Shown in pieces: positions 1-64,000 of a stretch of DNA of 64,000 nt (within the stretch, counting starts at the first letter, position 1; each line of letters opens with the position of its first letter). The DNA is taken from contig OY829540.1 of NCBI GenBank assembly GCA_963691705.1, forward strand, positions 940,001 to 1,004,000, given 5' to 3'. The notes beneath the pieces are model-generated. The model made no database searches. It was not told the DNA's origin and worked only from the letters and a program-made list of their open reading frames with translations. Both the position numbers and the translations under genes were made by a program. Origin of the DNA: Viola odorata (lineage: Eukaryota > Streptophyta > Magnoliopsida > Malpighiales > Violaceae).

Positions 1-841
1 CAGGATTGTGCCCCCGAGCTCCTCCCTTTGCTTATTGCTTGGAGCTGCTATTTATAGGAGAAATGGAGATTGAGGGCTGATTGAGGGAGTAGAGATGATG
101 ATGATGGTTAGATAGTAGGCTTGGAAAATTGAGAGGGTGAGGCTCGAGGCTGCTGGTCGCGTCGGAGGGACGATCGAGAAAGTCGCGAGGATCAAGGGAG
201 GAAAGGAGGGATGAACTGATTTCTCTAGCTCCTGCGCAGAAAGGTGGTGAGAAATAGGGGAAAACCTATTAATTAGAGAACCGTTTGATCTTGGTTGACT
301 TGTAAGTCAACCAGATCAACGGTTAAGATCAAATCTTGATCTTCCCTTTGATTTATCCTGGTTTGAACAGGTGGTACGAACAGTTTTGCCTGAAAGTGAA
401 TATAAACTCGGATTGAAGTCACTAAAATGTAGAGTAAAATAAAATAAAATTATTAATACACAGTAAATGGTGAAAATTTCGCTACATAGTTTGATAAAAA
501 ATATTTACTTATAAGCAATAAAAGTTCGGGCGTAATAAAATACTAAAATAAAAATTGAACGAAACGGAAAGAGATAGCACGAGTTAGAAAAATAATAACA
601 GATAAGTAGCTAATGAGCAGAATTGTTCGACCATCGGTTTCGAGAATTTTACTCGGGACCGATACTGGTTCGAACGAAAAAAGTGATAAAAACGCGAAAA
701 AAGTATGAAATAAAATTTAAATGACCTAAGGCATGCGAATAAACATCAGATTGACGAGAATTAACAGAAGTATGATTTTAGGAAATTGATGACAAAAATG
801 CAACACATGAAAAACTTTAAATCTAAAATCGGGTAGCAACA
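1..841 (-). mobile_element. Ogre-like LTR, partial (element E5)
   Basis: Read on the minus strand, the LTR starts at 841 with TGTTGCTACCCG, matching the TGTTGATACCCG start of the full LTR at 17140-21060. Both also share a block around GGTTGACC/AGATCAACGG and a TATA box (CTATAAATAG at 48-57, minus). The two LTRs otherwise differ, so they are from related but distinct elements. No purine tract precedes the start at 842, and the flanking reading frame (antisense gene A) is cut in mid-frame. This end is therefore an insertion boundary, and the rest of the element lies left of base 1. The expected 5-bp target duplication is CCAGG (842-846); its partner is outside the window. Confidence 0.75.
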
Positions 842-2946
842 CCAGGTTATCTGGAGACCCATGGATCCGGAAGTCGCGCAATCACCCAGTACTTTTACAT
901 GCGATGTGGTTCTGAAAGCCGAGCTGGAGGAACACGGTATCACCTTTCCTCCCGGGTATGAACCTTTTATTCCTGAAGGTCATATGCGGCTTCACAACCC
1001 GGCGTGGGGTTTTTGTAGGCTACTTTATTTTAAGATGTTCCTTTATGGTTTCCGCTTTCCCGTTCATGAATCAATACTAACACTGCTGCGGGAGCACAAC
1101 CTTAATCCTGCCCAGATAACTCCCTCTTCTTGGTGTGCGGTTTATGCTTTTCTTCGCGCTTGCGAGTTGAAGAACATTTTCACTCCATCTCTCAATTTAT
1201 TTCGCAAATTCTTTAGTATGAATTGTCATAATTGTTTAATCGAAATCACTCCTCAGTGGGATGACGCGTTCGTGCAGTCGTTCTGGCAGCAGTTTCGCGG
1301 CTTTGAGAAGGGTGTGGCTGATTGGAAAAGTAGTTTTTTCGTTCTCGAGCTACCGTCCCGTTTGTGGCGTATTAATTTCAACCAGGAGCTCATAGGCCCC
1401 GTTTGGATGAATCCCGCGATACTGACCAGAGCTGAGCTGGATCAGGCTAACGCTTTGTTAGACGAGGACACCTGCTATCGCATCCGTGATTTCGCATTAT
1501 TCAAGCCTCTGGAGGAGTGTGTTATAGGTGGGTCTGTCTCTTTTCATACTTTCTTTCTTTCTTTTTCATTCATCCTTGCACGTTTCTTTTATAGAGGATG
1601 CTAACGGTCAATTTCCAGGTGATACTGGCGCTCCTTTGAATGTAGCGCCGCTCCGAACTTTACCAGCCTCGCCTCCTGCCGAGGGCTCTAATCAGGAAAG
1701 CGTTCGACACCCTAGGAGGAGAACTAAGACGGTTGCCCGGGGAGGGCGAAGGCTCGGCGGCTCTGTCCGAGCTTCTCGTTTCGTGGAAAATTGGCTACCA
1801 GATCGTCGCAAGGGAATAGACTCTAGTCGAACCGCAACAAGGGTGATTGATAGCGACGACGAGGATATGGAAGCTAAGCCAGACCTTTGCCATGCTTCTT
1901 CTTTGCGTCGGAAAAGACTTCGAGTGGATGTGAGTGAACAGGCTACTGGGGCATCCTCTGCTGATGCGGTAACTATTTCTACACCTGTCGCTTCGCCTAT
2001 GGCAAGGACCTCTCAGCCAGTAAAGATTACTGAGGTTCCGGGTGTTACCTGCTCTACTGAGACGGAGGCCCCTCTGACAGCATGTCCTCCTCCTACAGCT
2101 GACGCTCATAATTCTCCGATTTCTCACTATATCTCTGACGTGGTGACCACATCTTCTGCTGCCGACTCGACTGCTGGGCTGCCGCCTAAAGCCCTTCCAC
2201 AACTGTTTTTCACTCCTATCTCAAATGTGTTTACTGAGGGTTCCTCTTCCGTTCTGTCAATTAATCTTTCTTACGGTGGCCCTGACGGGTCCCCAGCCTA
2301 TCGCATGAACTTGGCGGGATTCTGCTTTAACGGTCTCCGCGTTGTCGGGGTTCCCCAACCCTTTTCTAGAGATGAGTTTACCGCGCCCTTGATAGGGGAG
2401 ATGATGGGCTCCCGGGCAGAGAAAGAGAAATTTCTTCAGCTTCCTCCAACAGCCCGTCTCCGGCATGTTGTGAATGACTCTCTGGATACCTTCCATTATC
2501 TGAACTATCTGTTCGAGATTCATGATCGTGAGTCACGAAATTTCTCTAGCGCGATGTGTGTTCAGAAGGTGCAGCTTCAAAAATCGGCGGACCATGTGAG
2601 ACTGCTAACGCGTCTTCATGACAAGTCGCAAAAGGAACTGAACAGAGAGAGGTCTGCCGGGAAAGCAAAAATAGAGGTTCTGGAGGCAGAGTTGGCATTG
2701 GAAAAGAAGAGAAATCTCCTTCTCCGCGAAGAGATGTTGGCTCGAGATGAGGAGTCTGCCAGGGCACCATTAAAGGAGGAGTTGTGGAGAAAGAAGGTCT
2801 TGAAGGCCTTCACTTCTGGATTTGTAGCCCGTTTCAAGGGTGATTCTTCTAATCCAGCCCAGGTTGCTGATTATATCTCTACCGTTATGGATGAGGTTAG
2901 CAAAGGTGGGAACGGTTCTTCTGTCCCAGAGGGGGAAGGGACCTGA
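842..2946 (+). CDS. Antisense retroelement gene A (LTR-proximal type), 5'-truncated
   Basis: Two exons, 842-1527 and 1595-2946, joined by a GT-AG intron in phase 1; the frame runs without a stop across the junction. The first ATG is at 861, but the frame is open back to the E5 boundary at 841, and homology with gene D (shared PSTFT followed by the N-terminal domain) begins upstream. The original start was therefore probably cut off by E5. The N-terminal ~220 residues resemble the 'putative gypsy type transposon' domain (NPAQITPSSW, FFVLELPSRLW). Then come an Arg-rich, Ser/Pro-rich middle with nuclear-localisation-like RRRTK, a conserved YRMNL..F...GLR..G motif and a coiled coil (about codons 370-430). 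The function of this family is unknown. It lies antisense to E2 gag-pol. Apart from the lost 5' end it has no visible break, the best preserved of the set. Confidence 0.7.
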
Positions 2947-3619
2947 CGGTAACGGTGGTGCGCGTCTTTTTCATCCGACGGGTGCCTCAAGTTCCGCAAC
3001 GGATTTCTGGGTCCTCCTTTGTTGCTATTCTCATTGTTATCTGTTTTCTTTTATTCTTTCTTGAAGATCATTTGACATTATTTCTTCTGTAATAATGCTG
3101 ACGTTATGTAACCCTTATTGCGCCATTTGATTCGTTGTGATGTTACCGTTGTTTCTTCATTATCTTCCTTGTATCGTCGCGTCGTACCGTTTGGTGAGGC
3201 TAGCACTGCTTTTTAGGTCATTAAATGCCGCAGTCCCCCCATTTGATGTGATTTGAAAAGTAATGATGAAGTGGGACACGTGTCCTTTCATGGAGAGGCA
3301 TTTGAAGCGAGCGTCTTCTAGGGAGACGCGAATGCTGAAGCGTTTCATCATTGTTTTAAAACTTAACCTTCTCGCGCGTGTCTTTCTTTTTGACGCGCTG
3401 CTTCGCCATGTGTCAGTTGCTGATTGGTCGTCCCCTTTCCGGGTTATATATAATGTTATCCCTACCTTCTCTTTCTTTTTTAACCTCCTTTCTTGCACGC
3501 TGTTGTTTTCTAGACAAATAACCCGCGCCGCTTCTTCTTTCCTGGTCTGAGACTCCTGGTGTTCTCTTTTGCCAAGGTACACACCCTTTTCTTTCCTCCT
3601 CCTTTCTCCTTTGTTAGTT
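2947..3619. other. Spacer between antisense genes A and B
   Basis: No coding sequence is recognised. The left part is the 3' flank of gene A (T-rich). The right part is the putative promoter region of gene B, with a TATA-like box at 3445. A plus-strand frame at 3263-3550 is open but resembles nothing in the other copies. Confidence 0.5.
3445..3453 (+). promoter_or_regulatory. TATA box of antisense gene B
   Basis: TATATATAA lies about 165 bases before the ATG at 3620. Genes C, D and E and the small gene S2 also have TATA-like boxes upstream of their starts, which suggests that each antisense gene has its own promoter. Confidence 0.45.
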
Positions 3620-5930
3620 ATGGCTACAACTCATTCTGAGAAACCTGCCGAGGAAGGGGATCCTCACAGGTCTGCTGAGGAAGAAAAATTGATAGCACAC
3701 CCACTTCCCTTTATACATTGCCCTTAGTTCATCGTAAGCTTGTCGGGTCTAAGGCTCGATTTTCCAAAGATTATCCCGTGTATGCTGCTTCTGAATCACT
3801 TCGTCTGAACAGCATTTTGCCTGACAATAGTAGAATGTTGTATGCAAAGTTATTTGATTACGGGTTTTGTCTTCCCCTTGACCCGCTTGTAAAGTTGTTG
3901 TTGGCTGATTCTGACTTGGCTCCGGCTCAGTTGAGCCCCAACGCGATTTGCGTTGTTAGCGCATTTGCCGCTTTGTGCCGTTTCAAAGGGATTGCTTCTC
4001 CCACTTTGGCATTGCTTCATGATATTTTCCAGTTATATTCTCGCAAGGGGGTTATATCAACATCCCCCCGTTATGAAGATGACTCATTGAAGCCCTTTAC
4101 CTGGAAACTCATGGGCATCAAGTCTTCTGTTCCTCACTGGAAAGAAGAATTTTTTATAGTTGATCTGCCCGAGCCTTTGTGGAGGGCCGACTTTAATGAG
4201 GAGATCAAAGATGGGGCTTGGGGTAATCGGAAACCCTTTTCTGGCCTGGAGGACGGTTGGTTTAAGACGTTGCTTCAACTAGATTTCAGTGTTGACGCCC
4301 GTAAAGTAGCTAACGGGTTGGACATGGAGAAGTGCAAAAGGGGTGAGGGTTTGACCTTTTCCTTTTACGCTGCCAAGAAGTGCTAACGCTAACATTTTGT
4401 AACTGTGCAGTGCCTCCGCCTGGTTGGGAGCTTGAATATTTCCGAAGGAAAAGGAAACGGGAGCAAAAGAAGAAAGCTGAAGCCGAAGCCAGAGCCGCCG
4501 CGGCCGTTGCTGCTGTTACTGCTGAAGGAGAGACCAGTGTTATCGCTCCGGACATTGCCCGACTGCCTCCTCGTACTCGTGTTGCGAAGAAGAGAAGGGC
4601 TAGGCAAACGCGTGCTGCGTATCCCGTTTCCCCCCAGACTGCAGTCTCTTCGGAGACAACAGCTAACCCGATTCCCACTGGGATTCCTCTAGCTTCTTTA
4701 GGCACCCGGGTGTGTATTTTTCTCCTTTTACGGTTTGCGTTCTTTTCTCGCAACTTTCTTATTCTGTTTTTGTATTGTCTAGGAGGCCACCACTGTCTCT
4801 GCTCATTCTTCCTCTCAAGACGACATGTCTATGGCGGAAACCCTTCGAGAGCGTCAGAAGAAGGCCCGCTATGAGTTTCAACATAGCCCCTCGTCGTCTG
4901 CTGCTAATCCTTCTTCTGTGGCCCCTAGGGGTGGGAGTATGCCTGCTGAGCAGTTGCAGGGTACTGATTTCGGCGGTGGTCCTTATGTTTTGAGCGATTC
5001 TCCGATCTATTCTCACCCAAGTGTCCTTAATCTTGAAGCACTTGGGGGAGACGGGTCCTCTGTCCCTAACGCGGAAGGTAGCAGCAGTCGACCCGGTTCT
5101 CCTACTACTTTGCTTTTTGTTCCTGTGTCTCCTCCTGTTGCCGCGAGAGGTGGCCCTGTTCCCAGCTTGATGGCCCACGCCTCTTCATATACTCCTCCCT
5201 CCTGCCTACTCACCAGCTTAACCTGCGCTCCTTCCGGGATAACTATTTGCAATTTCCAGCGGATGCTGATCCTGATGCTGTCCTCGCGTCTACCTCTCTT
5301 TTGGCAGCCGAGATTATGTCTCTTCAGAGGGAGAGGGATGCCTTCGTGGCTAAGAGCCCACAGGAACGCATAAACTTTCTCCGCTCCCAAGCATTTTCCT
5401 CGTTCTGCCATCTCCATTACATGGATGAGGAGAACGCCAGGGTGGAGGCCAACGGGCAGGGGGAGCTGAATAGGCTACTGTCTGAGCGTCAGGGTTACGT
5501 GGATGCCCTTGCTGCTGCCAATCGGGAATCGGAGACTACCAGGCGGGAGGCCGCAGTTGCTGCGCAGGGGGCAACAACTGTTAAGCAGGAGATGGAGGCT
5601 ATCAAGCTTGCTCTGGAGGAAGAGAAACAGAAAAATGCGGTCCTGAGCGAACACCTTTCTCAAGAGGAGAGCGGGCTTTGTCAGGAAAGATAGAGAAATG
5701 CTGAGCTGTCTGCCGAGCTTGCTCTTTCTGCTGAGAAGAGCCGTTGGTATTTGAGGGAAGGTGGGGCCATCATGTCGGACGGTTTTATGCATAAGCATGG
5801 GATAGATAACCTTGACGTTGACTTTCTTGCTAGGTATTTTGATGAGAGGGCCTCCGACGCCACTGATGAGGGCTTCTTCCGCTGGAGATCTGCTCAACAA
5901 GGAAGAGGCAACGCACCACCCGCTCCTTAG
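3620..5930 (+). pseudogene. Antisense retroelement gene B (integrase-proximal type), broken
   Basis: Three exons: 3620-4342, 4411-4709 and 4784-5930, all with GT-AG introns; intron 1 is in phase 1, as in genes A, C, D and E. The ATG at 3620 was chosen because the frame runs into the N-terminal domain (ESLRLN, YGFCLPLDPL, LAPAQLSPNA, FFIVDLPEPLW). The middle has a basic stretch (RRKRKREQKKK) and Ser/Pro-rich sequence. The tail is a predicted coiled coil (about 5300-5900). It is close to gene E of element E3. Breaks: a frameshift near 3715, another near 5195 inside the conserved THQLNLRSF segment, and a TAG at about 5691. It runs opposite to E2 pol. The function is unknown. Confidence 0.7.
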
Positions 5931-6295
5931 ACATCATTCTTTATATGTTTTTTTGATTTTTGTGGCCGATGTGCTCCCCTTTATTTTGTAATATTGACAA
6001 TATTACTTCTTTTCTTGATCAGGCCGCTGCTTTTGAATGGACTTTCGTTATCTGCCTTGTTTCATAATACTGCTTGTACACATGTTCGCCCCTGGCGTTT
6101 GCTGCGTTACTTCTGCCCGTGTTGCGCTCAACTTCATGCCACCCTTTGTTGTTGGGGGAAACCTCTAGCTTTGTTAGGCCTGCCGTGACGGTGTTGTTGC
6201 GGTATGGATACCTTTCCACCTTTACTTCACTGGGTATCAACCGCTCGGTTACTAGCTGGAGTATCCTTTCTTTCCATTCGTCAAAGATTGGCTTG

Positions 6296-6640
6296 GGGCG
6301 TGCCTCGTCTTAATGAGCCGTCTGATCAGGACCGGACATCACAAGGATAGGATTTTCACTCCCAAGCGTTGAAACCTCGCGTCTCTGGATCATGCCTCGT
6401 CTTAATGGGCCGTCTATGTGAGCACGGTTACCACAAGGATAGGATTTTCACTTCCAGGACGGAGTTGGTCTCTCCTTGGGGCGTGCCTCATCTTACTGGG
6501 TCGTCTATGTGAGCACGGTTGCTATAAGGATAGGATTTTCACTCCCAACGCTTCGTTATGCCAGGGCGTGCCTCGTCTTAGTGAGTTGTCTGATCAGGAC
6601 CAGCCATCACAAGGATAGGATTTTCACTCTTGGCATTCTT
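6296..6640. repeat. Four-copy tandem repeat after E2 integrase
   Basis: About four units of 84-94 bases start near 6298, 6392, 6480 and 6564. Each contains GCCTCGTCTTA, a G/C-rich dyad around GATCAGGACC or GTGAGCACGG, and the constant AAGGATAGGATTTTCACT. The same unit, read on the other strand, is repeated in E3 at 59835-60290 at the equivalent place after integrase. Its role is unknown. Confidence 0.8.
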
Positions 6641-6729
6641 CACTACCTGCATATTTTCAACAGCAAACGCACGGAGAACATATTTAATTCATCTGTTAGC
6701 AAAACGTTGATATTACCAGATAGGATAGG

Positions 6730-9700
6730 CTAGTTTCGAGCGTGATATAGCTTCAGCCGAGCTATGTTCCAAGAATTCTGCAGGGGCGTTCCTTCGAGTG
6801 TTTCCAAATGGTAGGCTCCTCTCCCCACAACACGGGTGACGCGATATGGTCCATCCCAGTTTGGGCTAAGTTTTCCCATATGTTGCCCTGCCGCTCGCTT
6901 ATCTCTGAGCACTAAATCTCTGATTTTAAGCAATCGTTCTCTCACCTGCCTGTTGTGGTATTGTGCCATTTTCCTTTTGTAGTGCAGGGTTTTTAGGAGA
7001 GTTTCCTCGTGTTTTTCTAGTAGTGCGTCAAGGTTAGCGCGTAACCTTTCTTCATTAGTTTCTTCTTTGAAATGAGCCACCCGAAGGCTAACGGTGCTGA
7101 TTTCTACCGGTGTGACAGCTTCTGTTCCGTAGGCCAATGCGAAAGGAGTCTCTCCCGTGCTGACTTTGACAGTCATACGGTAGGCCCATAATACATATGC
7201 CAGTTCGTCTGGCCATTTCTTTTTGGAGCCTTCCAGGTTTCTTTTGATGCCAGTAAGAATGCTGCGGTTGGTCACTTCGGCCTGGCCATTAGTTTGGGGG
7301 TGTGCCACAGAGGAGAACCTTTGTTCAATCTAAAATTCCGCGCACTGATCCCTGAAGAATTGGCTTGTAAACTGTGTTCCATTGTCACTAATCAGTATGC
7401 GCGGTATCCCAAATCGCATAATGACTTGGTGTCTGAAGAAATGCTAGATTTTCTCTGCGGTGATGGTGGCTAGCGCCTCGGCTTCAGCCCATTTTGTGAA
7501 ATAATCCACCGCCACGACTACGAATTTTAATTGAGATCTGGCCTTCGGAAACGGGCCCAAAATATCGATGCCCCATTTAGCAAACGGGCATGGAGCGACT
7601 ATCTCTGAAATCTGCACGGCTAGTTTTCGAGGGATCTTGGCATATTCCTGACATTTCTGACAGGTTTTCACGAAGTTATGGCAATCTCTCCGAATGGTGG
7701 GCCAGTAGAACCCTGACCGAAAGACTTGAGATGCTAGAGTGTCGCTAGCGATGTGCATGCCACATATCCCTTCATGAATTTCTCGTAGTACATGCAGGCC
7801 TACTTGCTTCGTTATGCACTTAGCAGCAGGATGGGAGAAACACCTCCGTATTAACTCTCCATTGTAATATGTGCATCGCGCCGCCCGTTTCAGGATTTTC
7901 CTCCTTTCCGCGTTCTCCTCCGGTAGCTTATCATGTTTCAGATATTCTATCACTGGGGTTCTCCAGTCGCCTTCTATTTCTTCCACACAAAGCGATGCTT
8001 GTTCTTCCATGAAAGAAGGTGTGGGTAATTCTCCGTAGCACACATCATTGGGTATGGGGGCTTCTAAATTGGCTGCCATCTTGGCGAGACTGTCAGCCTC
8101 TTCGTTGCTTTCCCTGGGGATATGTTCAAAAGTGACCCGAGTGCCTTTTTCCTGCATCTTCGACAGCTCCCGCCTTACTTTGGCCAAGTATTGAATCATG
8201 ATGAGTTCTCTCGCTTGAGATTTCCCCAGAACCTGATCCATTACTAGTTTAGAGTCCCCCCGTATCTTTAAGCGCAGGCCGCGTTCCGCTTCCGAGACGG
8301 GTGTAGCTTCAACGGAGAAGCTGTTTCCTATTCTGAGTCCTGCTAACAACGCTTCGTATTCTGCTGCATTGTTGGACAAGGGTTGCAGGATTCTGATGGC
8401 GTATCGTATCTCCATGCTGTTTAGTCCGACTAGGAAAACACCTGCGCCTGCTAATTCTTGATTTTTCGCTCCATCCATGTAGATAACCCATGAATCTGCG
8501 TACGTTTCCGGGGACGGGAGACATGAATCCTCTGATTCTTCTTCTGACGCTTCTGTTAACGCTTCTTTTGTGAATGTGCATTCTGCTATGAAGTCTGCTA
8601 ACGCTTGGGCTTTGATAGCCGGTCTAGCTTTGTACTGCAGCCCATATTGTTCGAGCTCGATTGCCCAAATCAACATTCTTCCCGAGGATTCTGGCTTTCT
8701 AAAGATTTTTCTCAACGGCTGATCAGTGAGTACGGTGACGGGGTGGGCTTGAAAATATCGGTCCATCTTTCGCGTTGCCTGTATTAGGGCAAGCACTATC
8801 TTCTCGATGCGGGCGTATCGCAGTTCAGCATCTTTCAATATGTGGCTGACGAAAAATATAGGACGATGTATGTGCCCTTCACTTCATACAAGGACGGCAC
8901 TGACTACCTCGTCAGCGACGCCCAGGTATAGGTATAGCTCATCGCCAAATCCAGGCCTCGTTAACACTAGATCGGATGACAGGTAAGCTTTTAGTCCCAC
9001 AAACGCTTTCTCACATTCCTCTGTCCATCCGAAGGGGGCCTTGTTTCGAATGACTTTGAAAAAAGGTAAGCATCTCTCACCCTGTTTAGATATGAACCGT
9101 CCTAACGCGATGATGCGTCCAGTGAGCTTCTGTATTTCTTTGACAGTTCGAGGGGGTATCATATCCTGGATGGCCTTTATCTTTGAAGGGTTGGGTTGGA
9201 TACCTTTTCGGCTAACCACGTAGCCCAAGAATTTTCCCGTTTGGAACGTGAACATGCACTTCCTCGGATTCAGCTTCATTTTGTATTCTTTCATCACACT
9301 GAAGACTTCTTCCAAGTCGGTTAGGTGGTCTTTAAAGCTTCGAATTTTGACTAGGATGTCGTCCACGTAAGCTTCTACATTTCTCCCGATTTGCTTTTGG
9401 AAAACCTTATTCGCCATGCGTTGGAACGTTGCCCCGGTATTTTTCAGCCCAAACGGCATTGCAGTGTAGCAGTAAGTAGCCCTCAGGGTGATGAAGGTGG
9501 TTTTTTCTTCGTCTTCTATAGCCATGGGAATTTGATGATACCCGGAGTTAGCATCTAGGGAGCTTAGGTATGCGTATCCAGCGATTTGGTCGACCAACTG
9601 ATCGATTCGAGGAAGAGGATAGCAATCTTTGGGGCAGGCGCTGTTCAGGTCAGTGAAATCGATGCACATGCGCCAATCCCCGTTAGGCTTTGGAACCAAC

Positions 9701-10317
9701 ACAGGGTTAGCTAGCCAGGTTGGGTATTGGACTTCTCGGACAAACCCCGCGTCTGTGAGCTTTAGTAGCTCTTTCTCGATGGCTGCTATTTTTTCAGATG
9801 AAAAAGTGCGCCGCTTTTGTTGAATAGGCTTAGCGTCAGGGCTAACGTTTAACCAGTGTTCCGCGACTTCTCGTGAAATTCCAGGCATGTCTGCCGGTTT
9901 CCACGCGAATTCTCCTTTGCATTTTCTTAGCAGTCGGGTTAATTGCACATTCTCTTCGGGACTTAGCTTCTCACTGACCAAGAGGTTCGCGTCACTGTCT
10001 TCACTGATAGGTATTGACATCATCTGATCCAGCGGCTGAGTGCACTTTTCTTCTTTATCATCGAAGGGATCATCTGCTACGCATACGTACCGGTTGTAAC
10101 TCCTTTGAGTCATGAGCAGGTAGCATTCAGCGGCTAGCTTCTAGTCTCCTTTGATTGAGACCACGCCGTCCCACGAGGGATATTTCATTCGCAGGTGTTT
10201 TTGGGATATTGCGGCTCTAAAGCGATTGAGGAACGGTCTCCCCAGTATGGCATTATAAGGCAGCGTCAGGCCTACGACCAGAAATAATAGCTTCTCAGAG
10301 CGTTTGGATGTGTCTTC
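6730..10317 (-). pseudogene. E2 pol: reverse transcriptase, RNase H, integrase (broken)
   Basis: From 10113 down, the RT shows the YVDDILVK catalytic motif and the FLGYVVS segment of Ty3/gypsy RT. RNase H follows (YMDGAKNQ..AGAG, NNAAEYEALLAGL, RGDSKLVMDQV). Integrase has an H-H-C-C zinc finger (HVLREIHEG..., CQKCQEYAK), the D of WGIDILGPF and the DNGTQFTSQF block, and ends with the usual GPYRV..GAYHLE segment at 6730. In-frame stops break it: TAG near 10141, TGA at 8881-8883 (CGA expected), TAG at about 7441 (TGG expected) and TAG near 7330. A frameshift near 10318 separates it from the protease. The polyprotein would be processed by the element's own protease in virus-like particles; this copy cannot make it. 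Confidence 0.85.
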
Positions 10318-12596
10318 TCATAAATATATTGACAGTGATGTGATCCCCGCTACCGGGATTGGTACCCCGTCAATTCCAACGATTGGTCTTTTGCAAGGCG
10401 CCAGCTCGCCATCAGGACGTTTCATCAGATTATATGCTTCTAGTGAAAATAAATTTACCGCGCTCCCGTTGTCAACAAGGGTTCTTCTCACCCCGTGGCT
10501 GCCAATGACGGGTGTCACTACCAACGCGTCATTGTGCGGGAAAACAATGCCTTTTTCGTCTTCTTCTGAGAAGGACAATACCATCCTGTCTAAAGTGCTT
10601 ATTGCCTCAATTTTTACCTGCGCACTTTCTCGTTTGCGCTTTTCCCCGGGACTGGGCGTTTGTTGTTCCTCGAAGTAAGGCGTTCCTCCTGCAATGATAT
10701 TAATCATAGGCATCTGATCGTTGTGAACAATGAGAGCTTCTCTATTCAGCCCGAGGGGAACTGCGTTAGCCCCCGTTGCGCGGGAGGGTGTTTGCCTATG
10801 ATCAGTTACTACTTCAGTTGGGTTATTCCTAGCTCCTTCTCTTGTCTTGGTGGCAAATTCTCCGAGGTAGCCTTCCTCAACTAACCGTTCTATGGCCAGC
10901 TTTAGTTCTCTACACACATCGGTCGAGTGTCCTTTGACCTTGTGGAACTTGCAATATGCATTCTCTCTTCCTCTCATGACTACTCCGGATTTCACAGGAG
11001 CTGGGTAACGGATGGGCAGATTTTGCTGCTGAACTATCGCTAGGATTTCCGCCCTTGGGAGTATGAGGGAAGGAAGCTCAGGGTCATATATCCGGCCCTT
11101 TGGCGGATCTGTCTGTTTTTGAGTGGGGGACCCTCTGAGTTTCCCTTTCGAAAAATTGCCTCTCTGCCGATTAGAGGTCTTGGCGGTGTGCTCTTTCCGT
11201 TGGCTATAATCATCATTAGGTCGCGCGTCGGGGGTGCTACTATACGGAGCGTTAGGGGCCAGGTATGGGTCTGTCGGTATGTCCCGCATCCGTTCTCTAT
11301 TTTCCTCCTCTTCCATCCTCGCATAATTATGCGCTTTTAGTCTTAGCGCATCCAAGGTCAATGGTGGGTCCACCATTAATGCGTCTCTCAATTTTCCGTA
11401 ACGGCAGTTACGCTTAAGGGCTTCTACTGCGAAATCGATGGTTACCCCCGGTGTCAAGGACATTTTGAGATCAAATCGTCCTAAGAATCCATTCAATGAT
11501 TCCTGCGGTCCCCGATGGATATCGAATAGCGCAGCTGCTGACTTTCTGATAGGGATTGCGGTGCTGAACCGACTTCTGAACTTCTCTTCCAGCTGGGAGA
11601 AGCTATCAATGGATCCAGCTGGGAGTCCCTCGAACCAGAGACGTGCCACCCCTAATAGTGTCATGACAAAGATCTGGCATAGCGCTGCATCGCTACGAGT
11701 TTGGAATTGCACAAAATCTTTCACCTTATTAAGGTGAGAAATAGGGTCTTTCGTGCCATCATATGATTCGGCGGGGAGTTTCACATGTCGATGGACCCTG
11801 TGATGCCTCACACGATAACTGAACGGGTGGCTGGCATTGCCATCAGGGACTCTATGAGGGCGATGCAGGGGTGGAACTTCGACATCATATCTGGGGTTCT
11901 GAGGGTCATATTCATGATGCCGCCTAGGAGATCGGTTGCGGCTTCTCGGAGTTCGAGTTCGTCGCCCTCTGCTACTGGATCTTTCACTGTATCTAGGGGA
12001 TGGTTCTCTGAACATTTCGCCGCGCCTATCATCCCAATGCTCTCTATATTCGTCACGTCGGCGGCCTTCTTCAAGGATAGGGACTTCTCCCCTGTATTGC
12101 CCAGGGAGGTCCATAGGTCCGTGTGCAAGCTGTGAGACGTTCATGGGGGCTGATGGCAAGGGTAGAGAAAACGGAAGCCCTCTTGATTGTCGGGGCGACA
12201 ACGGTCGCTCATGGATAATAGATGGAGTGAAAACTATCTGGGAGGACATGCCAGGTCCTGAGGCATGAGGCGTAAACCCGGCAGCCAACTCTGTCAACTG
12301 ATCCAGTTGGCTTGAAGGGCCGCTATAGAGTTCGCGAAAGGGTTGTCTGCATCAGCGACCACAGATCCCCTCGCTTGGGTAGTAGAATAGCTGGTTCCCG
12401 CTATATGGGAAAAAGGGGAACAAATCTAGAATACTATTGCTTCTGTCATTTGCCCAGAGGGAGGATCTGATCCTCCCGCAGTGACTCCTTGCACTGAGGT
12501 AGAGATGTCAGAGGTAGCAAAAGTGAAAAGTCGTCGGCGAGTGTTATACGGGATGCTGGAGGTTTGGGACAGCGCGGGATCTGACTCTGAAGCCAT
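10318..12596 (-). pseudogene. E2 gag and aspartic protease (broken)
   Basis: The likely start is the ATG at 12596 (MASESDPAL...), homologous to the start of E3 gag. A TAG near 12430 and a frame problem near 12300 interrupt the first part; from 12297 to 10318 the frame is open (659 codons). It holds an Arg/Ser-rich segment, a gag core (PISHLNKVKDF, ARLWFEGLP, FRSRFSTAIP, LNGFLGRFD), a short zinc-knuckle-like CKFHKVKGHSTDVC, and the protease active site as LVDNGSAVNLF. Asn rather than Thr or Ser after the catalytic Asp is usual in plant Tat elements. The protease frame shifts at 10318. Compared with E3, this copy keeps the whole gag core. Confidence 0.8.
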
Positions 12597-12660
12597 AATC
12601 TTCCTAGCTTCGGGAAGAATGGAGCTTGGTTATTAAGGATGCTCACTTAATAGAACCAAA

Positions 12661-12679
12661 GCTCTCAATGAAAGCACCA
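12661..12679 (-). promoter_or_regulatory. E2 primer binding site
   Basis: On the minus strand, TGGTGCTTTCATTGAGAGC begins two to three bases after the LTR end. The same 19 bases occur at the same place in E3 (54969-54987). It should pair with the 3' end of a host tRNA to prime minus-strand DNA synthesis; which tRNA cannot be settled here. Confidence 0.75.
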
Positions 12680-12682
12680 ATT

Positions 12683-13236
12683 TGATAAGAATTTGTCTTC
12701 GGCCGAAGGATAGAAAGGGAAAATGCTTCTCCAGTTCAGTATCCTCGGTGGTCCGTTGTACCTGCAAGACGCCGGAGGGGGTCTCCGGCGGAAACACTCC
12801 GATGCTTAAGTTAGTATGAGTGGTGAAATTGGCAGAGCTTGGGCCAGTGAATTCTTCTTCCCTTCCTCCTTCGTGGGGGAGGTATTTATAGATGAAATAA
12901 GCATGTCTGTGCGAGTGGGATCGCTAGGGAGCAACTGGTCCCGTCAGAGGCTGCGGCTTGCCCGTGTTATGATGTACCGTCATGGCGGTAGGTATGGGGT
13001 AGTTGTTACCCCGGCAAGGTAACGGTTAGTGCGTTTCCCTTGAGGTGGGATAGCACCTCTGGTCATCTAGAAGCTCCATGCGGGGACCCCCAACGAGACG
13101 TCAGCCCTCCTGGCGTTAGTCCCGTAGAGGGGAATGACAGCCTCGACCCTACCGTAGCGGTAGGAACAGTGATTCTTTCCTTTCCATATGGGGTAAACAG
13201 ACAAAAATGCCCTTGTCGTGAGGTGGATTGTTATCA
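12683..13236 (-). repeat. E2 5' LTR (554 bp)
   Basis: The LTR starts with TGATAA (13236, minus) and ends with TTATCA (12683), a perfect 6-base inverted terminal repeat, identical in the E3 and E4 LTRs. A TATAAATA box is at 12883-12890 (minus). A GCCGGAG hairpin follows at 12771-12789. The outer end interrupts the E1 gag frame, which fixes the boundary. Confidence 0.85.
12771..12789 (-). other. Conserved LTR hairpin, E2 copy
   Basis: GCCGGAG and CTCCGGC form a 7-bp stem about 100 bases downstream of the TATA box, close to TTGCAGGTA. The same hairpin is in the LTRs of E3 and E4. Its position fits the transcribed R/U5 part of the LTR. Confidence 0.65.
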
Positions 13237-14099
13237 ATGTTGAATTTATATTGTCTGTAGAAGGCATCGGACAGGTCTCTCCACGTCCTGATCCTGACTC
13301 TATCTAGACCCATGTACCAAGTTAGGGCGTGCTTGGTTAAGCTTTCTCGGAATAGATGGATCAACAACGACTCGTTGTGGATCATCTCTACCATCTTGTT
13401 GTAGTATGCTCTGAGGTGGGTCCTTGAGCACTCTACCCTAGTATACTTTTCGAAGTCAGGGATCTTGTACTTTGGAGGTATGACGATCCCGGGGACCATG
13501 CACATATCTGCAGGACCAGTGGGATCAAATGGATCGACCCCTTCGATTGCCCTGAGTCTTTCCTCGAGAAGATTCAGTCTGTCACTTTTCGGTTTCTCGG
13601 CCCCGATGGGGTTAGAACCGAAGGGTAGCATAGGTTCTGATGAGAACTGAGGTTGTGCTGGGTTGAAAGTAAGAGGCTGAGTTCCCACAGGTCCGGAAAC
13701 TGTGCTCGGAGGAATAGGAGGGAGATACAGGTTCTCCAGGTGGGCCTGGGTCTTGCTGGGGTCCACGGCAGGGTTGATCGAAAGGTGCTGAAGCGACGGG
13801 GCGATATCTCCATCCGCCTTAACTGTAGGATTTGCAGGGGTGGGTGTAGTGAAGGGACTAACCCATTTCCATCGGCCCTCGGGGCTAGAAAGCGGCGGGA
13901 GTACTGAAGGTCCTGCGACAGCGAGCGAAGAGGGAGGTCCTCTTGTTTGAGGGGGATCAAAACCCGGTGGCAATTCGGTGACAGCTTCAACTCTTTCCTT
14001 TTCGGCCCTGGTGGCCCTTTCTGTACTGATCCTAACTTGCTCCTCTAACTCTGCGATTCTTGCCATTAGTGCTTCATCGGTCTTAGCCGGTTCAGTCAT
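13237..14099 (-). pseudogene. E1 gag, truncated by E2
   Basis: The start is taken at the ATG at 14099 (MTEPAKTDEAL), followed by a short coiled coil (MARIAELEEQV...RAEKERVEAV) and a Pro-rich region. The gag core begins near 13490 (YKIPDFEKYTR, HLRAYYNKMVEMIH, LLIHLFRESLTKHALTWYMGL, WRDLSDAFYRQYKFN). The frame breaks exactly at the E2 LTR (13236). The open frame upstream of 14099 reaches 14255 but has no gag-like residues. Confidence 0.8.
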
Positions 14100-14876
14100 T
14101 TTTCGTTTTTGAAGTCTAGTTAGGGGGAGCCCGTGCGGAGTAGCTTGCTTTTGAGGAGCTATCGTGAACCTGAAAAAAGGAAAAATACAGAAAAGAGTAA
14201 GTACAAGTGAGGATATGCAGGTGATGTGCAATCTCGAGGCCTCCACGTTGCTCATTCACTTTTCCGGCTACACTTTCACTTGATATTTTCAGGGCGGTCA
14301 GAGAGGTGAGATATACCAGCTATTGGCACGATACGAAGGAAGCCTCTATTCATTCCAACGATGTGAAGCAATCAGAGATGCTATCTGCGAAACCCAAACT
14401 AGCAGGGGTAACCAATGCCATGCTAAGAAGATCTCTTTTACACTATGCTTTCGATGATGCGAGGCCTGATGCCTGGTGAGCCCAGCCAAGGGGAGAGATG
14501 ATGATCTATGCTATGAACTTGGAGTTTTTAGATACGCCAAGAGGACAATGGCCTTGAGTGAGCAATACCCGGATTTTTCGACTGTTTGGTATGATTTTTT
14601 TGGTTTTTTTTTTTTGGTGAAACGACTGTGTTTATCTCTTTCCTTTCGTGATGGTCTTTTGAGTTGCTTTGGATGGATAATTGATATAGAAAATTTGAGG
14701 CGATTTAATAAATATCCGAAAGAGTACGACTTCATTAAAAAGTGTTTACAAAATATGGTAAACTTGCCAACTTCCTAAATTCATCAAAAATGGCTAAGAT
14801 AGATGAAATCAGGGGTCCTAGTTACATGAAAAAGAAAAAAAAAGGTTGCCGATATTCGAGCCTTCCTATGAAGGTA
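14100..14876. other. Non-coding stretch inside E1
   Basis: Between the coiled-coil segment and gag. It contains a long T tract (about 14600-14613) and AT-rich sequence. No gene, motif or clear repeat was seen. Confidence 0.5.
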
Positions 14877-15317
14877 TCAATCTTGGACGTTAGAGTCTTG
14901 CTGCCAAAGGTACTCCATCGAAGCCAACTCCCCTTTCTTCATCTCTAACTCAGCCTCTAAGGCGGTAATTCGGCTTTGCAGTGCCTGGCTTTTTCTATCT
15001 CCCACGTCTGCGCGAGTAGTCAAAACCCTTATCGTCGAATCTTTGTCTTCAATTATGGCACTAGAGGCTTCTTTCTTGTGGATTTCGCTGTTCAGACGTT
15101 CCTCGAAGTCCCTGAGGGCCACTTTCTATTTTACTACTTGTATGTGGAGAATGTCCTTACTACGCCTTTTTAACTCATTCATTTGGACCTCTAAGCCACA
15201 TTGACGAGCTTCGGCCATATCCCTTTCCTCTATCATCAGATCTCGTTCTTCTTGTGCTGATCGCATCTGTTCTACCACTTGAGCGTAAGCCATGACATCC
15301 ATTCCTTCGCTCACTTG
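14877..15317 (-). pseudogene. E1 coiled-coil protein segment
   Basis: Two overlapping minus-strand frames give a heptad-rich, charged sequence (MRSAQEERDLMIEERDMAEARQ, then FEERLNSEIHKK and LEAELEMKKGELASMEYL). A stop near 15126 separates them. It follows directly on the DUF7745-like region and was probably its C-terminal coiled coil. Confidence 0.55.
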
Positions 15318-15347
15318 AGATTCCCCTTCTTCTTCCCTCGGTCTTTA

Positions 15348-16598
15348 ATTTTCCGGGCGAGGTAAGACATTGCCATTAACTCGTCTTGACCTCCATTGTG
15401 GATATTCCGGTATTGTGGTTGTAGGGATGCCGTGTCCTTTGAGACAAAAAGGGTGGGCCCAGTCTTGGGCGTACAACTGAATGTCCTGATTTTCTCCGGT
15501 GTGTGGCACGTCTGATCTTGTCATGCCAAATGTCACGGGAATTATTTCCGTGATGCAGAACTGTCTGAGGACGAGGGCAGGGCAATAGTGAGTGCAACCC
15601 CATGCTCCGATCAAAGGAACCCAAGGTAAGTGTCCGCAGCAGACGATGGGATTGGAAGTCTGCAGCCATTTGGCGCACCAACTGAAGTCTTCTTCTGAGA
15701 GGTTTATGAATCAGTTGATCCAGACATCCTTATTTTCCATCTCCCATCTATCTATGGTCATTGCGTTGATAACCCTGAGTAGAGGGCATGACCTTATGTA
15801 GCTTGCGAAGAAAATGGTCTGATCAGGAACCTGTTTGAAGTGGCTGACCAACCACACTGTCAACAACTGGGTGCAACATGTAAGTCTCCCTTTCCCTTTT
15901 CTTCGACAAGAGTCCAATGAGCGAAAGGTCTCGGCCAAAATGGCTATTGTAGGATTGATGGCATTTGTCTCCATTTTGTAAAAGATGTTGGCTGCTGCAA
16001 AGTCGATGGCATTCCTCATTTTTTGAAAGAGGACAAATCCTACAATGGTGAAAGCTAGAATCCTTAAGCGTTTCTTTCCGTTGGACAATCGAAAGCGTGC
16101 CTCAATATCTGACCAGCACCAGAAGTAGTCACCCTCTCTGACACGAGTAGTGATTCCTAACAACTTATCGAGCCTTATTTTGACACTCGAGGAGTCGAGT
16201 CGAACATTCTGGTATATGGCCGATATAGGAGAGCTGAAGCACATCAGAGCTGAGTACTCCTCTAGCGTAGGAGTCAAGTCTACCTCTTTGTCGAAAGAGA
16301 AGCACCGATAATAGGGATCCCAGAATTTTAGGGCTGCCCGGATGCAACCCCAATCAGTCTTTACGTCAACTAGGGTCAGTAGCTTTCCATAACTACCCTC
16401 AAACTGTGTCTCCTCGTCTTCAGTCAGCTCATTTCTCAACATCCGAATCCTAGTTAAGTCGAAGTCCACGACTTCTACTTTGATCTTAGTGGTGATGTCA
16501 GGGGCGAACCCACGTTCCAACAGATCTCCTCGTGCGGCCTGATCGTCGAAACTTCGTCCCCTGAAAATATTAAATGAAAGTAGTGTAGGTGCCGACAT
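15348..16598 (-). pseudogene. E1 first gene, DUF7745-like protein (broken)
   Basis: The ATG at 16598 opens a 295-codon frame with residues typical of the plant retroelement-linked DUF7745 family: WGCIRAALKFWDPYYRCF, DLTPTLEEYSALM, ANIFYKMETNAINPTIAILAETFRSLDSCRR, LLTVWLVSHF, WEMENKDVW. A TGA at about 15711 ends it, but related sequence continues in shifted frames to about 15348 (LINLSEEDF, FCITEIIPVTFGM, HPFCLKGHG). The function is unknown. In Ogre elements an extra gene sits in this position before gag. Confidence 0.65.
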
Positions 16599-17117
16599 GT
16601 CGAATGAGCAAGATAGGTCCTATGGGACAAAAATAAAATTTTAAATGCAAAGTAACCTGCACGTGTAAGAAATCCGTAGTTCATATAACAGAAAAAATCA
16701 CGTCAATATGCCAACAAGACAAATAGAGCCACGACAAACATGTATAATCATGATGCACGTGCTGGGGCTCTGATTCCGACACCTCTAACTGGCTTGAACG
16801 GTTCCCGGATGATACCATGAAAAGGTCCCTAAAGTGTCGTCCAGTGTCCCGATTTCTTGCGAAATTGTGTAACCTTTCGACTGGCTTTAGGGGTTCATCC
16901 GAGTTGGGATTGGTGAACACTACCCAGGACATGTGTCCTAGGGCGTCACTACTACCCTCCTATTTTGGTAATTGTCCCCTGGGTGTAGGGCGCTATGAAA
17001 TGCATATGACAATTGATAAAGCAAATAAATGAACAGACCAGCAATTGATCAAAGCAAATAAATAAATAAACAAACAAAACACCTCTCTAAAAAGATAAAA
17101 CCGGCTCCGACCCTAAA
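16599..17117. other. E1 leader between primer site and first gene
   Basis: Untranslated leader, minus strand. It includes a run of AAATAAATAAATAAACAAAC near 17040-17085. No coding signal was seen. Confidence 0.5.
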
Positions 17118-17136
17118 GTCCCCAGTGAAGTCGCCA
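17118..17136 (-). promoter_or_regulatory. E1 primer binding site
   Basis: On the minus strand, TGGCGACTTCACTGGGGAC starts three bases after the LTR end. This is the known Ogre-type primer site, complementary to a tRNA-Arg 3' end in the elements where it was described. Confidence 0.8.
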
Positions 17137-18043
17137 AACTGTCGCGCCCCACGAAAAAGTAATTCGCGAGTGTGCAACGAAATTTGGGACCTTCAGATGC
17201 TCGGCGTAAAAGGACGCCTAGCAGCATGCAATGAAGTCGCCACCCTAATTTGGTTGCTAGGTTTAGGGAACCTTAATCGTCATGGCATAAGAAATATAAT
17301 AAGTAAAAAACTAAAGGCACAAAAAAGGGGTTTGGACCCCAAACAAAGGTTCGGGGTCGTATTATGGTCTCGGGAAGGTGTTAGGCACCCGAGTCACATC
17401 CGAAAATGGTTACCGGTTGATGAGAGAGGTGTTTAAAAAGGTGTTTGATAAAATGCGTTTTGAAAAAGGGGACCCTCAGAGGAATTGTCACTTTAGTCTT
17501 TTCTATGATCGTGACCGTTCAGGGATAATTAAAAAATCTTTCTGACGGGGTTACCGTTTATCGAGATTGATTGATTATTCCTGACCGCAACGTGATGGGA
17601 CTGAATTTTCCATAAGACTGAATGAGCGCCCTCTTATTTCATCATCGGGCCATGCATGATTAAATTAATTACTACGTGATCCTAACATGGATTGCTAACA
17701 GAGTACAAATTTAAATGATAGATTTTTGAAGTGGAAAACTGATGTGGGATCGAAAGTCCCCATGTACATGCAGTCAATACAAGCGAGAATTTAAAATCAT
17801 ATGAACATGGCATTTTAAGCAAGTCTTTAAACACGTTGTTCATGTGAGTTGATTTTAGTTCTAGCAATTCTATATATCATGCGTACGATTGATATTTACG
17901 AAAAGCGTTGAATAAATAAAAAGGAATTGAAAGGCGTACTTTCGAGCGAAGCTTGAACTTAAAACCTACAAAGTAAGAGTGTTAGCGATAGCTTGAGAAA
18001 TAAATAGGCAATTTTATGAGTGCAAAAATTTAAATGACAATTG

Positions 18044-18380
18044 ACTGTATGCGAGAAATGATGGATTTAACGCATACGAGAATTAAATGTTGAGCTGATT
18101 GCATGCGAGAAATGCTGGATTTAACGCATACGAAAAGTAAATGCTGAGTTGATTGCGTGCGAAAAATGATAGATTTAACGGATATGAAAATTAAATGCTG
18201 AGTTGATGGTATGCGAGAAATGATGGATTTAACGCATACGAAAATTAAATGCTGAGTTGGTTGCATGCGAAAAATGATGGATTTAACGCATACGAAGATT
18301 AAATGCTGAGTTGGTTGCATGCGAAAAATGATGGATTTAACGCATACGAAAATTAAATGTTGTTTTGATAAGTGCAGAAA
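18044..18380. repeat. 54-bp tandem repeat in E1 LTR
   Basis: Five full units start at 18065, 18119, 18173, 18227 and 18281, with partial units on both sides. Each has ATTTAACGCATACGA, AAATGCTGAGTTG and GCATGCGA. The unit is 54 bases, exactly 18 codons, so it makes an open frame of repeated 18-residue blocks on the minus strand. I do not regard that frame as a gene. Confidence 0.9.
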
Positions 18381-18599
18381 TATTAAATGTAGTTGACGAT
18401 TTATAGGGAATTAAAATGGTTGACGGCTTGCAGAAAATAAAACAGGTTGATAATGCAGAAAATAAAACAGTTGATGTTGCGGAAGAATTTCCAGCAGTTT
18501 GCGAGAAATTAAAGCAGTTGATGTTGCGGAAAATAAAACAATTGGTATTTGCAGAAATAAACAGTTGATATTTGCGGAAGAATTTCCAGCAGTTTGCGA

Positions 18600-19075
18600 A
18601 AAATTAAAGCGGTTGATATTTACGAGAATTAAAATACGACCGACCATGTAGGCGGTAAAATGAATAACTGAATTTAAATTGCCGAAAGTAAATTGCGGAA
18701 AATTTAAAGTGCGGAAGAGTAAAGTGCGGAAAAGTAAAGTGCGGAAAATTAAACAGTTAATAATTTGCGGAAGGATTTCCAGCAATATGATAAGTGCGAA
18801 AATTTAAAGCAGTTGGATATTTACGAAAATTAAAATACGACCGACCATGTAGGCGGTAAAATGAATAACTGAATTTAAATTGCCGAAAGTAAATTGCGGA
18901 ATTTTAAAGTGCAGATAATTAAACAGTTGATAATTTGCGAAAGGATTTCCAGCAGTTTGCGAAAAATTAAAGCAGTTGAATATTTACGAAAATTAAAAGC
19001 AGTTGATAATTTGCGAAAAGTTAAATGGCAACCGACCATATAGGCGGTAAGTTAAATGACTGAAATTAAATTGCT
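18600..19075. repeat. About 200-bp repeat in E1 LTR
   Basis: ACCGACCATGTAGGCGG occurs at 18639 and 18840 (201 bases apart), and a diverged copy is at 19031 (191 apart). Each is followed by TAAAATGAATAACTGAA-like sequence and preceded by AAATTAAAGC(A/G)GTTG. Short GCGGAAAATTAAA motifs fill the gaps. Confidence 0.8.
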
Positions 19076-21062
19076 AAATATAAATGACTGAAGTTAAATA
19101 ACATAAAAATAAATGTCACGACAAGAAATAAGCAATTCCGGTATATAAACAAAACAATTCAATAAACAAGTTGATGCAAGAATAAGCATACGAAAAATAT
19201 GAACATGGAAACGACGCATATGAGAAATTAAGCATGTAAGCATTTGAGGATTTAAACAAAAGCATGTAAGAATTTGAAAGCATACGAGAAATTAAAAGCA
19301 TAGGAATGTTCAACCAAATAGCATGTGAGAAAGTAAATAAATAAAGAAAGCATACGAATATTTAAAAAAATGAACTAAACAATCCATGTATACAATGTAG
19401 GAAAAATAAACCTGTATCATGAAGAATAATTATACGAAGCATGCGAGCCTTTTTACGCGAAAAAAATAACGAACCAAAGATTCGAAAAATATAAATGGGT
19501 TGGGCCCAGCTTAAAATTTGGAGAAATGGGCCAGGAACAATTCCTGGCCCAAGAAAATTAATTTTAACGGTGATGGGCCAAGCCTATCACCTTTCTTCTA
19601 TTTTTTGCGCGAAGGCCATTTGGCCCAAATCAATCATCTTCAACCTCACATCGCTGGCGCCACTGCCGGCTACGGAGGTGACGAACCAGGCGTCCGATTC
19701 GCCTGGTTCTTGGCCCGAAAGAAACCTCTCCCTTCCAACAATGCAAACATACGATCACAGTAAGATAAATCCCAACCAAACAGTGACAATTGCAACGGCA
19801 ACAATAATGTGCATTAACCCGTTTAATTAGTAAATAAATACTTCAAACGTTCGAACAGTTTAATCAATGCTAGTGTGGTGAAATTAACTTAAAACTCAAG
19901 CGATTGTAACAAATTTGAGCAATTAACTGATTATCTAAAGCAAGAACGAAAATTAAAGAAAGAAACAACAAGTGAGAGAGAGAGGAAATGCTTACAGTGC
20001 TTGCCGAGAGAGGAGGGGATCGAGCGCAAGGAATGGGGTTCAGCAGTACGTGGATTGGCAAGGAAAATGGAGAGGGGCAGTGGCCTTCTCATGTAAAATT
20101 TTCGGACCTTTTTTATGAAGGAGGGGGCCCGGTATTTATAGCCCGAAATCGCGTGGGTTGGAGGACAGGGGAGCTGCGCGTGGTGGCTAGGGGAGGCGTG
20201 ATGATGGTTGAATGGGGTAGGAGGCTATGGGCTCGAGCTAGGAAGCGATGGGAGTAGGTAATACCAGTGGTCTGCTCCGCTGCACGTCCATGCCCACTGT
20301 GCATGTGCACCATGCTAGGTAATTCAAGGGCCGTTGATTTGGTTGACTTTCCTTGGTTGACCAGATCAACAGCCATGATTAAATGGCCCTTCATCTAATT
20401 TAAATGGCCTCGAGCCGGTTCCTGCCAACAAACGTTCTGACTTTTCGAGCCGAAGGTACCGTCGCGTAGAGAAAAATACGACGGGTTTAACCGTCTACAG
20501 AGAATAATGAAAATTTTCCATTTAACGTGTTTATTTTCTCGTTCAAAAACGTGAAACGTTCGGACGGAAAAATAATGATGTTACGCCGAAAATTACACTA
20601 AACGCTATAGACAGTTGCGAACGGAAAAAAAGCTAGCAACTAGTTGATGGAAAACATTTCAAAGTCAAGCTATTGTCCGAGCGAACTTACTCGGGTCTAA
20701 TAAAAGCTCGAACGAAAATAATAATAAAATAATAAAAATACTAAAAAATGCACTAAAAAACTAAAAGTCCTAAAATTCATGTGATGACCTAAAACGAAGA
20801 AAAAACTAGCGAACGACTGCCGGATAATTAAAAATGTGATTTTTAAGGCTAAAAATAATAATGAAAATAATAATGAAAATACGTGATGAAAAATTAAAAA
20901 TGCGATTTCGAAAGCTGACGATGCTAACGATGATGCTAAAATGCAACGAAACACCTAAAAATGCTAGCGACAGTAAATCAACTGAAAATGACTGTAAATT
21001 AACTAAATAACAGAAATGCTAAAATTAATTAAAAATGGCGTCAAAATCCGGGTATCAACAAT

Positions 21063-21560
21063 GGGCATTCTATCGGCATTCCTTCGTGAGAAATTCTAGT
21101 GATACGCATCCAACAGTAAGGAAGGTAAAAAATTATTATATAGAAGGTCAATTAATATAGCACTCATTCTATCAGGCACCCCTTCGAAAATAAATTCTAT
21201 TGGCACTCCTTCGTAATAAATACTGAATGCATTCCCTCATAAGAAAACCCTGTCACAATTCCTTCGTAAAAAATTCACATCTGGAAGTCCTTCGTGAGAA
21301 ATTCTACCGGCATCCCTTCGTGAGAAAATCTATCGGCATTCCTTCGTAAAGAAACTCTGTGGGCATTCCTTCGGATGAAAACCTACCGGTATTCCTTTGA
21401 TAGGGTTAAAAGATTGGATACAACGGAAGAACTGTTGTACGGTACTCCACTTATCGGCATTCCTTCGCAAGTCCCGTTCCCGTTTGGTGATAACGGAAGG
21501 CTAACTAATGCGGTACTCCTCATCAAACGATACATGTTCGGGGTATTCCTTCGTAAGAAA
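21063..21560. repeat. About 30-bp degenerate tandem repeat in E4
   Basis: Roughly ten or more copies of a unit with GGCATTCCTTCGTAAGAAA or close variants (for example near 21077, 21205, 21289, 21315, 21340, 21362, 21460 and 21540). It lies at the place where E2 and E3 carry their own tandem repeats (after integrase, before the antisense genes), but the unit sequence is different. Confidence 0.75.
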
Positions 21561-21665
21561 ATAAACATAAAGGGAAAAACATGTAAAGATCAAAACAAAA
21601 TACCACACACAAAATCGTTCATTACGAAGAACAGGGAGAAAAACCATATTGTTATTTTAGAAAAA

Positions 21666-21682
21666 GCCATACGGCATCTACA
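21666..21682 (-). other. Conserved 17-base motif after small gene S1
   Basis: GCCATACGGCATCTACA on the plus strand. Identical copies are at 25268-25284 and 26247-26263, each on the 3' side of a small antisense gene. GCC-ATAC-GGC can fold as a small stem. A 3'-end or processing signal is a guess. Confidence 0.6.
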
Positions 21683-21824
21683 AAACATCGCAATTAAAAA
21701 GGATAGGGCGAGGAAGACCGGTTGTCGCCTCCAACACTTGGAGGACTGGGAATCCCTCTCACAACATCTGTTATAGAAGTGGCCTCAGAAGATAAAGCTT
21801 TAATCCCTTCCCAACAACATGTCA

Positions 21825-22098
21825 ATAAAGCCTTCCTATTCTACAGCATGTTAATGGCAACATAAATATGGGAAATTCAGACAGCAGCTTTGGAAATAAC
21901 CTGTAGCGAATCATCATCATTGTCAAAAGTTGTATCACGACGAACCTTTAAAGGGTCAAGAAGCTCCTCTAACAAACGAATATCTTCAGAAGTCCTAAAA
22001 ATCATACTTTCTAAAGCAAGACCATCCACCATGGTAGCATGTTGCTTCACAGTCAAAGCTTTAGATAAAAGCAAATTTTTTTGCTGATCATTCAAGGT
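21825..22098 (-). pseudogene. Small antisense gene S1 (broken)
   Basis: Related to S2 over its whole length: LNDQQKNLLLSKA against DEQTKGELLLSVS, LEELLDPLKVRRDTTFDNDDDSLQVI against the ...LEVRRDLTIDEDDDTLDIV block, then HIYVAINML against HLRVAVNML. A stop at 21877 and another near 21830 interrupt it, and no ATG aligns with the S2 start. It lies just downstream of gene C. The product is unknown. Confidence 0.5.
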
Positions 22099-22458
22099 AA
22101 AGAGAAAGCAAGAACAAAACCAAGCGGCGAGGCAACCCAAAAAGAAAATAAAAAGAGGAGAGAGGGCTAGTTCACAAGAAAGAGGCAACAGAGCACCTCG
22201 AGAAGCAAAAACAAATTGATTGATGTGACGGCCAAAAGATAAAAACATAGGGAAATGCGAGAAAATCATACGTGGCAGAAATACGTAAATCAACATGAAA
22301 ATGCAAAGATCGATAAAAAGGCCAGAACGAAAGGGGTAAAAGCGTCCACCAGTGTTACATCCAACATGTCCTAAAGAAAAATAGTACTACTATTGGTAAA
22401 ATATAAAAAGGTCCAGGATTACATAAAACTTCCACCGAATTACACAAACAAAATAAAA

Positions 22459-24541
22459 TCACTTCTCCTCACCAGGTGCAACCTTATCAGACGGACCAAA
22501 GGCACCAGTTGGCCCACTAACATCTACCAGTGGATCTTCATTGAGAAAGAAAATACCTGCCTGTTTTAGCCTACGGGTGACGACGGGATTAATCCCTCCA
22601 GGATCTAACTGTGACTCCCCATAAACCTCCGCAAAACCATCGATCGTAATGGCAATTTTTTCCTGAAGATCAGTCCGCCTGGAGGGAAATTCTTCAACCT
22701 CTTTTATCCTTTCAGCTAGAGAGCAGCGCAAACGAGATATCTCCTCCACATTCGCAGCTTCCCTCTTGTAAAAATCCTCCTTGACTATAAATTTTGACCT
22801 CCAATGCACCTATCTTCCTAGTAGCTTCTTCCATTTTAAAAGCAGTCTCTTCGGCATGTTGCCGCCAAGAAACTTCAGCGTTGCGAACCGCTTCCAACTC
22901 ATGAGTATAATGGTCCAACAAAGAACGAACGCGACAAGAACCCACCAACGTGGCAGAACGGACCCTATCGAAAAGAACCTCCAAAGGTAGCTGGGCAGAA
23001 ACCTCTTTATGCTCTGGAATATCTATCATTTCAGAAAGATACCTGGCAGTCTACATATCATCACCCGCGGGATCCGATACTCCCAACGTTCTTAAACCTT
23101 CGGAACCAAAATGTCGCATATCCAATCGATGGGTCAATTCACCTGAAGGACCGTGAGAGGAAAGATGTGCAACAAAATCATAGGAGGAACTGGTAACGCC
23201 AGAGGAAGAATACGACGGTAGAGAGGGGCGCGGAATAAAAGATAAATCGGTAGGGCCCAGAGAAGTGAAAAGCACACTCGAGGAAGGTAGTTGCCCAGTT
23301 GAAACAAATTGAGAAGGTTCCGATTGAGGAGAAGACATCGGTGCCGATACATCACCCAATGCAAGATCAACTGGATAAGGAGATAAAATACCTGAACCAA
23401 CAATCCTAGCGGGGGAAAACCCTTCAGAAGGCACAGAAACCATGGGCGTTTCTGAAAGGGAGGCCCCGCCTTCAGATTGAACACCAACTAAAGACAAACC
23501 CTCATCTAACCTAGGGCGTTTGTTCCAAAGGGCGTCCATGTCGGAATTGGTGTCGCGGGAATGAGAGGAAAATGATACTAGTGATTCTGAATCGGCACCC
23601 TCGTCGGCAAAAGGATTCTCTCTTATTAGGAGGGGAGGGTTAACGATAGCTTTCCTTTTCCTTCGTTGCTCCTTCACCAGTGATTTGATGGTACTCTCAG
23701 AAACGAAATCCTTCCCTCGCTCTCTTCGTTCCTTTCTCTTTTCAACCTCTAGTGGCTTTATCTCTGCGAAAGACAAGAAAATATCAGAGTTAGAAAAAGG
23801 GTGAACCCTTTAAACACAAAGGAGATTATACTTACCCTCGGGACATTCCGATAGAGGGATTCCGATAGCCAGTTTCCTAGTGTGAAAAGGGGACCTCACA
23901 AGGATAAGCCTATCAGCTAACGCTTGAGATGAACCGGAAAGATTTGTTGTCTTCCTCCAACGACCCTCCAAAACATCTCTGTTAAAACCAGTCCTCCAGG
24001 GAAAGGAACTAGACTCCATGATAAAGAAATGATCTTTCCAATGATGAATAACAGTCTCAATGGCCTGAAAATTGAGCGTAAATCCTCGCACCGATTTATC
24101 GCTCCAGCGAGGGCCAAAAGAAACCGCACTCTTGCGACAGTACAACTGAAAAAAGTACCTAAATAATCTAACAGAGGGGGAAGATATGTCATTTATCTTA
24201 CAGATTTCGATAAAAGCATGGATGGAGGACCAACCATTTGGAGCTATCTGGGCAGGGTTCAAATTAAGGTCACTAAGCAAATTGGCTGCCAAAGGATATA
24301 ACGGAAGCCTAAAACCATACCAAAACATCTTCGTATATAATACCCATTGATTTGTCCCTAAAATACTATTCAAACAAATACCCTCACTGGCAACCTTAAT
24401 CTCATACTCAGATGGCAAAACAACACCAGATTGAGACAATTCCCTCTCAATATCCTCTAAACTAGTCAACACAAAAGCTGTCTCATCTATCTGTTTTTCA
24501 TACATACCAAGGGGCTTCACAGAAGGGGTGGCTCGAGGCAT
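22459..24541 (-). pseudogene. Antisense retroelement gene C (integrase-proximal type), broken
   Basis: Exon 1 is 24541-23836 and exon 2 starts at 23763; the intron is GT-AG, phase 1, at the same place as in A, B, D and E. The N-terminal domain shows YGFRLPLYPL, LNPAQIAPNGWSSIHAF and WKDHFFIMESSSFPWRTGFN. A basic patch follows (KRKERRERGK, RRKRKA), then a Ser/Pro-rich middle, the conserved THRLDMRHFGSEGLRTLG motif, and a coiled-coil tail (VSWRQHAEETAFKMEEATRK). Breaks: TAG at 23051 and a frameshift near 22795; sequence in the new frame continues to a stop at 22459. It is antisense to E4. The function is unknown. Confidence 0.7.
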
Positions 24542-24763
24542 ATTGGGGGAAATAAAAGGGAAACAACGGGCCAGAACGGAAAAACAATGAGAAACAGAAA
24601 GGAGTACCTAGCAAACCAACGATCAAAGCACGAACGAACACAGACGGATCGAAATTCTGGCAACAGGAAAACTAAAGAGCAATGCGGGCAGAGAGAGAAA
24701 TAACAAAAGGAGGAAAGAAAAAAAACTGGCAAAGAAAAGAGAGGCAAAGGGCAGAGTAACGAA

Positions 24764-24774
24764 GTATATATAGC
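24764..24774 (-). promoter_or_regulatory. TATA box of gene C
   Basis: GCTATATATAC on the minus strand, about 225 bases before the ATG at 24541. Confidence 0.45.
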
Positions 24775-25267
24775 ACCTCATCAGTACCGTCGAAAAACCC
24801 TATCAGTAAACGACAAGTGGCGTACTCCCAATCGCGGAACGACGCGTCACTCAACTTCCCGGGATATCAGACAACCAAAATCCCTTCGAAATCTAAATCA
24901 ATGATTACATACACCCCCGAAATGACTCCTCAAAATTCCGCTTCAAAAACCAAGACAAACACTTCACTCAAACAGGCAACTAAAAAGACACAAAGCTCCT
25001 TTGATAAAGACGCGCAATAAATGCGTCTGACATGGCATTAATGAGAAAGATTAGCCCATATCCAAACTATTTGAATAAAGAAACAGAAGGAAATGTCTAC
25101 CGAAAATTCTACCGTATGAAGAATCAAAATTTCAGGAGGATACTACCATCCCAAAAGGAATCACAAAGCATCATGAAGATCTGTACAAAAAATTAAAGGC
25201 ATTCTACGCAACATTAAAAGAACCCAAGGAATAACAAAGGGAATGGGGAACGATTCATTTATATTTG

Positions 25268-25284
25268 GCCATACGGCATCTACA
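25268..25284 (-). other. Conserved 17-base motif after small gene S2
   Basis: Same 17 bases as at 21666 and 26247. It starts 24 bases past the S2 stop codon, so here it is within the presumed 3' untranslated region. Confidence 0.65.
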
Positions 25285-25307
25285 TAAAAACAAGAAAGAA
25301 AAAAACA

Positions 25308-25679
25308 CTACTCATCCCCAGAATCAGGGACAATGGGGATATCTCCCAGAGAGGTAGCCACCGCTCCAGCTTCGACAGGAATCATAGCAACGCTCCGGAA
25401 ATAAGCTTCCAGTTGACCCCTCTTGTGCTGGAGCATGTTGACGGCAACACGAAGATGAGTAAGGCACTCACTGACAGAAGTAACAATATCCAGTGTATCG
25501 TCATCCTCATCGATGGTCAAATCCCTTCGAACCTCTAACTGATGAACGATATCTTCCAGGTGAGTAATGTCGACCAAGGTGTCTTGAATCATTTGCTGCA
25601 AAATGTTCATGTGCCGAAGGGAATTGTGCTTCACCATGGAAACACTAAGTAGAAGCTCTCCCTTAGTCTGCTCATCCAT
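25308..25679 (-). CDS. Small antisense gene S2, unknown protein (123 aa)
   Basis: The ATG at 25679 (MDEQTKGELLLS) was chosen over the longer open frame because a TATA box (CTATAAAT, 25728-25735, minus) lies about 50 bases upstream, and homology with S1 starts here. The protein is helical and charged, with an acidic stretch (DEDDDTLD) about residues 66-73 and a heptad-like N-terminal half (MNILQQMIQDTLVDITHLEDIVHQ region). It is intact. S1 is a broken paralogue on the other side of gene C. I do not recognise the family and propose no function. Confidence 0.55.
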   Translation of the reverse strand: MDEQTKGELLLSVSMVKHNSLRHMNILQQMIQDTLVDITHLEDIVHQLEVRRDLTIDEDDDTLDIVTSVSECLTHLRVAVNMLQHKRGQLEAYFRSVAMIPVEAGAVATSLGDIPIVPDSGDE

Positions 25680-25727
25680 GATGGCAAAATTTGAAATGAG
25701 ACTCCAGAATCGAAAACAAAAGGGGTG

Positions 25728-25735
25728 ATTTATAG
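25728..25735 (-). promoter_or_regulatory. TATA box of S2
   Basis: CTATAAAT on the minus strand. The short distance to the ATG supports the 25679 start for S2. Confidence 0.45.
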
Positions 25736-26246
25736 AGAGGGAAGATAAGGAAAATATAGGAAATCTACAGTCAGGCAATTAATAAAATATTAATGAAGTC
25801 ACACCACCCCGAAGAAACGTGACACCTAAAAAGGTGAGAAATTCAGAGGGCATTAAGTACGCAAGAAAAGAAAACACTTCATTCGAAGGGCACGACTGTT
25901 GGAAAAGACCCAAAGAGATGGAACATTAAAAGCACACACGACCGTTGGGAATAAGCAAAAAATCCACTCAAATCAGTACTCACATCTTACAATTCGATAA
26001 GCTAGATATCGGATTAAAGGATACATCTGTCAAACCAATAGACAATTATCGTAACAGTGATCATCCAAGATACGTTATCCTACCAGAAGGGAGAAAGGTT
26101 AGATAAAAATATCTCCGTTACCAAAAAGAGAGTATCATATCCGTTACAAGGCTTTTGTTACCTTCATTCGATAGTTTCATTTCGGCAATACAAAATAGAA
26201 GAAAGCATGAAAAGTAAACAAACACTACCGGATTCATTAATACTCA

Positions 26247-26263
26247 GCCATACGGCATCTACA
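26247..26263 (-). other. Conserved 17-base motif after small gene S3
   Basis: Third identical copy of the motif at 21666 and 25268, downstream of S3. Confidence 0.6.
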
Positions 26264-26593
26264 AAGGGGAAAAAGGCAAAAAATAATAAAAGAATTTCTA
26301 CTCCTCATAATCAGCCAAACCATCTAAAGGCCTGTCTACCGGCACAACTTCTACTCCTCATAATCCACCCAAATTCTGACACAACCCAAGTGAGGGGCTG
26401 CAACCTTCGCTTGGAAGAAGAAACGACTAAGGCTGAGCGGCTGCAACCATCCTCGGATGGATGAGGATGCGTTACATCAACGGGGAAGGATTTACATCCT
26501 CTAGCCCCAGGCATTCCTCCCTTACCAGCTGGATGTGAATAATAGCGGAGGGGAGCAAAAGGTGTCCACTTGCTCACGAGCGGTAGACGTAAC

Positions 26594-26969
26594 TCATGAA
26601 CAAGCCAAAGAAAGCTCTCTCAGGTATCCTCTAGAATTATCAGCGCAATGCTTGATACAGGCAACCACTGAAGACTCTGAAAGAACACCACTCGAAAGAG
26701 CAATCCAAGAATGAACGTTAGTAAAGAATTCTACTGGCAAGAGGGCACCCACCATCGGGGAGATGGCTATCGATAATGACACCTTCTTGCGGCTGCTCAG
26801 TAAGACACACATGATCCGGAATAATATTTCCTTCGCCAAACATAAGATACGAAACCAAGGCTCTTGAGGCACCGGACAAAGGGTAACGTACCCCTCCAGT
26901 ACCATCAGGAGCATCTAATACAAGGTCAACACGGTCCATCGACTCAAACCAGAGGTGGTTATCAAACAT
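26594..26969 (-). pseudogene. Small antisense gene S3 (probably frameshifted)
   Basis: A TATA box (TTATAAAT, 27132-27139, minus) is only 4 bases before the first ATG of the open frame at 27128, so that ATG would precede transcription. The ATG at 26969 (MFDNHLWFESMDRVDLVLDA) is more plausible. That frame ends at 26718; an overlapping frame continues to 26594 (FFTNVHSWIALSSGVLSE), which may be the original C-terminus after a frameshift. It is not visibly related to S1 or S2. The product is unknown. Confidence 0.4.
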
Positions 26970-27578
26970 GATCAAGAGGTTTTGTAACGACAGGGTGCTA
27001 CCGACTCCCCATTTATCAGGAACCCAGGGAAAATGAAAGAGAAAGGCTCTAAGCAAGATTAGAGCAGAAAGCAACAAGTTTATCCCAAAAAGGGGAGAGA
27101 GATGAGCAATGAAAGTCTCTAAAAACATCCCATTTATAAGCCAGAACCCTCCTCAGTAAATGCACCATGGCAACAGGTGGCAGAAATCCAACGGTTAAAA
27201 TACAACTACGTTTATTATCCACGTCAAAACAGCTACAGTTACGACTTAGACACTCAATGACACTTACATCCCAAAAATAGTGACATTTTGGCAGCAGTAA
27301 TTATTACTTCAACAGAAGAAACCATACATCACTCAGAATAGTTGTGATAATGAATATTTGAGGGGCTCAAAAGATTAAGAATCAACGGCACCCAGATCAA
27401 CGAGATAATCTCGGGCGGAGCAAAACAATGTCAAAGAAAATATCAAGCAAGGAACTAAACGGAACAAAGCACCAATCAATGAAAATTCTTACAAAGGACA
27501 AGAAAAATGATATGAGGTCCGATACTTAAAAGTTATACAAAATCGGTACTTAAAAAATCACTCAATCCCTAACAAAAA

Positions 27579-29544
27579 TCAGTCTGACCCCGGTGGAAGA
27601 GAGGAAACCTTAAAAGTCGCATGCGCTAACTTTGTCTCAAGCTTATCTATCTTGGCAAGATAAGTTCCCTTCTCGGCCTCCATCGCTACCAGCTTGGCTT
27701 CCAGCTCTAGAATCTTGGCTCTATCAGTACACGTCTCCTTTTTTATCATAACCAGATTAGTGGTGGCATTCTCCAAACTTCCCATTATCTCTTCTTGCAA
27801 TCAGACGAGACAATGGTTCTCGTCACGAAGTTTCTAAGAATCAACGAAAGATTGATCCGCTTTATCAAGATAGTATCTACCAATTTTGTTAGCAACTGAA
27901 AATCACGAAAGGAGGAAAACAACTCCTCACGAACCAAAGCATGATGAGCATCCAAAGACAAGTGTTGAATAGAGGACCCAATGGAAGAGGAACACAACAT
28001 TTCTTCTACCACGAAAGCCAACTCTAGAATGTTTGTTTTTGAAAAACCCATGGATCGCATACCAGAAGTACTAAAATCATGCAAGTCCAAACGATAGGAA
28101 GCGAGACCACCTGGAACAGTAGAGAGATGGACCACCGGCTCACGAGGTGGACCAGAAAGACGATTGTTGTTCAAAGAGGCATCAGGAGGCAACAAACCCG
28201 GAACAAAATGAAGGAAGGATGGTAGATCTACCGGATCAGAAGGCTGGCCTAACTCCCTATCTATCGGAACAAAACTATCCTGACGACACACGGTAGTCGA
28301 GGGAGACGGTAACCGTACAAACTCACGAGGAAAAATAGGTGCTTCCTCGGAAGGTACCACTGAATCTGAGGGAGGCACAGAATTGCATTCCACGGTATCA
28401 GGCAGAATAACTGACGTCCTGCTCGTTCCACCCACCGAAACTGTTGAAGAAGTCCCTTGCATGTCGGCAACTATCGCCCGACCTTCTACCCTTTGACGCT
28501 TCCGAACACTCCTAGGAATGAGATCAGGGCAATCGGTAGAATCCTCTACATCCATCAACTCATCAGCAACACCCAAAACAACTTGCTCTGAATCCATCCC
28601 AGAAAGTACTACTTGTTGAGGCCCAACCTAGGGAGACCCCTTAGATGAAGAAGGAAGATCAAATCCCTCTAACTTCACCCTCGAAAAACAAATGGGGACT
28701 GAATCAGGTCCGATAGGCACTCTTTGAGAAGAAGACTCTACCGTAGCACCCCTATTGGCCACATCTCCTACGGAAAAAAAATTCAGAGGAGAATAAACCC
28801 AAAAAAGGAAGGAAGAAAACGGGGCTTACCAATAAGGCAATCCTTGAAAGCGGCACTCGAAACCAGCCTCCTAACAAGAAAGGGAGTGTTAAGAGCCATC
28901 AATCTATCGAAAGCCTTCTTAAGACCGGTCATATAACGGATCGGCCTATCCCAATCCGCGTCAGTAATTTCTCGATTAAAATCAGGACGCCACAAGAAAG
29001 TAGGCATGTCAAGAACAAAAAATCGGTTTCTCCATCCCGGTATCGAAACCTCTATCCCATGGAAATTCCTCAAGAAGGGAAGAACTGTTTCATCACCCCA
29101 ACGAGGATGAAATGATACAAAACCCTCCCGATAGCATAGATGAAAGAAAATTTGAAACAACTCAACGGGAGGATTCGTAATACGCTTGTGCTCACAAACT
29201 CTTAAAAAGGTATACAAAACCATCCAGGAGAGGGGAGTTATCTGTGCAGGATTTAGCTTACAACGACCTAACAATCTAATAACAGTACCATGAAGGGGAA
29301 GCGAGAAGCCATATTGAAACATGGTGGTGTACAGGATCCTACGATTATCGGGGAAAATAGTGTTCAACCTAACATCTGGATCAGGTGGATAAGCAAAATA
29401 CCCCTCAAGAATGCAAACCTTAAATTCGTATAACTCATTCCACAAGGGCCCCAACTCAGTAAAAGTGGAAGGAGTTCTCGCCATTTTCTGTTCCGCCTTA
29501 CTCAAAGGTCTAATGGGACAACGCGAGGAGCGAGTACCAGACAT
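27579..29544 (-). pseudogene. Antisense retroelement gene D (LTR-proximal type), broken
   Basis: Exon 1 is 29544-28830 and exon 2 is 28767-27579, with a GT-AG intron in phase 1. The ATG at 29544 gives MSGTRSSRCPIRPLSKAEQK, then a segment shared with gene A (ARTPSTFTE). The N-terminal domain shows YGFSLPLHGTVI, LNPAQITPLSWMVLYTFLR, PRWGDETV and FFVLDMPTFLWRPDFN. The middle holds RKRQR and the conserved YRLDLHDFSTSGMRSMG motif. The tail is a coiled coil (27800-27579, ILELEAKLVAMEAEK). Breaks: TAG near 28630 and a frameshift near 27795. It is the antisense gene nearest the E4 3' LTR. Confidence 0.7.
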
Positions 29545-29761
29545 ATTTATAAAAATACCAAAGGAGGTCACCAACGAAAAATAAAAGGAAGAAAGATGAT
29601 AGCAAAATACCTCGCGAAGAAACGAAGAACCCAAAAGACAAGAACGGTCAAAAAAACTGGCGGGGAAACGACAATCCAAAAACAGGGAGCGGGCACGAAA
29701 GAGGAAAGAGAAATTTACGAAGAAGGAGAAGAAAAGAAGGAACAAAAGAGAAATAAATGGA

Positions 29762-29769
29762 ATTTATAA
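29762..29769 (-). promoter_or_regulatory. TATA box of gene D
   Basis: TTATAAAT on the minus strand, about 215 bases before the ATG at 29544. Confidence 0.4.
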
Positions 29770-30019
29770 GCAAATCATTCGCCTGTCGTGGCAACAACAA
29801 ATAAGGGAGCAACGCGTGGTATCCCTTCAATAACAACTCGACATTTGGAGTCAAAAGTTATCCGTGCAAAGTGCCAACCAAAGAACTGCACCGCATTTAA
29901 GAACACAAGAGCCCGCGAATCAAAGCGACACTTCATTACCAAATCCAAAAAAAAAGGGAGAAGGATCCACAACACCGAGCAAAGTAACGCATCAGTCCAG
30001 TTACGCACCTGGCAAAAGA

Positions 30020-30071
30020 TAACGACAACCCTTGGTAAACACTCGGGCTAGTTTTCAGTTGGGCGTCTAAT
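30020..30071 (+). repeat. 52-base segment duplicated before E4 3' LTR (copy 1)
   Basis: Contains CTTGGTAAACACTCGGGCT and TTTTCAGTTGGG, nearly identical to 30278-30329, 258 bases to the right. Copy 2 ends at the LTR start; copy 1 is not followed by an LTR. Confidence 0.7.
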
Positions 30072-30277
30072 GGAGCAATCATCAGGAAATATGACATACA
30101 AATCAACGCAACAAAAGCTCAAAATGGAAAGAACGAGTGAAAATACCAAGCAAAAGGAAGCTTACCCGATACCTGGCAAGAAGTTGGTACGATAGAAAGA
30201 GAAAAAAATGAGAAGATCAAACTAAAAGGGGAGCAAGGGTAGGGCACTCAGAATTAAATTTTTGAACCCTACCAGGT

Positions 30278-30329
30278 TAACAACAGCCCTTGGTAAACAC
30301 TCGGGCTGGTTTTCAGTTGGGCTTCTGAT
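30278..30329 (+). repeat. 52-base segment duplicated before E4 3' LTR (copy 2)
   Basis: Directly precedes and overlaps the TGATAA start of the LTR at 30326. It would be expected to hold the plus-strand primer, though it is not markedly purine-rich. Confidence 0.7.
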
Positions 30330-31022
30330 AATACATGGAAAAAGGACAAGGGCAAGAAGGTCATTTCACGACCCTTTGACTTAGTCTTCACAAAACTAAG
30401 CCACGTAGGCGGCGGAAGAATCCTCCCGTTAGTCCTCCGGCAGGAATACTAACGGGAGGGTGGCATGAGTGGAAGGCATCCTACGTATCTGTACCGACAT
30501 TTGTACCACCCACCGAATGACCCTGCTGAGTCATAAGTAATCATCATCTCCCAAAACACCTTTAATGCGGAAGTGACGGCAATTAATGCGGATCTTAGAG
30601 CCTGAGGCGGTGGACGTAAGGAAGTCTTAGGCAAAACATAAGGCATTTAATGCGAAAGTGATGGCTCTTAATGAGGAAGTGACTGCATTAATTATGCTCA
30701 TCATAAGCTACACCTAGCCTGAAATACGGGCCCCACTAGACTCAGGAAGCCACACAAGGGCAAGGGTATAAATACCCCCACCCCCCATCCATAAGAGGAC
30801 GGACAGAAAATCACTACACTAAGCTTGTACAATCACTCCGGTAACTCTCCCATATCTCTCACTTGTTCGTACTATCCACGATTCTAACTTGATAGTCGGA
30901 GGCTCTATGCCGGAGCCCCCCCTCCCCCTCCGGCTCTTTGCAGGCTATACGTAAGACGACCCGGACATCCAATCATCGCGACTATTGACGGAATAACCCC
31001 TACCCCATAACACAAGTTATCA
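30326..31022 (+). repeat. E4 3' LTR (697 bp)
   Basis: Starts TGATAA and ends TTATCA, like the E2 and E3 LTRs. A TATAAATACC box is at 30767. The GCCGGAG...CTCCGGC hairpin is at 30909-30934, followed by TTTGCAGG. The right end abuts intron sequence of the MATE gene. Confidence 0.8.
30909..30934 (+). other. Conserved LTR hairpin, E4 copy
   Basis: Same 7-bp stem as in E2 and E3, with a longer C-rich loop (about 12 bases). Confidence 0.6.
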
Positions 31023-32066
31023 ATACTATATATAATATATTCAGCTACCCGGGTGATGAATTGATGGATTGTAATCATACCTTGCAGCTGCTAAGAAACC
31101 AATAGATACCATCATTTCCAATCCATTGATGTTGAGACTACAAAAACCATAAACGGATAGAATAGAACATAATACAATGTGGTCAATGCATTTAGGTTAA
31201 AGGTTTGCGCAGTACGAACTTATCTCTAATTAACCAAATTAGATTGTAGGAAAATTAAGCAGCCTAGTAGCCATGAACATATATAATTACCAAATAGAAA
31301 GTGCATCAATTGCAACCTCTGCATTCTTCAAGCTCCCAGTTAGCAAAACAAGCATGGTGTTGTACCAGAGCTCAAGGTTGTACATAACAGGCAACTTGCA
31401 TATATCATATATAAACTTGAGTGAAAGGGATCTCCACTATGAATTAATTAATCTGATAATGAAGAACTTATAATTACCAAATCATAACACCAGATGACAA
31501 GGAAAGCTTGAAGACTGGCCAGAGGTCCTTGAAAGCATCAGCAGAGAAACCCTTCCATGTTTAGGGGCAGCCTCCACAGGTAACAAGCATAAGCTGACCC
31601 ACATTTGGAATCCAATAGGCCAAGATTGTGGATATCATAGCTCCTGGGATTCCAAACTTGTACCTCACAGTAAGTAGCCACGAAAGGAAGGCATGGATGG
31701 TGAGGGTAGTTGCGGCCAAGTACGCAATGATGGAATTCTTGCTCTGTGCTTGTAAGAACATTTGGCAGGTAAAGGATAGGATAAAAGAGAAGATGATAAG
31801 GATGTATCCTGACACCTCTGCAATGTATTTCTTTTGGCCTAAAGCCTCCAAGATTGGGGCTGTGAAGAAGAACAAAGGAAGAAGCAAGAAAGAACAAAGA
31901 AGCAAAACTATCCAGGATCGTTGAAGGTATACACCAAGCATGTGGTGTTGCTTTGCACCATATGCTTTCCCGCACAGAGTTTCCAACGCACTAGCCATGC
32001 CCAACTGGATCATCCATCAGAATTACCATTCTTTTTTCCATTCATCATTATACTAGCTAGGAAATC

Positions 32067-32787
32067 TGGTACGATCCCGGATCCTCTTGAGGCGTGCACG
32101 GACCTAGTCCTCTTTGGGAGGTTGAACGATGACTTGATGATGGATGAAATGGTGAAGTTGATGGACCGATTGGATGAAGGAAAGATGGAGTAATGGTGCA
32201 GCGAATTAAATGGATGAAAGGTAGAAGATGTATTGATTAATAACTAGATAGTAATCTTCAATCACAAGTGATTGAAAGGATCTCAAATATACAAACTCAA
32301 CCCTTTCACTCTCTAATTGTGAAACTTACTTGAATTTGCAGAAATGATAGATTGGTTCTAAGAACCCTAAATTAACTAGTTACACTAAGCTACACTAAAG
32401 TTTGGTCTATAAATAGATTCACTCAAAATTCAAGACCAAGCTATAAAAGAGGCTAAACCCTTCTATTTATAGCTAGGTTATTACATGGGATAAAACCCTA
32501 AAATGCCCCTAACAATAGGCCTTGAAGCTCGTGGATGGGCTGCTTGAAAGGCTCACAAAATAGCCAAAAATGTCCCTGACGGTATGCCGCCTGGAGCTTG
32601 GCGGTATACTACTAGGCTCGCTACCAATGTTGCCCAAAATGCCGAGGCTAGCGGCTAGGGCTGAGGCGGTATACCGCTAGAGCCCTGTCTTGGCCCTCTC
32701 GTGGCGCGCGTTCGGAGGAAGATAGGTCACGCAGGAGGCTTTTCCCTTGTAATGTGTGCAGGCATTAATGGGTCCATGCTCGTATCA
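32067..32787 (-). repeat. E6 3' LTR (721 bp)
   Basis: On the minus strand it starts TGATACGAGCATGG and ends GATCGTACCA. It differs from the other LTR by scattered substitutions and small indels, including one around the GCGGTATACCGC repeats, so the insertion is not recent. Confidence 0.85.
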
Positions 32788-32908
32788 TCCCATCCACCTT
32801 TGAGGAGATTCATCCTCGAATCTACATCGTAGATAGGAAAAAACTATGGAGAATCTAATCCAAAGACATTCGAAACTCGGGCAAGATGAGGAATGTAGAT
32901 GACTCGGC

Positions 32909-33628
32909 CTAGGTGAGGTAACATAGTAGTGAAAGAGAGGCGCGGTCACTACAAGAAGTCAATGGAGTGATGGAGAAGAACCGACCAAGGGGAGGGACCA
33001 AAAGAGTGATGGAAGAGGTGTGGCCAACATGCTCAAATCCAAGGAGGAACGGGTCCGAATAAGTAAGGGAAGGGACCGCCGGAATGATGGAGAACTCGTT
33101 GCGTAGATGCTCAAAGTGGCGCTGCAATCCAAGACAATGAAGAGCTCTCTCTTGGCCACCCATAGAAAACCGACCACTCACTCTTGCACTCCCATTGTCC
33201 CCGTTTTCTACATGATCATCACCACTCAGATTTACCTCTAAAACATTCAATTTCGTGACCAATGGAACCACAACATCATCAATGGGTAAATAAGCACTAG
33301 AAATAACACCACTCTCTACCCTCTTATCAATAACCAACTCACATTGCCCACGGTGCTCGGAGTCCCGTAGGTTCTTCAATTGAAGCATCATTGTGTCTGC
33401 GGTTTCTGCCATGGCTTGAGTGGTTCGTTCCATTCGCGCTAGAATTGAAGCAATCTCCGATTCATATGATGGGGTACGGTGATAGGAACGTTGCGGAGGA
33501 GCAACCCTAGACGCCAGTGGGATGTAGGGGCGTTGAGGAGGTCGACGGACCGAGACACAAGTAGTGGAGCCATGGCCACGACTTAGGTAGGATGAGGTGA
33601 TAAGGTTCCTATATGGAAAACCTTCCAA
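32909..33628 (-). pseudogene. E6 gag-like remnant
   Basis: A 239-codon frame with IASILARMERTTQAMAETAD and MLQLKNLRDSE, resembling the N-terminal helical part of some Ty3/gypsy gag proteins. No gag core or zinc knuckle is visible. The assignment is weak. Confidence 0.3.
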
Positions 33629-34911
33629 TGGACGGATCGTTGCTCAGCGACAAGGATTTGAATGCGGAAAACTAACTCGTCGGAAACTCCAACCCTCCTA
33701 AGTGCAATACCTAGGCAACCTGGACGAAATCCTTCAAGGATCTTCAATAGAACTCTAACCCTCCTGGGTGCAATACCTAGACAACCCAGACGAAACTAAG
33801 GAATGGAGTGATAGATTTCGTGCTTTACTTGCAACTAAATGCGGCTTATCAAACCGGATGTAGGACAAGGATCTTGAGAGATCAACTAAAGAAGACTCTT
33901 CTGGTTTTGTTTATCAAATATCAACTGAAGAAACAAAGAGGCGGCTCTCCCTTTTTATGGAAAGAAATCCGCCAAACCCTACTTAGGAAGTTTACTTGCG
34001 CTTAACTACTTAGAAGCGCTCCTAATTTACTTAAACTAAAATCCACCTAGATAAATAAAGTCAAAAAACTTAAAAAAAAGTCAATATAATCATTCCAGAC
34101 CATCCCAGAGGCATTCACATCATCAGGCCATGGTTTGGACCGAATTCTCCAAGTCGCGGTCTGCTTGCGTTCACACTGCGCGCCAAAATGTCTCACCGGG
34201 CTACTTTTGATTGACTCGTCCGATTGGGCTGAAACTTGTCCCATTCGAAAGATAACACCTGAAAATAGTGGACAAGGTCCCCTCTCCCCGGTCTAGGCCT
34301 GACGGGTCTGAATAATTATCGTTGGTGTTGACAGACGCGTTTTGAAGTCCTCATCCGAGTAGGATTGCCGTCAGTGAAAATGTCTTGATCCATAACAAAT
34401 AAACGGCTCGTCCGTTCGATCTGAAAATTGGACACAATAAAGAAGACATCCTGAGGTTTGCACGATTCTGACTTCTGATGATCTAGATATGGTCCGACGA
34501 AGTTGTCCGTCACGTTTGCGCTTAGGACACTTGTGCATGCAAAAGTAACAACGGGCCATCTTGCAAGTTGCTCGTCCAAATGTCCTCAAACTTGGCAGAG
34601 GCTCTCCTAAGATCCCAATCGGTCTTGTATTTATCTTGGAACCCGATTTGGAACCTTTCTTCCATGAATTGGCTCGTGTAGATGTGCAACCTTGCACTAT
34701 GCTCCTCCAAGCCACCTTCCATGTCGTCCTTCGCCTAAGGACTTGATCCAGCAACATTCCTTGCCCTATCTCCATGTCTAGAGGCTGTATTAACCTCATT
34801 GAAAACTTTGCAACATCTTGGGCTCGACGTTTTGGGTTGATTGGCCTTGATCGCAACGCGTGTGCGCTTTGTGAGTGCGCTAGGGCTAGTCTCGGGGCTA
34901 GGATCGTATCA

Positions 34912-34960
34912 TCCCCTCCCTCTTCAAAAAGATCCGCCCTCGAATCTGATTTTAGACCTG
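34912..34960 (-). repeat. Internal pol-end/purine-tract remnant within E6
   Basis: The minus strand reads through SRADLFEEGGDDTI, which resembles the C-terminal end of Ty3/gypsy pol overlapping the purine tract, and then TGATACGATCC like an LTR start at 34911. The parallel sequence at the E6 3' LTR is at 32788-32830. This suggests a second LTR start nested inside E6; I could not find its other end. Confidence 0.4.
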
Positions 34961-36182
34961 CACCACAATATCTCAAGTTAGTAGTATTAAAGTAAGCACA
35001 AATCGAACCATACCAACCTCTCAATTTCAACTTGGCGGCTATGTCTTTGAATATGACAATGCATCGAATATGACCATTGCCCCAAGCGATCTTCTTCACT
35101 TGAACTTGGGTTGGAACCCATCCTTGGTGTAAGCACTGCCACATCCAAGTTCCTAAATTGAAGGATTCGCTCATCCTTCCTTGACATCTCAAAATTGCCA
35201 TCTTGACATGCAAACGCATACGGTAGCGCTTGGTTTGTCCATGGGTTGTCCGCATCATCTCAATTTCCTTGCTGCCATCTATACTAAATAGTAAACTCAA
35301 GAGCAGCAAGAAAGAAGACACCAATACACAAGCTACACAAGAAGAAACGAAAAGGAAAGGTGAAAAGAAAAGGAAATGATTCAAAATCAAAAATTGGGAA
35401 GAAATAGAGGGGAAAATGCAATCACTTCAAATGCACACCTAAAATGACTCAAGTACACACTTCAATGTTTAAACACAATGGAACTCTTGACTTGTGACTC
35501 ACCCTTTGCATTCGTTCTTCTTCTTCTTCTTCTTCTTTTTGTCTCATTTTGTTTTTTTTAATGTTTTTTTTTTGTTTTTTTGTTTTATAGGTGAGTGCAA
35601 GAGCTCAAAATCAATGTGTATGACAAGTATTTCTATTTAAAAGTGTGTGACAAGTAGTTTACCATCAAAAAATATTTTTCACTAAATGCCAAAAATTGAT
35701 GAGGTGGCAAGTGAGGTGTCAAATGATGTGGCAAGAATGTGTGCATAAAATATCTACAAGAATATTCTATGCATATGCTAAATGAAATGCTTGGTGTAGG
35801 AATGAGGGAGATGTGGCTGAACGTGGATCAAGTGTGGTGGATGACAACTACACAAGCAAACAAAAAGGGAACCACTTGGACCACTAGACACTTGTCACCT
35901 TGTTCTTGCAAAAATATGAAGATTTGAAGGCCATGAAAAACATGAAGAACACATGAACGCGGGGAGATGAAGGAGATGAACATTTGAATCTTGATGAACA
36001 ATTTAAACACAAATTTTCCAGATTTTTTAGTTCAAGCAAGATCAAAACACAAAAAGACGAAAATTTTGTCCAAAACTGAAATTTTCCCAAATGACCTAAA
36101 AATGATAGGGGGCGTGGGGAAGATGTTTTTAACCATGAAAATGATCAAAAACTCAAGAAAATCAACCTAGAGGACAACCTTT

Positions 36183-36194
36183 GCTCTGCTACCA
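36183..36194 (-). promoter_or_regulatory. E6 primer binding site
   Basis: Minus strand TGGTAGCAGAGC, one base off the common TGGTATCAGAGC initiator-tRNA-Met primer site, two bases after the LTR end. Confidence 0.7.
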
Positions 36195-36196
36195 CA

Positions 36197-36913
36197 TGGT
36201 ACGATCCCGGATCCTCTTGAGGCGTGCACGGACCTAGTCCTCTTTGGAAGGTTGAACGATGACTTGATGATGGATGAAATGGTGAAGTTGATGGACGGGA
36301 TGTTGATGTTGATGGACGGATTGGATGAAGGAAAGATGGAGTAATGGTGCAGCGGATTAAATGAATGAAAGGTAGAAGATGTATTGATGAATAACTAGAT
36401 AGTAACTTTCAATCACAAGGATCTCAAATATACAAACTCAGCTCTTTCACTCTCTAATTGTGAAACTTACTTGAATTTGCAGAAATGATAGATTGGTTCT
36501 AAGAACCCTAAATTAACAAGTTACACTAAACTACACTAAAGTTTGGTCTATGAAGAGATTCACTCAAAATTCAAGACCAAGCTATAAAAGAGGCTAAACC
36601 CTTCTATTTATAGCTAGGTTATTACATGGGATAAACCCCTAAAATACCCCTAACAATGGGCCTTGAAGCTCGTGGATGGACTGCTTGAAAGGCTCACGAA
36701 ATACCCAAAAATGTCCCTGACGGTATACCGCTAGGCTCGCTACCAATGTTGCCCAAAATGTCGAGGCTAGCGGCATGCCGCTAGAGCTGGGGCGGTATGC
36801 CGCTAGAGCCCTGTCTTGGACTTCTCGTCGCGCGCGTTCGAAGGAAGATAGGCCACACGGGAGGCCTTTCCCGTGCAATGTGTGCAGGCACTGGTGGGTC
36901 CATGCTCGTATCA
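36197..36913 (-). repeat. E6 5' LTR (717 bp)
   Basis: Same ends as the 3' LTR. It carries a short extra duplication of GATGTTGATGTTGATGGACG near 36298-36330 that the other LTR lacks. Confidence 0.85.
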
Positions 36914-37213
36914 AAATCAATCAATAATACTAATACTTACCAGGATGCCATTGCCAAACCTCAAAAGAACCGTGAACACAAGCGAATACGCGGCGAGTTG
37001 GGTGGAACCAATGTGGCCTATGAATGCTTGGCTGACCACATTAATCCCGAAGGTGGAGAATCGGGTGAAGATAGCAGGACCAGCGACCACCCACATCTTC
37101 TTGCTCTCATCCCATATCTTGTGCTTCAACGTCTGCACCTCCGCCTTCTCCTCACCCACATCATCATTAAGTCTGCTACTCAAAAGCCTCTCACTCTTGT
37201 CTCCTGATTTCAT

Positions 37214-38203
37214 CAGCTACCACCTACCTAGAGACCAAAAGCTTAACAAAGCATGTACGGGTATGATCAGCAGGTAGCTGCTTGGTTGATAAATTTGAAC
37301 AAATTAAGTTCCATTACAATTCAGGCAATCATAAATGACAACTGATGTGTTCGGTAGAATTAATAACTCTACGGAAATGATGAGTGAACGAATAAGAAGA
37401 GGAGACGTGGTCCTTCACCGACCAATAACACAAAAAAGGAGAAACAAGAGTCATCCATCTCAATATACAAATCACAGTGTGCTTTTTCCTTCAATTTTTT
37501 TTTCCGGTAGAGGGGAGAAAAAAGTATATTTTAATTTATATTTTAATTTATATTTTTTATTAGGTTATAAACTTATACTTACCAACCCAGGGTCTATACT
37601 ATAGGTATAAAAATAAATAAATAAATTTCATATCGTTACATTTAATAAATAACATCCAGCGTCCAGCGTCCAGCACCCAACATCCACCACCACTAGCGGC
37701 TCATGTTACTTGAAAACTAGAGTGTGGCCAAATCATGGATGATGAAATTATTTGGGTTTCTCCTGTTTTAACCGTTCAATGGATGAGGATTGCTTTTCAT
37801 TAGGCGGCAACAAACAATTTGAGTAGAAAAGAAAGATTTATTGCCACAAACAAACAAATGAATGCAAAAGGAAAAATAAAAAATAAAAAATGAACGGGTA
37901 TAAATGCAATTTCATTCAGCATCTAAATTGTAATCTACTGTTAATTGAATTATCGGAATTCGGAACAATTACTTTGCTATTTTGTATTTGTATTTGCTAG
38001 AGTAGTTATTATCGTTACTTGTTTTTTGAGATCAGTAACGGTTGAAGTATAAAAATCTGAATAATTATCATTGTACAATACCTTGAGAATCACTCGAGTA
38101 GAACTGTGGAAGGCAGCTCATAACAAAAAAATGACATTTCATTGACAACAAGCACATCACACCACACCGAAGCAAGAATCCTACAGGTTGAACTCTCTTT
38201 CAA
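37214..38203. other. Intergenic: MATE promoter side and GrpE 3' flank
   Basis: AT-rich, with repeated TTTTAATTTATA near 37530-37560 and AAATAAATAAATAAA near 37611. No gene seen. Confidence 0.5.
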
Positions 38204-41182
38204 CTAAGACGACGACGACTCTGCCTCTGTGCTGCTCTCATCACTGATTTCACTTGAACTCTCAGTCTCCTGGGATGATCCTGCTTCTTCAGGCTTCACA
38301 GGGCCTGGACCTGCTGATACTTTCACCATTGATGGGCGCAAGAGCCTGTCACCAAGTCTGAATCCCTTGCGATATTCTTCCAATACGATGCCCTCTTCAA
38401 ATGCTGCTGAATCCTCCCGCATAATTGCTTCATGCAACTTTCAAAACAGAAACAAGATAATTCATTAATCAGAAAAATGCTCAATTTAACACTGTCAAAC
38501 AGCAGGAATACGCAAAAGCTTCCATGAACCTCAGGCTCACAATCCAGATCATACAATATGCAAGGTATATCACATTGTCAAAAGGTTTCACCTCTTATAA
38601 TACTAGACTTAGATAATTCATGCAGCAACTAAGATCCCAAGGTCACTTGGATGTGTATTCTTACTCAGAAACTCAGCGAGTTGGCTCAAATCAATCAAGA
38701 CTTGGTTTGAGTTAAAAGCGTATCCAAGTCTTCATAAAACCAGGACAAACTTTATCAAATATTTGATAAAGATCATCCCTTACTCGACTGAATTTCAAGC
38801 CAACTCGGTGCTTCACCTGCATGAAGCCAGGGATCAACAGGCAATCATTATGCCAATTAACAGAAGGAGTAATGACTTCTATTATGGGTTCCAATAATTA
38901 AACAAGACAATCTAATTCATCAGTGTGCAGTATGAATATTATGGATGCCTATCTTTCCATTGACTGGAACAGAATGCTGGCTCAACAAATAACTTTAGCA
39001 TTACCAACGCAGTGCACACTTAGAACTTATGACTGTCACATTTACTTTATGGCTTAATCAAGGATGACATGGTAATCAAGGGTAGAACATTTTATGTTAA
39101 ACCAACCATTCCTCAGACTGCCTTCCAAGAGGAAGGACGTAACACAGTTTCATGGGATGACAAAAAAACAATTGTCTTCTAATATTTATTTTCCAAACAT
39201 CCACACATACATACTTGCACAAGAATTAGGAAAGAAGTGTTCAGCTCACCATTGGATCAAAGGGTTTCCCAACCGTATCCACAGGGACAACGCCAAGTGA
39301 ATCTAAGATTTCTATGAATTGCTTGTATATGCTCTGATAGCTGTTGTTTATCTTCTGCTCTCCTTCTGTCTCTGCCTTAATTTGTGCTTTAGCTCTCTCA
39401 AAATTATCCATAACAGGTAACAAACTCTCCACAAGTTCTCCTTGGGCATTTTCCACCAGTGAAAGGCGTTCCCTATCTGTCCTTTTCCTGAAATTATCAA
39501 AGTCTGCACTGATCCTAAGAACACGGTCCCTTTCTGTTGACATTTCTCCTGTCAAAGTAGCCACTTTCTTTTCCATTTCAGTTTTCTCATCTTCAATAGA
39601 TCTGAGAAAGGCTTCTACCTCAGCAATTTTGGATTCATCATTACTTGTTAAAGCTTCTTTGTAGGATTGTAGTGAAGCCATTATGACTGAAGGCGTGTCA
39701 TCAGAATCAGAAATCTCTTCACCTGTGGAGCCATCATCACCCTCATTAGCAGCATCTTCAATCTCAACATCACCATCTGAAGATTCCTGTTGGGAAAATC
39801 TATTAGCTAAACATCAGGCAGAACAAACCAGTTCAAATATAAATATAAAACACAGCCCAAGATTCCACTGATTTAAAGAAAACCTAGAAATTACAGAATA
39901 CAAGCTTGCAAAATCTAAGACAAATAAATGTTGACTTTTTGTTGGCTGCATCAAGTGGTTATGGAGGCCTTTTTTACCATGTTAGATGGAATCTTTTAGG
40001 GATGAATGGTAGGAGGAGCATTTGAGAGATTTCTTCAATACATTGAGGAGGTTTAGCAGGGTGTTGCCAGTTTTTGCTCAGGTAACAATAATGTTTTGCA
40101 AGTTATTGATTGATGTGATCTCTAATCAGACTAAACATAAACTCAATTTGGGGGGAAAAAGGACAGCAACCGTTTATGGAGAAATATTGATACCAGTTTC
40201 TCAACTATCATTTTGGATTGCAAACTTGCAGGATGAGAAATATTACCTTCACTGAATAGAGCTTCTTCCCTATGCATTGGGCAAATAATTTTCACAATCA
40301 AAAGTGGGGGAACTTATGGATAAATCTAAAGGGAAGAAAGTTGTCAGATGGAAAACACTTGTATCCCCTGGGCTCATTACACATAAAGGAGTATTGTTAC
40401 TATCAATCTTCTTATTTATTTCATGTATCTTAGTGTCTCTGTTCCTTGCTTAGTTACAAAAGAATTGAAAACATGGGAAAGAGATGAGAAGGATTAAAAA
40501 AGATGCAATATCTTTTCTTTTGAGGCACTTTTAATGAAATAGGTAAGATCACTGCATTTTCATTTCTTCCATAATAAAACTAAGTATTAGTACTAGAATT
40601 CTGTTTCGGAATCCAAAATCTAGAAAGGTGTTCATTCCTCTCCAAGCCATACTTCTCTTAGAAGAGAAGGGGGGTTTGCTATTATACTGTAAGTGTTAAT
40701 CAACAAATAACCCAAAAAAAAATCCCATAATTCCAACATACACAGAGAAAATCCAGTAGTCCATAGTCCATGAGCGTTTAAGAGCACTCTCAAAAAACCA
40801 TTTCGGATAAAATTGAAGCGCAAGATAACTAAACAAAGCAAAAAGATGAAAAGATACGAAATTGAGGTGAAGGTTTGGTACATACCGGGAATTCAGAATC
40901 TTGAATGGTCTGCTGCTGTTGGTCGGTCTCGGTTGGGGTTGGGGTTTCGGTTTCGGTTTCACCATGAGAAGCAAAAGGGAGGAGATTGGAGAAGCGCAGG
41001 GAAGGCCAAGGGTTGGTGGAGAAGCGGAGAGAGGATGCAGGAGGAGAAGAAAGTTTGGTCTTCTGCCTAAACGAAAGGGAAAAGGACTTGGGAGATTTGA
41101 AGGGAATGTTGTTGGTGGTGGTGGTTACAGGTGGCGGGAGGAGGGGGGCCCTAAACGGTGCTGTTCTGATGACAGTGGCCAT
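38204..41182 (-). CDS. GRPE: Chloroplast GrpE nucleotide-exchange factor
   Basis: Three exons: 41182-40886, 39786-39250 and 38437-38204, about 355 residues. GrpE releases ADP from the DnaK-type Hsp70 so that it can bind new ATP and drop its client. The first ~60 residues are Ser/Thr/Arg-rich without acidic residues, typical of a plastid transit peptide. Exon 2 holds an acidic linker, a long coiled coil (dimer helices) and RISADFDNFRKRTDRER, the GrpE signature region, followed by ENAQGELVESLLPVMDNFERA. Exon 3 gives the beta domain (HEAIMREDS, GFRLGDRLLRPSMVKVSAGPG) and an acidic Ser tail. Splice joins GTATGT/CAG and GTGAGC/AAG keep the frame. No lesions were seen. It matches the Arabidopsis chloroplast GrpE type (CGE/EMB1241); which paralogue is uncertain. 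Confidence 0.92.
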
Positions 41183-41654
41183 TCAAAAGTGGAAGTGCTA
41201 GTACTGTCTACTGTGTCTGTGACGGAGGTTTTAGGGAGGGAGGGAGGGAGGAAGGGAGGAAAGGGTGCGGCCGAGCTGAGCGGGTGTGCGTCGTGATTTT
41301 GTGGTTTTTATTTTTATTATCACCTTCACACCTAACCTTTCAAAGTGGACGCAAGTGGGACAACTATGACATCCAATCAACAATACAATGGGCCTTGGAC
41401 TTTGGGCTTTGGGCTTCTATGAATCATAACCAAGTTCAATGAATTTGCAAATTTGACTTTCGTAAATGTAAATTTTTATTTCTACATATTGTACCATATC
41501 AATTAATAAAAGAGTTTTAATATTAAAGTATACTAGGCTCGGCTCGTTAATAATACGATGGAGATTGGAGAATCATCATAAACAGAAAGAGACGAGTTAT
41601 GATGTGCTTACCCAAAAAAAGAAGAGTTATGATGTGGATGGTTAAAAAAAAATA
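41183..41654. other. GrpE promoter side, intergenic
   Basis: Contains GAGGGAGGGAGGGAGG near 41236-41251 in the GrpE 5' region, then AT-rich sequence. No gene seen. Confidence 0.5.
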
Positions 41655-43408
41655 GGGCCAAAAGACAGATTGGCATCCAGTTTTTATAAGAAAAAATAGA
41701 TTGGCACTCAATTAAAATAATTGACAAATTTGTCACCCAAGTTTTCTCCGTTAGACAATTTAGCACCCAACCTTTCCTCCGTTAGACAATTTAGCCACCG
41801 TGGCCATTAAGTTTGACTAACGGCGTTAAATAAATGACACGTGACCGTTATCTGCTGACGTGGCACCATATCTGCCACGTCAGCATTTTAAAAAATATAA
41901 AATTGTAAAAATAGAGGAAAAATCTTTAAAATTTTATAAAAAAACCAGAAAAATAAAAAAAATATATAAACATTTTTAAAAAATCAGAAAATATAAAAAA
42001 ATATAAAAAAATCTAGAAAAAATATAATGTAAACAAATATATGTGTTTTAAAAATTATAAATAAAAAAATAGGAAATACAAACCAATAGAATTTTTTTAA
42101 AAAAAATTAGACAATCCGTAGAGTGTAAAAATAAATTATTTTCAAATATTTTATTATAATTTTTATTAAAATATCTTAAAAATAGAAAAATATAAGAAGA
42201 AAAAAAGAAAAAAGAAAAAAGAAAAAACACACTCCGTATAGATACTAGAAATGCTAACTTCACCCCTCCACACCTCATTTTTTTAGTTTCTCTTTTAGGA
42301 TAGTGAGTTTGTTGAAGGGATTGAAAAACAAAGTGATAAAGATTTGAGGTAATAGCATAAAGACCCTCTGTACTATTTTTCAAAACAGAAACCTCCCCTG
42401 TACTTCAAAAAGTCAAATTGGCCTCCCCTGTACTATCGGTCAGAAGCATTTGCTTGGTCTCCGTCAGTCAAACTAACAGACCGTTAGTGTTGACCGTTGA
42501 CTTTGAATAAAATATTCAGAAAAATTGTAAAAAATCCAAAAAAAATGTAAAAAATCCCAAAAAAATGTAAAAATTCTATAAAAGAATTTTAAAAATTCCC
42601 AAAGAAATGTAAAAATTCAAAAAAAATTAATAAATCCAAAAAAATTGTAAAAATTTCCAAAAAAATGTAAAAAATTCAGTTTTACATTTTTTCCTGAATT
42701 TTTAAATTAATTAACTTTTTTTGATTTTTTTTTTATTTTACATTTTTTTCTGGATTTTTAGGTTACATAATTTTTTTATAGAATTTATACATTTTTTTGG
42801 GATTTTTTACAATTTTTTACATTTTTTTTGGATTTTTTACATTTTTTTTGAATTTTTTAATCAAAGTCAACGGTCAAAAAGTGAAGTCTGTTAGTTTGAC
42901 TGGTACAGACCAACGGAATGCTTCTGACCGATAGTACAGGGGAGGTCAATTTGACTTTTTGAAGTATAGGGGAGGTTTCTGTTTTGAAAAATAGTACAGG
43001 GGATCTTTATGCTATTAACATGAAAGATTTTGTCCATTTTTTTAAAAATCCTATTGGTTTGAATTTTCTATATTTTTTTACATTATAATTTTTCCTCTTT
43101 TATTTTTTTCATATTTTTCTGGATTTTTTTATATTTTTCTGAATTTTTTGGAAAATTTTAAAGATGTTCTCCCTATTTTTACAATTTTATATTTTTTAAA
43201 AGCCACGTCAGCTGATAACGGTCACGTGTCATTTATTTAACGCCGTTAGTCAAACTTAACGGCCACAGTGGCTTAATTGTCTAACGGAGGAAAGGTTGGG
43301 TGCTAAATTGTCTAACGGAGAAAGCTTAAGTGGCAAATTTATCAATTGTTTTAATTAGGTGCCAATCTGTCTTTTTTATAAAAGTTGGGTATCAATCTAT
43401 CTTTTGCC
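41655..43408. mobile_element. MULE-type inverted-repeat transposon with no coding sequence
   Basis: The arms 41655-42115 and 43025-43408 are inverted copies of each other (CAGATTGGCA(T/C)CCA, TCTCCGTTAGACAATTTA, TTAACGCCGTTAGTCAAAC and others). The ends are GGGCCAAAAGA and TCTTTTGCC. A 9-base direct repeat AAAAAAATA flanks it (41646-41654, 43409-43417), the size used by Mutator-like elements, although an A-rich repeat is weak evidence. There is no transposase. A second hairpin element is nested in the centre. Confidence 0.7.
42350..43017. mobile_element. Inner hairpin element nested in the MULE
   Basis: Inverted arms 42350-42520 and 42865-43017 share ATAGCATAAAG and a block containing GTACTATTTTTCAAAACAGA. 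The two outer bases are TA on each side, so the target repeat may be TA. The loop is filled with copies of AAAAAAATGTAAAAA and their inverses, so a transcript would fold nearly end to end. Confidence 0.65.
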
Positions 43409-43866
43409 AAAAAAATATGGTAGAATTTATAACTAAAGTAAATACTAGTAATATTTAAAAAATAAATTATTCACGGAACAAGACAGAGAGAAGAAAAAAA
43501 CAAAATGCCATTTTACCTATTCAATTAATTCAACAAGGCATTTTACAAAAGAAGAACGGAAAGAGAGAGATGGATAGCGAGAGTGGGATTGCTATTGTCG
43601 TCTTCTCGTGGAGCTGATTTGATTTCGAAAAATTAACAGAAATTTCAAAAGACCCAAGCAACCGTACTTGGATTTCATCTCGCTCCCCTCTCTCTCCGAT
43701 TCCTTAGCTCCGATAACAGCATGGGATTTTAAGTTTGCAGTTTCCGTTTTGAAAAGGCCCAAACCAATAGTCCCATCGATTCAAAGGACGAAAACCATAA
43801 CCAGAATAAGCACGCTTCTCAACTTGTAGGTTTTGAGTTCGCAGAGAGAAGGAAAAAGAGAGAGAG
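43409..43866. other. 5' region of the ArfGAP gene
   Basis: AT-rich sequence followed by a CT-rich stretch near 43675-43700 that may be the 5' untranslated region. No other gene seen. Confidence 0.5.
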
Positions 43867-46800
43867 ATGGGGAGTAGAAAGGAAGAAGAACGTAACGAGA
43901 AGATCATCCGTGGCCTCATGAAACTCCCCCCTAATCGTCGCTGCATCAACTGCAATAGCTTGGTATTCACTTCCTTCTCTCTCTCTCTCTCTCTGCCTCC
44001 CTATTCGCATCATTATGTACCTTTCCTCCACAAATGCTTCTAATTAAGGATTTCCTCCATTTTTTATTTGTACGTATTTTTCTTTTGTTTATCCATTTAC
44101 ATTCTCCTTTTGGGAGTGCAGGGTCCGCAGTATGTTTGTACGAATTTCTGGACTTTTGTCTGTATTACTTGCAGTGGGATTCAGTGAGTTCAATTTCCCA
44201 TTCTGTTGGATGTTTTGATGCTTTGCTTGTTGCTGGGCTACAGACAGTTGTTTATGCTTTTGATGGTTCTGTGATGATTTGTCTTGTGCAGTCGGGAGTT
44301 CACTCACCGTGTCAAGTCTGTGTCCATGTCTAAATTTACATCACAAGAAGTTGAGGCACTTCAAAATGGTGGTAATCAGGTGAGTTTTAGTTCCTGTTTA
44401 GGAATAAGAGAGTGTACTAGAAGCAACATCTGTCCTTCTGCTGATGGTATGTTTAATCTTTGAAGCGTGCAAGAGATATATATCTGAGAGATTGGGACCA
44501 ACAGAGGCAGAGGTTGCCAGATAACGGGTTTGCAATCTTTTGGTATTGTGGCACAAATCAGATTCTTGAGAAATACCGGGCACTTCTCTAATATTGCTTC
44601 CTTATTGCAGCAATGTTGATAAAGTGCGTGATTTTATTAAGAGCGTATACGTTGATAGGAGATATGCTGGAGTAAAGGCATCTGAGAAGCCTCCAAGAGA
44701 TTTGCAGGTACAATTTCTGTAGGCAATTGATATCTCTGTATGGCCACTAACTGAAGTTCATTTTAGGATTTAGAAATCCCCATCTTTTCTGCAACTGTGG
44801 GGTATATATGTGATTCTTTTGTTGCAGGGACAGAATTAGGGAGTTCTTTTTAGTTTTACTTATGTTCTTCTGTTAGTTCTTTGTTTTCATATCGTGGATT
44901 TGGAGACAAGTTGTATTTTTCATTTAATGCTAAGGGGGAGAATACCAAAAAAAAATATCATTTTTGAGAAACCAAGTTGAAGTCGCAATGGTCATCTATA
45001 TAGTTTGCACAATGTTCATCTTTAGGCTTGAATATGGGTTTATAATATTGTATAAAATATGACATTGCCAGAGCCTTAGGAGCCCTGGAGATGAGATAAG
45101 ACGTGCAAGCTCATATCACTCTTATTCTCAAAGTCCTCCTTATGACTTTCAATATGAAGACCGGCGCTACGGGAAGCAGGCCACCACCCTTACCCGAAAA
45201 CCTGGTTCAGATAGAAGTCTTTATGTTGGAAAGATGTCTAGTTTCATTTGCAGTCCTACTCGCTTGAGTGAAAAAACGCTTGAAGACAGATTTGCAAATG
45301 AGGGCTCTGTTTCTAGGGTTTCAGACTACTCTGTGTCTAGTGGTGGTGATCAAGTCAGGTCTGGTGCAGAATCTCCAAATTTTCAGAAGGATTTTGCTTT
45401 TAGCAGCCCTCCCTATCAGCATCCAGGAGATGTTTTAAGAGAAGACGTGAAGCTACAAACCATGAATTCATTTTCAGACACAAGCACAAAGATAGATGCA
45501 AACGGGTTTCCACATCCACAGGTCGTTTATCCTATAAGCTAATAACTGATAAATGTGGATTTTTCCTTCACCATTCAGATTGTTGTACCTTTTGTGGTTG
45601 CGCATGTGCCTCTGATGTTTTGTTCACTTAAAATCTGCCACATTCCCCATGCTAACTTAAATGCTCATCATGAAATATTACCTATGCATACCTTTTATCT
45701 TATCATTTTATAAGTTAACACCTTTATGCACCTATGAAAATATCTGTGACCATTTATAATGCATATTAAAAAATGCAGCATGCACGTTTTGTTTCTTTGT
45801 TGAAGCATGTAGTTGCGACGAGCAATCTTATAGAGCTGTCACATCTGACCTGAAAGTAAGGAGGTTGCGACAATCAACTGTGAGGTTTGCCATGTGTAAA
45901 CATAGCTTATATGTGAACAGTGAAAATCATATTGTATTCAATATTCAGAAGGGCCTGTATCATTTGACATTTAACAAAACAAGTTTAATCAACCAAAAGA
46001 GTTGATAAATAGTCATTCTATATGATCTTTCATCATTTATTACTTCTCTCTCATGTATTTTCTGATATCTAGTTAACTGCATCGTTAGAAAATCACTGAA
46101 TCATTCAAGTAGGCTTGTTTAGTGGATGCTTTCTTGTGTCCTGACTAAGCTTCTCAATCTCACCCTGGAGGAATGCCTGCTTTTCCACAGTCAACTGCTT
46201 CTGCAAGTCATGGTAGCGTGGATGCTTCTAGGGCACCAGCTCCTCCTGAATCAGGCTCTTCGGCTTCAAATATTGATCTGTTTCAGTTAGCAGAAAGATC
46301 TGTGGCTCCATCTGTTGATTTGTTTCAAATGCCCCAACTGGATCCAGCTCCATCTATGAGTTTACACCAGCCCTTCCAAACTTCTTCACCTTCAACTTTC
46401 GACCTCTTCTCTGGGATTTATCAGCAGCAACAGGCAGCTTCTGTAAGCATAACATCCTCAGAGGCACTAGCTCCTAAAAATGAGGGATGGGCAACTTTTG
46501 ACATTCCTCAGTCTGCAACGTCTACTATGGGGACTGGATGTCTTACACCTTCAGCGATACCTTCCAATATAGTTTCCTCCACCACAGTTGACCAAATGTC
46601 ATCCTCAAATGCAAACATGAAGTGGCCACAATTCCAAACTTCTACTTCTCAAGCATCTGATCCATGGCGGAAAGAGGGTTTGCACATTGGTCAAGCATTT
46701 AGTAGCAATGGAAGTGCTCAAGTAAACTCTGCTTCATTTGAATTGGTAATTATTGAATCCTTAGGAAATGATATTTTTGGTGCATGGTTGTTCATCCAGC

Positions 46801-48356
46801 TAGTTCCCTACTTTTTGGTGACAGTTGTTTGTTCCTGTACAGCATTGGAATGCTTTTGACAATTCTAGTGCCCACTATCCCATGGAGGAAACCAGTGAAT
46901 CACAAGTAGCCCTTTTCAATCCCTTGTCAGCCGCTTCCACCAATCAATTTTCAGGCGTAAAAGTTTCAGAGGTTATGCTTACTTCATAAGGCTTAAAAGT
47001 ATTTTAATTCTTCAATATGTATTGAAAAACTTTGGTTTGCAGGATTTCACGAAAGATGTGATTGAAAGACCAGTTTCTCATTTGCCATTCCCTGATCACA
47101 GTGCACTGGGTGATATTGTCATGGGCCCATCATATGTGAGTTATTTGGTGGTTTGTAGTTTATACCAGCCTTGCATCAGTCTTTATGTTGTATATACCCC
47201 TGAAACTTTCTTTGCTTGTCAACAGGTAGACACACGGATGCATGGTGATCATCTATCAACTAATCCGTTTGATATTCCATTTGAATCCAACTCTGAATCC
47301 AACAATATGGTATACCATTAATTTGCATTGTGTAATGCAAATTGGATATTATATTCTAGCATTTTGTTTGTAATGATGGCTATCTATGATCCATATTTTG
47401 CTGTTCCTAGTTCTAAGTCTGTGTCCTTTGCAACCATGTTTATAATTTGTTACCCCTTGATGGCTAATGATTGAAGATATGGTAGAGAGGCTCATTAATT
47501 TAGAGCCAATAAATGAAGTAAAACACCCAATATCCTCATAATTTGATGTGTTCTTCTCCCTTTTTTTTTCTTCCTTCCTTGATACGTGGGAGGATGCATT
47601 GCCTTCTCTCTGTTACTTCCACGACTTCCTCTTCTAGTAATTTATTCTCTGTTCACTGGGTAAAGAGGACTGTATGCTTCTAGTACAATGAAGGACTGAT
47701 GATTTTTTTCTCTATAATTCCTTTTGAATGGGCACCCTAGTCTTTAGATGCAGCTTCCTCATCTTTTCTTTGTTCCCTCTTGTTAGTTCCATCTTTGATG
47801 TTTGCTTTGCAGTTCTTGGACATGAGCTCCTTGCAAGCTGCACTCCCTGATGGTCAGCTGCCAACTACCTTCCTTGATGGTGTGAATCAACCGTGGTTTC
47901 CCCCAGATCCAATGATGACATACGTCCCAGGTCCATCGCAAGGTAGTTTTTGCAGATTCTAACTAGGGTGCTGTGTATTTTCCCCTAGCATTGTACTTTA
48001 GGTGCCACTAACTGCAAATTGAAGCATGTTGTCAGATACATTTGTGGAACTTTTAAAAGAACTCCAGCAATGGGGTCTTTCTTCTTCAAATCTCATTCTT
48101 TGTTTCTGTAGGTGGCTTGGCATACGTTGCAGGGCAAGCAGCAAACCCCCAATTAGCGTAAGTTTGTTGCTTCTGTTATTTGTTTCTCGAACAGAAACTG
48201 TTAGTTTGGTTGGAGGCAACTGTAGCTAGTTTTGCATGAGAGACATGCCATTTCCTAATGCCCTATCAAATTTATTAAAGCTGTCTTGCCTTTCTTAACA
48301 GGAGTGTCCAAACGCAAGAACATGTAGCGTCTGTTGGAGGGAATCCATTTGCGTAG
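43867..48356 (+). CDS. AGD14: AGD14-like ADP-ribosylation factor GTPase-activating protein
   Basis: Exons: 43867-43962, 44122-44183, 44292-44379, 44466-44527, 44611-44707, 45072-45521, about 46140-46749, 46843-46971, 47043-47135, 47226-47309, 47813-47942, 48112-48157 and 48302-48356. The first exons encode an ArfGAP zinc finger, C-x2-C-x16-C-x2-C (CINC...CITC), with the arginine finger in GIHREFTHRVKS, then DIYLRDWDQQRQ and VDRRYAG. ArfGAPs trigger GTP hydrolysis on Arf GTPases in vesicle traffic. The rest is Ser/Pro/Gln-rich with DLFQ repeats and ends in GGNPFA, an NPF-type motif typical of the plant AGD14 group and able to bind EH-domain adaptors. The join between exon 6 and exon 7 is not settled: exon 7 needs a different phase from the visible acceptor at 46146, so a small exon may be missed in the 4 AG-poor part of that intron. 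No stops were found in the other joins. Confidence 0.85.
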
Positions 48357-49006
48357 ATTTCTGCAATCAAGATTAGTGTTATGAGTTTGAGTTTCTTGTA
48401 GAAATTGCCCAAGAACCAAGTTTAGTCCTTCTGCACACTTGGGTTATCAATATATATATTTTTTTCAATTGCTTTCTGTACCACTTCTCTTCTGTCAGCT
48501 TGTATTCTTTGTGAAAATAAACTTATGCTGTGAATAACTTTCCACAAGTTTGCTAAGGCCATAATGATTTTAGAGTTGATTGTGTGAAATGGTACTGCTG
48601 AGTGTTACTCGTTAGTTCATTACCTTTCTTTTCTTCTGTTCTGCTATAAAACGACAGGCACTTCACATGGACTGACTTACTACTGTTGATCAGTGTCCTT
48701 TGCTAACAAAATGAGATGTCTGGTTTACCATCATGCTACCGATTTGATTTCTCTCTCTCAGGACTCAGGAGTGAAATATGAAAATTAATTAATGTCAATG
48801 AAAGTTGTGTGCAAAAAGAAAAAAGAATGCTGGCACTTTGCTTCTTGATTGCCGCGTAAGCCCCGCAATTTCGGTTGTAATTCGACTACCAACAATGGAA
48901 CTCCCTAGCACCTGACTCTTTGCGGTTGCCCGTCGAACTAATGCGCATTGGCAACTTTATATTAAAATACGAGGGATTGTACATGTAATGTGTCATAAAA
49001 AAACTA
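48357..49006. other. ArfGAP 3' flank, intergenic
   Basis: Probable 3' untranslated sequence to about 48540, then intergenic. No gene seen. Confidence 0.5.
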
Positions 49007-49226
49007 CTCCCTCCGGTCCGAATTAACAGACGTTTACTGTTCATGCACGCATCTTAAGGAAGTCGGATGACTCACTATTTGACCCCAAAAAAATCCGTAC
49101 TTTTTTTCTAATGTACGTACGTTCGAGAAAAAATTCGAGACAAAATTGTCTCAAATAATGAATCATCCAGTTTCCTTAATATGCGTGTAAATAGTGAAAG
49201 AGTCAGTTAATATGGACCAGAGGGAG
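49007..49226. mobile_element. Stowaway-like MITE (220 bp)
   Basis: Ends are CTCCCTCCGGTCCG and the inverse GGACCAGAGGGAG, with a TA on each side (49005-49006 and 49227-49228). These are the terminal repeat and target site of Tc1/mariner-type Stowaway elements. There is no coding sequence. Confidence 0.85.
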
Positions 49227-49731
49227 TATATCATAACACTCTTTTTATTTATTTTATTTTATTGAAAAGAGAAAATGATTAAAATTAATTTTAGTCAACA
49301 ATAATAAAAGACGCGATTGTTTCGGGTTTGGAGAATTTCTTTATTCATATATTTCCTAAATTAAAAATTAAAATAAATTGGCCTGACTCATTAGAAAAAT
49401 TAATTTTTTTAAATCCATAGAACCAGACTCTTTTTATTTTGATCATTTTTAGTTATATTTTATCCATTTATCACTTGGTGCCTCGAACAAAGGGGGGAAA
49501 AAAACGATGCTGAGTTGTTGACAAAAATCAAAACTCCAGAGAGGAGAAACACAATGTCTATAAACTGGGAGCAGCCCAGCAGTCACACTCACATTTATAC
49601 AGTCCCGTTTCTCTCTAATTCCATCTCCACAGCGTCGGCTTCCTTGCCAAAGAAACGGAACGGAGACCAGAGCTGCAAAGACCAATCTGACGTGGCACCG
49701 CAATTCTTGCCGGTTCTTCGATTCCCAAGCT
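49227..49731. other. F-box gene upstream region
   Basis: AT-rich, then less so from about 49540. No gene seen on either strand; the open frames on the minus strand overlap the F-box start and look like shadows. Confidence 0.45.
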
Positions 49732-50990
49732 ATGAAGCGATCTCGCATTTCTCCCTCGGCGGAAGCTGTCGGCGACGCCCCTGACCTCTTATCCGAAATA
49801 CTCCTCCGAATACCGGCAAAACCACTCCTCAAATTCAAGTGCGTGTCTAAACTCTCTCTCTCTCTATCATATCAGACCCCAAATTCTGCTACTCCCACAC
49901 CCGCCACCATAGTCTCCCCAATCCCACCCCCAACGCACTCTTGCTCAACAACTTCTACTCTTTAACCCCTCATTTCCAGCTCGTCCCTCTCCCAGGCCAC
50001 CGCGCAGGTACCACCCACCATGTGCCATCCTTCGATTATCTCAACGTCCCTCGCGTCAAGATCTTGAATTCCTGCAACGGCTTGCTCCTCTGCGTTTCCT
50101 CCTTCCTGCTCAATCCATCTGACGCAAAAGTGAAGCGAACGGAAATTAGTTTTTCATCTCGTCGGTATCATGTTGATTACTGCAGCTCTGTGATCAGCAG
50201 TGATGATCGTGGACACAAGTATTTTGTTTGCAATCCAACCACTAAACGGTTCAGGATCCTACCATTTCCAAATCATGAGCGGAGAAATTCTGCTCCTGCT
50301 CTTTGTTTGGCTTTTGATCCCCTCAAATCCCCTCACTACAAGGTTGTTTGTGTTGCGCCAGCAGATAAAACGAGGCGGACCACATGGCAAATCGATGTCT
50401 ATTCATCAGAGACTGATTCTTGGGATTTATTGCCAACTCCCTCTGGCTTTCCTATTGGAATCAACTTTGATTCTGGGGTTTTCTTTAATGGCTCTGTTCA
50501 TTGGTACTCTTCTGAAGGGAGTGGCTTTTATTTTGATGTTGAGAGTGAAAGCTTCAACAAAATGGCAATGCCTTGCTGGTACTCATGGGGTCGTCGTGTT
50601 CTACACTTTGGTGAGTCTCGGGGCCATTTGCATATGGTAGTGACTAAAGACTACATGGCTTTGGATGTACTTGAAATGGAATCCAATTATTCCAAGTGGT
50701 CTGTTCAGTATCATTTGGTTCTTAATCATATAAAATGGCCTCTTGAGCTTGGTTGGGGAGAGCTTGTGCCATTTTCTGTGTTGACTCTTATTAAGGCTGA
50801 GAAGAAAGAAGAATCCGTGATTGTGATATTTGTGAATAATACAGCCATGTCATTTAATCTTTCAGATGGGACAATGAACAAGCTTTGTGATCTAGAGTTG
50901 AGCCTTAGACTTGCTAGTATTGCTGTTGCTGCATTCGATTACGAAGCACAGGACACCTTTCAATACTTTGAATCCCTCATTTCTGTTTGA
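49732..50990 (+). pseudogene. F-box protein gene with a frameshift at a CT repeat
   Basis: Codons from 49732 give MKRSRISPSAEAV then LLSEILLRIPAKPLLKFKCVSK, the F-box that binds SKP1 in an SCF ubiquitin ligase. From about 49870 the homologous sequence continues in another frame: SDPKFCYSH, then LLNNFYSL (49941) and NSCNGLLLC, YFVCNPTTKRFRILPFP, AFDPLKSPHYKVVCV, IDVYSSETDSWDLLP, GVFFNGSVHWYS, the usual F-box-associated (FBA) repeat order, ending at 50990. The shift falls in CTCTCTCTCTCT at about 49853-49866. It is either a disabled gene or a sequence-length error in a dinucleotide run. With the shift corrected it would be an intronless gene of about 419 codons, similar to At5g07610-type F-box genes. 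Confidence 0.75.
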
Positions 50991-51692
50991 GCACATTGCA
51001 AACATCGGTAACTCTTGATCATTAGCTTTATGTTGTTGAATTTTCTATGAGCACATGACATAGCTACACAACTTCTCAGCATGCTAAATTATGAACTTGC
51101 AGACCTAGCTTTGCTTATCATATTTGTTCCAAGATTTGTATTTGTTGTATCTGATTCTTCTTATGCAATCTCGTTAGTGACATGATATTCCTAAACTTTG
51201 CCCCTTGGAAAATCAGATAAGTCACTGATGGCATGTTCTCTTTTTGCTCTACATACAAAAAGTATCATTTTCCATTGTCTGGAGCAATTGGGGGAGACTT
51301 AGTAGAACATTAAGCTGTACTCCTTGATTGCTACAATATTGCAATACTCTAATACCTATTCTGCTTGTACCTTTTGCCAAGTCTGGTGATCAATAAAATC
51401 AACAGCTTTTATATCCGTCCCAACCCCCAACCCTCACCATCCCCACTGGTAAATGGAAATGCATCAAATAAAGTGCTATTTATTTGATATTAATTAGGAC
51501 CCCAAATGTAAAGTTTCAGCTTGTATTGTGTAATGAGTGATTGAATTGTGAAAATTAATACAATGCCAACTGGTTTGAGCTTGAAACTGTGAGGCAGAGG
51601 AAGATAGATGCTTTTGACTCAGAAATTTTCATCACATTTGATTCAGTGTAAGAGTGCTTATTCAAGCTTTACTTAAGGAGTTGGTCTAGTAA
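50991..51692. other. Intergenic between F-box gene and protease
   Basis: The 3' flanks of two convergent genes. No gene or clear repeat seen. Confidence 0.5.
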
Positions 51693-53009
51693 TTAATACT
51701 TGGTACAGTCAGCTTCCCTAAAAGAGAGATGCTTTCCTTTGAGGTCATAACTTATCAGGAAGTTTGCCTGCTGTGTGTTTCCATAGATGGGAAGGTCATC
51801 AGACGGCACAAAAGCAAAGCAAACTACATCCTCACTTGTTTCCAGGAAACTGTTCGAATCACTCAGCGTCACTTTTGCACCAGTAAAATGCATTACGATT
51901 TTGGGAATTTTGACATCAGATTTGTAACAAAGCTCCAATTCTTCAGTTGGGTCATCAACAGGTTCCGATGGGATCAAGTTTCTCAGATTGGCTACAACTG
52001 AATCATACATCTCCTGAGGCAGGTATGTCAATGTAGTTCCTGAATCAATTATCATGCGTATATTATCAGATGAGGATGTTGATTTTAAAATCTTGTCTGA
52101 TTCAAGTGAGATTGATTCGAGTGTGATGTAGTAAAATGTCTCCACCTCTCCTGAAACTATCGGTGTAGAATGCACCGCATTTCCTGAAACCTCACTGTTG
52201 CTGCCAAAATTGAGTTTGCTGAGGTGATTGGAAGAGGGGGGGACTAGGCAATAAGAAAATTTGCCATCAATCGAATCCTTCATTCTGGAAAACAGGGAGG
52301 CTGGACCCTGTCCAAACCCTACAATTCCAGTTCCATCAAAGTAGCCTTCATTGTAGGTTGCGCAACCGATTGTGGTATCTTCCAAAGAGAAGGGTTGGCC
52401 ACTTGTGGAACCTAAGGTGACTGTGTCAGTGGCCATGACTCCATGTGTGAAGGATCCATCTCCAAAATTGTACGAGTAATGACAAGCACTGGATTCACAC
52501 CAAGCATTTTCCTTCAAAGAATGGCAAGGCTCAGAATCACAAGTTACATTCTGGTACGTCGAGGAAGCCTTGGGATTGAAGAAGGGAGTAGTTTGTTTGA
52601 AACACATGTGACAGGGTTCGCACTGTGTCCATACGAGATCACTGCCTGTATCCAAAGTGGCCAGCATCTGAACAGGTGGAGTCCCAAGTGATAGCCTCAT
52701 GAGATAGTCACCATCACCAGAGGTGACTACAGATTGGGGTGTGTCTGAGGAAGAAATAAAAGCAGCCTCTTTGAAGCGCTTTACGCGCTTGGCAGAACGC
52801 TGCAAAGCATTAGTCAACCGACTTAAAGGAGTTTGTGAAGCGTTGAAGAGCAGGGAGATCTGTGAATCCCTATGGGTTAGTTGAATGCTGAAATCCAGAT
52901 TTTGGGCTTCAGCAAGAGGGGAAGCTGATAGAGAAATCCTGAGCAGAAGAGGCAGCGCTGATGCAAAGGCAAGAAGAGCCCTGCGATACTGTGCTGCAAC
53001 GAGTGCCAT
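51693..53009 (-). CDS. CDR1/nepenthesin-type aspartic protease (438 aa)
   Basis: A single exon, ATG at 53009, 438 residues, normal for plant A1B atypical aspartic proteases. An N-terminal hydrophobic segment (residues 11-29, LLAFASALPLLLRISLS) looks like a secretion signal. Catalytic motifs are DTGSDLVWTQC at 120-130 and DSGTTLTYLP at 322-331. The flap-region Tyr lies in YSYNFGDGSFTHG (178-190). The cysteine-rich nepenthesin insert is present (CEPCHMCF, CDSEPC, CESSAC). It should cleave proteins at acidic pH in the apoplast or vacuole; CDR1 in Arabidopsis acts in disease-resistance signalling, but that role is not shown here. A TATA box (TTATATA, 53064-53070, minus) is 55-60 bases upstream. 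A broken copy follows at 53684. Confidence 0.9.
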   Translation of the reverse strand: MALVAAQYRRALLAFASALPLLLRISLSASPLAEAQNLDFSIQLTHRDSQISLLFNASQTPLSRLTNALQRSAKRVKRFKEAAFISSSDTPQSVVTSGDGDYLMRLSLGTPPVQMLATLDTGSDLVWTQCEPCHMCFKQTTPFFNPKASSTYQNVTCDSEPCHSLKENAWCESSACHYSYNFGDGSFTHGVMATDTVTLGSTSGQPFSLEDTTIGCATYNEGYFDGTGIVGFGQGPASLFSRMKDSIDGKFSYCLVPPSSNHLSKLNFGSNSEVSGNAVHSTPIVSGEVETFYYITLESISLESDKILKSTSSSDNIRMIIDSGTTLTYLPQEMYDSVVANLRNLIPSEPVDDPTEELELCYKSDVKIPKIVMHFTGAKVTLSDSNSFLETSEDVVCFAFVPSDDLPIYGNTQQANFLISYDLKGKHLSFREADCTKY

Positions 53010-53683
53010 GAGTAATAATATTAAGGAGCAGAGGGCTTGGGGAAAGGGTGAGGTCCAAATTGGTATATAAAGTCAATTTTTGACATGAATAGACCATGGT
53101 ACCAAAACAAGACAGATTAAGGATATTCATACCAAAGATGCATGATAATTGGGTTTGCCCAAATTCACGACAACACTTATTGCATGCTTTGATACTTCTC
53201 CAACTTGAATTCTGCTTCTTTCTTGGGAAGGCATATGGTGTGGTGGTGTACTTCATTTTTCTGTGTGCTCTATTGATCGTTGGATCACTGTAGTTCTATT
53301 CTGTACTGCAATTTCTTGTTTACAAAATGTTTTACTGGTCACTTATTTTAGCCAATTAATTTTGTTTGTATGCACTTGCCATGTGAGTTATAAATGTTTA
53401 TCTTTTAGACAAAATTAAATATTTAAATTGTCAATGCATCAATTAAACACACTGCAGTAAAAGTCAAATTGATCATCTCCCTTTTGCAAATTAAAAGCTA
53501 TAAATAATTCCTTTTCAAATCAATATTGGTTATGGTCGAGTGGTAAATGTTGTTTACTTTTAACAACTAGCTCTTAGATTCGAGTCACCCTTTTATCCAA
53601 TGGAAATGATTATTTCATTGAAGAAGTTGGTTAACTATAATATACTAATGGTAATTAGGTAGCTAGTATTGGGTACAATGAGT
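53010..53683. other. Intergenic between the two protease copies
   Basis: Holds the promoter of the intact protease (TATA at 53064-53070, minus) and a possible SINE head (53533-53586). Otherwise AT-rich with no gene. Confidence 0.5.
53533..53586 (+). repeat. Possible tRNA-derived SINE head
   Basis: TGGTCGAGTGG (53533-53543) fits the RNA polymerase III A box, and GATTCGAGTC (53577-53586) fits the B box, 44 bases apart. The rest does not fold as a tRNA, and no CCA end is visible. This is the arrangement of a tRNA-derived SINE or tRNA relic; its ends are not defined. Confidence 0.4.
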
Positions 53684-54442
53684 TTAAAAGGAGATTTGCT
53701 TTTCCTTAAGGTCATAACCTATCAGGAAGTTTGCCTGCTGTGTGTTACCATAGATGACCATGCCTTCAGCTGGGAGAAAGGCAAAGCAAGCTACATCCTC
53801 ACTTGTCCTCAGGAAACTGTTCTCTTCACTCAGCCTCACTTTTGCATCCGTAAAATGCATCACAATTTCAGGAAATTTGAGTCCTGCAGATCGGTAACAA
53901 AGATCCAACCCTTTAGCAGGGTCATCGACAGGTTCGGATGGGATCAACTTTTTGAGGTTGGCTACCACTGCATCGTAAATGTCCCAAGGCAGGTACGTCA
54001 ATGTGGTTCCTGAATCAAGTAGCATGGGTAGTACAGATGACGAGGGCGCTGCAGGCACTAAAACATGGACGTTACCCCTTTCAGATTCTATTGAGATTGA
54101 TTTAAGTGTGATATAGTAAAATGTGTCCACTTCTCCTGAAACTAGCGGCGTAGAATGCACAGCCCTTTCCTAAAACCTGACTGTTAGGACCAAAGTTGAT
54201 TTTGCTAGAGTGATTGGAATAGGAGGGTGGCACTAGACAATACGAGAATTTGGCATCAATCAAGTCCCTCATTCTAGAGAGTAGGGAGATTGGACCCTGT
54301 CCAAACCCAACAAGTCCAGCTCCATCAAACTTACCTTCATTGTAAGTTCCGCAACCGATCGTGGTGTCTTGCAGGGAGATGGAACCAAAGGTGACTGTGT
54401 CAGTGGCCAGGAGTCCTTCTGTGGATGACCCGTCTCCATAAC
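53684..54442 (-). pseudogene. Second aspartic protease copy, broken and cut by E3
   Basis: Closely related to the 51693-53009 protease (EDTTIGC-like LQDTTIGCGTYNEG, DSGTTLTYLPWDIYDAV, YGNTQQANFLIGYDL). Only the C-terminal half is present: the frame enters at YGDGSSTEG, where the E3 LTR (54443) begins. An extra G near 54165 shifts the frame before HSTPLVSGEVDTFYY. The end is also altered: the intact gene's LSFREADCTKY tail is replaced by an early TAA at 53684 after a small deletion. The N-terminal half, with the first catalytic Asp, would lie beyond E3, outside the window. Confidence 0.85.
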
Positions 54443-54966
54443 TGATAACAATTAAGACAGCCCTAACGGTACTACCACGCTTGCCGCTCCCGCCAGGACG
54501 ATTTCCCATAAGACCCGTAAGATATTTTCATATCGCCCGAGAATCAGCGAAGGATTCCTAGGATGGTCGACATCAGCGGGGGGGGGGACTCACGCGACTC
54601 TATACGCACGGCACCATCCCATCCTAGAGACCCACGAGGTTATCGTTCCCGGCAGCCCTGTCAGATATCGCTCATGACGTCACCCATTGGTATCGCTTGT
54701 GACGTCACCATCAGACATCGCCTGGACTGTTATCGCCAGGTATCGCCGAATAGGCCTATAAATACCTCTACTTTTCCAATCAGAAGGTAAGAAAAAGATC
54801 ACTCGGACGAACCTCTGTTATTTTTGAAACCCGAACTGACTTAAGCATCGGAGTGTCTACGCCGGAGCCCCCCCTCCGGCGCTTTGCAGGTACGTCCGGC
54901 ACCAACCGCCACCGTTCCGATCAGGCACGACTCCGAATCTTACAAGATCGACGTTGAATCTTATCA
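54443..54966 (+). repeat. E3 5' LTR (524 bp)
   Basis: Starts TGATAACA in the protease frame and ends TTATCA two bases before the primer site. TATAAATA is at 54757-54764. The GCCGGAG hairpin is at 54861-54880. Confidence 0.85.
54861..54880 (+). other. Conserved LTR hairpin, E3 copy
   Basis: GCCGGAG-CCCCCC-CTCCGGC: a perfect 7-bp stem, followed by GCTTTGCAGGTA. Same arrangement as in E2 and E4. Confidence 0.65.
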
Positions 54967-54968
54967 AA

Positions 54969-54987
54969 TGGTGCTTTCATTGAGAGC
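54969..54987 (+). promoter_or_regulatory. E3 primer binding site
   Basis: TGGTGCTTTCATTGAGAGC, identical to the E2 site, starting two bases after the LTR. Confidence 0.8.
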
Positions 54988-55051
54988 TTTGGTATATTAA
55001 GTGAGCGTCCTTAATAGCCAAGCTCCGTCTAGTCGGAAGATTAGAACGGTC

Positions 55052-55571
55052 ATGATCACGGGATCGGAGCCAATCCGATCATCATCCTCTAATATCCCTT
55101 TCTCAATCCGCAGACAGTTATTCCCTTTTGCTACTGCTGATCTCTCTATGACTACACAACCAATTATTTCGGGATCTCTGGACCTCTCAGTTGGAATTGC
55201 TGGGGGACTGGCCTCCTCGCAGACGGACATCTTGTCATCTCAGATAGCGGGATCTGATTTCTCCACTCCTCTTTCGGGGGGATCTGTGCTCAATCGTGAA
55301 CATCCTTTTGCAATGGAAATAGCGGCCCTTCGTTCTCGGCTGGAATATTTGACGGAAATGGCTGCAAGAGTCACGCCTGGTGCTTCTGGATCTAGTCTCC
55401 CTCCCCGCGTCATGTTCACACCATCTATTGTTGCCGATCGACCTTTATCACCGTTGTTTCCAGAAAACCTCTAGATGCCTTTATCCGCGGGAAATCCACC
55501 GATTAGTGTTGAGCAGTTTACTCAAGGAAGAGTAGAGGCTTACGTACCACAAATGCCGCAAGGTCTCCTCC
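55052..55571 (+). pseudogene. E3 gag remnant lacking the core domain
   Basis: ATG at 55052 (MITGSEPIRSSSS, homologous to E2 MASESDPALS). TAG at 55472-55474. The sequence then resumes at about 55572 with AGYLGEFATQIRE, which in E2 follows the zinc-knuckle-like segment. The Arg/Ser-rich part, the gag core and the knuckle, about 400 codons in E2, are missing. The copy could not form its own particles. Confidence 0.8.
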
Positions 55572-56589
55572 TGCAGGATATTTAGGAGAATTTGCCACCC
55601 AAATAAGAGAAGATGCCAGAAATAATCTTACGAAAAGGACAGCAGACGAACCACCAGTTCCTCCTCGCGTTCCGCAAAAGGATGATGCTCTCAGAGGAAA
55701 AGATAGGGAAACTCTAACGGTTGATGACGAATATATCCCTATGATTAACATTATCGCGGGAGGAACCCCTTATATGGACGAATCAGAGCCTCTGACAGCT
55801 GCGAAAGGAGGCAAGCGCACACGTGATGGCATGACAAAAAAAGGAGATGCGATAGGCATATTGGATCGAATGATATTATCTTTTTCCGAAGAGGATGAGA
55901 AAGGCGTCGTCTATCCGCACAATGATGCATTGGTGGTTACGCCCGTCATCGCCAGTCATGGAATCAGAAGAACTCTTATCGATAACGGGAGTGCGGTGAA
56001 CCTCTTTTCGCTGGAAGCTTACAATCTCATGAAACGACCTGATAATGAGTTAACACCTAGAAAACGGCCTATAGTCGGCATTGATGGGGTTCCAATCCCT
56101 ATCATGGGGGTAATTACTTTGCCCATATACTTCCGAGAAGACACCTACAAGCGATCAGAGAACCTGTTGTTCCTTGTCGTGGATCTGAATTTACCTTACA
56201 ATGTCGTGCTCGGACGACCTTTCCTCAACCGCTTTGGAGCGGTGATATCTCAGAAGCATCTAAAGATGAAGTACCCCTCCTGGGATGGGGTAGTATCGGT
56301 AAAAGGCGATCAAAAACTGGCGGCGGAATGCTACTCGCTCATGACTCAAAGAAGCTGCGATAGGTACGTATGTATAGCAGCGGATCCCTATGAGCAAAGT
56401 GATAAGAAGCGTGCTCAACCTCTAGACAAAATGGTACCCATTCCGGCAATTGGTATAGAGGAAGCAAGTTTCCTGATCAGTGAAAAACTCAGCCCAGCGG
56501 AAAACCTTCAACTGGCCCGGCTGCTGACAAATGCCAAGGAGATTTCGCGTGGAAACCCTCCGACATGCCCGGTATATCGCGGGAAATAG
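55572..56589 (+). pseudogene. E3 aspartic protease region
   Basis: RRTLIDNGSAVNLFSLEAYNLM is the active site, as in E2. A single-base loss near 56538 shifts the frame before the reverse transcriptase, and a TAA follows near 56590. Confidence 0.8.
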
Positions 56590-56606
56590 CCTAACATCGG
56601 CTCAAT

Positions 56607-59600
56607 GTGGACCTAGATGCCAGGCCGGTACAGCAAAAGCGACGCGCGTTCTCTAATGAAAAGGCGTTAGCTGTAGAAAAGGAGGTAGCAAAGCTCCTTG
56701 ACGCAGGGTTTATCCGCGAAGTTCAATATCCCACCTGGCTGGCGAACCCTGTCCTTGTTCCTAAGCCCAATGGGGATTGGCGCATGTGCATCGACTTCAC
56801 AGATCTAAATGATGCCTGCCCTAAGGATTGCTACCCGCTTCCTCGAATAGATCAGTTAGTTGATCAGACCGCTGGATACGCTTATCTAAGCTCACTGGAC
56901 GCCAACTCTGGATATCATCAGATTCCCATGGCCCGGGAAGATGAAGAAAAGACTGCATTTCTCACTCCAAAGGCCACCTATTGTTATACGGCGATGCCGT
57001 TTGGGTTGAAGAACGCCGGGGCTACGTTCCAACGTATGGCCAATAAGATATTCGAAGAGCAAATAGGGAGAAATGTGGAAGCATACGTTGACGATATATT
57101 GGTGAAGAGCGCAAGCTTTCAAGATCACCTGCGGGACTTAAAGGAAGTCTTTGACGTGATGAAAAGGTATCGCATGAAGTTAAATCCCCGAAAATGCATG
57201 TTTGCATTTCAAACAGGAAAATTCTTGGGCTACGTGGTCAGCCAAAAAGGCATCCTGCCTAATCCCTCAAAGGTTAAGGCCATACAGGACATGATATCGC
57301 CAAGAACCATTAAAGAGGTGCAAAGGCTAACAGGGCGAGTCATCGCCCTTGGGCGATTCATTTCCAAGCAAGGAGAAAAGTGTCTCCCTTTTTTCAAAGT
57401 CATACGCAAGAAAGCCTCATTCGGGTGGACCCCGGAATGTGAGGAAGCATTTATCGGCCTAAAAGATTACCTATCGTTTGACTTATTATTGACGAGACCT
57501 GAAGTAGGCGATACCTTATATTTGTATCTTGGAGCCGCGGATGAAGTGGTCAGTGCCGTCCTCGTTCGCGACGATAACCACTCTCATCGCCCGATCTATT
57601 TTGTGAGCCACGTCCTGAAGGATGCGGAGTTGCGATACGCCCGAATTGAAAAGATAGTGTTCGCTCTTATACAAGCCACCTGCAAAATGGATCGATATTT
57701 TCAGTCTTATTCCGTCATCGTACTCACAGACCAGCCTCTGAAAAGAATATTTCGAAAGCCTGAATCTTCCGGAAGAATGTTGATTTGGGCGCTTGAACTA
57801 GAACAATATGGATTGAGGTATCAGTCTCGACCGTCCGTAAAGGCTCAGATCCTGGCTGATTTCATAGCGGAATGTACCTTTACAGAGGATCCTTTGGACG
57901 GTGTACCTGAAGCGGAATGGGGCGATATGGATCTCCGGTTCCCGGAAACCTACACGGACCTATGGATCGTCCATGTGGATGGAGCTAAAAACCAAGAGCT
58001 GGCTGGAGCTGGATTTTTTATAAATGGGCCGCACGATATGCAAATACGATACGTCATTCGAATCCTACAGTCGTTATCTAATAACGCGGCAGAGTATGAG
58101 GCGTTACTAGGCGGACTCAGAATAGGGAAAGGACTTTCCTCTAAAGGGAGGCACGATACTGGAAGAACAGGAGACCTGCGTCTAAAAATCTGTGGTGATT
58201 CCAAGTTGATAATTGACCAGGTCTTGGGGCACTCTCAGGCCCGGGAACCCATTATGATTCAATATCTCGCCAAAGTAAAGCGAGAATTGTTGGAAATAAA
58301 GAAAGAAGGCATGCAAATCAGCTTCGAGCATATCCCCAGGGAGGAAAACGCTGAAGCTGACAATCTAGCCAAAATGGCCGCGAATCCGGAAGCATCCATA
58401 CCTAAAGGCGTATATTATCGGGAGCTATCGGTACCATCCTTCATGGAAGAGCAAGCACTTTATGTGTGGAGGAGTGTGAGAGCGATTGGCGAATCCCCGT
58501 AATCAAATACTTGAAACACGAGGAACTGCCTGAGGATACCGCTGAAAAGAAGAAGGTACTGAGACAGGCAGCTCGTTGTACGTACTATGACGAGGATCTA
58601 ATCCGAAGGTGTTTTTCTCACCCTGCCGCCAAATGTATAACTGAGCAAGAGGGTCTTCACACCTTGCGCGAAATCCATGAAGGGGTATGTGGTATGCACG
58701 TGTCAGGCGGTACCCTGGCAGCGTAGGTCTTTCGATCTGGATTCTACTGGCCCACCATCCGAAGAGATTGCCACAACTATGTGCAAACCTGCCCTAAGTG
58801 CCAGGAATTTGCCAAGATTCCTCGGCGGCCTGCCACTGAAATATCTGAAATTATCGCCCCTTGTCCTTTTGCTAAATGGGGGATCGATATCCTAAGCCCA
58901 TTCCCAAAGGCAAGGTCTCAACTGAAATTTGTGATAGTGGCGGTGGACTATTTCACTAAGTGGGCGGAAGCTGAAGCGGTCGCCACAATCACGGCAGAAA
59001 GAACTTGGCGTTTTTTCAAACATCAAGTTATCATGAGGTTTGGCGTACCTCGTGTCCTTGTCAGCGATAATGGAACGCAGTTCACCAGCCAGTTCTTCAA
59101 AGACCAGTGCTCAGAATGTGGAATCGAGCAACGCTTTTCCTCCGTGGCTCATCCGCAAACTAATGGACAGGCGGAAGTAACCAATCGGAGCATCCTTAGC
59201 GGCATCAAGAAAAACCTAGAAGGGTCTAAAAAGAAATGGGCTGATGAGCTACCATACGTGATGTGGGCATATCGCATGACCGTTAAGACTACCACCGGAG
59301 AAACACCTTTCGCGTTGGCCTTCGGGACCGAAGCCGTTACACCGGTGGAAATTGGAACCATGAGCCTACGGGTAGCTCACTTTCGGGAGGAACTGAATGA
59401 GGAAAGGTTACGAGCTAACCTAGACGCGTTACCAGAAGTCCGAGAGGAAATCCTTCTGAAAACGCAACATTACAAACGAAAGATGGCCCGTTATCATAAC
59501 AGGCGCGTCAAAGAATGGTTGCTGAAACCCGGTGACCTGGTGCTCAGAGACAAGCGAGCGGCGGGGCAACGCATGGGAAAACTCAGTCCAAACTGGGATG

Positions 59601-59722
59601 GACCATATCGCGTCACCCACGTTGTCGGGAAAGGAGCCTATCATCTGGAGACTCTCGATGGTACACCCTTATCCAACTCTTAGAATATCGCTCGCTTGAA
59701 GTTATATTACTCTAGACTTTGA
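56607..59722 (+). pseudogene. E3 pol: reverse transcriptase, RNase H, integrase (broken)
   Basis: 56607-58502 is one frame: RT with YVDDILVKSASF and FLGYVVSQKG, RNase H with VDGAKNQELAGAG and NNAAEYEALLGGL. A frameshift near 58470 and a TAG at 58724-58726 (CAG expected) follow. Integrase runs 58781-59722: zinc finger partner CPKCQEF, catalytic D in WGIDILSPF, DNGTQFTSQF and E in NGQAEVTNRS, then the C-terminal GPYRVTHVVGKGAYHLETL. A TAG at 59681-59683 (TGG expected) precedes the final 13 codons. The enzymes would copy and insert the element; this copy cannot. Confidence 0.88.
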
Positions 59723-59834
59723 TTTTATCTGCACCTTTGATTTATGTCAACCCTAACCATGACTAACGCTCGATGAGAGAGCTTTCGTGGAAGTTTGTGG
59801 TTGTCTTTGTGCATATAAAAAAAGGGGGTATTTT

Positions 59835-60290
59835 GGGGAAGTGAAAAGTCTTATCCTTGTGATGGCCGGTCTTGATCAGATGGCCCATTAAGTGAGGGCA
59901 CTACCCACCATACCTTGAATTAGCGTCGAATTGAAAGATCCTGGACGCCCCCGGGGGTGAAAAGTCCTATCCTTGTGATGACCGATCTTGATCAGATGGC
60001 TCATTAAGTGAGGGCACCACCCGGTATCTTTGGGAGTGAAAAGTCATTTTCTTGTACTGGCCGTTCTCGTGGAGACGGCCCAACAAGATGAGGCACGCCC
60101 CAAAGAAATAGAAACTCCGTTCTAGAAACAAGAATCCTATCTTAACGACTGGGCTGCTATAGCTAAGCCATTAAGTAAGGACACGGTTCTAGACGCGAGG
60201 GCAACGCCCAAAAGTGAAAATTCCCTAGCCTTGTGATAGCCGTCCCGATCCGACAGCTCACTAAGACGAGGCACTTTAAGGGCCGATCGT
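59835..60290. repeat. Five-copy tandem repeat after E3 integrase
   Basis: Units start near 59835, 59958, 60031, 60118 and 60210. Most contain GTGAAAAGTCCTATCCTTGTGAT or a variant, then a dyad such as GGCCGGTCTTGATCAGATGGCC, then AAGTGAGG. It is the same unit, inverted, as at 6296-6640 in E2. Confidence 0.8.
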
Positions 60291-60823
60291 GAAAATAGGG
60301 AAACACGGAGAAGCGTGAAATCCCGGCTAGTAACCAGATGTGTAATCCCTGGCGAAGTATAGAGCTGATAGCGAAAGCGATTCCCGCGGGTTCTAGGGTA
60401 ACGCCCTATGATGGCAGCAAAAAGGCTCCTACGGGTAATTACTATCCCTCGTAACGTGTTTTTATTTCTAATGATTTACAATTGAGAATGCGCAGAATAC
60501 TTTTCGGGCAGTGGAAGGAGTGAGGATCTCGTAAGCCGAGATATCGCTAGGCTTACCGAGAAAGTTAACCCAATACCAAATTCTGTAATTTTGGTGGAGC
60601 ACTAAGGATCTGTTCGGAAAGTAAGCGCATTAGGAAAACATGGCGAAGATAACGCCAAAGGAGTTTGCAAAGAAGCGTCTAAATAAAGGAAAGTCAGCAA
60701 TAAAAGTGGCTTGAACACATCAAAATGTTTAAAGGGGGCTACAAATTTTGGTGGTCAAAATAATAAACAAAAATTTAGTGACGCTTGATCACTAAGGAAA
60801 GAGCGGTAAAGCCTCGAAGCATG
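60291..60823. other. E3 spacer before antisense gene E
   Basis: No gene, repeat or clear motif seen. Confidence 0.45.
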
Positions 60824-63184
60824 TCAACCTTCGGGGTGCCTCCGTTTCCAGCCTGCCGCTTTAGCTTGGCGAAAGCCCTCCTCATTAAGGTGGCCAGATC
60901 TTCGTTTGAAAGGGGCAGTGACCTCATCGGGTTTGTATGCGTCGACCCCGTGAACTTCCTCAAAGCAAGCGACCAAAATAGAGGCAGTCTGCTCGACATG
61001 CCACAGGCTCCTATCAGCCGACTCTTCCTCCAAGGCAGCTTTCTCCTTGGCCAGGGATGACTTCTCATTCTCCAAGGCAGTAACTTTGGCCCTCTCTGCT
61101 GCCAAGGCGACAGACTGTTCTTCTTTCTGCTTCTGATAAGCCAGTAATAAGTTTGTACGCTCCTCCAGCAACTTTTTCTTCTCATTCCGCTCTCGCGCTA
61201 ATTCTTCCAAAGCAGAGGAAAGAGAGGCAGCCTGACGTCGCGCCTCCTCTGCCCAGTAATGGAATTTCATCATACTAGTGAAAAGGTTGGTGCGCAATGA
61301 GTTCTCCCTATCAAACTCGGCTTTAGAAAGAAAAGCGTCACGTTCTGCCGCAGACGCCAATACCTGGGAAGCCAATAAAGCCGAAACTCCATCCGAGCCA
61401 TCACCCCCCCAATGCCGCCAAACCGGTGTTACGGAAATCATACAATCCAACTTGATGGGTTACTGAGCTAACCCCACCTATCGGACTAAGATCCGCCACA
61501 AAGTTGAAGGTGGTACCTCCTTCGCCATAACGATCCAGCAGAGGAATGCTCGAAGGAGCAAATGCCAGAGGAGAAGGAGGGTGAACCTGGGTGGACGAAC
61601 CCCCTGGAGCAAGATAAGCACCATGAGGCTGATAGCCTGAAAAATCCTGCAAGACCTCTTGATACCCCGGATTAGAGGAATATGCGTGAGCGGGACCGCC
61701 GAAAGAATTGGGCGAAACCCCGAAGGTATCACCTGTGCCCAAGTTCTCCAAAAATTCTGACGGATTCCCTCCCTAGGGAACAGCCGTAGAGTCAAACCCG
61801 TCCGCAGGTCTGTTCCCCATCCCGGTGGTAGAGGAAGATGGATTTCTGCCCTCATCTTCCGGCCGTTGTCTCTTCTTGGAACCAGTCAGCACGTATCCTA
61901 TATTCATATCGCCTGAGGGAGGAACGGAGGTAGCGACAACGGTAGTGTCCTGCCAAGAACCCAATATGAAATATAGAAAAGAGAAATCAAACGACGACAG
62001 ACGTCGAAATATAGCATATCATGGCTAAAAGGCACCCTTACTGTATCAGTGTGGGGAAGAGGTGCTTCTGAAGAGCCTGCTGCGTCTGGAGAAGGTGTAA
62101 GAGCGGCAACGCTTCTCATTTTTCTCTTCTTTTTTCCTTTGGCAATGGCCTTAGAAGCCTTGGAAGAAGAAGAAGGCTGGGCAGGAGGAGCAGCGATGGT
62201 CACAAGGGGAACGCCTGAAGGAATGTCAGAATCCCTCACACCGACCGAAGAAGAGAAAACTTGAACAAGAGTAGCGGAAGTAGCCGGAAGATAGGTAGGA
62301 TTGTCAGTCGCTTCCGTGGAAGTAGCTCTCTCCTTTTCTTCTCGCTCTTGAGCCCTTTTCAAGCGTCTCCTTACGCTCTCAGGTTTATAGTTGGGATCCG
62401 TCGCTGCGAAAGCACAAAATAGCGTCAGCATTAGTATCAGCGATAATAAAGAAAGGAGTAACGCGACACTCACGTTTAACACAAGATTCAATGTCCATTC
62501 TACAGGCCACTTGACGAATGTGAACGCTGATTTCCAGTTTGAGCAATGTGTTTAACCAGTCTTGCTCACGTTTTAGAAGGGTCCCTGGTCGGCTCCAGAC
62601 GTTGTCATCCACGTTTTGATTAAACCCAGATCGCCACCAGGAACCAAGATCTCCAGGAAGATCTATCAAAAAAAACTCCTTTTTCCAGCCATCAACGGAA
62701 GACTCGATATGGAGGAGTTTCCAAGTAAAAGACTTCAGAGAGTCATCGTCAAAACGGGGCGATATCGTTATCACCCCCGGCATTTCATCAGCTTAAAAAG
62801 AGATTTAAGCAGTAGAAGGGAAGGGGAAGTAATCCCTTTGTATTTGCAAAGTTCCAGAAAAGCATAAACACAACAATATGCATTTGGGCATAGTTGGGCC
62901 GGAGTTAGATCGCCGGCAACAAGCAATTCTTTGACAAAAGAGTCAATGGGAAGCCGAAAGCCATAACGGAACATTTACGCATACATGACCCTACGATTGC
63001 CCGTCAAAACGTTGTTCAAACGTAGTGACTCAGGGGCAACAGTGGTTTTATAATCATCAGGAATATCAGCATTATGGGCGGCCAAATGCTCACGGAGAGT
63101 GGCCTCAGATGTGATAACACTAGACGTAATATCCATCCTTTTCTCATCGGCAGATTTCGACTCAGTACGGCGAGTCTTAGCCAT
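60824..63184 (-). pseudogene. Antisense retroelement gene E (integrase-proximal type), broken
   Basis: Exon 1 is 63184-62474, exon 2 is 62403-62042 and exon 3 is 61949-60824. Intron 1 is phase 1, with C|GTGAGT as donor, at the homologous site in A-D. The ATG at 63184 gives MAKTRRTESK. Domain: ESLRLNNVL, YGFRLPIDSFVKEL, LTPAQLCPNAYCCVYAFLELC, PRFDDDSLKSFTWKL and FFLIDLPGDL, close to gene B. Exon 2 is basic (KGKKKRKMR). Exon 3 holds KKRQRPEDEG, a Ser/Pro/Gly-rich part, the motif THQVGLYDFRNTGLAALG and a coiled coil (about 61300-61000). Breaks: TAA at 62972-62974 (Lys expected), frameshifts near 62775 and in the C7 tract near 61407. The function is unknown. Confidence 0.7.
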
Positions 63185-63800
63185 GGCAGAATTAAAGACT
63201 TAAAAGATGAAGAAGACGATGGAGGAGAAAGGAAATACCTTCAGAGAAAAGCACTTCAAAGAGCCTTGAATAGTGGGGAGAAAATAAGACGGCTAAAAGA
63301 AAATATGAGAAAGCGGGATGATAAAAGAAAAGGGAAAAGAATAAATATTGGGTTTTATAACCCTAATGATCAAACGAAACGACGAATGCCACAGTCGTTG
63401 CGTGGAAGCGGCATAAGGAATAGACTCAGGTAATGAGTGCAATCCTAGAAAAGTGCTACAACGCCTAGATTTAGGCAAAGTTCTCAAGCACGCTAGCCCG
63501 TGGCGCTGGAAGAAATAGACACGTGTGCCTGCACAATCACGACTTTTCTAAGGAAAGGATAGCAAGCATTAAATGCTCTGAAAAGAAGGTACTATCTCTT
63601 GGGAAAAACAAGAGCGGTATCGTAAGAAAGGAGATAACGCAAGATGGCGTTGATTAAAAGAATAGCGTTGGGTTAGCGCGAAAAGGCGAAATGAAAATCA
63701 AATAGCAATGAAATACAAGTATTGTCGCACAACGAGGCGTTATTACAAGACAAAGAAGCAAATAAGCGGAAAATATTCTAAATAGAGCAACCTCAATTAA
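63185..63800. other. Promoter region of gene E
   Basis: AT-rich region between gene E and the end of the second antisense gene. A TATA box lies at 63351-63362. No other gene seen. Confidence 0.45.
63351..63362 (-). promoter_or_regulatory. TATA box of gene E
   Basis: GGTTATAAAACC on the minus strand, about 170 bases before the ATG at 63184, a spacing like that of gene B. Confidence 0.45.
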
Positions 63801-64000
63801 TCATGGGCCCTCGCGAGCATCGCGATCACCATTCCTCCACTTTTCTCCAGAAGAAGGAAGATCTCTCTCACCTTCGCCCAAATCCTTTAGTCTCTTGGAA
63901 GCGTAATCGGTCGGCACTGACGAGTCAACAGTTCCCTGGCGATAGAGACTCATAAATTCAGCGATACAAATATCCATGGTCTTGTTCTTCCACCAGGCTA
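63801..64000 (-). CDS. Second antisense gene of E3, C-terminal end only
   Basis: Open from the window edge to TGA at 63801-63803, 66 codons: WWKNKTMDICIAEFMSLYRQ... ending RDAREGP. It aligns loosely with the C-terminus of gene A (ELWRKKVLKAFTSGFVARFKG...), and lies where A lies relative to B. It is therefore probably the LTR-proximal member of the tandem pair in E3. The rest is beyond the window. Confidence 0.5.
   Translation of the reverse strand, partial: AWWKNKTMDICIAEFMSLYRQGTVDSSVPTDYASKRLKDLGEGERDLPSSGEKWRNGDRDAREGP

Follow-up and report, generated by a model that had tools for sequence, protein, structure and literature searches.

Antisense genes in Retand-like elements of Viola odorata: a proposed accessory cluster with intron-bearing Transposase_28 paralogues under purifying selection

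Open reading frames on the strand opposite gag and pol are well documented in the Retand lineage of Tat Ty3/gypsy elements, which shares with Ogre a second RNase H (aRH) between the RNase H and the integrase (PMC6317226). Antisense TRP28 (PF04195) ORFs have been published as characteristic of Retand, all but two of 63 clusters having them, and the same survey, which counts unspliced ORFs of at least 600 bp, places Transposase_28 in 57 of 104 long antisense ORFs and gives the pol-3′ LTR region as 2.9-6.6 kb (Vicient 2025, PMC11963269). Retand of Silene latifolia has extra ORFs 3′ of pol, ORF3 and ORF4, with ORF4 antisense and containing Transposase_28 (PMC7264820; PMC11728184), and maize Grande has gene23, described as one gene, an antisense accessory gene transcribed from its own promoter and with a nuclear product (PMC7264820). 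Ogre with a plant mobile domain is also of the Tat clade, has extra genes and has a known intron, on the sense strand between GAG-PROT and RT, that splicing removes from some of the transcripts (PMC6317226). Further afield, HBZ of HTLV, as cited in the Retand survey (PMC11963269), is an antisense accessory regulator in a retroelement, an analogy for which no homology is claimed. The genes A and B described below resemble the TRP28 ORFs in their position between pol and 3′ LTR, their strand and their Transposase_28 domain, but they are intron-bearing, and the main text of the survey reports no introns, Transposase_28 paralogue pair, X or Y genes, or selection test (PMC11963269). While antisense TRP28 ORFs are known, no report of a duplicated, intron-bearing set was found in the literature consulted on Retand, Grande and Ogre. 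Retand antisense genes being widespread and unexplained, the present work turns an ORF catalogue into definite, testable gene models.

The window is the whole stretch of 64,000 nucleotides that was analysed. At 842-5930 two adjoining genes, A (861-2946) and B (3620-5930), lie next to pol, and antisense to it, in a Tat/Retand-type element, E2:

861-1527, plus strand: A exon 1, 222 codons and 1 nt, with an N-terminal domain containing Transposase_28 (PF04195, E=8.5e-10); open in the window copy
1528-1594, plus strand: A intron, 67 nt, GT-AG, phase 1
1595-2946, plus strand: A exon 2, stop at 2944-2946
3445-3454, plus strand: B TATA box, 175 nt ahead of the ATG, TATATATAAT in 12/12 copies
3620-4342, plus strand: B exon 1, Transposase_28 domain (E=1.3e-6); frameshifted in the window copy
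4343-4410, plus strand: B intron 1, 68 nt in phase 1; contains CTAAC repeats resembling a branch site
4411-4709, plus strand: B exon 2, its start Lys/Arg-rich
4710-4782, plus strand: B intron 2, 73 nt, GT-AG in 12/12 copies
4783-5930, plus strand: B exon 3, bearing the motif and a coiled-coil-like tail; the window copy has a frameshift here
6296-6633, no strand: tandem repeats between B and pol, 70% alike in E4 at 59837-60274
6733-10113, minus strand: E2 pol, with RT, RNase H, second RNase H (RVT_3) and integrase
12683-13236, minus strand: E2 5′ LTR, 554 bp, 96.6% to the 5′ LTR of the C10 copy

The ORF at 7447-8838 has RVT_3 (residues 125-255) between RT_RNaseH (2-65) and Integrase_H2C2 (348-399), the aRH position of Retand, and an antisense Transposase_28 gene lies between pol and 3′ LTR, again as in Retand. 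The region between pol and 3′ LTR extends beyond the published range, at ~9.0 kb in E4 (59716 to 68758) and ~8.1 kb in the C10 copy.

The original prediction was of two large antisense genes in each of three elements, and all were located, A and B in E2, F and E in E3, and C and D in E4 (its D, C and E apparently being F, E and C here). Those of E3 and E4 are as follows:

21709-22095, minus strand: E3 small gene s2, resembling X (37-39% to that of E2); has stops
22460-24541, minus strand: E3 gene E, Transposase_28; phase-1 intron at 23835-23764; later frame changes; 3′ limit approximate
25308-25679, minus strand: E3 small gene s1, 123 aa, resembling X
27785-29544, minus strand: E3 gene F, Transposase_28; phase-1 intron at 28829-28768; exon 2 contains a stop; 3′ limit approximate
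54443-54967, plus strand: E4 5′ LTR; the 3′ LTR, at 68758-69286, is 97.2% alike, and ATAAC flanks the element on both sides
60824-63184, minus strand: E4 gene C, of B type and integrase-proximal; phase-1 intron at 62473-62404; TATA box 63359-63350
63801-64000, minus strand: E4 gene D, 3′ end only; of A type and LTR-proximal; D ends at 63801, its remaining part stretching past the window edge as far as 66042, with exon 1 at 66042-65320

What had been overlooked is that E2 and E4 have four antisense genes each, two further small ones, X and Y, being present between A and the 3′ LTR. Of 22 scored E2-family loci, 15 keep the order X-Y-A-B without a break, and its E4-family counterpart is whole in 19 of 20 (query included). 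The pair itself proved to be a family trait, with the whole 842-5930 stretch matched by 25 of 31 scored E2-family loci (window included), and both E3 genes present in 15 of 25 E3-family loci (grouped by eye), other DNA lying in between in three of the 15. It may not be general: two other Retand-like copies, L040 and L041, have one Transposase_28 gene each in the 9.8 kb fetched around each. Among the matches listed, at least 21 of 46 distinct TRP28 loci picked from 150 had X within 8 kb, and X was near at least 13 of 40 C loci; these counts are not relied on. E3 was considered as a pol-less type of element, which was rejected as Retand-like pol lies ~2.0-2.3 kb downstream in two E3-family copies (RT 67%).

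All eight distinct genes, from five families, have a first intron of 62-77 nt with GT-AG ends in phase 1, and in seven of the eight it is at the same codon (Cys plus two codons plus 1 nt), so that the conserved intron first proposed is borne out. Without splicing, exon 1 runs into a stop 8-86 nt past the donor. Across 12 E2-family copies donors and acceptors are kept 12/12 in A, and 12/12 in B bar one deleted donor; in L030, a further Transposase_28 copy, exon 1 lacks its end and most of the intron is gone. The ends, position and phase are, at the sequence level, those of spliceosomal introns, as which these are predicted. How might introns survive in a retroelement? Because these genes are antisense, unlike the setting of the Ogre intron, their introns would not be recognised in the sense genomic RNA and would therefore survive reverse transcription intact. 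Besides offering a reason for intron survival, the gene models predict transcript starts and splicing.

Candidate promoters are similarly placed in E2 and E4 for X, Y and B. X of E2 has its TATA box at -67, and X of E4 and s1 both have theirs at -55; for Y the positions are -77 and -76 (TATTTAAGGG), for B and C alike -175, and for F and E -224 and -231. With the patterns used, none was found in the 320 nt 5′ of A or D, or of the genes in L040 and L041.

Transposase_28 is Pfam's name for the domain. Against a cut-off of 26.2 bits, PF04195 scores 39.2 for A, 29.0 for B, 41.7 for E, 37.9 for F, 53.4 for D, 53.3 for L040 and 52.8 for L041; the piece of C scanned, which is without the domain part, gave no match. 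Kinship with the plant mobile domain was rejected, as PF10536 had no match at E<=1 in the exon 1 proteins of A, B, E and F, and hhalign found no profile relation between Transposase_28 and the DUF7745/PMD ORF of the window (probability 0.2%). With A exon 1 as query, the protein database returned one match, a 125-aa protein of a 1,520-base contig. Exon 2 of A is laid out as a basic stretch, a low-complexity linker, a PAYRMNLAGF..GLRVVGVP motif and a Lys/Glu/Leu-rich tail. The shared DL-F-GLR motif of the original prediction can indeed be aligned across the eight genes, though weakly for B, C and L040. A, B, C, D, E and L040 have basic stretches no more than 60 residues past the intron, and L041 has them farther along; motif, basic stretches and coiled-coil-like tail were all judged by eye. 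A single-sequence model of s1 gives two long helices (pLDDT 75), itself weak evidence.

The intactness of B and C had been overrated. The window copy of B has frameshifts in both exon 1 and exon 3, and none of 12 copies, which are aged insertions, reads end to end; C has one stop and one frameshift in exon 1. The 672 codons of A are open in the window copy, and A is open in three of 12 E2-family copies, one of them without a start codon. X has a stop in two of six E2-family copies.

The first exons of A and B are under purifying selection. At codon positions 1/2/3, A exon 1 has 7/8/30 variants shared among the 12 E2-family copies and B exon 1 has 14/7/34, and omega from them is 0.24 (p 7e-6) and 0.20 (p 3e-8, over 3718-4341) respectively, versus 0.63-0.83 in intergenic frames (p 0.12-0.35, not significant); a dN/dS comparison between copies had been proposed at the outset, and it came out in favour of selection. 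Omega is 0.22 for X, to which only six copies extend, and 0.28 for the integrase C-terminus, for which 11 of the 12 gave a match. In the later exons of both genes selection is weaker (0.43-0.57), with 0.43 for A exon 2, p 0.07 for B exon 2, and 0.50 and 0.57 for two parts of B exon 3. For Y, from nine of 11 copies that are each a single locus (L004 and L018, frameshifted, were dropped), the whole gene has no significant constraint within the family (0.63, p 0.23), its first 50 codons giving 0.16 (p 0.018) and the remainder 2.02 on 11 changes. Singleton variants give 0.47 for A exon 1, 0.36 for B exon 1, 0.33 for X and 0.31 for integrase, with intergenic frames at 0.86-1.59. Between E2 and E4 (kappa 2), dN/dS is 0.27 for X, 0.18 for A exon 1, 0.32 for B exon 1 (96 codons), 0.24 for the gag region and 0.08 for integrase, the comparison for Y being with one locus, L005. 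Protein-level selection on two paralogues and a third small gene is about that on integrase within the family and about that on gag between families, where the pace of A and B is 2-4 times that of integrase. That exon 1 codes on the sense strand was rejected, two of three opposite-strand frames having omega >1 and no minus-strand ORF of >72 aa overlapping it; the third frame has a shared-variant omega of 0.35 (p 0.0014).

To what end might such genes be kept? The reading preferred, at a probability of about one half, is that there is a lineage of Tat/Retand elements with an accessory gene cluster opposite gag-pol, ordered X-Y-A-B from the 3′ LTR towards pol, whose protein products regulate their own element in trans. 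The four would be apparently separate transcription units of the integrated copy, with A and B paralogues by their domain, phase-1 intron, linker, motif and coiled-coil-like tail. The proteins are most likely nuclear, as is the gene23 product, and would bind the DNA of their own element, regulating its expression or silencing, and A and B may share out the work or act jointly. DNA binding is predicted for Transposase_28 in the Retand survey (PMC11963269); computation here gave it no support, the exon 1 fold model being poor (pLDDT 52.6) and the best solved chain at E=0.82. A more far-reaching version, with two opposite-strand coding programmes in some Retand elements (that of gag-pol passing through RNA), antisense orientation itself selected and the A and B types in a heteromeric complex, is doubtful. 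If true, the antisense accessory genome would consist of four separately promoted genes able to hold spliceosomal introns unseen by genomic-RNA splicing, and antisense orientation would restrict the proteins to chromosomal, nuclear-spliced transcription.

Three other explanations bear on the same evidence. Retroviral accessory factors have been proposed to act on the integration complex, for example in its nuclear import or its choice of target site. That the proteins here serve the life cycle in such a way, outside transcription, accords with the nuclear localisation of Grande gene23 (PMC7264820), the basic stretches after the intron and a between-family constraint like that of gag; proteins from integrated copies would, however, need to get to cytoplasmic particles, and we consider this unlikely. 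It is quite improbable that the genes act mainly as RNA, pairing with genomic RNA to tune silencing, with the reading frames of little weight: antisense retrotransposon RNA can trigger silencing (PMC7264820; PMC12786077) and the TATA boxes are conserved, but pairing does not require conserved introns, and codon-position and omega patterns indicate protein-level selection on A, B and X. Scarcely credible is that these are chance open frames or decayed relics of a repetitive region, for despite stops or frameshifts in nine of 12 A copies and 12 of 12 B copies there are PF04195 matches, kept splice sites, low omega and, for the orthologues A-D, B-C and X-X, 50-60% identity with synonymous sites near saturation; E2-E4 dN/dS and shared-variant omega refute it for A, B and X.

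The origin of the pair is another matter. In the tree A with D, and B with C, each have 100/100 support, in keeping with the two distinct types originally proposed, but for the E3 genes the split, A + F from B, C and E in the best tree, reaches only 44% bootstrap, and deep nodes have 13-90% aLRT and 18-70% bootstrap. In an AU test of eight self-chosen topologies, run with the model of the first tree, other than the best-fit model, none was rejected (p 0.19-0.78), trees joining E and F having p 0.19. Of the proposed old duplication kept by selection, the selection is upheld by the low omega, while a single duplication is one possibility among several. Somewhat short of evenly balanced is the alternative that the E2/E4 lineage and the E3 lineage each gained its pair independently, or that one member came via recombination from another element. 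The weak deep nodes, the standing of the E + F trees, the one gene in the two other Retand-like copies, and the alternating E3 order F-s1-E-s2, with its two X-like genes and so unlike X-Y-A-B, all favour it, whereas best trees place F beside A + D and E with the rest, which fits two old types.

The gene models suggest that ORF-based surveys split these genes and overlook the small ones, and, should the more far-reaching version above hold, many of the 'Smc' or 'TolA' antisense ORFs of published surveys may be second exons of such genes.

The antisense genes of the Tat/Retand-type element E2 go further than the pair originally predicted, for while that pair, A and B, both with the Transposase_28 domain (PF04195), is real, duplicated, intron-bearing and under selection, the gene set is larger and also includes two small antisense genes, X and Y. 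Models of A and B were built on an alignment of 12 copies found in the genome searched (699 Mb in 26 contigs, ten of them chromosome-sized, in which the window is C4:940001-1004000). E4 is a second element of the same type, with D and C as its counterparts of A and B.

Gene A: exon 861-1527, intron 1528-1594, exon 1595-2946 (12-copy alignment)
Gene B: exons 3620-4342, 4411-4709 and 4783-5930 (12-copy alignment)
E2 pol: 6733-10113, minus strand; reverse transcriptase, RNase H, second RNase H, integrase
E2 5′ LTR: 12683-13236
E4: 54443-69286; LTRs 97.2% alike, ATAAC flanking both ends
X: about 125 aa, in the interval from A to the 3′ LTR; E2 and E4 versions 60% identical (E=4e-46)
Y: about 140 aa, in the same interval; 46% identity between an E2-family copy, L005, and E4 (E=2e-31)

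That A and B together are a trait of the family, as had been proposed, is borne out by 25 of 31 scored candidates, window included, matching the whole 842-5930 stretch. Individual copies are often broken: A is open in three of the 12 (in the window, at L008 and at L018, where the ATG is missing) and B in none, the window B being frameshifted in exons 1 and 3. Genome-wide the Transposase_28 domain is very abundant, with 11,413 candidates, and all 150 that were scored lay above the cut-off. Among the scored loci, 15 of 22 in the E2 family and 19 of 20 in the E4 family keep the whole antisense block unbroken, counts that include the queries and for which the best candidates alone were scored.

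Are these reading frames maintained as genes? Within families, omega was calculated from changes common to at least two copies, weighed against the intergenic mutation spectrum. It is 0.24 and 0.43 for exons 1 and 2 of A; 0.20, 0.56 (p 0.07) and, in two parts, 0.50 and 0.57 for exons 1, 2 and 3 of B; 0.22 for X (6 copies); and 0.28 for the integrase C-terminus (11 copies), with intergenic frames at 0.63, 0.83 and 0.82, none of the three significant. Between E2 and E4, dN/dS computed at kappa 2, with synonymous sites near saturation, is 0.27 for X, 0.18 and 0.41 for exons 1 and 2 of A, 0.32 for B exon 1 (96 codons) and 0.68 for B exon 3, B exon 2 being left out as its match hit Y rather than C; the gag region gives 0.24 and pol 0.06-0.10. 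A, B and X are therefore coding and constrained, most strongly in the first exons, and between families their rate of change exceeds that of pol and is about that of gag.

The first intron had been predicted to be common to the large genes and in phase 1, and so it is in eight genes (A to D; E and F, the pair of the retrotransposon copy E3; and one each from the loci L040 and L041), being GT-AG and 62-77 nt long throughout. Exon 1 ends shortly past a conserved cysteine in all eight, the donor following that cysteine by two codons and one base in seven and by three codons and one base in L041; left unspliced, every one runs from exon 1 into a stop codon 8-86 nt beyond the donor. Two A-type loci, L021 and L024, have an identical donor, and in L030 a deletion spans it. 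The motif reported with the intron can be aligned in all eight genes but is weak in B, C and L040. Basic residues, judged by eye, occur within 60 residues past the intron in A, B, C, D, E and L040. How could an intron persist in an element that is copied through RNA? Arguing from the retrotransposon cycle, splicing should not remove an antisense intron ahead of reverse transcription, since the genomic RNA carries the opposite strand; this is the mirror-image arrangement to the intron reporters of PMC12786077.

Exon-1 trees group A with D (plus three further loci) at 100/100 and B with C likewise at 100/100, and on that grouping the pair is older than the split between E2 and E4 (84% integrase identity). 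A deeper division of A, D and F against B, C and E is not rejected, but neither are its rivals, and the deeper order is unsupported. By our own grouping of the E3 family, 15 of 25 loci have both F and E, and in two loci a Retand-like pol lies downstream. Several E3-family matches break at a common point, about query position 4690 (window ~25111), where one locus has ~276 additional bases, so the window copy may have lost sequence between s1, one of its two X-like small genes, and E, or the others may have gained it. In the 9.8 kb fetched for each of L040 and L041 there is one Transposase_28 gene, and X, sought in the same 9.8 kb, was not detectable; integrase identity to E2 is 72% (191 residues) and 68% (37 residues), respectively.

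X resembles the small genes of E3 (s2 39%, E=1e-19; s1 26%, E=9e-10), and neither X nor Y has a Pfam match at E≤1. X is open in four of six E2-family copies and Y, through residue 140, in six of nine; the best 150 of 6,751 E4-family X candidates, a sample biased to the best, are 98-100% identical and without stops. TATA boxes stand at −67 (in the C10 copy, an E2-family copy elsewhere in the genome) and −55 (E4) before X, at −55 before s1, at −77/−76 before Y and at −175/−175 before B/C. B exon 2 opens (from 4411) with sequence similar to the Pro/Lys/Arg-rich part of E4 Y (E=4e-8 in one copy, L017), so Y may have originated as a second exon, though low complexity makes this uncertain.

A survey of extra ORFs was reportedly made by Steinbauerova in 2012. 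Of 63 Retand clusters, all except two have antisense Transposase_28 ORFs according to Vicient (2025, PMC11963269), who proposed a DNA-binding regulatory role for them; according to Neumann (2019, PMC6317226), 23% of Retand elements have the domain, and a 2020 review (PMC7264820) describes Grande gene23 as transcribed from its own promoter, with a product that localises to the nucleus. The duplicated, intron-bearing set is a variant of these known ORFs, and regulation of the element is its likeliest, though unproven, role. Neither a pair of Transposase_28 paralogues nor the conserved intron nor X/Y turned up in the open-access papers searched; key papers on Grande and Retand and the 2012 survey lay outside that search, and no priority is claimed. 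Between pol and the last antisense gene, E2 (6296-6633) and E4 (59837-60274) have short tandem repeats that are 70% alike and are a possible binding array.

The window copy of E2 itself seems to be interrupted. A repeat at least 2.1 kb long terminates at 841 and is 93.7% identical to a second copy 8.8 kb leftward; it is taken as the LTR of E1, another retrotransposon copy, whose insertion point is apparently 19 nt upstream of the ATG of A. Two other E2-family copies have different sequence upstream of A at this junction. With E1 in between, A is separated from the sequence upstream of it and from X, Y and the 3′ LTR, and the 3′ LTR therefore does not adjoin A in the window. The C10 copy spans ~15.1 kb, with 556-bp LTRs 97.3% alike. 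The target of E4's insertion was apparently one copy of a xylanase-inhibitor-like aspartic protease gene: the flanking stretches 53687-54444 and 69340-69721 (L010:5340-5721) correspond, at 77% and 75%, to consecutive portions of the tandem copy at 51720-52914.

Elsewhere in the window, a minus-strand ORF at 15711-16598 has DUF7745, with weak similarity to the plant mobile domain. Six overlapping 162-nt copies in 54-bp steps, i.e., a 54-bp tandem repeat, occupy 17971-18402, with more repeats to 19.1 kb. At 41691-43375 there is a large imperfect inverted repeat, its outer arms of 174 nt being 92% complementary, that resembles a foldback element.
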